In this document: positions 1 to 45,797 of the stretch, in pieces
Numbering within the stretch: position 1 is the stretch's first letter
Layout of the letters: the number at the start of each line of letters is the position of its first letter
Source: Candidatus Zhuqueibacterota bacterium
GTDB lineage: Bacteria; Zhuqueibacterota; Zhuqueibacteria; Zhuqueibacterales; Zhuqueibacteraceae
DNA length: 45,797 nt
Reading direction: 5' to 3'
Assembly: GCA_003576975.1 (NCBI GenBank)
Contig: QEVD01000005.1
Coordinates: 1 to 45,797, forward strand
The notes under the pieces: model-generated
Databases searched by the model: none
What the model was told of the DNA's origin: nothing
What the model saw: the letters and a program-made list of their open reading frames with translations, nothing else
Position numbers and translations under genes: made by a program

Positions 1-105
1 GTGATGCCCGCGCTTGACCAAACGCGTGGCCAAATGTTCCGCAAATGTTTCAAACCCGCCATAGTTTGCGGGAATTCCCCGAATTCCCATGATTGCAATA
101 TTCAT
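1..105 (-). CDS. Glycosyltransferase N-terminus (partial, runs off the left edge)
   Basis: The first 35 codons of a minus-strand gene lie here, starting at ATG 105; the rest is outside the window. The peptide begins MNIAIMGIRGIPANYGGFET and continues into EHLATRLVKRGHH. This GIRGIPA-YGGFE opening is characteristic of a family of GT4-type (GT-B fold) rhamnosyl- or mannosyltransferases in polysaccharide loci, where the glycine-rich loop binds the sugar nucleotide. The start is supported by the family N-terminus; only a weak GGAAAG lies about 13 bases upstream. It follows the GT39-like gene by 34 bases, so it is probably the next gene of the same operon. Family assignment is good; the sugar cannot be told. 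Confidence 0.8.
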   Translation of the reverse strand, partial: MNIAIMGIRGIPANYGGFETFAEHLATRLVKRGHH

Positions 106-139
106 AAATGATCCACAAGCTTTCCTGTATGCCACCTTC

Positions 140-1852
140 TCAGAATTGCGTCTCTGTTTTCTTGCCCGAAGCTGGTTGCGGTGGATAGCGATAAACCAGT
201 ACGGTGCTGTTGACTGTCGTCAGCGCGCGTTCAAAATTTGAGACAATATACTCGCGCATGGGCACGGGCACGAATACCGGCGCTTCCAACATTTTGTATT
301 GCTGCCCCAGCATCCAGATCGTTTTTTTCTCCGTCACCAGCCTTTGCAACTGCGCCAAATCCTTGATGTAGGGCTTGCCGGAATACATGTCGAAATACTC
401 GCCGCCGGCATCTTTGAGATTATTTTCCATCGACAAATCAAGGTCGGCAAAATTGAGATCATAATCAACTCTGCCGAGATAGTGCAGCGTACCGAGGGCA
501 TCGGTCGAGATGATCACATCACTGCTGTCGCTGTATTCGCGCACGAATTGGCAGGCTTCCCGCCATTCTTCCATGTACATCGCGCCGTTGAAGCTGCCGT
601 CTTCGCTGGCGGGAATGCGCCGCGCCAGCCGCACCGAAGGCGTGATCGGCAGCCAAACGAGAAACACGCAGAAGGCGATTGCTGCAATAACCCCCTGCGA
701 CAGCCGCGATTTTGAAAACCACCGGCTCTTGATCGTTTCGAATTCAGCCGCCATGATATTCGAAAATGCAAAAGCACAGAGCATGATGAAGAACGCGTAA
801 ACATGAAACAGATATTGGAAATGCCGATACGAAAACGCTGTCATGAACATGAACAGCGTGCTCACGAACAAAGATAAAACATAAATGCCGTCGCGATGCA
901 TGCGGGCCAATACCTGATAAGCGCCGATCACGAACAGCACGCCCATGGGAAAATTGTAGTGATCGAACATAAAATCGAAAAAGAGCGTGCGTTTCTGAAA
1001 GCGCGTGCCTTCCGCCCATTTGGGCATGAAGCCCAGCGCGTAATCGAGAAACGCGCGCAATGCCGGCACGGTCACTAGCGCGACAATCGGTACAAAAATA
1101 AGAATCCAAAAAACGATGAAATATTTTCCCCGCATGGCCTGTATCAGCCCCTGGTTGCGCCACTGCACGATTGCCATGATGCCGGTGTAGAATATCAGGC
1201 CGACAACAAAAAGCGCGGTGAGATCGTGCACTTTAAAAGAAATCAACAAGGCAATCAGCGCGATCAGCAGCCAAAAGACATTTAAATTCCATGCCGCCAG
1301 CAAGCGTTGCAGCCAGGCATTGCGCAGGAACTTTTTCTGCCATTCACCGAAGAGGCCGCCGCCCTCGCTTTCGAAGCCGCGATAGAAGGCATAGCTTCCG
1401 AGCAGAAACAAAAACTGAAACAGCGTGTACATGCGCGAGAGGCGAGACCAGCCAATCTCAAACGGTGAAATGGCGGTAAAAAGCGCCGCCAGCAAGGCCG
1501 TTTGCACGCCAAAGAAGCGGCGCGCGATCAAAAATACGGCCAGAATGCACAACACACCAAAAAATGCGCTTGGCAGGCGCAAGCTGAACTCGCTTGCGCC
1601 GAACAGGCGAAACGAGAGCGCCACCAGTTGGGAATACCACAGCGCGCGTTCATTCGGCTCGCCCGAGGGGAAAACGGCTTCCCCCGTTTTCACCAGGGAG
1701 TCGGCGGCATAATAATGATTGAGTTCGTCAATCCAGATGCTCGAGACATGCAATTGATAAAACCGCATGAAAATGCCCACGGCTAAAATGCCAAACAAGA
1801 AGAAATAACTCAAACCCCTGGGCATTTCGATTTGTTGCGAGTTTTTGTGCAT
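140..1852 (-). CDS. GT39-like (ArnT/PMT-type) membrane glycosyltransferase
   Basis: A 570-residue polytopic inner-membrane protein. After a short basic N-terminus comes a first membrane segment, followed by a periplasmic loop with SSIWIDELNHYYAA, matching the WxDE-type acidic loop of GT39/ArnT/PMT enzymes that use polyprenyl-phosphate-linked sugars. The segment SRLSRMYTLFQ is another recurring family motif. About ten more hydrophobic helices follow, then a soluble C-terminal domain of about 150 residues. Start ATG 1852 was chosen because a longer reading would run into the preceding GT4 gene, which stops at 1899; no strong ribosome site is visible. In this locus it would add a sugar on the outer face of the membrane. 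Family is fairly sure, acceptor unknown. Confidence 0.8.
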   Translation of the reverse strand: MHKNSQQIEMPRGLSYFFLFGILAVGIFMRFYQLHVSSIWIDELNHYYAADSLVKTGEAVFPSGEPNERALWYSQLVALSFRLFGASEFSLRLPSAFFGVLCILAVFLIARRFFGVQTALLAALFTAISPFEIGWSRLSRMYTLFQFLFLLGSYAFYRGFESEGGGLFGEWQKKFLRNAWLQRLLAAWNLNVFWLLIALIALLISFKVHDLTALFVVGLIFYTGIMAIVQWRNQGLIQAMRGKYFIVFWILIFVPIVALVTVPALRAFLDYALGFMPKWAEGTRFQKRTLFFDFMFDHYNFPMGVLFVIGAYQVLARMHRDGIYVLSLFVSTLFMFMTAFSYRHFQYLFHVYAFFIMLCAFAFSNIMAAEFETIKSRWFSKSRLSQGVIAAIAFCVFLVWLPITPSVRLARRIPASEDGSFNGAMYMEEWREACQFVREYSDSSDVIISTDALGTLHYLGRVDYDLNFADLDLSMENNLKDAGGEYFDMYSGKPYIKDLAQLQRLVTEKKTIWMLGQQYKMLEAPVFVPVPMREYIVSNFERALTTVNSTVLVYRYPPQPASGKKTETQF

Positions 1853-1898
1853 ATGAGGTGAAACCGTAATAATCCTTGCTCTTGTTTGTCTTTTTAGT

Positions 1899-3152
1899 TC
1901 AAACGTGCAGTTTTGCGTGATTTTCGCGCGGCCAGGCTTCGTGCGAGCGTGCGGCGCGCGGCAATGCGTTTCTTGCGCTGGCTTCACGTGAGGGCGAAGA
2001 CAGATCAATCAACTCTTGCAAACGCTTTTGATAGCCGGCCGCAATTGCCTGCCATTGATATTCGTTCACCACTTTTTGATAGGCAAGATTCGCTATTGTG
2101 TTTTGATCAAGTTTACCGTCAACGATGGCGCACACGGCGCGCACGAAATCATCCCAGTCATCCGCAAAAATAATTTCTTTGCCATCCGCAAAGTTCAGGC
2201 CTTCTGCGGCCACGCGTGTGGCAACTATTGGCTTGGCATGGGCTGCATACTCGAGAATCTTCAAGCGTGTGCCGGATCCGGAAAGCAACGGCGCAATGCA
2301 AGCCGCCGCATGGTGCAGCAAGGGTTGCAAGTCTTCCACAAAGCCGGTGAACGCCAAGCCATGATTAACGCGGCTGTAATCGGGGGATTGCGGCCCGCCC
2401 ACCACCACAAACACGAGATCACGATTTTGCGCCTGCGCGCGCGGCGCCAGCTCTTCGGCAATCACGCGAATGGCTTCGGCATTGGGGGGATAATTCGTTT
2501 TGCCGAGAAACAGCACAAACGTTTTGTCGCGCAGCGGTGCTGGCAGCGTTTCTCTCGAATGTTTTTGTCGAATCTCCGGCAGGTTGATGCCGTTCGGCAC
2601 GATCCAAATTTTTTCCGGAGAAATGCCAAAGCGCGCGCTCAAATGCCCGGCGTCGATTTCTGAACATACGACAACGCGATCACTGGCGTGAATGGCTTTG
2701 CGCTCGAGGTGCGCGGTGATCTGCGTAAACAGCGGCATGCGATAGGCGCGTTCGACATAAATAACTTCAACATTGTGCTCGATCAGGATCAACGGTGCCT
2801 GCCGCGCGCGCGCAAGCCGCTGTGCCAAAGGAAACGACCACAAATGTTCGCATTGCACCGCAGAGACCTCGATGTCCGAAATGGCGCGCATGGCCCGTTG
2901 AAATACGCCGTTGCCATAATAACCCAAAATGGCGGGATTGAATCCGAAGGTTTTTCGAATGATCTGCGGAAATTGCATCGGCGCAAACATACGATGCTCG
3001 AGATCATTCTCTTGCGGCGCAGGCGCAAGCAAAACCGGGCGCAAATTTTCGATATGCTGCAATAGATTCAGCATGCGCACATTCGCGCCGGTGTTGTGCG
3101 GCACGGTGGAGTGATAAGAAACGCAAAGCAAATGTTTTTCTGTTTTTGACAT
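1899..3152 (-). CDS. Glycosyltransferase family 4 (GT-B fold)
   Basis: About 417 residues, predicted cytoplasmic. The N-terminal half carries the acceptor-side Rossmann domain (LLCVSYHSTVPHNTGANVRM, then LILIEHNVE). The C-terminal half carries the donor-binding domain with VVCSEID, WIVPNGIN, FLGKTNYPPN, and GSGTRLKILEYAAHAKPIVAT followed by GLNF, the usual EX7E-region arrangement of GT4 enzymes. ATG 3152 has a GAGA site at good spacing. An in-frame GTG at 3164 overlaps the preceding flippase stop and is the alternative start. The tight junction with the flippase suggests translational coupling. The protein resembles GT4 enzymes of polysaccharide loci in general; its sugar is not predictable. 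Confidence 0.88.
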   Translation of the reverse strand: MSKTEKHLLCVSYHSTVPHNTGANVRMLNLLQHIENLRPVLLAPAPQENDLEHRMFAPMQFPQIIRKTFGFNPAILGYYGNGVFQRAMRAISDIEVSAVQCEHLWSFPLAQRLARARQAPLILIEHNVEVIYVERAYRMPLFTQITAHLERKAIHASDRVVVCSEIDAGHLSARFGISPEKIWIVPNGINLPEIRQKHSRETLPAPLRDKTFVLFLGKTNYPPNAEAIRVIAEELAPRAQAQNRDLVFVVVGGPQSPDYSRVNHGLAFTGFVEDLQPLLHHAAACIAPLLSGSGTRLKILEYAAHAKPIVATRVAAEGLNFADGKEIIFADDWDDFVRAVCAIVDGKLDQNTIANLAYQKVVNEYQWQAIAAGYQKRLQELIDLSSPSREASARNALPRAARSHEAWPRENHAKLHV

Positions 3153-3160
3153 GGCGATTC

Positions 3161-4648
3161 TCACGACTCCAGCGCGGTGGCATACACTTCCGGTTTTGGC
3201 GTTTCCGTTTTGCGATTACCGAATTTTGCTGAAAAGGTATTCTTGATCTGGGCAATATCATTTTGATCGACCTCGCCGAACACTCTCAACAGTAGAATAT
3301 AAAAAATCATGAGTACGGCAAACTTCGCGAGCAGCTCCCAGGCATTGTTGGTCGGAATGAAATGGGAGAGCGCGAAAACCGTTGTCGCAACAAACAAAAT
3401 GCGAACAAGCGAACGGAGGTTGATGAAGGCGTTAAAAATTCTTTTGACATAAAGTGAGTTGGCGATCACGCCCATCAACATGGTTGCTGTTGTTGCCGCC
3501 GCCGCGCCGGCGGTGCCCCAGCGGGGAACACAATACCAATTGAGCAACACGTCAAGCGGCAATAAGGCGAATACAATGATGGTACACATTTTCATGCCGC
3601 CCTTGGCCATGGCAATCGTATTCACCACCATGAAGATGGCGTAGATCGACAAACCCGCCATCAGCACTCTCAGAATGCCTCCGGCACCGGCGTAAGCTTC
3701 GCCAAAGAACATTGTTGCAATCGGGGTTGCGGAGGACGACACCAGCGCCAGTACCGGCAAAACCGTCAGCAACGTCAGTCGCAGGGCCTGGCGAATGATA
3801 TGTTCACTCTCGCGTTTTTGGCTTTGAGCAACGGCAAATGCCAGCGACGGCAATAGCGCGCCGGCCAGGGCAATCGCAAACGAGTAGGGAATGCGGCCAA
3901 TGGTCGATGCCGCATTATAGAATCCGACCACGGCTCCGCTCATATAATATTTCACCGCCCAGAGATCGATATAAAAAAATAAATTCATGCCGATTGAGTA
4001 CAGAATATTCGGGACAATGAAGTGCAGCAACTCTGGCTTTGAAATCTCGGCAGATTGTTTCGGTAGGCGCGTCCACCACATTCCCAGCGCCAAACCACAC
4101 AGCGATCCCAAAATATTTCCAATAAAAGCGCCGGTCACGCCGTACCCCCCAAGCAAGAGAAGCGTGATAAACGCAAACTTGGAAACGGAGTAGACGCTGG
4201 CAATAACGGTCTGCCGGCCAAAATTCTTCAGCCCAATTTGCATGCCGGCGTAATACCAATAAAAGCTGAAAAACAAAATATCAATAATGGCAATCTGCAA
4301 TATCGCGGCAAGGCGCGAGTCATTGAATATGCCGAGAAAAAAGCGTGCTGTTAAAAAAGCGAGGCCGAACACAACTGCGGTATAGACTATCTGCCAGCGT
4401 AACATCACGCGATGCAGGGCAAACGCTTTTGTGGGGTTTTCGCCGACAAACCGTTGCAGCGCATTGGGAATGCCGGCCACCACACAGAGCTCGAACACCA
4501 TCAACAACGAGTACACAATGCCATAAGCGCCAAACTCTTCCGGGCCGAGCCAGCGCGCTAGCACCACGCTAACGCCATAACCGCTCGCGAGAAACAGTAT
4601 CTGTCCGAGAAGAAGCAAAAATGCGCCGCGCCATAACATGATCGTCAT
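3161..4648 (-). CDS. Wzx-type oligosaccharide flippase
   Basis: A 495-residue integral membrane protein with about 14 hydrophobic segments, the usual size and topology of the polysaccharide transporter (PST/MOP) superfamily. The N-terminus shows LLLLGQILFLASGYGVSVVL followed by ARWLGPEEFGAYG, the family's first-helix signature with the conserved GPxxFGxYG loop. It is expected to move polyprenyl-diphosphate-linked repeat units across the inner membrane. ATG 4648 is preceded by AGGA three bases away; a second ATG three codons in is possible. It lies 5 bases after the upstream GT4 and overlaps or abuts the next one, so it is in the operon. It is the only Wzx candidate in the window. Confidence 0.9.
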   Translation of the reverse strand: MTIMLWRGAFLLLLGQILFLASGYGVSVVLARWLGPEEFGAYGIVYSLLMVFELCVVAGIPNALQRFVGENPTKAFALHRVMLRWQIVYTAVVFGLAFLTARFFLGIFNDSRLAAILQIAIIDILFFSFYWYYAGMQIGLKNFGRQTVIASVYSVSKFAFITLLLLGGYGVTGAFIGNILGSLCGLALGMWWTRLPKQSAEISKPELLHFIVPNILYSIGMNLFFYIDLWAVKYYMSGAVVGFYNAASTIGRIPYSFAIALAGALLPSLAFAVAQSQKRESEHIIRQALRLTLLTVLPVLALVSSSATPIATMFFGEAYAGAGGILRVLMAGLSIYAIFMVVNTIAMAKGGMKMCTIIVFALLPLDVLLNWYCVPRWGTAGAAAATTATMLMGVIANSLYVKRIFNAFINLRSLVRILFVATTVFALSHFIPTNNAWELLAKFAVLMIFYILLLRVFGEVDQNDIAQIKNTFSAKFGNRKTETPKPEVYATALES

Positions 4649-4653
4649 TCATC

Positions 4654-5853
4654 CTATGCGTTCAGGGAAGCTTGTGCTGTTCTGGCAGCCGCCGCGTTAT
4701 CCGCGAAATCAGCCGTCGTTTCCGGCGTCACACTCATTGCAATTCTGCTAATCTCCTCTCCGATGCGATTGAGATTGCAATGTTCTTCAAAAGTTCTGCG
4801 GCTTTCCTCAGCAATGCGCCGCCGCAGCGCCTCATTGTTTTTCAGATATTGGATCATCTCCGCTAATGCTTCTGCATTGCCGGCGGGACACATGACGCAA
4901 TTTTTCTCATGCTGCAGCAATTCCCGATTCCCCGGCGAATCGCTCACGATCACGGCTTTGCCCATTGCGATCATTTGAAAGCATTTATAGCCGATGACCA
5001 GCTCCGCTTTCGGCGTCACACCGAACTGGCCGCCGAGGCAAATGTCGGCTTGCGCAATGCGATCAACCAGTTCCTCGCGACTGACCCAATCGATAAACGT
5101 GATGTTCGTCACGTTAAGTTCCTGCGCGAGACGGATGATTTCCGCCTTGGTTTGCCCGCGCCCGATGATTTCAAAGCGCAAGTCTTTTTTGTTGCGTAAA
5201 AGATGCGCGGCCTGCACGATATATTCTATGCCTTGCAGCGGAATAAATGTGCCGTAGAACAGCACGGTGCAATCCCGACTTGCCCTCTTCTGCTGCGGGC
5301 GAAAGAGCGGGTCTGCTCCAATGAATACCCGCCGGAATTTTTCAAGAGGAAGGTTGTAAAGTTGGGCGAAATACTTCGCATGCGAGAGCGTATCCGTGAG
5401 CACAGTATCGGACAAACGAAACAGAAACCGATCATACCATTTCAACCATTTCGCTTGCAGCGAATGCGCCTCAACATAGCCGCGATCCACCACCAACGTT
5501 TCATAAAGCGAAATATGAACGTTGAAAATTAATGGAATGCGTTTGCGTTTGGTATAAAACTTGGCCAGCGGAACGTCGAAAAAGCCGGGATAGCCGACGA
5601 TCACCGCATCCAACTCCGGCAGGCGAAACAATTTTGCGCAGAGTGAAATGCCATTCTTGAGGAATGCCAGACCAAACGTGAGCGTGCGCCAGAGGCCTTT
5701 GTAATTGTTCGCGGCGTCGCGTTTGGATGCAGCGGGCAGGTTGCACTCCACCACCTCGATTCCCGCTTGGCGCATGCCGAGAATATGCGTCGAGTTATGC
5801 GGCTCATTCCAATCATACGAGCCATAATAGCAAACTCTGAGTTTCTTATTCAT
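4654..5853 (-). CDS. Glycosyltransferase family 4
   Basis: A 399-residue GT-B protein. The N-terminus LRVCYYGSYDWNEPHNSTHI is the acceptor-side domain. In the donor domain, VLFYGTFIPLQGIEYIVQAA, FEIIGRGQTKAEI, FIDWVSREELVDRIAQADIC and a late segment PKAELVIGYKCFQMIAMGKA match the GT4 pattern (the latter is the EX7E-like region, with sequence continuing VIVSDSPGNRELL). It is cytoplasmic or membrane-associated and transfers a sugar from a nucleotide donor. ATG 5853 has GAGAG directly upstream and follows the aldo/keto-reductase-like gene by 3 bases. The short gaps on both sides point to one transcript. Donor and acceptor are unknown. Confidence 0.88.
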   Translation of the reverse strand: MNKKLRVCYYGSYDWNEPHNSTHILGMRQAGIEVVECNLPAASKRDAANNYKGLWRTLTFGLAFLKNGISLCAKLFRLPELDAVIVGYPGFFDVPLAKFYTKRKRIPLIFNVHISLYETLVVDRGYVEAHSLQAKWLKWYDRFLFRLSDTVLTDTLSHAKYFAQLYNLPLEKFRRVFIGADPLFRPQQKRASRDCTVLFYGTFIPLQGIEYIVQAAHLLRNKKDLRFEIIGRGQTKAEIIRLAQELNVTNITFIDWVSREELVDRIAQADICLGGQFGVTPKAELVIGYKCFQMIAMGKAVIVSDSPGNRELLQHEKNCVMCPAGNAEALAEMIQYLKNNEALRRRIAEESRRTFEEHCNLNRIGEEISRIAMSVTPETTADFADNAAAARTAQASLNA

Positions 5854-5856
5854 CTC

Positions 5857-6831
5857 TCACGCCAGCATCTCTTGCAGCGGCGCATCAAAAATCTCGCGTT
5901 TTTTAGCCGGCTGCGTGTAATGCCGAATCGTCTCGAATGTCTCTTGCGCATGATTCTTCTTCGACACGCCCACGACCACCGAAGCGACATTCGGCAACGC
6001 AAAAAGATACTCGTAGGCTTCCTTCGGTTTCAAGTAGCCTGCCGCCAGCGTGCTCATCGCGAGCAGTTGCAGGCGATGCTCCCGCAGCGTTTGCTCGAAC
6101 GCTTCGCGCGAAGGATTCACCTGATAACCAAGCTTGTTGATCGAGGCCATGATCAACGGATTCTCCACGCCGGCGCGGTTGAGTAGGTTCATCAGCTTGC
6201 CCAGGTTTTTCGTGCAAAAGGCGGGAATGGCTTTGTACTTGCTTTGCACGTGGTCGGCGTAGAGCCGGAAGACTTCCGGTACATCCCAGCCCAGCGCCAG
6301 ATCCGTCATGACGTCGTGCAAAAAAATCGCGCGCAGGTTGAGATTCGCGAACGGCGCTACTTCGAAGTCGATCATTGCCGTGAGGATTTTTTTGAAGTCT
6401 TTGGTGAGCAAGCCCATCCCGCCGCGCCAGAACATGCCCATCTTGTCCTGAAACGAAGTGCCGCTCAGTGAATCTCTGACAATGTTGACCAGGCCCTTCT
6501 CATTCGCTTGTTTGATATATTTTGCAACATAGGGAACCAACAGGTAGATGCCGAGTTCGTCGTGCAAACGGCGATCTTTCTGAATCTCCTCGGCCACAAC
6601 AAAGGCGCGCTCGTGCGTGGACATCATCATCGCTTTCACGCCGTGATCGAACGAAAAGTTGACAATATCCATAATCCGCGAGGCGTCGCTGAAATAAGCT
6701 TCCCGCTCGTTGCCGGCCTGCGCTTCGAGGTGATTAACGCCGAAAAACTGATTATGGCCCAAAATGATTTTGTCGATCATGTCTATCTCGATTAAATTGT
6801 GTTCTCGCTTTGCCAAAACGTCTGCCATCAA
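5857..6831 (-). CDS. Aldo/keto-reductase-like TIM-barrel protein, function unknown
   Basis: A 324-residue protein I can place only loosely. After a variable start it shows DKIILGHNQFFGVNH, resembling the first strand of aldo/keto-reductase barrels, and near the C-terminus LPNVASVVVGVSKKNHAQET, the typical final barrel strand and cofactor-side helix of that fold. The classical AKR tetrad (Asp, Tyr, Lys, His in their usual contexts) is not evident, so reductase activity is uncertain. ATG 6831 overlaps the stop of the split Gfo/Idh gene in an ATGA junction, arguing for translational coupling and a joint job in sugar modification. Internal ATG codons at 6828 and 6780 (the latter with GAGA upstream) are alternative starts. 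Confidence 0.6.
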   Translation of the reverse strand: MMADVLAKREHNLIEIDMIDKIILGHNQFFGVNHLEAQAGNEREAYFSDASRIMDIVNFSFDHGVKAMMMSTHERAFVVAEEIQKDRRLHDELGIYLLVPYVAKYIKQANEKGLVNIVRDSLSGTSFQDKMGMFWRGGMGLLTKDFKKILTAMIDFEVAPFANLNLRAIFLHDVMTDLALGWDVPEVFRLYADHVQSKYKAIPAFCTKNLGKLMNLLNRAGVENPLIMASINKLGYQVNPSREAFEQTLREHRLQLLAMSTLAAGYLKPKEAYEYLFALPNVASVVVGVSKKNHAQETFETIRHYTQPAKKREIFDAPLQEMLA

Positions 6832-7310
6832 ATTTTCATCGGCTCGCCGTGCTTTGCGGCGGAGGAATAAACCGCATCCACGATTTTCTGAACGTCATGG
6901 GCGTTCTTCACGTCGCTCTCAATCAGTTTCCCGTGCTTAACGGCGTTGATAAAATCGGCGTCTTGCCGGGTGTATTGCGGCCCGCCGAGATCGATGGCTA
7001 CGCCTTCGAACAAATCAGGTTTCATGAAATTCGTCCAGCCTGCGGAAAAGCCGGCGGCCGGTTTATCCAAAAAAAGTTTCACATAGTCGTCGCAGACGCT
7101 CAAGTTGCCATTGGCGGCATGCACGTTGATGCTGACTTCGAGCAGTCGATGATGCCGCACACTCCAGGAGGAATCGAACCAGCCGGTCACACCGTTGGCG
7201 AATTCGAAGTGTACGTGGGCAAAATCCTCGACTTCTTGTGAATACCAATTGCGCGTGTGCGCAGAGATGTAATTCACCTGCCCAAAATACCAATGCAACA
7301 AATCGATCAA
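6828..7310 (-). CDS. Gfo/Idh/MocA oxidoreductase, C-terminal fragment (frameshifted)
   Basis: This holds the C-terminal domain of the oxidoreductase whose N-terminal half is at 7307-7852. It begins in frame at a TTG codon within IDLLHWYFG, which in intact relatives directly follows GGG(V/A)xxDxGxHxxDLL. The rest (FEFANGVTGWFDSSWS and later PQYTRQDADFINAVKHGKL) is the beta-sheet substrate and dimer domain of the family. It has no separate translation signal, so alone it would not be a functional enzyme. Its frame stays open and well conserved to the stop, which overlaps the next gene by 4 bases. The break is either recent or a sequence error. Confidence 0.75.
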   Translation of the reverse strand: MIDLLHWYFGQVNYISAHTRNWYSQEVEDFAHVHFEFANGVTGWFDSSWSVRHHRLLEVSINVHAANGNLSVCDDYVKLFLDKPAAGFSAGWTNFMKPDLFEGVAIDLGGPQYTRQDADFINAVKHGKLIESDVKNAHDVQKIVDAVYSSAAKHGEPMKI

Positions 7311-7852
7311 ATGGTGGCCTGGCCGATAACCACGCCGCCGCCGGATTCCTTTTTGTCGTAGCGCCAGCCTTTGCCGGTTTTAAAAAGTTGCGAAACATAA
7401 ATCGTCGCGTTGAACGTGATGATTTCGCCGAGCGCGCCGGATTGCAACAGCTCTTTGGCTTTTGCGAATGTTTCGACATAGCGCATCATATAACCGACCA
7501 TCGTAGTTAGCTTCTTCTTTTCGATGTCGGCGACGAGATCATCAGCGTCGCGGCTTACGATACTCAGAGGTTTTTCCAAAAAGAAAGGAATGCCGCGTTT
7601 GACGCACTCTGCGGCCATGGGTACATGCAAAAACACGGGCGTCGCCAACACGGCCGCATCGGGTTTGGCCTTGTCGAGCATTTCACGATAATCATCGTAA
7701 ATGTTCAAGTCATCTTTCAAGCTTTGAGCGAAGCCGAGTAAAAATTTCGAAGTGTCGGCGATGGCGCTCAATCGCACGCCTTCCAATCCGTTCATGATGC
7801 CGGCATGCAAGAGTCCCATCTTGCCGATGCCGACCACTGCAACATTAAGCAT
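7307..7852 (-). CDS. Gfo/Idh/MocA oxidoreductase, N-terminal fragment (frameshifted)
   Basis: This encodes the Rossmann NAD(P)-binding half of a sugar-nucleotide dehydrogenase-type enzyme: MLNVAVVGIGKMGLLHAGIM (GxGxxG), PDAAVLATPVFLHVPMA, and the hallmark EKP in FFLEKPLS. It reaches GWRYDKKESGGGVVIGQ, then reads ATI and stops at TGA, where relatives read GHHLIDLL. A single missing G in the codon after CAG explains this. ATG 7852 has a strong AGGAG five bases upstream, better than most genes here, and a 146-base gap precedes it, so an internal promoter is possible. The intact enzyme would oxidise or reduce a nucleotide sugar for the polysaccharide. Confidence 0.8.
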   Translation of the reverse strand: MLNVAVVGIGKMGLLHAGIMNGLEGVRLSAIADTSKFLLGFAQSLKDDLNIYDDYREMLDKAKPDAAVLATPVFLHVPMAAECVKRGIPFFLEKPLSIVSRDADDLVADIEKKKLTTMVGYMMRYVETFAKAKELLQSGALGEIITFNATIYVSQLFKTGKGWRYDKKESGGGVVIGQATI

Positions 7853-7998
7853 TTATACTCCTGGTGGTATGTAGAAACCAAAAAATCGTTCAGACGTTAG
7901 GCCTGCCGCATCAAACATCCAACAAACTATCGGCTCATTGCTTAACGCCTGCAGCAAAGCTCGCACGTTCAAGTTGACGGCACGGGGCAACTGCGCCA

Positions 7999-9057
7999 TC
8001 AACGATCATGATGAGGTAAACGTTTTTTTGCGTAGGAGCCCGCTTTTGCCGGAGCGGAGTCTATTTTGACCTTTGCGCCGGCAAAGCCGTTGGTCGCCTC
8101 GGGCTTTTCCTGCTGAATTGCCTGCAATTCCAACTTTTTGATGCGGTATAGCGTGTCCTCCTGTAGCCGGCGGTTCCCGGCAATGAGATCAGCGACCAGG
8201 CCGATCATCGCAATTTGGAATCCGACAATCATCAAAACGGCGGAGAGAATCAACGATTGCACGTGGCCGCCGCCGCCGGCAGTGAAATAGTAATACAAGA
8301 ATCGGCCGGCGCCGAGCATACCGAGGCCGAAAACAATTCCACCGACCCAGGAAAACGCTTTGAGCGGCTCGTACATGACATAAATGCGCAGGATGGTGCC
8401 GATGCTGCGCTTCAAATAATCCGGGATGCTGGTGAACAGGCGCGATTCACGCAGCTTGCCGTTGGTGCTGATCTCGACATGGGTGAGGGCAATGTGTTTT
8501 TTGCCCGCTTGAATGATGGTTTCGAGCGTGTACGTGAAGCGCGAGATGACATTCATGCGCAGCGCGGCTTCGCGGCTGTAGGCGCGAAATCCACTGGTGG
8601 CGTCGGGCACCGTGGTTTCGGAAACGTGGCGCACGACCCAACTGCCGAGCTTCTGCAGCTTGATCTTAAGCGGCGAGAAATGCGAGATGTTTTCGACCTG
8701 GCGATCGCCGATGACCATGTCCGCTTTGTGCTCGAGGATGGGTCGCACGAGTTTTTCAATGTCTTTGCCGCTGTATTGATTGTCGGCGTCGGTGTTGACA
8801 ATGATGTCGGCGCCGAGTTTGACGCATGCGTCAAGGCCGGCCATGAAAGCTTCCGCCAGGCCTTTGCGGCTGGTGAAGCGCACGAGATGGGTGACGCCGT
8901 TTTCACGCGCGACGATTGACGTGCGATCCGTGCTGCCGTCGTCAATGATAAGGGTTTCAATCTCGTCGATGCCGTCGATGTGCGTGGGCAAATCGCGCAG
9001 GGTCATCGGCAAGGTCTGCTCTTCATTCAAGCAGGGAATTTGGATGATGAGTTTCAT
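7999..9057 (-). CDS. GT2 glycosyltransferase, dolichyl-phosphate-mannose-synthase type
   Basis: A 352-residue GT-A enzyme: IIQIPCLNEEQTLPMTL, then IIDDGSTDRT (nucleotide binding), and VNTDADNQYSG with the metal-binding DAD at residues 90-92. The acceptor-side segment PDATSGFRAYSREAAL follows. Two C-terminal transmembrane helices (about residues 240-310) anchor it, as in the DPM1/GtrB-like subfamily that transfers a sugar to polyprenyl phosphate. A charged cytoplasmic tail of about 45 residues ends the protein. ATG 9057 overlaps the stop of the preceding GT2 in an ATGA junction, with AGGAG just upstream. Its product could supply the GT39-like enzyme at 140-1852, which needs a polyprenyl-phosphate sugar; that link is inference. 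Confidence 0.87.
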   Translation of the reverse strand: MKLIIQIPCLNEEQTLPMTLRDLPTHIDGIDEIETLIIDDGSTDRTSIVARENGVTHLVRFTSRKGLAEAFMAGLDACVKLGADIIVNTDADNQYSGKDIEKLVRPILEHKADMVIGDRQVENISHFSPLKIKLQKLGSWVVRHVSETTVPDATSGFRAYSREAALRMNVISRFTYTLETIIQAGKKHIALTHVEISTNGKLRESRLFTSIPDYLKRSIGTILRIYVMYEPLKAFSWVGGIVFGLGMLGAGRFLYYYFTAGGGGHVQSLILSAVLMIVGFQIAMIGLVADLIAGNRRLQEDTLYRIKKLELQAIQQEKPEATNGFAGAKVKIDSAPAKAGSYAKKRLPHHDR

Positions 9058-10064
9058 GCTCCTACCACAGTCTCGATGTTATACTCCTTTTGTTCGCGGG
9101 CGTGCGTATAGGTGATCATTTCACCGATCAGGCCGATGGAAATCATTTGCAAACCGATCACCAACAGAAGCACGCTCAACAACAGCAGCGGCCTGCCGGC
9201 AATCGCGCCAAAACCAAAGAGTCGATAAAAGAACAAATACGCGCTCATACCCGCGCCGGCCAGCGTGAAAATAAATCCAAAAAAGCCGAGAAAGTGCAAC
9301 GGCTTTTTGGAATACTTCGTTACAAAAATCACGGCAACGATGTCGAGCAGGCGCTGGATGTATTCGCTGACGTAGCGCGATTGGCGAAACGTGCCGGCGA
9401 GTTGCTCGATCTGTTCCTCCGTCACGCAATAGCCTTTGCGCGCCGCCAAAACCGGGATAAAGATATTGAGATCGCCGTAGAAAATGATGTTGTCCAACAC
9501 CTCGCGCGAGGTTGCAATCACGCTGGAATTGATGTCGTGTACCTGCAATTTGCCAAACCGTTGCACGATCCAATTAAAGCTGCGCGAAACCATGCGATTC
9601 AAGCCGGAATCTTTGCGCGGGGTGCGCCAGCCCACGACGAGATCATTTCCGGCATCCATTTTCAGCAACAGTTTGGGCAGAGATTTTAAATTCACGCGCA
9701 CACGGGCAGCGGCGAACACGATGCGTTCTCCCAGGGCGTGTTTGAGGCCGGCGTCGAGCGCCGAGGTTTCGCCGAAGCTCGAGCGCATGCGAATCAATTT
9801 GACCTGAGCATCTTTGCGCGCAAGCTTTTCCAGCTCCAGCCAGGTGTTATCCGTGCTTGCGTCATCGACAAAGATAATCTCGAAGGTTTTGCCATACGCT
9901 TGCAGCCCCTGGCACAAATCCTGATAGATACCCGCAACCTCACCGCCCATGTTCATGATCGGCACAATGATGGAGACATGCACGAACTTTTCATCGCGGC
10001 CATTCGCCGATGACGGCGTTGTTGCCAGCGCCGGGGTGAGTGTTTTTTCAGTTTGTCGTGCCAT
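9054..10064 (-). CDS. GT2-family protein with degenerate DXD motif (probable pseudo-glycosyltransferase)
   Basis: A 336-residue paralogue of the neighbouring GT2. It keeps the N-terminal strand HVSIIVPIMN, the nucleotide-binding FVDDASTDNT (about 65-74), the WR..RKD segment after the active site, and two C-terminal membrane helices (about 255-315). The metal-binding stretch that reads VTMDGDLQ in the neighbour is here VFAAARVRVN (about 116-125), so both acidic residues are gone. The HHERKFGQSKY loop is replaced by QLAGTFRQSRY. It is probably catalytically dead, perhaps a partner of the adjacent enzyme. ATG 10064 was chosen over upstream ATG 10082 and GTG 10115 because it lies nearest the GT2 fold; the gene overlaps its predecessor by 17 bases. 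Confidence 0.8.
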   Translation of the reverse strand: MARQTEKTLTPALATTPSSANGRDEKFVHVSIIVPIMNMGGEVAGIYQDLCQGLQAYGKTFEIIFVDDASTDNTWLELEKLARKDAQVKLIRMRSSFGETSALDAGLKHALGERIVFAAARVRVNLKSLPKLLLKMDAGNDLVVGWRTPRKDSGLNRMVSRSFNWIVQRFGKLQVHDINSSVIATSREVLDNIIFYGDLNIFIPVLAARKGYCVTEEQIEQLAGTFRQSRYVSEYIQRLLDIVAVIFVTKYSKKPLHFLGFFGFIFTLAGAGMSAYLFFYRLFGFGAIAGRPLLLLSVLLLVIGLQMISIGLIGEMITYTHAREQKEYNIETVVGA

Positions 10065-11019
10065 GATAGTACTTGAATTCATAGAGACGCTCGTCACGTT
10101 TTTGACCTGTACCAACCACGCTGTTGGCGATCAAGCCATAAAATAGAAAATTAATGCCCGCGGCAAACAGCAGGAAAGCGACGGACATCAAGACGTTCAG
10201 CTCGTCGCTGCCGACAAATTGATTTTGACGCCATTCCAGGAGCAACGCTAGTAAGGCGGCGAGACCCAGCCCGTTGAAAAACACCGTCAACGCGCCAAAA
10301 AAGTGCAGCGGCCGGGTGAGATATTTGAGCAACAAATTCAACGTCATCAAATCCATGATCACGCGAAAGGTGCGCGTGATATTATATTTCGATTGCCCGA
10401 ATTTGCGCTCATGATGATTCACCACCATCTCGCTGATGCGCGCGCCTTCGATGCGCGCGAGCGCGGGAATGAACCGGTGCAATTCTCCGTACAAGCGGAT
10501 TTTCTGCACCACTTCAGAGCGATAGGCTTTGAGCGAACAGCCGGTGTCGTGCAAATCCACGCGTGTGGTCTTGCGAATCAAACGATTGGCGATTTTGCTC
10601 GGAATCTTGCGAATCACCAGCTTGTCTTTGCGATTCTTGCGCCAACCGCTGACGATGTCAAATCCTTCTTCCAGCTTGGCCACGACGTTGGGAATGTCCT
10701 TGGGGTCGTTTTGCAAATCGCCGTCCATCGTAACCACAACCTCGCCGCGCGCATGATCGAACCCGGCCGCCATTGCGGCGGACTGGCCATAATTGCCGCG
10801 GAATTTTACCACGCGTACATGCACATCATTCCGGGCGATTTGTTGCAGCAATTCGAATGTCCGGTCGGTGCTGCCGTCGTCGACAATAACGATCTCATAG
10901 CTTTTGCCCCATGCCTGCATCGCCGCGCTGATCGCGCGGTGCAGCAGCGGCACGTTCTCTTCCTCATTCATTACCGGAATGACAATGCTGCAATAGATTT
11001 TTTCAGTGGTTTTTGCCAT
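10048..11019 (-). CDS. GT2 glycosyltransferase, dolichyl-phosphate-mannose-synthase/GtrB type
   Basis: A 323-residue GT-A enzyme with all expected motifs: YCSIVIPVMNEEENV, IVDDGSTDRT (45-54), VVTMDGDLQNDPKD with the DGD at 99-101, and SGWRKNRKD. The acceptor loop LHDTGCSLKAYRSEV and HHERKFGQSKY are also present. Two transmembrane helices occupy roughly residues 235-300, typical of polyprenyl-phosphate glycosyltransferases (GtrB, ArnC, DPM-like). It should transfer a hexose from a nucleotide sugar to undecaprenyl phosphate on the cytoplasmic face. It overlaps the YdjM-like gene upstream and the DXD-less paralogue downstream by 17 bases each, an unusually tight arrangement that favours coordinated expression. 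Confidence 0.9.
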   Translation of the reverse strand: MAKTTEKIYCSIVIPVMNEEENVPLLHRAISAAMQAWGKSYEIVIVDDGSTDRTFELLQQIARNDVHVRVVKFRGNYGQSAAMAAGFDHARGEVVVTMDGDLQNDPKDIPNVVAKLEEGFDIVSGWRKNRKDKLVIRKIPSKIANRLIRKTTRVDLHDTGCSLKAYRSEVVQKIRLYGELHRFIPALARIEGARISEMVVNHHERKFGQSKYNITRTFRVIMDLMTLNLLLKYLTRPLHFFGALTVFFNGLGLAALLALLLEWRQNQFVGSDELNVLMSVAFLLFAAGINFLFYGLIANSVVGTGQKRDERLYEFKYYHGTTN

Positions 11020-11767
11020 TGCGAAATTCCGGTTGTTCGAGATCGATGTTATTGAGATCCAATGGCTGCGTTTTTATCTCAGCCCGTTGGTGTGTTGCCA
11101 GATCAGAGGTTTCTGCCTCGCGGCGCAATTGATCAATTTCAGGAGCCAATGAACGCGCTGTTGCAAGCATGCTCGGCTCCGATGATAATGCCGGCGTGGA
11201 ATTCCTGGTTGCCGGGCGCCGTGTGAATGCGCCATAAAATTTTAGTGTGCGCACAAACGCTGCGATGGGCAACATGATCGCCAACTCGAACAAGGCCACG
11301 CGCAGGTTGGCGGGATGAAAAAGCGATGCAAAAAAATCTCGTGACGAATCGGATTTGTGCACGGCGCCGAAAATATCCCATGAAATATCGTAGAATTGCA
11401 TGCTCAACGGCCAGAACAACGTCATGCCGTAAGGCGGCGCGCTGTCGACGGTGAACAGATCGAGGAGAAGATGCGAACTCACCGCTGTGAAGAACAGCAA
11501 AAAATAGGGCAAAAATCTCCCGCGTTTGCGCCAGTAGAAAAGGCCGCCCAACGCGCCGACAATCGCCGCAAAGCCCAAGCTGTGCGTCTGATAATGATGG
11601 TAACGATTCGGTTCGCCGACGAGATAGCCGGGCAGAAAATCGATGTCCGGCAAATTGGCCAGAACCATCAATATCAAAACATCCAGCCAAAAACTTCTTG
11701 TCAAGCGCAACGATGCGCCTTCAGCGATGGTGTATCCCATGAGCGAATGGGCAAACGGCAGAGGCAT
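11003..11767 (-). CDS. YdjM/LexA-binding-like membrane metal-dependent hydrolase
   Basis: A 254-residue protein starting MPLPFAHSLMGYTIAEGA. It shows the signature of the YdjM-type putative metal-dependent hydrolases: ANLPDIDFLPGYL, RYHHYQTHSLGFA and SHLLLDLFTVDSAPPYGM followed by LFWPLS. The His and Asp residues in these motifs are thought to bind metal. About four hydrophobic helices place it in the inner membrane; the last 80 residues are polar and variable. ATG 11767 is preceded by AGGAA at about 8 bases. A longer reading from 11863 would run back into the GNAT gene and has no motif support. The substrate is unknown; related proteins recur in exopolysaccharide loci. Confidence 0.82.
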   Translation of the reverse strand: MPLPFAHSLMGYTIAEGASLRLTRSFWLDVLILMVLANLPDIDFLPGYLVGEPNRYHHYQTHSLGFAAIVGALGGLFYWRKRGRFLPYFLLFFTAVSSHLLLDLFTVDSAPPYGMTLFWPLSMQFYDISWDIFGAVHKSDSSRDFFASLFHPANLRVALFELAIMLPIAAFVRTLKFYGAFTRRPATRNSTPALSSEPSMLATARSLAPEIDQLRREAETSDLATHQRAEIKTQPLDLNNIDLEQPEFRNGKNH

Positions 11768-11777
11768 GTTCGGATTC

Positions 11778-12950
11778 CTAATTCTTCGTTGCTGATCGTT
11801 GGTCGTTGGTTGCTTCGTCGTGATCGCCATAACGCAGGCGCCGGTAGCGCGCCAGCCAATCATTCAATCTTTTGCTCTCCGAGGCCTTTTCATAAACGCC
11901 TTCAAAAAAAGCCGCGCGTGCGGCAGCAAAACGATCATGAAAAATCTTGATATGGCAATTGCGCTTGGCCTGGCCGGTCCATTTGAACTTGTAGGGTTCG
12001 TCGCCACGCGACAGATCAAGCTCGCTCCAGCGGTTTTGAATACAGTCTTCAATGGCCATGCCCAGCAGCACGTTGCCGGCGCTGAACTTGTGAAATTGCG
12101 GCGCATGCGCATAGGTGTCGCCGTAATATTTACCGTTGCTCACATAGCCCGCGAGTCCGGCGGCAGGCTGGCCGTCGGCATAGAGCAGGTAAAGACGATA
12201 ATCACCGCGATGCGAGAGGCGCCGGCAGACTTCTTCCTCAAATTTAAAGACGCTTTCTTCCGCAAATCGCCCCGCGCCTTTTTCTTGCTGCCAGCGCGCT
12301 TGATAGATTGTCACGAGATCGCGAAAGCCATCAAACACGGCCGAAGAGTTTGTAAAAATCTTAAACTCTGTTTTGAAGGTTTTATCCAAAAACCGGCGAT
12401 CATAGCCGACATCTTTGCGCGTGCGCTTGCTCAACGTCTGTAAAAAACTTTCCCAATCCGTAGTCAGTGGAATGCTCACGCAGATACGTTGATGTTCCAC
12501 GCCAAAAAGCGGAAACGCGTCGCGCATTTGCTGGAAAAGATGCGGAAGATTCGTTGAGTTTTCCGGGACATCCTTAAGCTCAACCAACCGCCAGTTCTCA
12601 TTACCGCTTTTCAAATACTCCCGAACTTCGCGAAAAAAAAACGCCTCGCGCCCGGCGGCGGCGACGAAGTCGAGATAATCACCGCGTTTTTGCCCGATGA
12701 AGCCGAGATGCCGCAACGGAAAGCCATAAAACTTCTTGCGGAGATAAAATGGCGCGATACCGACAAGCTTATCGTCTTCGTGAACCAGCAAAAGGCGCAA
12801 GGAATCCTCGTCGCCAAAATTTTTCCACCACGCAAAATTCCATTCCCAGGATTGAAACGGCGTGTGATTGGAATTACTACGATAAAGCGTATCCCAAGCG
12901 GATTGCAGGCTTTCGAACTCGGAGGTGGTTGTGACGACGCGTAATGACAT
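11778..12950 (-). CDS. GNAT acetyltransferase, FemAB/CelD-like (BioF2 type)
   Basis: A 390-residue protein. N-terminal FQSWEWNFAWWKNFG and LVGIAPFYLRKKFYGFPL, and a C-terminal GNAT domain with ADGQPAAGLAGYVSNGKYYG, FSAGNVLLGMAIEDCIQNRW and LDLSRGDEPYKFKWTGQ, match the Acetyltransf_6 (CelD/BioF2-like, FemAB-related) family found in polysaccharide loci. The probable role is acyl or aminoacyl transfer to a sugar. Start ATG 12950 has no good ribosome site, but the family N-terminus is close. The very end of the protein is a polar tail (EATNDQRSATKN) without family similarity. It is 10 bases from the YdjM-like gene. Family is firm; donor and acceptor are not known. Confidence 0.87.
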   Translation of the reverse strand: MSLRVVTTTSEFESLQSAWDTLYRSNSNHTPFQSWEWNFAWWKNFGDEDSLRLLLVHEDDKLVGIAPFYLRKKFYGFPLRHLGFIGQKRGDYLDFVAAAGREAFFFREVREYLKSGNENWRLVELKDVPENSTNLPHLFQQMRDAFPLFGVEHQRICVSIPLTTDWESFLQTLSKRTRKDVGYDRRFLDKTFKTEFKIFTNSSAVFDGFRDLVTIYQARWQQEKGAGRFAEESVFKFEEEVCRRLSHRGDYRLYLLYADGQPAAGLAGYVSNGKYYGDTYAHAPQFHKFSAGNVLLGMAIEDCIQNRWSELDLSRGDEPYKFKWTGQAKRNCHIKIFHDRFAAARAAFFEGVYEKASESKRLNDWLARYRRLRYGDHDEATNDQRSATKN

Positions 12951-12992
12951 TTTAATGTTTCATGCAATTTATTGGATCAGGCCATTTCAAGT

Positions 12993-13037
12993 GAATCTTT
13001 TTCAAGTGCGATAAAAATTGAATGTTCAAAAAGATTC
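12993..13037. repeat. 10-bp AT-rich inverted repeat between proC and the GNAT gene
   Basis: GAATCTTTTT at 12993-13002 is perfectly complementary to AAAAAGATTC at 13028-13037, with a 25-base spacer. It lies in the 119-base gap just after the proC stop. There is no T-run after the stem in the transcribed direction, so it is not a convincing intrinsic terminator. It may form a transcript hairpin, or be chance in AT-rich DNA. Confidence 0.4.
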
Positions 13038-13069
13038 TTCTCAAATAGCAGACGGCAAGCTAGACAAAA

Positions 13070-13885
13070 TCAGGTTGAAATCAGCTCGGCTGCCCGATGC
13101 GTCGATTCCACCACGGCTTTGATCAACGTGACGCGCAAGCCGCCTTCTTCCAATTTCAACAAACCGTCGATCGTGCAGCCGGCCGGCGTGGTGACGGCGT
13201 CTTTGAGCAATGCCGGATGCGCTTCGGTGTCAAGCACCATCCTGGCGGCGCCGTGACACATTTGCGCGGCCAGCTCGGTGGCGACATTGCGCGGCAAGCC
13301 GACTTTCACGCCGCCTTCTGCCAGCGATTCCAGCACCACGTAAATAAACGCCGGGCCGCTTGCGCTCAGCGCCGTCACCGCATCCATATGCTTTTCATCC
13401 AAAATCAGGGTGCGGCCAACCGCGTCAAAAAGCCGGCGCGCTTGCGTGAGATGTTCTGGCGTGGCGTGTTTGCCCGCGCACAGAACCGTCATGCCTGCGC
13501 CGATGAGGCTGGGCGTGTTGGGCATGGCGCGCACAACCGGTATATTCGCCTCAAGATATTTTTCAATGAACGCCGTGGTGGCAGACGCGACGATCGAAAT
13601 CACCAGATGATGCGGCCGGATATGCGGCTTGATCTCGGCAAGCACCTCGCGCATGGCCTGCGGTTTTATGCCGAGCAGAACAATCCCGGCTTGTTGCACA
13701 GCGGCGATATTGTTTGACATTGCCGTCACACCCAGGCGTTGGGCGATTTCCTCGACGCGCTCGGCATGTCTGGCGGTTGCAATAATTTGCTCGGCCTGAA
13801 ACAGGCCGGCCTCACGCAACGCTTTGATAAGCGTGCCGCCCATCTTGCCGGCGCCGAGCACGGCTAACTTCGAATTCATTTCCAT
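13070..13885 (-). CDS. proC: Pyrroline-5-carboxylate reductase
   Basis: The last enzyme of proline synthesis, reducing 1-pyrroline-5-carboxylate to proline with NAD(P)H in the cytoplasm. The 271-residue protein has the usual length. It shows the Rossmann motif LAVLGAGKMGGTLIKAL at the N-terminus, VVRAMPNTPSLIGAGMTVL in the middle, and the C-terminal family signature around ALSASGPAFIYVVLESLAEG and LKDAVTTPAGCTIDGL. ATG 13885 has AGGAG and GGAAGG upstream; ATG 13879 two codons later is about equally good. A reading back to 13945 lacks family support. It is an odd passenger in a polysaccharide locus, 33 bases from the LPG-TM gene's stop, so it is probably co-transcribed. Confidence 0.95.
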   Translation of the reverse strand: MEMNSKLAVLGAGKMGGTLIKALREAGLFQAEQIIATARHAERVEEIAQRLGVTAMSNNIAAVQQAGIVLLGIKPQAMREVLAEIKPHIRPHHLVISIVASATTAFIEKYLEANIPVVRAMPNTPSLIGAGMTVLCAGKHATPEHLTQARRLFDAVGRTLILDEKHMDAVTALSASGPAFIYVVLESLAEGGVKVGLPRNVATELAAQMCHGAARMVLDTEAHPALLKDAVTTPAGCTIDGLLKLEEGGLRVTLIKAVVESTHRAAELIST

Positions 13886-13978
13886 CACCTTCCGTCTCCT
13901 ATCCCTGAGATTGTAACTGGCTGCGCGATTCTCGTGCGCCATCATTTGACATCAAGAATATCGCCGGTCGCGCACGGT

Positions 13979-14968
13979 TCAAAACGATTCCTTGGGAATA
14001 ACTTGAGTTGTTTGTCCGGATTCTGCGGGACGGCTTTTCTCAAGTTGTTCTTTCGCCAACAAGTACCACAAACCGCCGAGCAATGCAAGCGCCACGGATT
14101 GCGCAAAGATCATCAACGAGAGCGACAAAGCCTGCGCTTGCGCCACACCGGCTTGCGCAAAGAAAAAGACAAATGCGCCTTCGCGAATGCCAAGACCCGC
14201 CAACGAGACGGGCAGCAAGGCAATCGTCGTAATCAATGGAATATAAATGAAGTAATGCCAGATTGCCAGTTCAATGCCAAGTGAACGCCCGACAAGATAA
14301 ATAATAAAAATGCCGAGAATTTGATAGAGCCACGTCAATGCCAGCAACAACAGCAGGGCCCGGCGCGATTGACCGTACACCAGGATGCTCGCGCGAAAAC
14401 CGGCAATTTTATCGGCAAGCGAGTTTAAGCCCAAGCGCTGCAGCGCCGTTTGCAGCAATCCGGCGGCGTTTTTTTGCAACAACACACTCACCGCAGTGAT
14501 GAACGCAACCAGGCCGGCGAGCACAAGCCAGAAGAGTCTGGCCTCCTGCAGCGCGCGACTGACCGGGATGGCAACGATAAGCGCCAACATAAAAATAACA
14601 AGAAAGCCGATCACACGTGTGACAAAGAGCGAACCCGCGGCATCGACGCGATGCTTGAGATAACGCCCCAGGCGATAGGCGCGAATCACATCCATCGCCA
14701 CACTTGTAGGCAGAAACGTGCCGAAAAAGCTGCCGACACAATGCACTTCAAGCGTCTTGATAAACGGCGGCGCACTGTGATGCGCCGCCAATAAAATTTG
14801 CCAGCAATAAGTCACGAGTACTTGCTGCATGAGAAAGAGCACAAAGGCCGCCAACCAGAGATTGAGGTTGGTTGCAGCAAATGCTGCAAGAATTTGTTGC
14901 AGATCAACCTTCCAAAGCAACAGCGCCATGAGGGCAAGGCTGAAGGCTGCTTTCATCCAGAGTTTCAT
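13979..14968 (-). CDS. LPG-synthase-TM (flippase-like, UPF0104) membrane protein
   Basis: A 329-residue protein with about eight transmembrane helices of the lysylphosphatidylglycerol-synthase transmembrane family (also seen in AglD-type proteins). Recognisable are the first helix with ALLLWKVD, FFGTFLPTSVAMDVIRAYRL (the conserved GxxxPT/DxxR region), and SLAGLGIREGAFVFFF near the C-terminus (P-x-GLG-x-REG). Such proteins lacking the soluble synthetase domain occur in many polysaccharide and glycolipid loci and may move lipid-linked substrates; their biochemistry is poorly defined. ATG 14968 is preceded by AGGAA at about 12 bases. Located between asnB-like and proC on the same strand. Confidence 0.88.
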   Translation of the reverse strand: MKLWMKAAFSLALMALLLWKVDLQQILAAFAATNLNLWLAAFVLFLMQQVLVTYCWQILLAAHHSAPPFIKTLEVHCVGSFFGTFLPTSVAMDVIRAYRLGRYLKHRVDAAGSLFVTRVIGFLVIFMLALIVAIPVSRALQEARLFWLVLAGLVAFITAVSVLLQKNAAGLLQTALQRLGLNSLADKIAGFRASILVYGQSRRALLLLLALTWLYQILGIFIIYLVGRSLGIELAIWHYFIYIPLITTIALLPVSLAGLGIREGAFVFFFAQAGVAQAQALSLSLMIFAQSVALALLGGLWYLLAKEQLEKSRPAESGQTTQVIPKESF

Positions 14969-15006
14969 GAGTCAGGTTATTCCTGCCCGGAAAATTCGTT
15001 CGAACG

Positions 15007-16917
15007 CTACGCGTGATCCACATGCGAGCGGCACCACAACTCGAACATCATCAATCCCCATAACCGGTGTGAATGATTATGGGCTTTGCTTTTGTGTTCG
15101 GAGATCAATTGCCGGACGTATTGCTGATTGAACAAGCCGCGCTGTTTAATCACCTCCGGGGAAAGGTATTCTTCGAACAGGTTTTGCACGGGCGCATCTT
15201 CGCGCATCCAATTTTTCATGGGCACGCTGTGACCGAGCTTGTCTTTGCGATAAACGATTTCATCGGGCAGCTCGCCGGCCATGATTTTGTGCAACAACAC
15301 TTTGGTTTCGCCGCCCTTGCCGATTTTCAACGCGCTGGGAATACGCGCGGTATACTCGACCAAGCGATAATCCAGCAGCGGCACGCGGCCTTCAACGCCA
15401 AACTGGCGAATCAATTCCATGCGACGGAGGTAGAAGCCGACGACGGAATAATAATCGCCGTATAGGGTCGAGCTTAACTCGTCGCGACCGTCGGCTTCCG
15501 CATAAATCTCCAGCAATTCTGCAAACGGATTGAAGCCATTCACGTGCGCCAATGCTTCCGGCATGAACAGCCGGCGCAATTCTTCAGTGGTATAATAAAT
15601 GCGCCAGCGATTGCTGTGCAGCGAAGCCGGAAACGCCGTGCTATAGGAAAAACGTTTTGCCTTTACCACCAGACTTTTTTTGGAGTCGGTATCCGGCAGC
15701 CATTGCAAAGTCTTGGTGAGCGGCTGGCGAATGAATCCCGGAATCTTGTCGAAGGTTTTGGCGGCGCGATCTGCAAGATAAACCGGATGGCCGCCGAACA
15801 ACTCATCGCCGCCGTCGCCGGTCAAGACGTAGTCGGCAAATTCTTTGACTTTCGAGCCGAGCAGCAACGAAGCGATTTCAATGCCAATATCCGAAAACGG
15901 CTCTTGCGCCGATTGCGCCACGCGCGCAAGCTGCTGCGCTGCATCGTCGGCGGTGTATTCGACTTGATGGTGTTGCGTGTCATAGCGTTCGGACATCACG
16001 CGCGCATAATGCGATTCATCGAACGTTTTGCCGTGACAGCGGAAGGAAAACGTATGAATCGGCTGTTGCAACGCGCTGCGCATGAAATGGACCACCGAGC
16101 TGGAATCCATACCGCCGCTGAGAAACGCGCCCGCGCGATAGCCGCTGTTGAGGCGGAGGCGCACGGCATCGCGCATTAATTCGAGCAGCTCAGTTTTGTA
16201 CGTCGCATCATCCTTGTTGAATGGTTCAGCAAAGGAGGGCCGCCAATACTGTTCGATGCTCATTTTGCCGCGCTCGATCTTGATAAAAAATCCCGGACGC
16301 AGCGTACTGACTCCGGCAAAAATCGTTTCGTAGCCGGGATTATAATTGAACAACAGATAGCGCTGCACCACGCCGAAGTTGAGTTCGCGTCCGATCGCCG
16401 GAATGCGTGTGAGCCGCTGCAACTCGCTCGAGAAATAGAGCATGCCTTCCCGGCGGCTGTAATAGACCGGCTCCACGCCGAGATGATCGCGTATCAGATA
16501 GAACCGCTGCGCCGGCGCATCATACAGCGCAATCACGAAATTACCGTTGATCTGCCGGCAGAATTTTTCACCGAGTTTATAATAAAGCTGCAAGATGATG
16601 GCGGCGTTGTTGGCCGTCGCTTGCAGGCGGGCTTGCGAGAGGTATTGTTTGATCAACTCGCCGCGGTTAAAAAGATTGCCGTGAATCGCGGCAAAACTGC
16701 CTTTGTCATCTTGATAAACGGCGAGGCTGGCGTCCAACGTTGGAACACCCGCGGCCGTCATGGCGACGGCAGCCTCATGCGCAGCCGCGTGGAAACGAAT
16801 CTCGCCGCGCTCGCGATCGTGCAGAAACGAATGCAAAAGCGTGTTGCGGTCTTCGAGCGCTGCGGCGCTCGACGCGTCTTTCGTGGCAGAATTCTGTCCG
16901 ATAATGCCGAATATCAT
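15007..16917 (-). CDS. Asparagine-synthetase-like protein with inactive glutaminase domain
   Basis: A 636-residue AsnB-family protein. The ATP-pyrophosphatase domain looks functional: FLSGGMDSSSVVHF (PP-loop, 267-273) and YVLTGDGGDELFGGHP. The N-terminal Ntn-glutaminase fold keeps the segment SFAAIHGNLFNRGEL and NFVIALYDAPAQRFYLIRDH, but starts MIFGIIGQ where active enzymes start MCGI. RGPD, NGEIYN and SDTE are also missing or altered. It should therefore not hydrolyse glutamine, and would depend on free ammonia, another subunit, or do a different ATP-driven ligation. ATG 16917 gives the family N-terminus, so the missing Cys is not a start-site error. It neighbours the deacetylase and contrasts with the canonical AsnB at 23869-25752. 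Confidence 0.9.
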   Translation of the reverse strand: MIFGIIGQNSATKDASSAAALEDRNTLLHSFLHDRERGEIRFHAAAHEAAVAMTAAGVPTLDASLAVYQDDKGSFAAIHGNLFNRGELIKQYLSQARLQATANNAAIILQLYYKLGEKFCRQINGNFVIALYDAPAQRFYLIRDHLGVEPVYYSRREGMLYFSSELQRLTRIPAIGRELNFGVVQRYLLFNYNPGYETIFAGVSTLRPGFFIKIERGKMSIEQYWRPSFAEPFNKDDATYKTELLELMRDAVRLRLNSGYRAGAFLSGGMDSSSVVHFMRSALQQPIHTFSFRCHGKTFDESHYARVMSERYDTQHHQVEYTADDAAQQLARVAQSAQEPFSDIGIEIASLLLGSKVKEFADYVLTGDGGDELFGGHPVYLADRAAKTFDKIPGFIRQPLTKTLQWLPDTDSKKSLVVKAKRFSYSTAFPASLHSNRWRIYYTTEELRRLFMPEALAHVNGFNPFAELLEIYAEADGRDELSSTLYGDYYSVVGFYLRRMELIRQFGVEGRVPLLDYRLVEYTARIPSALKIGKGGETKVLLHKIMAGELPDEIVYRKDKLGHSVPMKNWMREDAPVQNLFEEYLSPEVIKQRGLFNQQYVRQLISEHKSKAHNHSHRLWGLMMFELWCRSHVDHA

Positions 16918-16991
16918 TTTTGACCTATTCTATGCGTGCCCTCTTGGCGGGGCTGAGTTAGTGAATCAAGTTTGGAGAACAAAGATTGTGC

Positions 16992-18224
16992 TCAGTTTTG
17001 ACCAAGATTTCGTGTAAATGCCGGCGCATGCGCGTGAAATTTTTGTATCAAAATCTCGCGCAAGCTTTTACGGCCATCGCCCGGCAAGCGAAAAACGTAT
17101 TGATCTTCCAGGCGCGGCACGTTGAACAAATCCTCTCCGCGGCGGTTGCTCGGGCGCTGCGCGACAATGCCCCAGTAATTGACATGATAACCGGCTTGTT
17201 GTGAGAGTTTCACCGCCAGCTTGCTGCCCATGAACCACGGATAGCAAAGCTGCGTCACGGTTTTGCCCGGCAGCCGTTCTTCAATCAATTGCTTGGATTG
17301 TTTCAAATCCGTCAAAATTGCTTCTTTTTGCTCCACCGGCGTTTCAAAGCGGGTCATGCTGTGCTGTTTTCGGGCATGGCGATAAAAGGCAAACAATTCC
17401 TTGCGCCAATCGCGCTGCGCAAAAAATTTCTCGTTGCCATGCTGGGCGACGAAATTCGCGCTGGCTTCGCGTAATGCTTCGTCATCAAAGAACTGTAAAC
17501 GGCCTGCCATGCGCGGTTCAGCGCGATAAATCGGGGTTCCGAGCGCGATCTTGCGGCCAAAATCCAAAACTCCGTGATTGCGATAAACCGGCACGTTGAT
17601 GTTTCCAAAAAAATAAGTTTGAAATCTTGGGTGAAAAAAGTCCACCACCTTGTTTTCTATGCAAGCCTGATGGTGATGCATGGTGTGTGATTGAAAATCG
17701 ATCACACCACTATCATGCATTACGCGAATTTCATGCCACGAGCACAGCGGGAAGCTGGATTGTTCTCGCGCAAGCAAATCTTGCGAGGAGGCGCGATGCG
17801 CAATGTAATCGTCGTAAGTTTTGCTTGCCGGCGCATTTTCTGGCGTCAGACCCGGGATGATAAAACTGATGGCCTTGAAACCATATTTGCGCAGCAACGC
17901 AAACGCAACCGTCCACAACGAGGCGCGGCCGTCATCGAACGTGAGCACGATGCTGCGCTCGGGAATCGGTTTCTCGCCTGCAATGCACGCTCGAAACTCT
18001 TCGCCGTCGAGTGTGCGATAGCGGTTAGCTGCGAGAAATTGCAGTTTTTCTTCGAACGAGACCGGTTCAACGGTGTGAAAATGAAAAACTGGAATCTCAT
18101 TGCGCAGCGGGTCGGGCTTGGTGGAAAACATAAAGCCCGGATAATTGCGCTGCACCAGCGCAAGAATATCCGGCCCGTTCTTGCGATAACTCCACTGGAG
18201 TTTGTTGGTAAGCGTTGCGAGCAT
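16992..18224 (-). CDS. Polysaccharide deacetylase (CE4/NodB-like)
   Basis: A 410-residue protein with a NodB-homology domain: IPVFHFHTVEPVSFEEKLQF, then SIVLTFDDGRASLW with the catalytic and metal-binding Asp pair (95-99), and DFQSHTMHHH (about 177-185) with the metal His residues of the SHTxxH motif. It removes N- or O-acetyl groups from a glycan, using a divalent metal. A long insertion and C-terminal half (about 190-410) contain CYPWFMGSKLAVKLSQQAGY, similar to the late barrel motifs of the fold. No signal peptide is visible, so it may act on cytoplasmic or lipid-linked intermediates. Start ATG 18224. Similar deacetylases are standard in exosortase-type exopolysaccharide loci. Confidence 0.88.
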   Translation of the reverse strand: MLATLTNKLQWSYRKNGPDILALVQRNYPGFMFSTKPDPLRNEIPVFHFHTVEPVSFEEKLQFLAANRYRTLDGEEFRACIAGEKPIPERSIVLTFDDGRASLWTVAFALLRKYGFKAISFIIPGLTPENAPASKTYDDYIAHRASSQDLLAREQSSFPLCSWHEIRVMHDSGVIDFQSHTMHHHQACIENKVVDFFHPRFQTYFFGNINVPVYRNHGVLDFGRKIALGTPIYRAEPRMAGRLQFFDDEALREASANFVAQHGNEKFFAQRDWRKELFAFYRHARKQHSMTRFETPVEQKEAILTDLKQSKQLIEERLPGKTVTQLCYPWFMGSKLAVKLSQQAGYHVNYWGIVAQRPSNRRGEDLFNVPRLEDQYVFRLPGDGRKSLREILIQKFHAHAPAFTRNLGQN

Positions 18225-18300
18225 GCGTTGTACGTCGATTCTCGACCCAAGAAGCTTCGCCGAGATGTTACTTTAATTCATAAGAGTACCATCTCGAAGT

Positions 18301-18368
18301 GTCATGCAGCCGAATTTTTTGAAGTACTCGCATTAGGCCGAGTACTTCAAAAGATCCGTCCAGGATGA
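18301..18368. repeat. 68-bp imperfect palindrome (REP/dispersed-repeat-like)
   Basis: The two halves (18301-18330 and the reverse complement of 18339-18368) match over almost their full length. A perfect 14-bp core (18317-18330 with 18339-18352) surrounds the 8-base loop cattaggc, and the outer ends are GTCAT and ATGAC. It sits in the 242-base gap between the GT4 and the deacetylase. No T-run follows either arm, so it is not a standard terminator. Size and structure fit a dispersed intergenic palindrome; no second copy was noticed in this window. Confidence 0.65.
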
Positions 18369-18466
18369 CAAGATGAAATAAGCATACAAGCGAGTGTAAC
18401 CGTTCACGACTCCAAAAATTTTGTTGAAACTTTGAGTCGCAATTTCGGTGGAAAACGATACTTCGA

Positions 18467-19600
18467 TCACGCCCGGCCATTCGACAGTAATTTCGCGTAT
18501 AGTTCTTCTAACGCTGCGACATTGCGTTCCACGCTGAAAGCCTGGCTGCGCTCACGCGCGGCTTTGCTGAATTTTTCCCGCAATGAAGCCTCGCGCAGCA
18601 AGCGCAACCAACCTTGCGCAAGTGCGACGCTATCTGCGGCGGGAACCAACAAGCCATTGACCTCATGCTGCACCATTTCCTTCATGCCACCAACGGCGGT
18701 AACGACTACCGGCTTGCCGGCGGCCATGGCTTCCGCCAGCGCAAATGGAAATCCTTCCGTCAACGAGGCCATCACTGCGATATCAAATGCGGCAAACGCC
18801 GCGGCGACTTCCGAGACGAACCCGGCAAAATGGAGTTTGCCTTTAAGATTGAGTTTCATCGCGAGCGCTTCAAGCTCTTCACGCAGGGGGCCGTCGCCCG
18901 CAATGATAAAACGCGCCTCGGGATATTCTTGCGCGACTTTGCCGGCGGCTTCGACGAAATAGCGGTTGCCTTTTTCTTCACGCAGCCGCGTCATCGTGCC
19001 GATGACAAGTTGATGATCAGCGAGGCCAAATTTTTCACGAAAGGCCTTGACCTTTGCCGGATCCGCAGTTTTAAAGTTATTCAGATTGACGCCGTTCCAG
19101 ACCACGCTTGTCTTACCCGCCGGCACGTGGCGTCCCGAAACCAAGAATTCCCGCACGCTTTCACTGACGCCCACCGCCAAATCCGTTCTGTTGCGCAGCA
19201 GCCAATCCATCACAAATTGATGCGGCTGAATTTTGAGAATGGCCCATTCGTGTACCAACGCGGGAATCTTCACCCGTTTCGCGGCGAGCCGGCCGAAGTT
19301 CGCGGCGCTATAGCCGTGCAAATGCAGCAAATCGATTTTTTCCCGCTTCACCAGATCGGCAATTGCGCCGACGTTGGCGAAGGAATACTTGCCTTTGTCG
19401 ATGTAAAAAAGCCGGACACCGTTGTCTTCGAGATGCTTGCTGGCGGCGTCCGGCGGGCGCAGTACGGAGGCCATTACTTCAAAACGGCGCGTGTCGGCAT
19501 GCTTGAACCACTCGATGAAACAGAGCGCAACGCTGCTTGGGTTGACTCCGTCCATGGAGAGTTTGTCGATCACGTGGAGAATGCGATGCGTTCTGCTCAT
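18467..19600 (-). CDS. Glycosyltransferase family 4
   Basis: A 377-residue GT-B enzyme. N-terminal RILHVIDKLSMDGVNPSSV and IDLLHLHGYSAANFGRLAA form the acceptor domain. The donor domain shows SVVWNGVNLNNF, IGTMTRLREEKGNRYFVEAA (the conserved R and K that contact the donor phosphates), FIIAGDGPLREELEALA, and SLTEGFPFALAEAMAAGKPV (EX7E, catalytic and ribose-binding glutamates) with VVTAVGG following. ATG 19600 has AAGAAGG about 6 bases upstream; ATG 19630 ten codons earlier has no ribosome site. The motifs are all intact, so the enzyme should be active. The sugar is unknown. Confidence 0.92.
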   Translation of the reverse strand: MSRTHRILHVIDKLSMDGVNPSSVALCFIEWFKHADTRRFEVMASVLRPPDAASKHLEDNGVRLFYIDKGKYSFANVGAIADLVKREKIDLLHLHGYSAANFGRLAAKRVKIPALVHEWAILKIQPHQFVMDWLLRNRTDLAVGVSESVREFLVSGRHVPAGKTSVVWNGVNLNNFKTADPAKVKAFREKFGLADHQLVIGTMTRLREEKGNRYFVEAAGKVAQEYPEARFIIAGDGPLREELEALAMKLNLKGKLHFAGFVSEVAAAFAAFDIAVMASLTEGFPFALAEAMAAGKPVVVTAVGGMKEMVQHEVNGLLVPAADSVALAQGWLRLLREASLREKFSKAARERSQAFSVERNVAALEELYAKLLSNGRA

Positions 19601-19665
19601 ATTCGCCTTCTTGCGCTCTCGCGTGCTCATGTTCAATATCGAATCGCGAGGAGTATGAGTTTCGT

Positions 19666-20451
19666 TTAGACAGTTTCGATTTTGCCCGACATTTCGCGGC
19701 GATCCTTGACTACCTTTGCGGGCACGCCCACGGCGATTTTCCAGTCGGGAATATCTAGAGTGATGACGGCGCCCGCGCCAATGATGCATTCGCGGCCAAC
19801 CGTCACGCCGTCGAACACCACGGCGTGCGCACCCAACCAGGAATTGTCGCCAACCTCGATGCCTTGACTCGAGCGTTCTTGTTCAATGATCGGAATATCG
19901 CTGCGGTTGAACGTGTGCGTGCCACCCACGAGATAAACATATGCCGCCATCAACACGTTCTTGCCCACGCGCACGCGGCTGGCAGAAAAAATTTCGCTGT
20001 TGAAGCCGAGGTTGGCGTTATCGTCGATGACGATGTCGCCATTTTTGCAGCTCAGAATGGTATTGCGGCCCACAAACACGCCGTTGCCAATGAACAAGCC
20101 CTCGTTATCATTCCCTTTGGCATCCAGCACCACATTGTCATCGATGACCACATCATTGCCAAGATGAATTTTGCGCGGATGGCGCAACACCACGTTGCTG
20201 CCGAAGGTGACATTGCGCCCGACGCTGCCCAAGAGCAGCGGATACAACTTTCCCCGCAGAACCAAGCCGAGCGCGCCCGGCAGCCAGCTCGCGACAAGCG
20301 TGATCAATTCGTACTTGATCAAATACCAGGTGCTGCTCTCGCCGAGCACGATTTCCTTGTATTTCTGCAGCTTCGATTTCTTTGCGTCAAACAGCTCTTT
20401 CTGAATCTCGACTGTTTCACGGCGCGGTTTGTGATTGAGGTTGTCAGTCAT
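19666..20451 (-). CDS. Hexapeptide-repeat (LbH) acyltransferase
   Basis: A 261-residue protein with a polar, charged first 35 residues, a hydrophobic stretch (about 47-70), and then a left-handed beta-helix from about residue 75. Its repeating units (such as GSNVVLRHPRKIHLGNDVVI, GLFIGNGVFVGRNTIL and VGDNSWLGAHAVVF) end in GAGAVITLDIPDWKIAVGVP, the typical closing turn of xenobiotic/serine O-acetyltransferase-like enzymes. The His in GGTHTFNRSD fits the catalytic loop. It probably O- or N-acetylates a sugar using acetyl-CoA, as a trimer. Start ATG 20451 has no clear ribosome site; the reading extends upstream to 20523 but without similarity. The 180 bases before it show no gene. Confidence 0.87.
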   Translation of the reverse strand: MTDNLNHKPRRETVEIQKELFDAKKSKLQKYKEIVLGESSTWYLIKYELITLVASWLPGALGLVLRGKLYPLLLGSVGRNVTFGSNVVLRHPRKIHLGNDVVIDDNVVLDAKGNDNEGLFIGNGVFVGRNTILSCKNGDIVIDDNANLGFNSEIFSASRVRVGKNVLMAAYVYLVGGTHTFNRSDIPIIEQERSSQGIEVGDNSWLGAHAVVFDGVTVGRECIIGAGAVITLDIPDWKIAVGVPAKVVKDRREMSGKIETV

Positions 20452-20631
20452 GAGGTTTTCATGAAAAAAATTATAAGAAACATCTGAATGGCCGTTGCCA
20501 CTTTGCCGTCGCGGCCAACGCAACGGCGCCTGCTTCTGTTAGTCCAACCTGGCAAATCCAAAACAAAAACAACATACGGCGCCAACAGACATTATTACAA
20601 TCAACAATATCCGAAGGCGTAATCGTGCAAC

Positions 20632-21630
20632 TTAATTTAACAGCCCGTTGGCACGATACCAATCTGCGGTGATTTTCAGGCCGGCGTCCAGGTTGAATTT
20701 CGGTTCGTAGCCGAGCAGGCGGCGAGCTTTGGAGATATCGAATGCACGATCTTTGACAAAGAAATCAACGCGCCGGCGATACACCGGAGGTTCAAGGCGC
20801 AGCGGTTTGCAAATTAGTTCGCACAGCAATCCTGCGGTCCAAACCGGCCAAACCGGAAAGTGTTTTGTGGGTTTCGGCACGCCCAGTGCGGTCGCGATAC
20901 GCGCCACCAACTCATTCAGCGTTGTGTACTCGCTGCCGCCAATGGTGAATACTTGTCCGAGTGCTTCCGGCTTTTCGCCGGCCAAAATAATGCCGGCGGC
21001 GAGATCCTCGACAAACGTCATGTGATACAACACTTCGCCGCTGCCAAACATGCGAAAGCGGCCGTTGTTGACAAATTTGAATATTTTGAGAAAACGTTGA
21101 TCGCCCGGGCCATAAATGCCGACCGGACGCACGACGACACCCGGCCAGCGATGGTCCTCAAAAAATTTGCGCGCGAGTTTTTCGCCCTCGAGCTTGGATT
21201 CCTGATAAACATCGCCCGGGCCATAGGGCGCTTCCTCGGTTGCCGGCGGGTTCTTGATATCGCCCTGTACCCCCACAGTGCTGCAATGCACGAAGCGATT
21301 AACTTGCGAGGCCAGCGCCGCTTCGAGCAAATGGCGGGTGCCTTCAAAATTCACCTGCCAAAAATATTTGTTCGGCACACCCTCCGTGCGATAGGCTGCG
21401 GCAATATGATAAACCGTTTCAACGCCTTTCATCGCGGCCCGCAAATCATGTACGCTGTCTTTATCGGCAAAATTGCCATAAACCGGCTCAATATCAATGC
21501 CTTTGAGCAGCGAGAGATTGCTGCTCTTGCGTACCAGGCCGCGTACGTGATAGCCTTTTTGCAAGAGGTGTTTACAGAGGTAACTGCCGGTGAAGCCATT
21601 CGCACCGGTAACGAGAACTTTTCCTGGCAT
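20632..21630 (-). CDS. NAD-dependent epimerase/dehydratase (extended SDR)
   Basis: A 332-residue extended short-chain dehydrogenase: KVLVTGANGFTGSYLCKHLL (GxxGxxG cofactor loop near the N-terminus), VYHIAAAYRTEG, HCSTVGVQGD, and the catalytic YxxxK in DVYQESKLEGEK, followed by RPVGIYGPGDQRFLKIFKFV and HMTFVEDLAAGI. It acts in the cytoplasm on a nucleotide sugar or a related substrate. It resembles the dihydroflavonol-reductase-like branch of the family rather than GalE, so epimerase, reductase or dehydratase activity is open. ATG 21630 is preceded by GGAG at about 8 bases; a longer reading to 21675 is not supported by the fold. Confidence 0.88.
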   Translation of the reverse strand: MPGKVLVTGANGFTGSYLCKHLLQKGYHVRGLVRKSSNLSLLKGIDIEPVYGNFADKDSVHDLRAAMKGVETVYHIAAAYRTEGVPNKYFWQVNFEGTRHLLEAALASQVNRFVHCSTVGVQGDIKNPPATEEAPYGPGDVYQESKLEGEKLARKFFEDHRWPGVVVRPVGIYGPGDQRFLKIFKFVNNGRFRMFGSGEVLYHMTFVEDLAAGIILAGEKPEALGQVFTIGGSEYTTLNELVARIATALGVPKPTKHFPVWPVWTAGLLCELICKPLRLEPPVYRRRVDFFVKDRAFDISKARRLLGYEPKFNLDAGLKITADWYRANGLLN

Positions 21631-21815
21631 GAATAAAACTCCGCTAGTCATTTGCCGGAAGGCGTGAGGGGACACTGAGGAAGGGTAACATGAAGCAAAA
21701 AGTCTTTAATCGGTACTATTCCCATCACACCTCTTCATCGCAACGAACAGATGAAAACCTGGGCCTGGAAGAGCTTCGGACATTGACAAAGCCGTTCGAT
21801 GCGAAGCCACAAACA

Positions 21816-22649
21816 TCATTTATAACAAAACGCCATAATGTGCCAACCCAGCGGTCTCACCAAAAATTTTGGTAGTAGATTGAAGCCCGGCACAAAAACG
21901 CCGTTGAACAGCGCCGCCTTCCAGCCTTTTTGCAGCTTGCTGGCGACGGGAAATCGTTCGGGTACGATGCGAACCTTGTCGAACGGCGTGAGCATGCGTT
22001 TGAATTCTGCAATCGAATATTTGTTGAGCACGGGCGCGTCTTCATGCTCCAGCTCGACTTTCATCACCTTTGACATGGCATTGAGCCAGGAAATGCGGTT
22101 GTAGACCATCATGATCGCCTCGCCCCCGGGTTTGAGCACGCGATGCAGCTCCTTCACCATTTTGTTGGCGTCCGAAGTATATTGCAGCACGCCGTGCGCA
22201 TATACCATGTCAAATCGATTGTTCTCGAACTCGAGCGCTTCGCCATTCATCAAACGAAACTCACCGGCCGCGCCGTTCAACTCGAAATTTTTTTTGGCGA
22301 GATCAATGGATTGTTTGGCTAAATCCACGCCGATGACGCGCGCACCGCCCTGCGCAAACCGCAGGAGATCGATGCCGACGCCGCAGCCAACTTCCAGTAT
22401 ACTCTTCCCGCGATAACCGTTAAAATCCACCACCTTGGGCAAGTAACGCAATTTGTCAAAACGGTACTCGTCCAGATCTTGAAAAAAGCCTTTCGACCCG
22501 ACGGGGTGTTTGGCAATGGCAAGATCATGAATATGCGCATTCCAATACTCGGCAATGGCATGCAACAGTTGCCCGTTTTGAGCGGGCTTGCCTGAAGCGC
22601 GTGAGGAGGTTTTAATTCGCTCAAGTTGTGAAGTTGTGAGGTCGGTCAT
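21816..22649 (-). CDS. Class I SAM-dependent methyltransferase
   Basis: A 277-residue protein with the Rossmann methyltransferase fold: KSILEVGCGVGIDLLRFAQG (motif I, SAM binding), RVIGVDLAKQSIDLAKKN (acidic motif II residue), FDMVYAHGVLQYTSDANKMV (motif IV region) and LHRVLKPGGEAIMMVYNRIS. The C-terminal 80 residues form a less conserved cap. It resembles UbiE/Methyltransf_11-type enzymes that methylate small molecules or sugars in polysaccharide loci. ATG 22649 is preceded by GGAAC. Gaps of 129 bases before and about 185 after leave it a loosely attached operon member. Substrate unknown. Confidence 0.9.
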   Translation of the reverse strand: MTDLTTSQLERIKTSSRASGKPAQNGQLLHAIAEYWNAHIHDLAIAKHPVGSKGFFQDLDEYRFDKLRYLPKVVDFNGYRGKSILEVGCGVGIDLLRFAQGGARVIGVDLAKQSIDLAKKNFELNGAAGEFRLMNGEALEFENNRFDMVYAHGVLQYTSDANKMVKELHRVLKPGGEAIMMVYNRISWLNAMSKVMKVELEHEDAPVLNKYSIAEFKRMLTPFDKVRIVPERFPVASKLQKGWKAALFNGVFVPGFNLLPKFLVRPLGWHIMAFCYK

Positions 22650-22778
22650 TTTTGTTCCGTTACGGTTATACGCTCGTTGCGATACTACTGGGCATGCCGG
22701 GTTTTCGGCAGATAAAATTTCAACAGGATTGAGTCGAATTCAAAAACACGAATCATGCCTTCCGGGCGCACGGCTTTG

Positions 22779-23858
22779 CTAAAAATGTTCGGCGGTCGTG
22801 AAGATCGGTTTGAGTGCGCGATGCAAACGCAAAGGCGTCATGCGCTGCACGGCCATCGTCAAGGGCACGACGCTTTCGAAAAAGCCCGCAGGCAATTCCT
22901 GGCGCGCAATGCGCGTGCGCACTTCGCTGGCGCGGCGGCCGTACCAAATTTTTTCAAAGCTTTGTTCGCGAATATTGCCCATGGAGGCCGTTTCGAGCGG
23001 ATCGGGATAAACATTGCCGCGCGGGTCGATATTGACAAAAGCGAATCCCGCAATGCTGTGTTGTTCCCGCAGCTTATGCGGATTCTCGATGAAGGAGGCA
23101 AACTGGCGATAATAATCACGATTCATCGGCAACAGTTCACCGTACATTTTGAGCACGCGCTCAACCAACGTTTGCAGCGTGGCGGCGTCGCCCGGACCGA
23201 AAGCCAACTCCTCATCGACACGATACTTCACTTGCGGCAGATGCAATGCCGGTTGAAACGACAGGCCGTCAAGCGCGCGCGATTTGACGAAGCGCGCCAT
23301 GTTCTCAAGATCATACATGTTGGCCTTGTTCACCGTGAACGCGATGAAAATTTTGGGGCGCGCGTTGCTGCGGAGAGATTTGAGGTTTTCAATCCCCTGG
23401 CTGGCCAGTTCGAAATACCCCTTGATGCCGCGCAGCGCATCATTCAACTCGGGCGTGCTGCCGTCGAGCGAAATATAGATCAAATCCAAACCGGCGTCAA
23501 TGAGATTTTTGGCGCGACGATCGTTGATCAAAAGGCCGTTCGACATCAAGGAGGTTGACAAATGGCAGCTTTTGGCCCACGCAATCAGCTCAAAAATATC
23601 CTTGCGCAACAGCGGCTCGCCGCCGGTGAAACACAAGTTCATCACGCCGTTATCCGCAAGCTGCCGGATCAGGTTCTTACCCTCCGCCGTCGACAGCATG
23701 CTGGGATCGTCTTTCTCCTGCCAACGATCGCATGTACGGCATTTGGCGTTGCAAACGGAAAGCACTTCCCACGCCGCTTTGATCGGCCCGATGATCGGTT
23801 CGTGCTCGCCTTTCGCAAAGCGCAAAAAGTTCTGCAGATGTTTTACTTGCTTGAACAT
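22779..23858 (-). CDS. Radical SAM protein, SPASM-like C-terminus without cluster cysteines
   Basis: A 359-residue radical SAM enzyme. The [4Fe-4S] motif CNAKCRTC is at residues 36-43, followed by LCFTGGEPLLRKDIFELI (SAM-binding GGEP) and LIYISLDGSTPELNDALRG. The later part (FVNIDPRGNVYPDPLETASM, then GNIREQSFEKIWYGR) aligns with the SPASM region of PqqE/MoaA-like proteins, yet no cysteine remains after about residue 95, so no auxiliary cluster can be bound. It is cytoplasmic and oxygen-sensitive by family. A GAGG site precedes ATG 23858, and the gene follows asnB by 10 bases, suggesting a shared job, for example sugar or peptide modification. The reaction is unknown. Confidence 0.88.
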   Translation of the reverse strand: MFKQVKHLQNFLRFAKGEHEPIIGPIKAAWEVLSVCNAKCRTCDRWQEKDDPSMLSTAEGKNLIRQLADNGVMNLCFTGGEPLLRKDIFELIAWAKSCHLSTSLMSNGLLINDRRAKNLIDAGLDLIYISLDGSTPELNDALRGIKGYFELASQGIENLKSLRSNARPKIFIAFTVNKANMYDLENMARFVKSRALDGLSFQPALHLPQVKYRVDEELAFGPGDAATLQTLVERVLKMYGELLPMNRDYYRQFASFIENPHKLREQHSIAGFAFVNIDPRGNVYPDPLETASMGNIREQSFEKIWYGRRASEVRTRIARQELPAGFFESVVPLTMAVQRMTPLRLHRALKPIFTTAEHF

Positions 23859-23868
23859 ACAACCCGCC

Positions 23869-25752
23869 TCATGTTAGATATTGCTCACGCCAAATGCCGA
23901 ACACCGTGAGCGCCCACAGCCGGTGGCTGTGATTCTCGGCGCCGGCGAGATGCTCATCGATGAGTCGTTGCACGTATTCCGCATTAAAAAAGCCGTCGCG
24001 CTTCAGGCGCGCGGGGGAAAGCACCTCGAGCATCATCGGTCGCAATTCTTCCTTCAGCCAGTTTTTAATCGGGATGCTGAAACCCTCTTTGCCGCGTTTG
24101 ACGATCGGCGGCGGCAGCAATCCCTTCATTGCCTCTTTGAGAATCCACTTCGTCTGCTGGCCTTGCAGCTTCAACGCGCTCGGAATGGTGGCGGCATACT
24201 CGACCACGCGATAATCCAGAAACGGCGCACGCGCTTCCAGCGAGGCGGCCATGCTCATGCGATCGACCTTCACCATGATGTCGTCACAGAGATAGGTTTT
24301 GATGTCAACATAGAGCTGGCGGTTGAGGTAGTCCTGTGAATCGGCATTTTGGAAGTGGCTGCGGATGAAATCATGCGCGCCGCGGCGAATATCAATGTTG
24401 TGCAAGGCCTCGCCATAAAGCTGCTGCTTCTCCTGCTCCGCCAGAAAAATCATCCAGCGCACATGCTGCAAATCTTCCGGGTATTGTGTGCCTTCGACGA
24501 AACGTTTGATCTTGTTGATCGGCCCTTTCTTTTTCTCGGTCGGGGGCAATAACCGGGCAAACGGCTGCACGAGGCCGTGCCGCAGAAACGACGGAAGCAT
24601 GCGGTACTTGCGGTACATCCAATCCGCGACATACGTGTCATAACCGGCAAACAACTCATCGCCGCCGTCGCCGCTGAGCACGACAGTCACATGCTCGCGC
24701 GCCATTTTCGAAACGAGATAGGTCGGGAAAATGGAAAAATCACCGAGCGGCTCATCCAGATGCTTGACCAGTTTTTCCGTTAATTCGAGCGCATTGGGGC
24801 GCAAGATGAATTCTTTATGATCCGTTTTGTAATGCTTGGCGATCGCACGCGCATACTCCAGCTCGTTGTAGCTGCCTTCTTCGAAACCGATCGAAAAGGT
24901 TTTCACCGGCTGGTCCATGACGCGCGCCATCAGCGCGACGATGCAACTCGAATCGATGCCGCCGGAGAGAAACGCGCCCAGCGGCACATCGCTCATCAAG
25001 CGGATTTTCACAGCGTCTTGCAGTAAATCCACCAGTCCCTGTTGCAGCTCGGCGGCATGATAACCGTTCTCGCGGAAATGCAGATCCCAATAACGCCGCA
25101 GCTCGGTTTTGCCGTCGCGGCGAATCAGCAACGAGTGCCCGGCGGGCAGCTTTTTAATATCCGCAAAAATTGTGTGCGGCGCCGGCACGTATTCATAGGT
25201 GAGATAAAGATCAAGCGCTTCCGGTGAAACGCGCCGCGGCACGTGTTGCGACTGCAATAGGCTCTTCAGCTCAGAGCCGAACACCAGGCGATCGTTGCCG
25301 GCATAATAATACAGCGGCTTTTTGCCCAGACGATCACGCGCAAGAAAAAGGCTGCGGTTGCGTGTATCCCAAATGGCAAAGCCGAACATGCCGTTGAGCT
25401 TGGCCGGACATTCGACGCCGAATTCTTCATAGGCGTGCACGATGGCTTCGGTGTCCGATTTCGTTTTGAAGCGATGGCCGCGGTTTTCCAAATCCCGGCG
25501 CAACTCGAGATAGTTGTAAATTTCTCCGTTGAAAATGATCCAGATCGTGCCGTCTTCATTGCTGATCGGCTGCTGGCCGCTGGAAAGATCGATGATGCTG
25601 AGGCGGCGCATGGCCATGCCGATTTGCTCGCCATGATAAAAACCGTCTTCATCCGGTCCACGATGAAAGATGGCCTCATTCATGCGCCGCACCTCGTCGC
25701 GCGCGATCTCCGCCGCCGGAGAAAATGTCATAATACCACAAATACCGCACAT
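23869..25752 (-). CDS. asnB: Asparagine synthetase, glutamine-hydrolysing (AsnB type)
   Basis: A 627-residue amidotransferase. The N-terminus MCGICGIM supplies the nucleophile Cys, and the glutaminase residues are intact: HRGPDEDG (30-37), FNGEIYN (74-80) and KSDTEAI (98-104). The synthetase domain has the PP-loop SGGIDSS (263-269) and VLSGDGGDELFAGYDTYVAD. It transfers glutamine amide nitrogen to a carboxylate via an adenylate. In a polysaccharide locus such proteins often amidate uronic acids, which would fit the Ugd and SDR enzymes here, but plain asparagine synthesis cannot be excluded. ATG 25752 has AGGGTG upstream; the gene lies 9 bases after a GT4 and 10 before the radical SAM gene. 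Confidence 0.94.
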   Translation of the reverse strand: MCGICGIMTFSPAAEIARDEVRRMNEAIFHRGPDEDGFYHGEQIGMAMRRLSIIDLSSGQQPISNEDGTIWIIFNGEIYNYLELRRDLENRGHRFKTKSDTEAIVHAYEEFGVECPAKLNGMFGFAIWDTRNRSLFLARDRLGKKPLYYYAGNDRLVFGSELKSLLQSQHVPRRVSPEALDLYLTYEYVPAPHTIFADIKKLPAGHSLLIRRDGKTELRRYWDLHFRENGYHAAELQQGLVDLLQDAVKIRLMSDVPLGAFLSGGIDSSCIVALMARVMDQPVKTFSIGFEEGSYNELEYARAIAKHYKTDHKEFILRPNALELTEKLVKHLDEPLGDFSIFPTYLVSKMAREHVTVVLSGDGGDELFAGYDTYVADWMYRKYRMLPSFLRHGLVQPFARLLPPTEKKKGPINKIKRFVEGTQYPEDLQHVRWMIFLAEQEKQQLYGEALHNIDIRRGAHDFIRSHFQNADSQDYLNRQLYVDIKTYLCDDIMVKVDRMSMAASLEARAPFLDYRVVEYAATIPSALKLQGQQTKWILKEAMKGLLPPPIVKRGKEGFSIPIKNWLKEELRPMMLEVLSPARLKRDGFFNAEYVQRLIDEHLAGAENHSHRLWALTVFGIWREQYLT

Positions 25753-25761
25753 AAATTCACC

Positions 25762-26952
25762 CTATGCTCTTCCCTGGTTCTCCTGGTATGACTGCATGTA
25801 GTCATACACGTCTGCTGTTTTCCGCAGATAAGCTTCGTAACTGTATTCCCGTTCGGCCAGGCTTTGCGCGCGCCGGCCAATCGTTTCTCCTAAATTCTTG
25901 TCGTGCAGCACACGCAAGAGACCGTGCGCAAAAGCCTCGGGCTTGCAATCGGTAAGCACAGCGACTTCATCATTCAGCACTTGGGTATGCGTAAGATGAT
26001 TCGTCGCGACGATCGGCACGCCGGAACGCAAATACGAATAAATCTTCAACGGCGTGTTATTGCCTTCCAAGCGCGGCGAGACCAACACTTGCGCAAGCTG
26101 CATGAATTGCGGGATTTCTTCGGGCGGGCGCTGGCCGGTAAAAACGAATTTCTCGGTAATACCGAGTTGCTTGGCCTTTTCTTTTTGTTCATTGACCTGC
26201 TCGGGCTTGCCGCCAACGACCAGAAAGCGGACATTGGGATGTTGTTTTACAACCCGGGCGCCGGAGGCGAGCAACAAATCAATGCCTTGATACGGTTCGA
26301 GCGTGCCGGTATAGAGCACGATGGTTTCGCCGTTCAAGTTATACCGTTGTTTCAATTCGAGCGGATTGACTTGCGTTTGGAAAACCTCACTGTTGTCAGC
26401 GACGTTTTCAATCAGCTTGTTGAATTTATTGGGAAAGCGCTCACGCACATAATGATGAAGCTCCGGACAAATCGTAATAACGGCCTGTGCGCTGTTGATG
26501 GTTGCCGCCTCGAGCCGTTCGAATGATTGAATCAGCAGGCTGGAGGTCGTGAATTTGAAGTTGGAAAGCTGTTGCGGCAGGCTCGAGTGCATATCGTAGA
26601 GATGCGGGAGGCCGAACTTCTTGCTCAAGCGTATGCCCATAAAACCGGCTTCTTCGTGGGTGTGCAGCAAATCGTAGCGTTTCTTCGCGAGCAGCGCGAC
26701 GGCGCGGCGATAGACGGCGACGTCTAGGATGATTTTGGGCGCGGACGGCCCGATCGCAATCTCCTTGATGAATGGCACAGCGGCGGCGCGGTGAATGCTG
26801 ACATGCTCGATCTCAACATTTTGGCCCAAGTGATAGGTCACCAGATCGATGTGATGTCCCAACCGCGAAAGCGCACGCAAGCGATGCAGCACGCTGAAGG
26901 GCGTACCGCGCGGCTGGAAAAAAGGTTGTGGCGCAATCATTAAAACGTTCAT
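25762..26952 (-). CDS. Glycosyltransferase family 4
   Basis: A 396-residue GT-B enzyme: MNVLMIAPQPFFQPRGTPFS (glycine loop near the N-terminus), DLLHTHEEAGFMGIRLSKKF, then the donor domain with VLYTGTLEPYQGIDLLLASG, RFLVVGGKPEQVNEQKEKAK, FTGQRPPEEIPQFMQLAQVL and SPRLEGNNTPLKIYSYLRSG (EX7E-like region; here the second acidic residue is not obvious), followed by VPIVATNHLTHTQVLN. It is typical of GT4 enzymes of exosortase-like loci (the EpsH1 type). First gene after a 0.65 kb non-coding gap, so it probably begins a transcription unit with asnB and the radical SAM gene. A TATAAG hexamer at 26985-26990 has no convincing -35 partner. Confidence 0.9.
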   Translation of the reverse strand: MNVLMIAPQPFFQPRGTPFSVLHRLRALSRLGHHIDLVTYHLGQNVEIEHVSIHRAAAVPFIKEIAIGPSAPKIILDVAVYRRAVALLAKKRYDLLHTHEEAGFMGIRLSKKFGLPHLYDMHSSLPQQLSNFKFTTSSLLIQSFERLEAATINSAQAVITICPELHHYVRERFPNKFNKLIENVADNSEVFQTQVNPLELKQRYNLNGETIVLYTGTLEPYQGIDLLLASGARVVKQHPNVRFLVVGGKPEQVNEQKEKAKQLGITEKFVFTGQRPPEEIPQFMQLAQVLVSPRLEGNNTPLKIYSYLRSGVPIVATNHLTHTQVLNDEVAVLTDCKPEAFAHGLLRVLHDKNLGETIGRRAQSLAEREYSYEAYLRKTADVYDYMQSYQENQGRA

Positions 26953-27605
26953 GGGGCTTTCATCTTTTGTTCGGCCGCTAGCAACTTATAGCGGATGCGA
27001 ATGTTTTTTTACCCCGGAGGCCGGCCGCTGAGCGAGTGTTGACCATTTTTGTGAAGCACGCTTCGCGACACACGGCATGAGTGACCGTAAATTCCCTATT
27101 TATGCCATCAGCAACACTGATGCCACTGCCGGTGTCCGAAATTCGGTCAGAAATAAAAGGTTTTACAGCAGATTAGACAAAGAATTGAGGTGTAAAAAGC
27201 GTATGCGGTGAATCGAGGTGATCGCGCCGTGTGCCAGGCTGAAACGATGTATTTTTGTGACACAAGCAAAAATGGGGTGGCAGTTCGATCGGAAAGCAGA
27301 GGTTTCCGCCGGGGTGAACGCCCGCTCAAAAATCCTGATGCTACTCTCCTGTGCGATGATGCTGTGATCGTTATTGAGCGAGTATTAAACCGACAGCAGA
27401 AGGCGTCCCTGCGCTCCGGATCGGCCCGCCACCCCGTGAAGCGGCCTCAAAATGAATTTCGAGGCAAAACGTTAAAACCGGCCGGAGCCGGTTAATCAAT
27501 GAACCAACAGATTGTATGAAGACTTGGGAAAATTGCGTGCTAACAACTGTCGCAGCATGCCGGATTCAATCAAGCTGCGACAAAGCTCTTCGCTCCGACT
27601 GAAAT
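26953..27605. other. 653-base non-coding gap between the ugd and GT4 genes
   Basis: I see no convincing gene on either strand; the short open frames have no ribosome site or recognisable motifs. Close to the ugd stop lies a 9-bp inverted repeat (TGTCGCAGC at 27548-27556, GCTGCGACA at 27574-27582), and further on a GC-rich hairpin at 27476-27493. At the other end a TATAAG on the minus strand (26985-26990) lies 33 bases before the GT4 start. The gap probably holds the end of one unit and the promoter of the next. Confidence 0.5.
27467..27493 (-). terminator. Possible intrinsic terminator downstream of ugd
   Basis: On the minus strand AACCGGC and GCCGGTT (27476-27493) form a 7-bp GC-rich stem with a 4-base loop, followed by TTTTAACGTTTT. 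The T-run is interrupted and the stem is 113 bases after the ugd stop, so the call is tentative. Confidence 0.35.
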
Positions 27606-28904
27606 CTATCGCCCAACGCTATAGTACTTGAAGCCCTTGTCAATCATTTTGCTGGGCTCATAAATATTGCGCAGGTCGATTACCAACGGAGTTTTGAGCA
27701 GGCTCTTGATTTTATCGAGATCGAGGCTGCGAAACTGATTCCACTCCGTGATGAAGACAAGTGCATCTGCGCCTTCCATGATGTCGTAGGTATCTTTGCC
27801 GTAGGCAATGTTGGGCAGGATTTTTCTGGCCTCCGGCATCGCGACGGGATCGTACGCGCGGATTTGCGCGCCCTCCTGCAGCAGCGCTTGAATGATATCG
27901 GCCGCCGGAGCTTCGCGCATATCGTCGGTGTTCGGCTTGAACGACAGGCCGAGAAAGGCAATCGTTTTGCCTTTGACGCCGCCTGTGATATGTTTGATCT
28001 TTTGAATCATGACGCGGCGCTGCTGTTCGTTCACTGCCACCGCAGCTTCGACGATTTGAAAGCGGTAATCATGTTGCTGCGCGATGGTCAACAAGGCGCG
28101 CGTATCTTTTGGAAAGCAGGAGCCGCCATAACCGGGGCCGGGATGCAGAAATTTCGCGCCGATGCGATTGTCCAGGCCCATGCCCTTGGCAACATCATGC
28201 ACGTCTGCGCCCACCCGTTCGCAAACGTTCGCCACTTCGTTGATGAAGCTGATCTTGGTGGCCAGGAACGCATTGGCGGCATACTTGGTCAATTCGGCGC
28301 TCGCGAGGTTCGTCATGACAATCGGCGTTTCGATCAAATACAGCGGCGAGTACAAATCTTTCATAATTGCCATGGCTTCGCTGTCTTCTGCGCCGATGAC
28401 AACGCGATTCGGCCGCATGAAATCTTCGATGGCCGAGCCTTCACGCAAAAACTCGGGATTTGAAACAACGGAAAAATGTATTGGCGCAGGCTGATTCTCC
28501 TGGATGATCTTTTTGATCAATTTGCCGGCGCCCACCGGCACCGTGCTTTTGTTGACGATGACTTTATAGCCGTTCATGTAGCGCGCGATGTCTTTGGCGA
28601 CGTTTTCGACATGGCGCATGTCGGCAGAACCGTCTTCGGCTTGTGGCGTGCCGACCGCAATGAAAATCACGAGCGCGTTTTCGACCGCGTGCTTCAAATC
28701 CGTGGTGAACGACAGCCGTCCGGCTTTGGCATTCTGCGCCACCAGCGTATCCAACCCCGGTTCGTAAATTGGAATCTCGCCGGCTTGCAACCGAGCAATT
28801 TTGGTTTGGTCAATATCGACGCAGACGACATCGTTGCCGAATTCTGCAAAACAGGTTCCCGTGACAAGGCCGACATAGCCTGTCCCGATCATGCAAATGT
28901 GCAT
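27606..28904 (-). CDS. ugd: UDP-glucose 6-dehydrogenase
   Basis: A 432-residue nucleotide-sugar dehydrogenase oxidising UDP-glucose to UDP-glucuronate with two NAD+. It shows MHICMIGTGYVGLVTGTCFA (NAD-binding GxGxxG), VNKSTVPVGAGKLI, SNPEFLREGSAIEDFMRPNR, and the catalytic Cys263 in GPGYGGSCFPKDTRAL. The C-terminal UDP-binding domain has FLGLSFKPNTDDMREAPA. Motifs fit UDP-glucose dehydrogenase (TuaD/KfiD type) better than GDP-mannose or UDP-ManNAc enzymes. ATG 28904 has GAGG six bases upstream; an upstream in-frame reading to 28991 has no family match. It shares a strand and probable transcript with the SDR and the sugar transferase and supplies uronic acid for the polymer. Confidence 0.93.
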   Translation of the reverse strand: MHICMIGTGYVGLVTGTCFAEFGNDVVCVDIDQTKIARLQAGEIPIYEPGLDTLVAQNAKAGRLSFTTDLKHAVENALVIFIAVGTPQAEDGSADMRHVENVAKDIARYMNGYKVIVNKSTVPVGAGKLIKKIIQENQPAPIHFSVVSNPEFLREGSAIEDFMRPNRVVIGAEDSEAMAIMKDLYSPLYLIETPIVMTNLASAELTKYAANAFLATKISFINEVANVCERVGADVHDVAKGMGLDNRIGAKFLHPGPGYGGSCFPKDTRALLTIAQQHDYRFQIVEAAVAVNEQQRRVMIQKIKHITGGVKGKTIAFLGLSFKPNTDDMREAPAADIIQALLQEGAQIRAYDPVAMPEARKILPNIAYGKDTYDIMEGADALVFITEWNQFRSLDLDKIKSLLKTPLVIDLRNIYEPSKMIDKGFKYYSVGR

Positions 28905-29082
28905 ATCAATCCTCAAACAATATTCAAACGTAGAACAGAAACTCACCAGCAGCAAAACGGCGGCCGGCGCTTCTTCACTGGCAGACGACAAACGCCCTCG
29001 GCTCTCGTACAGTCATGGCCAAGCCGCGGCTGAGCAATAACGAATTGCCAAGCGCGATGATCAAAATTCATTAGACCACGCT

Positions 29083-30540
29083 TCAACTCGCGCCGTAGCC
29101 GAACAACACGACGAACACCGTTTTTGCCATAATTTTGAAATCGAGCCACAACGACCAATTGTCAATGTACTGCATATCCATTTCCATCCACTTTTCAAAA
29201 CCGATTTGATTGCGCCCGCTGACTTGCCAGATGCAGGTCAACCCGGGTTTGAGCGAAAGTCGGCGGCGTTGCCACTGTTTGTAAAGCTCGACTTCGACCG
29301 CGAGCGGCGGGCGCGGACCGACGAAGCTCATATCGCCCATCAGCACATTGAACAGTTGCGGCAGTTCATCCAGCGAAGATTTGCGCAAAATGCGTCCGAT
29401 CATGGTAATGCGCGGATCGCGTTTGATTTTGAATACCGGGCCGTCCATTTCGTTCATTTTCTCCAGCTCGCGCTTTTTCATTTCGGCGTTGACGACCATC
29501 GAACGGAACTTGTACAGAGTGAACGTCCGGTTATTCATGCCGCAACGTTGCTGTTTGAAAAAAACCGGCCCGTGCGAGGTGATTTTGATCGCCAATGAAA
29601 TGAGCAGGAACAGCGGCGAAAGCAGCAGAATGAGAAAAAGCGCCAAAATGACGTCGATGACGCGCTTGACGAACAACTGCCAGGCTTGCGCGCTGAAGGT
29701 TTCGAACTCAAGCAGCGGAAAGCCGCTGAAATCCGTCTGCCGCACGGTCGCGATGCGCAGGTTGTAAAGATCCATCGAAATGCTGGTGGAAATGCCCTCG
29801 CGTTCGCACGCGAGAATCGCTTCATCGATGCGATTGAGCCAGAGGCGCGGCACGACGAAAATCACGCGATCGATCACTTTGCGGTGAATGATAAATGGAA
29901 TGTCCTGGATGCGCCCGAGCACGCGATAGCCCTCGATCTCCTTGCCAAACATACCGTGCTCATCGTCGATCAAACCGACGATGTTCAAACCCCAATTCGA
30001 ATGCGATTTCACCGTGCGGATGAAATCGCGCGCGCGTTTGCCGGTGCCGACGATCAGCAAATTGATGTGATTATAGCCGCGTGAATGGATATAATCCAAA
30101 AAGAGATTGAGCAGGTAACGCCCGATCAGCAGGAGAATGACGGTGTTCGCCCAAAAGATGGCAATGAAAAGACGGCTGGTCAGGAATAATTTGAATGCAA
30201 AAATCGGCGTGCCCACCATCAATAAAGTCGCCACACTCGCCAGAAAAATTTGCCAGATGCTTTTGCCCAGCGTTTTGGTGCGGAAATCCTTGTAAGCGCC
30301 GATAAACGACAGCGTGGCGATCCAGATGAGCAAGCAGAAGCCCACCAGAACGCGGTTTTTCTGGGTGAAATAAAGCAAGCCTTCAACATCGGGCGAGACG
30401 GCGAATGCCATTTCACCCAGGTTGTACGCCTCACGCAAGTAGAAGCTGACGAAATACGACGCGATGAACGCGAGTGTGATCACCGCCGCGTCAAGCATTC
30501 TGACCAAATTGCTGAGAAACGCTTGTTTCTCTCGAACCAT
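29083..30540 (-). CDS. Polyprenyl-phosphate sugar phosphotransferase (initiating transferase, WcaJ/EpsE-like)
   Basis: A 485-residue inner-membrane protein that transfers sugar-1-phosphate from a UDP-sugar to undecaprenyl phosphate, the first step of repeat-unit assembly. Four N-terminal membrane helices (about 10-140) are followed by a CoA-binding-like Rossmann domain (INLLIVGTGKRARDFIRTV, then GLIDDEHG). Another hydrophobic segment precedes the C-terminal bacterial sugar-transferase domain with GPVFFKQQRCGMNNRTFTLY, KFRSM, LRKSSLDELPQLFNVLMGDM, SFVGPRPP and LKPGLTCIWQVSGRNQIGFE. All key motifs are intact. A strong AAGGTGAGG precedes ATG 30540. The sugar is probably glucose or galactose, judged only by the family. 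Confidence 0.93.
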   Translation of the reverse strand: MVREKQAFLSNLVRMLDAAVITLAFIASYFVSFYLREAYNLGEMAFAVSPDVEGLLYFTQKNRVLVGFCLLIWIATLSFIGAYKDFRTKTLGKSIWQIFLASVATLLMVGTPIFAFKLFLTSRLFIAIFWANTVILLLIGRYLLNLFLDYIHSRGYNHINLLIVGTGKRARDFIRTVKSHSNWGLNIVGLIDDEHGMFGKEIEGYRVLGRIQDIPFIIHRKVIDRVIFVVPRLWLNRIDEAILACEREGISTSISMDLYNLRIATVRQTDFSGFPLLEFETFSAQAWQLFVKRVIDVILALFLILLLSPLFLLISLAIKITSHGPVFFKQQRCGMNNRTFTLYKFRSMVVNAEMKKRELEKMNEMDGPVFKIKRDPRITMIGRILRKSSLDELPQLFNVLMGDMSFVGPRPPLAVEVELYKQWQRRRLSLKPGLTCIWQVSGRNQIGFEKWMEMDMQYIDNWSLWLDFKIMAKTVFVVLFGYGAS

Positions 30541-30583
30541 ATCGTGACCTCACCTTCCTGGGCAATGCCAATCCCATCCGTGC

Positions 30584-31543
30584 TCAGGAAGCGACGGGAT
30601 GATTTTCCTTATACCATTCCACAAAGCGCCGCACCCCCTCTTGAATATCCACGCGAGGGCTGTAACCGATTTCGCGCTGCGCTTTTGAGATGTCTGCAAA
30701 TGTAATCGGAACATCGCCGGGTTGCGGCGGCAATTGCTCAATGACGGCTTTTTTGCCCAAGTATTCCTGAATCAAATTGATCAGCGACTTCAAATCAATG
30801 GTACGGGACTCGCCCAGGTTGTAAATGTGATAAGAATTGCAATGCGCTATTGCGGCCTCGATGCCATCGATGATATCCGCGACAAAAGTATAATCACGCT
30901 TGCTCGAACCGTCGCCGTACATCGGCACTTTCTCGCCGTTGGCAATCATCCGTGTGAATTTGTGAATCGCCATATCCGGGCGTTGGCGCGGGCCATACAC
31001 CGTGAAAAAACGCAAACAACTCACGCGCAGGCCATAAAGGTGATGATAGGTGTAACACATCTGCTCGCCCGCCTTTTTGGTGGCGGCGTAAGGGCTGATG
31101 GGATGATCGACCGGATCGCTTTCGGAAAACGGCACCTTGGGGTTTTCACCATAAACCGAAGAAGAAGAACCGAAAATAAATTTAGACACGCCGGTTTGGC
31201 GCGCCAGCTCGAGCAGATTCAGCGTGCCTTCCATGTTGACTTTTTCATAGAGCAGCGGTTGCGCAATCGAGGGCCGCACGCCGGCGCGGGCCGCGAGGTG
31301 AATAACGGCCTCGAACTTGTGGTCGCGGAAGAGTTTTTTCAGGCTAGCGCTATCCAAAATATCGCCTTCAAACAACGTGTAGTTCGATTGCCGCAACAGG
31401 GGCGCGACATTTCGCCGCTTGATTTCCGGATCGTAGTAGTCATTGAAATTGTCCACATTCACGACCGTCTGGCCTTGCGCCAGCAATCGTTCGCTCAAGT
31501 GTGAACCGATAAAGCCTGCGCCTCCAGTCAACAAGCAGTTCAT
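30584..31543 (-). CDS. NAD-dependent epimerase, UDP-glucuronate 4-epimerase-like
   Basis: A 319-residue extended SDR: CLLTGGAGFIGSHLSERLLA (cofactor loop), IHLAARAGVRPSIAQPLLYE, GSSSSVYGENPKVPFSESDP, catalytic YxxxK in ISPYAATKKAGEQM, and RFFTVYGPRQRPDMAIHKFT. The AGVR and PRQRPDMA segments are typical of UDP-glucuronate 4-epimerases (Cap1J/GAE-like), which convert UDP-glucuronate to UDP-galacturonate. A substrate supply from ugd, two genes away, fits this. Start ATG 31543; the gene ends 43 bases before the sugar transferase start and begins 30 bases after the wzc-like stop. UDP-glucose 4-epimerase activity is the main alternative. Confidence 0.88.
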   Translation of the reverse strand: MNCLLTGGAGFIGSHLSERLLAQGQTVVNVDNFNDYYDPEIKRRNVAPLLRQSNYTLFEGDILDSASLKKLFRDHKFEAVIHLAARAGVRPSIAQPLLYEKVNMEGTLNLLELARQTGVSKFIFGSSSSVYGENPKVPFSESDPVDHPISPYAATKKAGEQMCYTYHHLYGLRVSCLRFFTVYGPRQRPDMAIHKFTRMIANGEKVPMYGDGSSKRDYTFVADIIDGIEAAIAHCNSYHIYNLGESRTIDLKSLINLIQEYLGKKAVIEQLPPQPGDVPITFADISKAQREIGYSPRVDIQEGVRRFVEWYKENHPVAS

Positions 31544-31573
31544 CTCACCGCCCTTAAGAGAATGAGTCCGAGA

Positions 31574-33922
31574 TCAATATTGATAATAACTGTAGCCCTC
31601 ATGCGCCAAATCCACCGTGGTGCCGTTCAGAATCACGCCGAGAATTTTGGCTTGCACGTTTTGAAACATTTCGATTTTCTTGCGCGCCACTTCGCGGTTG
31701 GTTTTGCCGGAGCGCACCACGATGACGGCGCCGTCGACTTGCGTGCCCAGCACCACGGCATCGGTTGCGGCATTCAACGGCGGCGTGTCAAAAATAATCA
31801 GATCATAGCGCCGGCGCATTTCATCAAGAAAGCGGCGCAGTTGCACCGACCCCAACATTTCCGAAGGGTTGGGAATCAGCGAGCCGCAACTGATGACCGA
31901 GAGATTGGGGATATGCGTTTCGTGAATGATCTCCGAGGCGAGTACCGATCCGGTCAGATAATTGCTGAAGCCCGGCTCTTTCGGCACGGCAAAGGTGTTG
32001 TGCAAAACGCCGCGGCGCAAATCCGTGTCAATGAGCAGGGTGTTGCTCTTTTGCTGCGCCATGGTGATGCTGAGATTCGCGGCGGTAAACGATTTGCCGT
32101 CGCCCGGCGCGGTGGAAGTGATGACGAAGGTTTGAATGCGCCCGGCGGATTTGGAATACAGGATGTTCGTGCGCAACGAGCGGTACGCTTCGCCGACCGG
32201 CGTGGGGGCATAGTCGTGCGTCACCAACTGCTGGTCGATCAACTTGGCTTTTTCCTGGTCTTGAAACTCATAGTACTCGCCGAAGTTGATTTGTGGAATC
32301 GTGCCCAATACATTTAATTTCAAATTGCCTTTGATGTCATCCACCGATTTGATGGAACGATCGAGCGCTTCGAGCGCAACGACAACAAACATGCCGAGCA
32401 GCAAGCCGGCGACGCCGCCGGTCGCGGCTTTCGCTTTCTTGTTGCGATTCACCGGATATTCCGGTTCGATCGCGGGGTCCAAAATCTCGATATCGGATTT
32501 ATCCGAAGTCACCGCAATTTTGCCCTTTTGCAATTGCTCCTGCAGGCTTTGCAGATAATCCGATTTTTGCTTCCACTGGCGTTCCAGTCCCAACAACGTT
32601 GACTCGACATTTGGGAGGCTGCCCAATTGCCCTTCCAGCAACGCCACTTCGCGGCCCTGCCGGCTGATCTCTTGCGCCAGATTGCTGAGCTTCGTGCGGC
32701 CGGAGGATTGAATTTGAGCGTAAAGCTGGGTGATCTCATTTTCCAGGGCGATCACATCCGGGTGCCGTTCCGTTTTGCTGCGCAACTCGTCCGCCCGCCT
32801 TGATTCCAAATCACTCAAGCGCTGCCGCGCCACAACCATTGAAGCGTTGTTGTCGAAAAGCGAATGATTCGCAATCCCTTTGTAAACGTAACTAATCGCT
32901 TCACGCTCAACTCCGCTCACGCTGCTCACTTGCGTGTTGGCGGCGCGATCAAGCAGTTCTTTCAAGCCGTCGCGTTGTTGTTTTAAGACCTCGAGCTTTT
33001 TTTCTGCCTCGGAGAGTTTGGCGACGGTCACCTCGTAGCGATTTCCGCCCACATTGCCGCCCGCGCGGCGCTTGGCTTCGGTATAGCGTTGATCGATTTC
33101 ATCATAATCGCGTTGCGCCTGCCGTACTTGTTCCTGCAGGGTTTCCAATTGCTTGGTATCCTCGCCGGCGCCGACGACTCTGCTTTTGTCAACATAGAGC
33201 TTCGCCAGGCTGTTTACCGTTTGCGTCACAACGTAGGGATCATTGTCTGTCAGCTTCACCGACATCAACGTTAAGCTCTGATTAAGCCCCGGCTGCACGC
33301 GCTGTTGCAGCGAGGAAACGACCTTCTTGAAAGGCGCGACGACAAAGGTTACTTTTTGTGGCAGCTTTTGGGGATCGGCCAATTGAAACGAAATGCCGTT
33401 CACTGAAATGGTGTCACTTGCCGCGCGAAACACATCGCCGGTGCGCAGCGGAATTTCCACGTCCGCGTCCTCATCGATCATCGCGAGCATAAACTGCCCG
33501 TCGCCGGGAACGCGCAACACATATTTGCCGGCGCGCGGGTTATAGGTGCTGGAGAGCTGCGCAAAAATGCGATTGCGGATGAGGAACTTTTCGTGCTCGG
33601 ACTCTTGTTCCAGTGTCACCGCCAGACCCAGCGCCGCTACGACTTGTTCGGCGAAGGTCCGGCTATTCAATTCTTCGACGATTCGCTGCATCATCGTCTC
33701 GGGGTTCTTGATCGCGCTGATATTGCGGAAACTGATGGTCGCGGTCGCTTCATAAACCGGCTTTTCCTGTTTGACATAAATCGTCCAGGGAATCGCAACC
33801 GCAGCCGCGATGATCAACGCCAGCCACCAGCGCCGTTTCAGGGCTTGCACATAACGCCCGAGATCGAGCTTTTGGCCCTCCATTGCCCCGTCATCTTCAA
33901 ACGCAAATGTGTCGAGTCCCAT
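31574..33922 (-). CDS. wzc: Polysaccharide co-polymerase with BY-kinase domain (Wzc/PCP-2a-like)
   Basis: A 782-residue inner-membrane protein governing chain length and export. The N-terminus has a Wzz domain with DLGRYVQALKRRWWLALIIA and a first membrane helix. A long periplasmic helical and coiled-coil region (about 240-480) follows, then a second helix near AKAATGGVAGLLLGMFVVVA. The C-terminal tyrosine autokinase has Walker A STAPGDGKSFTAANL (605-611 core), Walker A' LLIDTDLRR (629-637) and Walker B IIFDTPP (709-715). The tail YSYYQY carries four Tyr in six residues, a short version of the usual tyrosine cluster. ATG 33922 has AAGGAG and GGAG upstream. It is between the wza-like and SDR genes. 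Confidence 0.93.
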   Translation of the reverse strand: MGLDTFAFEDDGAMEGQKLDLGRYVQALKRRWWLALIIAAAVAIPWTIYVKQEKPVYEATATISFRNISAIKNPETMMQRIVEELNSRTFAEQVVAALGLAVTLEQESEHEKFLIRNRIFAQLSSTYNPRAGKYVLRVPGDGQFMLAMIDEDADVEIPLRTGDVFRAASDTISVNGISFQLADPQKLPQKVTFVVAPFKKVVSSLQQRVQPGLNQSLTLMSVKLTDNDPYVVTQTVNSLAKLYVDKSRVVGAGEDTKQLETLQEQVRQAQRDYDEIDQRYTEAKRRAGGNVGGNRYEVTVAKLSEAEKKLEVLKQQRDGLKELLDRAANTQVSSVSGVEREAISYVYKGIANHSLFDNNASMVVARQRLSDLESRRADELRSKTERHPDVIALENEITQLYAQIQSSGRTKLSNLAQEISRQGREVALLEGQLGSLPNVESTLLGLERQWKQKSDYLQSLQEQLQKGKIAVTSDKSDIEILDPAIEPEYPVNRNKKAKAATGGVAGLLLGMFVVVALEALDRSIKSVDDIKGNLKLNVLGTIPQINFGEYYEFQDQEKAKLIDQQLVTHDYAPTPVGEAYRSLRTNILYSKSAGRIQTFVITSTAPGDGKSFTAANLSITMAQQKSNTLLIDTDLRRGVLHNTFAVPKEPGFSNYLTGSVLASEIIHETHIPNLSVISCGSLIPNPSEMLGSVQLRRFLDEMRRRYDLIIFDTPPLNAATDAVVLGTQVDGAVIVVRSGKTNREVARKKIEMFQNVQAKILGVILNGTTVDLAHEGYSYYQY

Positions 33923-33982
33923 GTTCTCCAAACTCCTTGTAAACAAATCTGTAAAAGCATGACTCTAAAAACGCGATCGCAT

Positions 33983-34702
33983 TCAACGGTTGTTACGATC
34001 GGAAATTTGCAAATAGAGTACGGCTGCCGACAGGGCAAACGAGGTATAGCGCAAGAAATCGTCGGCGGTGAAACGCGAATACGTCGGCATGATCACTTGA
34101 TCGCCCGAGCGTACGCCAAGCTGTTCGAGCGAATGCGCATTTTCAAAGCCTTCCAGCAGGTTTTTGCTAACCGTGCGGCCGCCGCGCATGACTTTGATTT
34201 TGCGCACATCGGCATTGTTGGCCGGGCCGCCGGCGATATTCACCAACTCCCACAACGAGTCTTTGGCGCGAATCAGATAAGAGCCGGGGCGTTGCACCGC
34301 GCCCATCACAGCCACGCGGATGAGCGGCATGCAGAAGATCTGCTCGATCGGCGGTTTGATGGTGAGATCATTGAACAAATCATCGCGAATGCGGCGCGCC
34401 AGGCTATCCGGCAGCAACCCGGCTGCTTTGATCGGCGCGCGCAGGTACGGGATATAAATATAGCCGCCTTGATCGATCAAATAGTCGCCCGCGATATTCA
34501 AATCTTGCCGGCGACCGGCGGCATCTTTGCCCTCGCTTTTTTCCAAAACGATGACGCGCACGCCTTCCCCGGCGCGGAAACGAACACCGGTGCCCTCGCG
34601 GGAATAGTAATTTTGGGCAAAGCTCGGGGAGATGGTCAAGAAGGACAACAACACCGCGATGAAGGTTACTGCTCGGAGGAGGTGAAACTGACGCTGGTTC
34701 AT
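33983..34702 (-). CDS. Polysaccharide export protein (Wza/BexD-like, poly-export plus SLBB)
   Basis: A 239-residue secreted protein. A signal peptide (basic MNQRQFHLLR, then a hydrophobic core ending SPSFAQ) is followed by a polysaccharide-export domain with GEGVRVIVLEKSEG and GDYLIDQGGYIYIPYLRAPI. An SLBB domain follows: IRVAVMGAVQRPGSYLIRAK and SLWELVNIAGGPANNADVRK. The end has a hydrophobic helix (FLRYTSFALSAAVLYLQI) that may cross the outer membrane, as Wza's C-terminal helix does. No lipobox Cys is present, unlike E. coli Wza, and only one SLBB domain. ATG 34702 has AGGGAG at about 9 bases. It heads the export block, followed 60 bases later by wzc, and so probably sits behind a promoter in the gap upstream. 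Confidence 0.88.
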   Translation of the reverse strand: MNQRQFHLLRAVTFIAVLLSFLTISPSFAQNYYSREGTGVRFRAGEGVRVIVLEKSEGKDAAGRRQDLNIAGDYLIDQGGYIYIPYLRAPIKAAGLLPDSLARRIRDDLFNDLTIKPPIEQIFCMPLIRVAVMGAVQRPGSYLIRAKDSLWELVNIAGGPANNADVRKIKVMRGGRTVSKNLLEGFENAHSLEQLGVRSGDQVIMPTYSRFTADDFLRYTSFALSAAVLYLQISDRNNR

Positions 34703-34930
34703 TTGTTTGGCTCCCTAACGTATCAGAATTCAATCCGTTGAACTGGCATGGCCGTTTCGATGTCAACGCCAGACGAAGAGCGTCTTATAAAACGTACCTA
34801 TTGTCAATTTACGAATTCTTGCAGGTTAAGAATTGTTGCCGTTTCGTGCAAGCTAGCAATACGACAAACCTGAATTATATGTGCCGCCGTCTTCCGGGGC
34901 AGGCTCGCGACTGAGAAGATAAATAGATTT

Positions 34931-34965
34931 TACCGCCAAATGAGCTATTTGAGCAATTGGCGGTA
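34931..34965. repeat. 9-bp inverted repeat with ops-like GGCGGTA arm
   Basis: TACCGCCAA (34931-34939) and TTGGCGGTA (34957-34965) are perfect complements, 17 bases apart. Each arm contains GGCGGTA, the core of the ops element bound by RfaH-type antiterminators in front of polysaccharide operons; the plus-strand copy reads GGCGGTAG, the minus-strand copy GGCGGTAA. The minus strand is the one transcribed toward the wza-like gene. This may be an operator, a hairpin or chance. Confidence 0.45.
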
Positions 34966-35199
34966 GATAAAAAATGAATGCTTGCCTCAAAACCGCGATA
35001 TTTGCAGGCAATTGTTATACCAACAGTTTGAACGCAATTCCAGAGGTGAGGAGGTCGCAAGGTGTCGAGCAGAGGAAGAGAAGGGAGGCAGCTCTCTTTG
35101 AAATTTTACGACTCAGCGTCAGAATCTCAGCGTAGCGACCGAACTCATTGATTTTTTTATTGCATACCTCACTGTGGCGGCGCTGGCTAGATTTCATAT

Positions 35200-35233
35200 C
35201 AAGCGGATCTTCCTCGATTTTCTTATCCGCTTG
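35200..35233. repeat. 9-bp inverted repeat downstream of the STAS gene
   Basis: CAAGCGGAT (35200-35208) pairs with ATCCGCTTG (35225-35233) across a 16-base loop. It lies about 170 bases after the STAS gene stop on the same strand. No T-run follows on the minus strand, so it is better seen as a possible transcript-end hairpin or protein-binding site than a standard terminator. Confidence 0.4.
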
Positions 35234-35403
35234 TCAAAAATAATGCTTGAACTCGGCAGAAGTCTCGAAAAAGTCGTGCACTTCGCAGTATGCCATACGA
35301 AATGTTATTGTAAGCAGTCACTTAAAGCAAACTCATAAAGGTGTTCTTTTCGAGTCACATGCGCGGAAGCGGGCACTTTTTCATCCCCGCCGCAAGGGCC
35401 GGA

Positions 35404-36126
35404 TTAGCGGGAACGATAAAAACGATAGCGCTTTTCCTGTGTATCCAGATTCAGTTTTCTCAAAAGTTGATAGAGTTTCCACCAACTCATTTTCACAAAA
35501 CCGAAGCGCTCGGTGTTCAACGCTTGCACAATCTTCCGGATGCCCAACGAAGGATTTTCGATGATGATGGCTTTAACCTTTTCACTCAACGGCAACACGC
35601 GCTCTTCAACTTTGGGTTTCGTAAATCCTGAGCGCGCTTTCGTGCGCGGGCCTTCGGCTTCTCGCATGCGCGAAGCGGATTTGGGCGGATCCAAAACCGC
35701 GACTTCTCCCGTGGTTAAGTCTGCAGGACTGTAAGACTGCGCCACACTGCGCGTCAAATCCAGGCCAATGGAAAGATCGAAATCGTCAATCGCTTCTTCG
35801 AGCGAGTCATAGGCGTCTAAAATGCGGTTAAATTCGAGCATTTCAAAGACATCATGTACTTCCGGCGTCATTTCAACGATTTTTAAATCCCCGCCATTTT
35901 CACGAATGCCCTTGATCTCGCCGACAAAAACGCCCCACCCGGCAGAACTGATGTAATTCACCTGGCCCATGTCTACGATCAAATGATAATTCCCCTGCCG
36001 CAACACGGAGGTGATTTGCGTCAACATGTCGGCGCACGTTTGTGTGTCGATGTATCCTTTAACCCGAAACAAGGCGATGTCGCGTCGTGTGCCCACCTTG
36101 GTGACAGAAATTTCAATACCTTCCAT
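35404..36126 (-). CDS. STAS-domain protein fused to a C-terminal helix-turn-helix-like domain
   Basis: A 240-residue soluble protein. Residues 4 to about 115 form a STAS domain of the anti-anti-sigma type: DIALFRVKGYIDTQTCADML, HLIVDMGQVNYISSAGWGVF, with Ser60/Ser61 at the position phosphorylated in SpoIIAA-like proteins, and LKIVEMTPEVHDVFEMLEFN. A polar linker follows, then from about 178 a basic helical domain (LPLSEKVKAIIIENPSLGIR, WWKLYQLLRKLNLD, ending RYRFYRSR) that resembles winged-helix or homeodomain-like DNA-binding modules. The fusion suggests phosphorylation-controlled regulation, possibly of the polysaccharide locus next door; that is inference. ATG 36126 has AAAGG about 8 bases upstream. 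Confidence 0.82.
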   Translation of the reverse strand: MEGIEISVTKVGTRRDIALFRVKGYIDTQTCADMLTQITSVLRQGNYHLIVDMGQVNYISSAGWGVFVGEIKGIRENGGDLKIVEMTPEVHDVFEMLEFNRILDAYDSLEEAIDDFDLSIGLDLTRSVAQSYSPADLTTGEVAVLDPPKSASRMREAEGPRTKARSGFTKPKVEERVLPLSEKVKAIIIENPSLGIRKIVQALNTERFGFVKMSWWKLYQLLRKLNLDTQEKRYRFYRSR

Positions 36127-36230
36127 GTGACAAACCTTTGTATTCGCTTACTTTTTGGGCAAATTCAACTATCATTCCGCCGCCGGTTGGCGCAGGAAAA
36201 ACCGATCTTGGGGTTCGCGGACTTCTTCTC

Positions 36231-36264
36231 AAGTGCAATGACGCTGCGTCCTGACTGCACTTGT
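36231..36264. repeat. 8-bp inverted repeat with nested palindrome between STAS and GT5 genes
   Basis: CAAGTGCA (36231-36238) pairs with TGCACTTG (36257-36264), enclosing a GACGC-t-GCGTC palindrome. It lies in the 228-base gap after the GT5 gene's stop and before the STAS start. There is no T-run, so a terminator call is not justified; it may be an operator or an RNA hairpin. Confidence 0.4.
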
Positions 36265-36354
36265 CACAAAATTTGTTCAGTCTTGAAACAGGGGGCGTAT
36301 CATTTTAAAACGCCGCACCGCCTCAGGGTTGGGCCGGCGATCGAGAATTGGCTA

Positions 36355-37839
36355 CTATTTCTTGCCGCGCGCCATCAACTGCGCATAGAGCTTGGTATAG
36401 GTCTCTGCCACTGCTTCCCAAGAACGATTCGCCGTCATCGCGTTTTTGGCCATCTTGGCCCAGCGTTTTTTATCATGGAACAGGCTGACGGCGTTTTTAA
36501 AGGTTTTGATGACATCTTTCGCTTCGCAGCCGGGAAGCACGAACCCGTTGGCGCCGGCGGGTTTGCGATAGTCTTGCACGGCCTCCGTGTAGCCGCTGTT
36601 CGCCGCGATCACGGGCAAGGACCCGTATTGCATGGCCGACAACACGTGTGATACCGGTAGGCTGGGGCAGGCTGCCGAAAACGTGACATCTGCGGCAGCG
36701 CATGCGCGGTGCAAAAACGCCTCATCATAGCCAAACTGGCCGGCGAAACGCCCGGCATATTTCTTTTTGTATTTCGCCAGGGCTTTCTCGCTCTTCGCGC
36801 CGGTTTCGCCGAGGAAAACGACTTGTACATTCATTGCCAGCGCTTCGGCGACAATTGTTTCGAGCTTGTCGCTCAACTCTGCCGCCGGCGGTTCGAAGAG
36901 CACGAGCAACGGCACGCCCTCTTCAAATTTGCAGGCCACCGATTCCAAAAACTCTTTCTTGCAGCGCAGCTTGCCGCTCAAATCATTGGGCGCAAAATGG
37001 TGCGGCACATGCCCGCTGGCCGCCGGGTTCCACACCGCCGCGTCAACCGCGTGCGACACGCCGGTGAAAAGCCTGCGTTTCTTTTGCAAAATGTCGGCAA
37101 GCCCGCGGGCCAGGTTGGGATGCTGTTGAATTTGCTTGGCATGGGCTTCGCCCACCGTGCTGATCAAATCCGCGCTTAATAAGCCGGCTTTGAGAAAGTT
37201 GAATTTGCCGTCGAGCGCAATCTGGCTTTCCGGATAATGCGTCGTCTCGGCAAGATCGAGCGCCTTCAAAATCGCAGCGGGAAAAATGCCCTGTTCGGCA
37301 AAGTTGTGAACCGTCACCACCACTTTGGTGTTTTTGAAAAAGGGATCATCTTTGTGGGTGGTTTTCAACAAGACGGGAATCAGCGCGGACTGCCAATCGT
37401 TGCAATGAATAATATCGGGCTGCCAATGCAGCATTTTGAGAGTTTCCAGGCAGCCTTTGCCAAATAGTGAGAACCGCTCGGCGTTGTCGGCATAGATTTT
37501 TTTGCTCTTGGGGTCGGCATACAAACCCAGGCGGTCGAAGAAAGGCTTATGATCGAAGAAATAAATCTGCACTTTGGCATCGGGCAGAAAGGCGGATTTG
37601 CCGTTGGCAATGAAGGCTTCCTGCGCCAGCTTGATCGACATGTCTTTCAAACGAATCACATCACGCAGAACATATTTGCGTTCATTCACGCTGCGATAGT
37701 TTGGCATCATGACGCGGATGTCATGATCCATCTCTTTCAGCGCTTTCGGCAATGCGCTCGCGGTCTCGGCGAGCGGCCCCTTGCCGGCAAAGGGCGTTAC
37801 TTCAGATGCGACATAAAAAATCTTGAATTTGTTCTTCAT
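36355..37839 (-). CDS. GT5 glycogen/starch-synthase-fold protein with degenerate active site
   Basis: A 494-residue GT-B protein of normal glycogen-synthase length. It begins KIFYVASEVTPFAGKGPLAE (active enzymes read PFAKTGGLADV, so the ADP-glucose-binding Lys is displaced) and keeps IIHCNDWQSALIPVLLK and the segment VVVTVHNFAEQGIFPA. In the donor domain, the SRLxxQKG region is replaced by LVLFEPPAAELSDKLE (312-327) and the FEPCGL region by CPSLPVSHVL (391-400), while MQYGSLPVIAANSGYTEAV remains similar. Loss of donor-binding and catalytic residues suggests it does not make glycogen in the usual way. ATG 37839 follows galT by 84 bases. The family is sure; activity is doubtful. Confidence 0.85.
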   Translation of the reverse strand: MKNKFKIFYVASEVTPFAGKGPLAETASALPKALKEMDHDIRVMMPNYRSVNERKYVLRDVIRLKDMSIKLAQEAFIANGKSAFLPDAKVQIYFFDHKPFFDRLGLYADPKSKKIYADNAERFSLFGKGCLETLKMLHWQPDIIHCNDWQSALIPVLLKTTHKDDPFFKNTKVVVTVHNFAEQGIFPAAILKALDLAETTHYPESQIALDGKFNFLKAGLLSADLISTVGEAHAKQIQQHPNLARGLADILQKKRRLFTGVSHAVDAAVWNPAASGHVPHHFAPNDLSGKLRCKKEFLESVACKFEEGVPLLVLFEPPAAELSDKLETIVAEALAMNVQVVFLGETGAKSEKALAKYKKKYAGRFAGQFGYDEAFLHRACAAADVTFSAACPSLPVSHVLSAMQYGSLPVIAANSGYTEAVQDYRKPAGANGFVLPGCEAKDVIKTFKNAVSLFHDKKRWAKMAKNAMTANRSWEAVAETYTKLYAQLMARGKK

Positions 37840-37923
37840 GAACCGATCCCTGTTTCGTCACAATCCATCAGGAGGATGCAGCATCGTTGACTCGCCGCCG
37901 CTGGCCTGCGCCGCTTGCCGTCC

Positions 37924-38922
37924 TCATGTTGGCACGTCGCGCAAATGCTGCGCAGCCACTTCCGGCGGCGTCGGATTGATATAAAAGCCGGAACCCCATT
38001 CAAAACCCGCAACTTTGGTCAATTTGGGAATGATCTCGAGATGCCAATGATATTCCGCGGTTGGCGCTTCCTGCACCGGCGAGGTATGCAGAATAAAGTT
38101 GTAGTGCGGGTTGTCCAGGGCGCTGTTGAGGCGCTGCAAAGTCTCGCGCAACGCCGCGGCCAGTCCCCAATAATGATCCAGTTCCGTTGCTTCAAAATGA
38201 GAAACATGCCGCACCGGCAGCAACCAGGTTTCGAAAGGGAAACGCGAGGCAAAGGGCTCGAGGGCGACATAATCTTCGCGCGCCACCACCACGCGTTTGC
38301 CTGCATGCAGTTCCTGCCGGATAATATCACAATAAATGCAGCGTTCTTTGAATTCGAAATGCCGGCGCGCGCCCTCCAACTCTTCCAACACACGTTTGGG
38401 AATGATCGGCGTTGCAATGAGCTGCGAATGTGAATGCTCCAGCGAAGCGCCCGCCGCCGTGCCGTGGTTTTTGAAGACCAGGATGTACTTGAAACGCGTG
38501 TCTTTTTTTAAATCCAAAATCCGCTCGCGAAACGTGAGCAGGATGTCGCGTATGTGTTCGATGCTCAGATCCGAGAGCTCGGCAAGATGATTGGGCGATT
38601 CGATGATGACTTCGTGCGCGCCGACACCGTTCATCAAATCGTACAAACCTTCGCCGCGGCGATTCAGCTCGCCCTCGATTTGCAACGCGGGAAATTTATT
38701 CGGCACAACGCGAATGCTCCAACCGGTGGTGTTGGGCGCAGAATTCCCCGGACGCGTCGCAACGATTTCAGGCGGGGTTTTATCCTCATTGCCCGGACAA
38801 AACGGGCAAAAACCTCCAGCGCGGTTCTTGGGTTCGACGACCCAGTCGCCCGGCCGTTTTCCTCGCTCCGTTGAAATTATCACCCAGCGATCGGTAATCG
38901 GATCCTTGCGTAACTCCGGCAT
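37924..38922 (-). CDS. galT: Galactose-1-phosphate uridylyltransferase
   Basis: A 332-residue HIT-superfamily enzyme exchanging UMP between UDP-glucose and galactose-1-phosphate in the Leloir pathway. It shows MPELRKDPITDRWVIISTER, the zinc-binding GGFCPFCPG (Cys39, Cys42), IRVVPNKFPAL, HEVIIESPNH, the active-site LEHSHSQLIA (nucleophile His165 in HxHxQ) and EYHWHLEIIPK. Length and motifs match bacterial GalT. ATG 38922 has no clear Shine-Dalgarno site. It is followed on the same strand by the GT5 gene. No galactokinase is in the window; the enzyme could also feed UDP-galactose to the polysaccharide locus. A related ADP-sugar phosphorylase-type activity is possible. Confidence 0.92.
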   Translation of the reverse strand: MPELRKDPITDRWVIISTERGKRPGDWVVEPKNRAGGFCPFCPGNEDKTPPEIVATRPGNSAPNTTGWSIRVVPNKFPALQIEGELNRRGEGLYDLMNGVGAHEVIIESPNHLAELSDLSIEHIRDILLTFRERILDLKKDTRFKYILVFKNHGTAAGASLEHSHSQLIATPIIPKRVLEELEGARRHFEFKERCIYCDIIRQELHAGKRVVVAREDYVALEPFASRFPFETWLLPVRHVSHFEATELDHYWGLAAALRETLQRLNSALDNPHYNFILHTSPVQEAPTAEYHWHLEIIPKLTKVAGFEWGSGFYINPTPPEVAAQHLRDVPT

Positions 38923-38980
38923 TTTTTGGGAATCGTATGTCGTCAGTTTTTGGTCAATTTACGGGCGTGTTACGATAATG

Positions 38981-39003
38981 AAAAGGGTGGCTTGACGCCA
39001 CCC
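38981..39003 (-). terminator. Intrinsic terminator of the YbgF-like lipoprotein gene
   Basis: On the minus strand GGGTGGC and GCCACCC form a perfect 7-bp GC-rich stem with a 5-base loop (gtcaa), followed by TTTTC. It starts 96 bases after the lipoprotein gene's stop and 59 bases ahead of galT on the same strand, a standard position and structure for a Rho-independent terminator. Confidence 0.7.
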
Positions 39004-39098
39004 CAAAGGTTCTCGTAACACAGCAGAACAATGATAGCGGTTTTTGCGCGTGTCGCTGTTGATTCGAATCGTCGCGTGCAGGCAGTTTTTGCCGCCGG

Positions 39099-39932
39099 TT
39101 ACATCCGGCTGAGATAACGTCGCGCTTTTTCCACATATTCGCTATTGGGGTAAATGGCGAGTAATTGTTCAAGCTCGCTGCGCGCGCGGGCGCGATCGCC
39201 GGTGCGCAAATAGCACAACCCGAGCTTGAGATGGGCGTCATCGAGCTTGTCGGAACGCGAAAACGCGAGCACTTTTTGAAACTCGGCGGCCGATTGCACA
39301 AAGTTGCCGAGGCCGTAGTAACACTCGCCGATCCAATATTGGCAATTATCCGCCAGGCTGTTGCGATCATCCTGCGCAAGCAGCGCCGCGAAAACGGCAA
39401 TGGCATCGTTATAGCGCTTTTGCTCGTACAGGTCGCGTGCTTGCGCATAGCGCTGCGCATAATCGCCGGCAATTCTCGTGCTCGGCGCCACGCTGCGGCG
39501 TTGCGCGCTTTCCAGCTCGGCTTGCAAAGCTTGCAAGCGGCGATCTTTTTCGCTGACATCCGCTCGCAGGCTTGAAATTTGTTGATCCTTGCTCTGCAAC
39601 TCGCGCTGTAGCCGTTCCACTTCCGCGTTGAGATTCGCGGGTGCGGCCGCCGGCGCGGCTGCTTCTTGCGGCTTCGCCTCTTCCGTTTTATTTTCTGGAA
39701 CAATGCCCAAAAGTTTCAAGACTTCTGTTTCATCGTCCGCAGCAGAAGGCTGCGTGGCTTGCTCGCCGCCTTCCAGCAGGCTATCGATATCAACATCCTG
39801 GCCGCCCTCACCGCCCGCCGTGGTTTTGCGGCCGCCGCCGCAAGCGAACAGAAACAAGGACGTGAGCAGCAGCGCCATCGTGGGAAGAACGAATTTTATC
39901 AAGCCGGTTTTGCCAAAAACGTTTTGCTTCAT
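39099..39932 (-). CDS. YbgF-like TPR lipoprotein
   Basis: A 277-residue lipoprotein. The N-terminal signal ends in a lipobox LFAC, with Cys lipidated and Gly-rich sequence following. A low-complexity Glu/Ala/Pro stretch (about 40-100) leads into a coiled coil (ANLNAEVERLQRELQSKDQQ onwards, about 100-145). Then come TPR-type repeats with ARDLYEQKRYNDAIAVFAAL, DNCQYWIGECYYGLGNFVQS and AHLKLGLCYLRTGDRARARS, ending in LLAIYPNSEYVEKARRYL, the pattern of YbgF/CpoB of the Tol-Pal system. CpoB links peptidoglycan synthesis and outer-membrane constriction, but this protein could simply be a TPR lipoprotein. ATG 39932 has GAGGAG at 6 bases. Confidence 0.83.
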   Translation of the reverse strand: MKQNVFGKTGLIKFVLPTMALLLTSLFLFACGGGRKTTAGGEGGQDVDIDSLLEGGEQATQPSAADDETEVLKLLGIVPENKTEEAKPQEAAAPAAAPANLNAEVERLQRELQSKDQQISSLRADVSEKDRRLQALQAELESAQRRSVAPSTRIAGDYAQRYAQARDLYEQKRYNDAIAVFAALLAQDDRNSLADNCQYWIGECYYGLGNFVQSAAEFQKVLAFSRSDKLDDAHLKLGLCYLRTGDRARARSELEQLLAIYPNSEYVEKARRYLSRM

Positions 39933-39995
39933 CAAAATCTCCTCGTGACTCGAATAACTTTTTTAAAAATCCTCATCGCTAAAATTCGCGCCAGG

Positions 39996-40024
39996 GGTAT
40001 AGCCGGAAAGCCTGCTTTTGTCTA
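39996..40024 (-). promoter_or_regulatory. Sigma-70-like promoter of the YbgF-like gene
   Basis: On the minus strand, TAGACA (40019-40024; one mismatch to TTGACA) is 17 bases from TATACC (39996-40001; four of six to TATAAT). Transcription would start near 39989, about 57 bases before the ATG at 39932. The spacing is ideal and the gene is otherwise isolated from its neighbour by 158 bases. Confidence 0.45.
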
Positions 40025-40090
40025 AAACGCATACTCGAAAACAATCGATTAGCTTTACAGAATATGCAAAATAAGGGGGCGGCCACACCT

Positions 40091-41257
40091 CTAGTTCTGT
40101 TTGCGTTGCACCAGATAGGCCGCTGTGCCCCATCCGCCCGCAGCCGCCAAGAACGCGGCGATGCGCCAATAGGTTTCGCCGCCGTTGACCATGACATAAT
40201 TCGGGCGATTGAGCAATCCGCTATAGCCCAAGCCGCTGATGGCTTCATCAACGGCGACGACGCAATATTCCAGCCCGCCTTTGGGAATAGCCGGGCCGGG
40301 AAGAAGGGCCTGATAAGTTTCAAGATCCGCCGTCATCATCGGCTCCACCAGCCAGCGCCGGACATTCACCGGGCGATACAATACCGCAGCTTTCAACAAA
40401 TTGCGATTTTCGAAAATCTCCGCGCGCACGCGCAAATCGCGGCCGGCAGTGGCGCGCTTGATCGGATGATGAATAACCACCGGCGGAATGTCGTCTGCGC
40501 CGCTCGCCGCTGTGTTCGAAGTGGTAAACGCCAGCAAGCTTGTGGTAATTTGGGTATCCGGCACGCCGTCATGATCCATATAGCCGTCGCGATCTTCCCG
40601 GGCGCGGGAATCGAGATCAAAGCGATCAAGCACGCCGTCGCGATCGCGGTCGGGCAGGCCGCCGCCTAATTTCACGGTCAAGCCGGTGAACAGCGTAATG
40701 ATGCCGTCGTTTTCATCGCCGCTGGAATTCAAATCGAGTTTGTCGCTGAGCGTATATCGAAACGCTGCGCCGAAGGACCAATTGAAGCGCTGCGAAAGCG
40801 CGAGGTCAATTCCGCCAGCCGTTTTGAACAGATAGGCGCGCTCATCTTCCTTGGGGCCGCCTTGAAACGATTTGCGATCGCTTTTACGCACGTTGTACCA
40901 AACCAGTCCGCCCACGCCCAGCGTCACAAACGGTGAAACGGTTTTATAGGGAGAATAGCGCAGCGTAACATCAAACTCGATGGGAATGGCGAGAGCAACG
41001 GAATCTTGCCGGGTATCGTCATCCGTCAAAAATTCGCCGACGCCCGCTTCGATTCCAAAGGCGAGATGAGGATCCGGAGAATAGAAGACCAGGCCACTAC
41101 CGAAGGCGCGCAGAACATTGCGTTTGACATCTCCCTCGATGCGCCCGACGCCGCCACGTAACCCCACTCCGAATTTTGACTCTTGCGCTTTGAGAGGCAA
41201 TGCCGCAAGCAAAGCAACAACGCCACCGCATATCAACCACGATGTTCTAGCTTTCAC
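40091..41257 (-). CDS. Envelope protein: beta-barrel, thrombospondin type-3 repeats, Ig-like domain, C-terminal TM helix
   Basis: A 388-residue secreted protein. A signal peptide (hydrophobic core ending LKAQ) precedes a small outer-membrane beta-barrel (about 25-200; alternating segments such as KFGVGLRGGVGRIEGDV, GIEAGVGEFL and FGAAFRYTLSDKLDL). Then come acidic calcium-binding-type repeats (PDRDRDGVLDRFDLDSRARE and DRDGYMDHDGVPD), an Ig-like module (VVIHHPIKRATAGRDLRVRA to LEYCVVAVDEA), and a final hydrophobic helix with a basic tail (AAFLAAAGGWGTAAYLVQRK). The start is a GTG at 41257. It occupies its own unit downstream of rodA; function unknown, likely surface- or periplasm-anchored. Confidence 0.78.
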   Translation of the reverse strand: MKARTSWLICGGVVALLAALPLKAQESKFGVGLRGGVGRIEGDVKRNVLRAFGSGLVFYSPDPHLAFGIEAGVGEFLTDDDTRQDSVALAIPIEFDVTLRYSPYKTVSPFVTLGVGGLVWYNVRKSDRKSFQGGPKEDERAYLFKTAGGIDLALSQRFNWSFGAAFRYTLSDKLDLNSSGDENDGIITLFTGLTVKLGGGLPDRDRDGVLDRFDLDSRAREDRDGYMDHDGVPDTQITTSLLAFTTSNTAASGADDIPPVVIHHPIKRATAGRDLRVRAEIFENRNLLKAAVLYRPVNVRRWLVEPMMTADLETYQALLPGPAIPKGGLEYCVVAVDEAISGLGYSGLLNRPNYVMVNGGETYWRIAAFLAAAGGWGTAAYLVQRKQN

Positions 41258-41296
41258 GACGCATACACCGTATCAAAACTGTAAAATTTTGCACAA

Positions 41297-41325
41297 AAGG
41301 TATGAAAGTTCGGGTAGAATGTCAA
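41297..41325 (-). promoter_or_regulatory. Sigma-70-like promoter of the beta-barrel/TSP3 gene
   Basis: On the minus strand a perfect TTGACA (41320-41325) lies 17 bases from TACCTT (41297-41302), which continues TTG and so also resembles the TAnnTTTG element of Bacteroidota. Transcription would start near 41290, about 33 bases before the GTG start at 41257. Confidence 0.45.
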
Positions 41326-41378
41326 GGCCTAGTTCCATTGCAAACTTTGACTTATCGCGGCTGGAAGCGAAATTTTCA

Positions 41379-42611
41379 TCAATATTGAAACCGCCGCGCG
41401 CCCGCGTTTAAAATCAAGCCGATGAGCGTCATGCACATCCATAACGAGGAGCCGCCGTAGCTTAAAAATGGCAAGGGAATGCCAGTGACCGGCATGATGC
41501 CGACCGTCATTCCGGTGTTAACAATGACATGAACGCCGAGCACAGTGACACATCCCACCACCATGAGCACAAGAAATTTGTTTTTTGCCGAGATTGCGAT
41601 GCCGAGCGCGCGCCAGAATAAAACAAAAAATGTAATCAGCACGATCATCACGCCCCAAAATCCGAATTCTTCGCCGATCACAGCAAAGATGAAATCCGTG
41701 TGTTGTTCCGGCAGAAAGCGCAATTTGGTTTGCGTGCCGCGCAACCAGCCCTTGCCCCAAAAACCGCCGGAGCCAATGGCAACCTGTGACTGCGCGACTT
41801 GATAGCCGGTGCCGCGCGGATCTTCCTGTATGCCGACGAACGTCAGAATGCGGGTCTTTTGATAATCTTTCAGGCCATGCCACAACTTGGGCGTGAGCGC
41901 GCCCACGCCGACATTGAGAATGAAGATGGCTAACAACACCGGCAATTTGCGCTTGGAGAGCACCAGCACCGCGATGATGAGAAGCATTACGGCGCCGAAC
42001 GTAAATACGTTAAACGCCGAAATCACGGTGAGCACGGGGCTGACAACTATAAAGAGGATGAACGGCGAGAGGCCCGCCCAAAACAAAACCGGTAACAGCA
42101 AAGACACGACCACAATGGCGGTGCCAAGATCCGGCTCTTTTAAAATCAATGCGGTCGGCGCCAACACCAAGGCGAAACAAACGCCGATATCTTTGAGGCT
42201 TTTCAAGTCGCGCGCCTCGTCCGAAAGATAGCGCGCCAATGCGAGCAACGTGGCGATTTTTGCGATTTCGGCAGGTTGCAAATATATCGGGCCGATAATG
42301 AACCAGCGATGCACGCCCTTGCCGCCGCCGATGAACAGCACTAACACCAGCAAAACGAGGCAGACGCCGTAAAGCCAGTAGGCCGAGCTGCGGAGGTATT
42401 TCGCCGGCGTCAGCACAATCGCCGACGCAATCATCGCGCCCATCAAAAACCAGATGATTTGTTTCGAAAAACTGTTTTTGATCACGGCCGAGGTAACGGG
42501 CGAGCTGGTGGCGCTGTAGATTGCCATCAAACCGGCAGACGCCAAGAGCAGCACGCAAATAATGATGGCTTTGTCGATATCTTTCCAGCTAATGTTCGTG
42601 CGGGCTAACAT
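41379..42611 (-). CDS. rodA: Rod-shape-determining SEDS peptidoglycan polymerase
   Basis: A 410-residue polytopic membrane protein of the SEDS family, the glycosyltransferase that polymerises lipid II during elongation. It has about ten transmembrane helices. Conserved landmarks are LMAIYSATSS in the first helix, HRWFIIGPIYLQPAEIAKIA, LILKEPDLGTAIVVVSLLLP, the long extracytoplasmic loop with RILTFVGIQEDPRGTGYQVA, QSQVAIGSGGFWGKGWLRGT and LRFLPEQHTDFIFAVIGEEF, and the C-terminal PVTGIPLPFLSYGGSSLWMC. ATG 42611 lies 3 bases after the mrdA stop, the standard coupled pair. It ends the mreC-mreD-mrdA-rodA operon. Confidence 0.96.
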   Translation of the reverse strand: MLARTNISWKDIDKAIIICVLLLASAGLMAIYSATSSPVTSAVIKNSFSKQIIWFLMGAMIASAIVLTPAKYLRSSAYWLYGVCLVLLVLVLFIGGGKGVHRWFIIGPIYLQPAEIAKIATLLALARYLSDEARDLKSLKDIGVCFALVLAPTALILKEPDLGTAIVVVSLLLPVLFWAGLSPFILFIVVSPVLTVISAFNVFTFGAVMLLIIAVLVLSKRKLPVLLAIFILNVGVGALTPKLWHGLKDYQKTRILTFVGIQEDPRGTGYQVAQSQVAIGSGGFWGKGWLRGTQTKLRFLPEQHTDFIFAVIGEEFGFWGVMIVLITFFVLFWRALGIAISAKNKFLVLMVVGCVTVLGVHVIVNTGMTVGIMPVTGIPLPFLSYGGSSLWMCMTLIGLILNAGARRFQY

Positions 42612-42614
42612 GCT

Positions 42615-44426
42615 TCAATCTGCCGAGTCGATAGGCTCCGGCTGCGTGCCGAGTTTATTGTTTTGATGAAGAAAGCTGAGAATTTTTTTGGCAATGGGCG
42701 CCGCTGCGCCGCTGCCCGAGCCGCCGTTTTCGATGAACACACAAAACGCGACTTGCGGATCGTCGAACGGTGCAAATCCAATGAACCATCCGTGCGGCTC
42801 GCCGTGCGGATTCTGTGCGGTTCCGGTTTTACCCGCGCTGATGAGTCCCGCAACCCGCGAGCCGACCGCCGTGCCGCGGCCGCCGTTTACCACCAAAAAC
42901 ATGCCGCGCCGGACCAATTCCCAATTTTCTGCTCGAATATCGCGCACATAAACCGAATCCGGCTCGGGGAATTCTTCTTTGCCCGTGAAGGGATCCAGAA
43001 TGCTGCGCATCAAGCGCGGCTTAAAACTGCGGCCCTCGTTTGCAATGGCCATGGCAAAACAGGCCATTTGCAAAGGCGTCACCAGTAAATCGCCCTGCCC
43101 AATCGCGAGGTTTAACATCATGCCTTTGCTCCAGCGGCCCTTGCCGTAGCGCCGGTCGAGATACTCCTCATCCGGCAGCAAGCCCCCGCTTTCTTCACTC
43201 AGATCGATGCCGGTTTGTATGCCAAAGCCGAAACGTTTAGCGTAATCCGTCCAATGTTCCAATCCGACGCGAAAGCCCATGCGATAAAAATAAACATTGC
43301 AGGATTGTTCGAGCGCGCCGAGCAAATTCACCGTGCCGTGGCCGCCCTTTTTGTGGCAATCAAATGTGCGACCGCCAAAAACATAATACCCCGGACAAAA
43401 AACCGTTTCATTGGGATTGATCAAGCCGGTTTGCAGGCCGGCGAAGGCAGTAATCATTTTAAACGTCGAGCCGGGCGGATACAGGCTCTGCACCATGCGA
43501 TCATACAACGGTTTATTCGGATCGTTGAGCAGGCGATTCCAAATTTCCGGCGTCAACGGTTTAGAGAACAATTCGGGATCAAAATCCGGTTTGCTCACCA
43601 GCGCCAGCACATCGCCGTTCTTGCAATTCAACACCACCGCCCCGCCGTTTTTGCCGGCCAATTCCGCTTCGAGCATACGTTGCAGCGAGGCATCAAGCCC
43701 GAGCAATAAATCCTTGCCCGGCTCAGGCTCCTGGTCTTTGAAGAAGGTGGTATCCTGCCCGGCGAGATCGCGAATGACGCGACCGACGGCATCGACTTCG
43801 ATGAAGCGATGCCCTTTTTCGCCGCGCATGATTCTCTCATACTGGCGTTCGATGCCTTTTTTGCCGATGAGATCGCCCGGGCTGTAATTGTTGCCGTATA
43901 TGTTCAATTCGGCGTCGCTGATTTCGCTCAAATAACCGAACAAATGCGGCGCCTTGACGCCGTGGTTGTACATGCGGCGCGATTCCGCGCGAAAATCCAC
44001 GCCCGTCAACTCCAGGCGGCGTTCGTTCAGCAGACTGAAGGCGGCAAAATCAACCTGGCGGCCGATTTTGACCGGCGTGAAATTGCCGCGTTTGTTTTTG
44101 GCGATTTGCTGTTTCAGGTCATCGGGCGACATGCGCAACGCGGTGGAGATGATTTGATAAGCCTCCGGCGCGTTGCGGATTTCGGCGGGAACGGCATAAA
44201 TCGCATAAGCCGGGCTGTTCTCGACCAACACTTCGCCGAAACGGTCGCGAATCAAGCCGCGCGGCGGATCGACATCAATGATGCGCACGCGGTTTTTGTT
44301 GGCTTCCTCGAGAAACTGTTCGCCCTTGAAAAGCTGCACGTAGGCAAAGCGGCCGATCAAAACGAGAAACAGCAGCGCAAGGCCGCCGGCAAAAATCCGG
44401 CGCTTTGATTCCAGGTTCAATTCCAT
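42615..44426 (-). CDS. mrdA: Penicillin-binding protein 2, elongation transpeptidase
   Basis: A 603-residue class B PBP anchored by one N-terminal helix (about 10-30). The pedestal domain has IDVDPPRGLIRDRFGEVLVE and GIERQYERIMRGEKGHRFIE. The transpeptidase domain shows the three active-site motifs: PGSTFK (SxxK with Ser320), SCN (375-377) and KTG (533-535, in SAGKTGTAQNPHG). It crosslinks peptidoglycan during side-wall growth together with RodA and is a beta-lactam target. ATG 44426 has GAGG upstream and lies 6 bases after the mreD stop. All catalytic residues are present and the length is typical for PBP2. Confidence 0.96.
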   Translation of the reverse strand: MELNLESKRRIFAGGLALLFLVLIGRFAYVQLFKGEQFLEEANKNRVRIIDVDPPRGLIRDRFGEVLVENSPAYAIYAVPAEIRNAPEAYQIISTALRMSPDDLKQQIAKNKRGNFTPVKIGRQVDFAAFSLLNERRLELTGVDFRAESRRMYNHGVKAPHLFGYLSEISDAELNIYGNNYSPGDLIGKKGIERQYERIMRGEKGHRFIEVDAVGRVIRDLAGQDTTFFKDQEPEPGKDLLLGLDASLQRMLEAELAGKNGGAVVLNCKNGDVLALVSKPDFDPELFSKPLTPEIWNRLLNDPNKPLYDRMVQSLYPPGSTFKMITAFAGLQTGLINPNETVFCPGYYVFGGRTFDCHKKGGHGTVNLLGALEQSCNVYFYRMGFRVGLEHWTDYAKRFGFGIQTGIDLSEESGGLLPDEEYLDRRYGKGRWSKGMMLNLAIGQGDLLVTPLQMACFAMAIANEGRSFKPRLMRSILDPFTGKEEFPEPDSVYVRDIRAENWELVRRGMFLVVNGGRGTAVGSRVAGLISAGKTGTAQNPHGEPHGWFIGFAPFDDPQVAFCVFIENGGSGSGAAAPIAKKILSFLHQNNKLGTQPEPIDSAD

Positions 44427-44432
44427 AACGCC

Positions 44433-44918
44433 TCACGATTTTCTCTTAAAACTCTTGGCGAACAACAAGTGTGTAATCGCGGTCAGCGCCAACGTGTACA
44501 GGGAATTCGGAATCACGTAGCGGATAATCGTATACCAAAAACCGAAATCGGCATCGAAATAATAAATGGTGTCGCGAATCACATTATGCGCCAGCGCGGC
44601 CGCAAGAGCAATGCCGAGCGTGACCTGCAAGTCGAATTTCAACTTGTCGCGCGCGAAATAAGCGGCAACAAAGCCGGCCACGGCTTTGGCCAGCGCCTGC
44701 AAACCGTACAAATGTGTGCTGACGGCATCTTGCGCCAGCCCGGCGACGAAGCCCGTCACGATCGCGGCAATTGCGCCATGCCGAATCGCGGAGAGCACCA
44801 CGCCGATCAACATTAAATCCGGCGCGATTTCGTAAATGGTCAACAGCGGAATCAAGCTGACTTGCACGAGCAAGAAGCTCGAAAACAGCAGAAGGTATTT
44901 GACAACACGTTTCGCCAA
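44433..44918 (-). CDS. mreD: Rod-shape-determining protein MreD
   Basis: A 161-residue inner-membrane protein with about five helices: LLLFSSFLLVQVSLIPLLTI, APDLMLIGVVLSAIRHGAIA, TGFVAGLAQDAVSTHLYGLQ (the conserved G-x2-G-x2-QD segment), and FFx-type C-terminal helices. It belongs to the Mre elongasome that positions wall synthesis. The start is a TTG at 44918, preceded by GGGGAG about 10 bases away, and no ATG or GTG suits better. A TTG start is uncommon and may lower its translation relative to neighbours. It follows mreC by 5 bases and precedes mrdA by 6, so it is translationally tied to both. Confidence 0.92.
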   Translation of the reverse strand: MAKRVVKYLLLFSSFLLVQVSLIPLLTIYEIAPDLMLIGVVLSAIRHGAIAAIVTGFVAGLAQDAVSTHLYGLQALAKAVAGFVAAYFARDKLKFDLQVTLGIALAAALAHNVIRDTIYYFDADFGFWYTIIRYVIPNSLYTLALTAITHLLFAKSFKRKS

Positions 44919-44923
44919 CTGAG

Positions 44924-45772
44924 TTATTCTCCCCGGCTAGAATCCGCTGCAACATACACCTTGAAGCGTTCGGGCGGCGTGATGATCACGAACACTTCTT
45001 CGAGGCTGTTGAACTGCACCGCCGGCTCGAGCGGAATACGCATAAACGGTTCACCTTTTTCAAAAGAAGGCTGCTGAATTTTGCCGATGCGCAAGCCTGG
45101 CGGGTAGAGGGCGCTGTAATCCGACGTCACCACCACGTCTCCTGTTTGCAGCACCGCGTTGCGCGGCACGCCGGTCATTTCGAGGCCGCGCGTGTCGCTC
45201 CACGACACGATGCCCAGGACACGCCCGCCTTGCGCGCGCGCGCTCACGCTGAAATTGCGGTCGAGCATCAATTGCACCAGGCTGGTGCGATCATGCACCC
45301 GGTAAATCTTGCCGGCTAAACCTTCGGGCGTCACCACCGGCATGTTGACACGCATGTTATCTTGTTTGCCCAAATCGATCACCACGGTGTTGGGCGTGCG
45401 GCTGCGTTCCGCAGACAGCACACGCGCCGCGCGAAATTGCAAAGGCTCACGCTGGCGATAATCCAGCATGCGGCGCAAACGAAAATTTTCCAGATAGGCT
45501 TCACGCAGTTGGCTGTTTTCCAGCATGAGTTGCGTCGTGCGCTGGCGCAGCGCGCTCACTTCCTCAGCCGATTGCGACAAGCGGGCGAACCAGCTCATCT
45601 TTTCCTGAAAAAACGCGAAGCGATCGAGGGCCACGCCGCGCAGAGCGTCGATCTGCGGCGCATTGTTGTTGAATAGAATCGCGAGCGCCGCCACCACGGC
45701 GGCAAACAGCGTAAAATATTCCCGCCGCGAGATGAGATATTCGTTCGAACGATCGAGCAGCGCAGTTTTCAT
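44924..45772 (-). CDS. mreC: Rod-shape-determining protein MreC
   Basis: A 282-residue periplasmic scaffold protein with one N-terminal membrane helix (YFTLFAAVVAALAILFNNNA). A coiled coil (about 60-105, with LRQRTTQLMLENSQLREAYL) follows, then the paired beta domains with AARVLSAERSRTPNTVVIDL, VVTPEGLAGKIYRVHDRTSL, MLDRNFSVSARAQGGRVLGI and DVVVTSDYSALYPPGLRIGK, the family's most conserved stretch (GDxVVTSG-like, here SDYSAL in place of SGxGGxFP). It binds PBP2 and MreD. ATG 45772 has only a weak upstream site; mreB is expected just outside the window on this strand, but cannot be seen. Confidence 0.94.
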   Translation of the reverse strand: MKTALLDRSNEYLISRREYFTLFAAVVAALAILFNNNAPQIDALRGVALDRFAFFQEKMSWFARLSQSAEEVSALRQRTTQLMLENSQLREAYLENFRLRRMLDYRQREPLQFRAARVLSAERSRTPNTVVIDLGKQDNMRVNMPVVTPEGLAGKIYRVHDRTSLVQLMLDRNFSVSARAQGGRVLGIVSWSDTRGLEMTGVPRNAVLQTGDVVVTSDYSALYPPGLRIGKIQQPSFEKGEPFMRIPLEPAVQFNSLEEVFVIITPPERFKVYVAADSSRGE

Positions 45773-45797
45773 GGGTTTTGATCAATAAAAATTCCGC

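Follow-up and report, generated by a model that had tools for sequence, protein, structure and literature searches.

A conserved AsnB-type protein without glutaminase residues, a putative glutamine-independent amide ligase of a surface-polysaccharide operon

Analysis of the window, a stretch of 45,797 nucleotides of DNA from Candidatus Zhuqueibacterota, identified a Cys-less AsnB-type protein of 636 amino acids (15007-16917, minus strand) belonging to a real, ancient and specific lineage. With modest confidence, it is proposed from its sequence to be a glutamine-independent, ATP-dependent amide ligase (carboxylate-amine) of a surface-polysaccharide operon, derived from an AsnB/WbpS-type amidotransferase and using an amine that is probably not ammonia.

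The first-pass annotation of this DNA had described an AsnB paralogue without glutaminase residues, and the ORF was confirmed on the minus strand with a protein start of MIFGIIG, in which MIFG (16906-16917, minus strand) replaces the M-Cys-Gly-Ile N-terminus. An in-frame TAG five codons 5' of the ATG leaves no other start from which an N-terminal Cys could come, bearing out the earlier claim that the start is not misannotated. Also as described, the remaining glutaminase motifs were seen in the translation to be absent or altered, with RGPD gone, NGEIYN changed to HGNLFN and SDTE to ANNA, while two synthetase motifs were intact. These are the PP-loop SGGMDSS (residues 267-273; 16099-16119, minus strand), conserved in 39/39 homologues except at its fourth position, and TGDGGDELFGG (residues 366-376; 15790-15822, minus strand), corresponding to the E. 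coli E348/D351 region. Lys560 (15238-15240, minus strand), the equivalent of E. coli Lys449, lies within RKDKLGHS with a one-residue insertion and is likewise found in 39/39. Examination with Pfam gave a match to Asn_synthase (PF00733, E=1.7e-75), with GATase_7 matched only from profile position 20. No NCBIfam model cut-off was reached, the best model being TIGR03108 at 325.8 bits against a cut-off of 816.9.

Residues were counted in 39 Cys-less homologues and 102 canonical AsnBs using E. coli AsnB numbering, the key columns of which agree with PDB alignments. Cys1, R30, R49 and N74 were each found in 0/39 Cys-less homologues, with remnants of glutamine binding limited to E76 (3/39) and D98 (5/39); all six are present in essentially all of the canonical proteins. 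The Cys-less lineage therefore does not carry the residues of a class-II (Ntn) amidotransferase (Cys1; R49/N74/E76/D98), while those of an AsnB-type synthetase (PF00733), namely the PP-loop Ser/Gly/Asp, D351 (the PPi/Mg Asp), E352 and K449, were present in all 39.

Homologues were found with an alignment-based search of genome contigs, a single-protein search having given no match. Relatives named by this search include candidate division KSB1, Zixibacteria SM23_81, Desulforhopalus sp. IMCC35007, a Desulfobulbaceae MAG and others. Of 60 relatives, 31 carry the Cys-less gene, each as a single copy, a count that excludes two genomes (G011 and G038) whose matches were canonical AsnB. Across the phylum it was found in 44/82 genomes at E <= 1e-118, including 12 of the 19 outside the class, with N-termini inspected for part of these 12 copies. 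The protein is identical in a second assembly of the window's species. The 80 loci of the search split cleanly, those with at least 39% identity being without the Cys2, RGPD and NGE motifs and those with at most 35% being canonical, bar a few truncated or motif-variant rows. On a tree of 62 proteins the Cys-less rows formed one clade (support 100/100, stem 0.68), and the 39 inspected homologues cover much of phylum KSB1, Zixibacteria and Desulfobulbales. Three distant members have a Cys at position 3 (L084 and L085, MWCG; L087, MICG), with RGPD and NGE motifs absent. Conservation of the lineage, which the first-pass annotation had put forward as a check, is thus upheld; relatives with an intact Cys and RGPD, which it had named as grounds for rejecting the observation, were searched for and none was found in the lineage, so this refutation failed.

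The gene is located in an operon for which the following order was established (coordinates on the minus strand): a Wzz/Wzc-type chain-length protein with a ParA-like ATPase domain (31574-33946), an NAD-dependent sugar epimerase/dehydratase (30584-31543), an exopolysaccharide polyprenyl glycosylphosphotransferase (29083-30540), a nucleotide-sugar (UDP-glucose) 6-dehydrogenase of the Ugd/TuaD type (27606-28991), a GT4 glycosyltransferase (25762-26952), a glutamine-dependent, TIGR03108-like AsnB paralogue (23869-25752; 676 bits, cut-off 816.9), a radical SAM/SPASM protein (22779-23858) and a SAM methyltransferase (21816-22649). These are followed by an SDR/epimerase (20632-21675), a hexapeptide-repeat acetyltransferase (19666-20523), a second GT4 glycosyltransferase with a true start that may be internal (18467-19789), a PgaB-like polysaccharide deacetylase (16992-18224), the Cys-less AsnB, an LPG_synthase_TM flippase-like membrane protein (13979-14968), ProC, a GNAT/FemAB-like transferase (Acetyltransf_6; 11778-12950), a YdjM-like membrane protein (11003-11863) and, kept beside the latter, three consecutive GT2 glycosyltransferases found class-wide (7999-11019, comprising 7999-9057, 9054-10115 and 10048-11019). 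The surface-polysaccharide setting beside Ugd and a glutamine-dependent AsnB that had been noted earlier is thereby confirmed, as is the presence of full motifs in the canonical AsnB (MCGI, HRGPD, FNGEIYN and KSDTE), approximately 7 kb from the Cys-less gene.

Several further features were observed. The pyrroline-5-carboxylate reductase ProC (13070-13945), which scored above its NCBIfam cut-off, is encoded within the polysaccharide cluster, a location that it keeps in several families. A frameshift divides a GFO/IDH/MocA oxidoreductase gene (6828-7852, minus strand) into two ORFs, and the gene is a single open frame of about 350 codons in both other species of the genus. A protein of 324 amino acids (5857-6831), to which no Pfam or NCBIfam model matched, shares 94% identity with its counterpart in a sister species and 72% with that in a different family of the class. 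At some other loci, an FAD-dependent oxidoreductase of the DAO type is encoded between the canonical and Cys-less AsnB (L096, 8221-9705; L067, 4229-5998; L057, 4314-5990), two of these proteins carrying a glycerophosphate-oxidase domain at the C-terminus, and a carbamoyltransferase gene directly follows the Cys-less AsnB of Zixibacteria SM23_81 (L094, 11840-13582).

Comparison of neighbourhoods showed a canonical AsnB 6-9 kb away and co-directional in 23 of 29 loci, several of the loci ending at contig ends. The Cys-less gene still has the canonical AsnB, GT4 and SDR as neighbours in Zixibacteria and Desulforhopalus, and the SDR/epimerase is near it in Desulfobulbales also. Genome-wide, a canonical AsnB was found in 28 of the 31 carriers, the remaining three being two incomplete genomes and one in which the gene is in two pieces. 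It was also found in 22 of 29 genomes without the Cys-less gene, and any dependence is therefore one-way at most. In most genomes without the Cys-less gene the two ends of the cluster are retained, and wherever the intervening slot was checked it was occupied by secreted apiosidase-like or PKD-domain proteins and by no other ligase; the Cys-less AsnB can thus be regarded as an accessory step of a class-wide polysaccharide. The GT2 trio was considered as a marker of Cys-less loci and rejected, being present in 8/12 non-carrier clusters as well (in one of them only partly inside the examined stretch). The constant co-occurrence with deacetylase and GNAT genes that had been proposed for testing did not hold: the deacetylase was near 19/29 copies and the GNAT near 8/29, counts that are partly affected by short contigs, and both were missing from several families that have the Cys-less gene. 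Strict linkage to the deacetylase, GNAT, radical SAM or ProC was rejected from these neighbourhood counts, and no dedicated-amine gene was constant around the Cys-less AsnB.

In human asparagine synthetase (ASNS), the lining of the ammonia tunnel includes Val119, Val141, Arg142, Leu255, Met344, Ala404 and Leu415, with a salt bridge between Arg142 and Asp405 in the closed state (PMC11615228). Alignment with phmmer placed human R142 at Glu149 and A404 at Arg499 of the window protein. Glu149 (16471-16473, minus strand), at the tunnel-gate position, is Glu in 33/39 Cys-less homologues and Lys in 102/102 canonical AsnBs. Arg499 (15421-15423, minus strand) is Arg in 39/39 and never Arg in the canonical proteins, in which the position is non-basic and mostly Val. 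Human position 119 is Met in 101/102 canonical AsnBs and mostly Asn, Lys, Gln or Ser in the Cys-less lineage, while position 405 changes from Asp to Met or Leu. From the human enzyme we infer that Glu149 and Arg499 are in contact, as a charge-swapped pair that would plug the tunnel. The synthetase pocket also has its own signature relative to canonical AsnBs, consisting of R293-C294 for G-F (FRC294), G345 for S, A349 for P, H377 for Y, R499 for V, H563 for F and an inserted D559. What is new here is the rebuilding of the tunnel lining in the Cys-less lineage; together with the pocket signature, it points away from the use of ammonia delivered through the protein's own N-terminal domain.

The proposed mechanism begins with the C-terminal synthetase domain, which would adenylate a carboxylate (most likely the C6 carboxyl group of a uronic acid, whether within the polysaccharide or in a precursor of it) and release PPi. 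An amine would then attack the acyl-AMP, resulting in an amide. The N-terminal domain would perform no glutamine hydrolysis and persist as a structural domain. As charged residues (Glu149/Arg499) appear to fill the tunnel, ammonia arriving from the N-domain side is probably not the amine used, and the synthetase site would instead admit a larger amine such as an amino acid or an amino sugar. With the whole glutaminase lost, the tunnel and pocket remodelled and the adenylating machinery kept, the best reading is an amide ligase that takes a different amine. We infer in this way the activity, carboxylate and amine of the enzyme as well as its action on uronic acids.

The main rival explanation is an ammonia-dependent uronamide synthetase with WbpS chemistry, which would use free NH4+ or ammonia from the canonical AsnB of the operon, possibly as a heterodimer. 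Glutaminase loss alone does not exclude ammonia because canonical AsnBs can use it in free form. AsnB-type synthetases do accept free ammonia, as described for PesC (PMC13060819) and, for canonical asparagine synthetases, as cited in the same paper. The close, co-directional canonical AsnB in most carriers would also suit this explanation, but that gene is nearly as frequent where the Cys-less gene is absent, and the charged residues at the tunnel entry and remodelled pocket amount to more than the loss of a glutaminase. Ammonia use is considered the less likely of the two options, and rather unlikely in itself. The ligase type suggested by the first-pass annotation accordingly stands in part: a glutaminase-dead paralogue that would use ATP is retained, while its supply with ammonia, including that of a partner, was not established.

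Formation of an intramolecular amide, that is, of a lactam within an amino-uronic sugar in the manner of beta-lactam synthetase and lasso cyclases, is improbable. Known glutaminase-dead AsnB relatives do catalyse such reactions, and the nearest folds include those of beta-lactam and carbapenam synthetases. However, the sequence is distant from these families, scoring 178.3 bits with the lasso cyclase model (NF033535) against a cut-off of 525, and no peptide precursor was noticed in the locus, nor specifically a lasso precursor peptide or leader protease. Furthermore, D368 of the window protein aligns with E. coli E348, a column that is also Asp in canonical bacterial AsnBs and at which beta-lactam synthetase presumably has the catalytic Tyr of its Tyr-Glu dyad.

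Less probable still is a catalytically silent protein that partners the canonical AsnB in a structural or regulatory role, for which the intact AsnB of the operon and the eroded N-domain might be taken to speak. Omega values from three within-genus pairs, of which several dS values were >1 and so close to saturation, were about 0.08-0.10 for the synthetase domain and 0.17-0.24 for the N-domain. Both domains are under purifying selection, with the old glutaminase domain relaxed. The ratio of N-domain to synthetase-domain identity, calculated relative to the window protein in 22 genomes having both paralogues, averaged 0.68 for the Cys-less protein and 0.96 for the operon canonical AsnB (Wilcoxon p=5e-7, only indicative as these genomes are related). 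A synthetase-domain omega of about 0.09, with ATP-PPase residues and the catalytic Lys complete in every homologue, argues against a silent partner. Sequencing error, a misannotated start or recent decay, conceivable in a fragmented draft assembly in which another window gene is frameshifted relative to relatives, is refuted by the identical protein of the second assembly, the same state in 39 homologues, the lack of another start and the purifying selection.

If the amide ligase reading is taken further, the lineage could represent a new AsnB-derived family in which the tunnel has become a charged plug and uronic acids of surface polysaccharides are joined to an amine other than ammonia, such as an amino acid or an amino sugar, with a glutamine-dependent uronamide synthetase working from the same operon, giving a polysaccharide with both primary and substituted amides; this extension is tentative. 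Glutaminase-dead relatives of AsnB are already known for antibiotic and peptide ring closure, and a conserved example among polysaccharide genes would widen this strategy to glycans and hint at the kind of enzyme that attaches substituents to uronic acids through amide bonds. The lineage also offers a testable case of ammonia-tunnel retirement (Ala404 to Arg, Arg142 to Glu), with a paralogue pair in one operon allowing two chemistries to be compared side by side and a homologue available in the genome of a Desulforhopalus strain.

Among known systems, the AsnB-type WbpS makes uronamides in polysaccharides (PMC7468200); lactam formation and peptide amidation are further reactions of AsnB-like enzymes (PMC13060819). 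A literature search on AsnB in O-antigen, capsule and polysaccharide amidation found no paper. The Cys-less AsnB resembles the WbpS/eps_aminotran_1 group (TIGR03108; uronamide synthetases of O-antigen and PEP-CTERM loci) in its two-domain architecture, polysaccharide locus and best NCBIfam match, but differs in scoring far under the 816.9 cut-off, in lacking Cys1, R30, R49 and N74, and in its own pocket signature. An exosortase/PEP-CTERM role, considered because of TIGR03108, was rejected as no exosortase gene (PF09721) was matched in the genome of the window, a 94% complete draft; 6/60 relatives scored over the cut-off of that profile. A linking-sugar role in type IX secretion (T9SS) was also considered, from PMC7468200 and from the sorting tails (PF18962) of >100 proteins in this genome, which has two strong C25 sortase-type peptidases. 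Regarding parts of the Wbp/Vim linking-sugar pathway (VimA-like FemAB TIGR03019, deacetylase, WbpS), a deacetylase is present and the locus GNAT had no NCBIfam match. C25 sortases do not discriminate here, being present in 58/60 relatives irrespective of the Cys-less gene.

Additional AsnB-type proteins were observed in the same genome. A second tandem (C175:1568-5104; L005, L007) pairs a canonical AsnB (MCGIYG) with an AsnB-like protein that has no Cys2 (MEGICG), the latter falling outside the Cys-less clade with TIGR03108 as its best NCBIfam model (276 bits). Further proteins start with MSGICG (L010), MPGIFG (L011) and MSGIVG (L012), the last being nearest to the lasso cyclase model, under its cut-off.

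An AlphaFold2 model of the Cys-less AsnB (19 sequences) had a mean pLDDT of 86 and a pTM of 0.89, with residues 9-64, the former RGPD segment, mostly at pLDDT <50. The nearest solved folds (Foldseek) were TsnB9, beta-lactam synthetase, AsnB and carbapenam synthetase. The hydroxyamidotransferase TsnB9 (7YLZ) was the best PDB match both by sequence profile and by fold, at 18-19% identity, but in the alignment it retains the GE-YN and SDTE motifs absent from the window protein. E. coli AsnB and human ASNS have the catalytic residues of the synthetase domain in common with the Cys-less AsnB, which differs from them in lacking the glutaminase site and in the replacement of tunnel positions 119, 142, 404 and 405. 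Beta-lactam and carbapenam synthetases are AsnB-fold enzymes with a dead glutaminase, and lasso peptide isopeptide cyclases are AsnB-type ATP-dependent amide formers that use a non-ammonia amine. The two synthetases share the fold and the dead glutaminase with the window protein and are among its top Foldseek hits, at identities of 16-18% (beta-lactam synthetase) and 14-15% (carbapenam synthetase), but theirs is an antibiotic locus and the present one a polysaccharide locus. The best reading is that the Cys-less AsnB would work like beta-lactam synthetase or the lasso cyclases while belonging to neither family.
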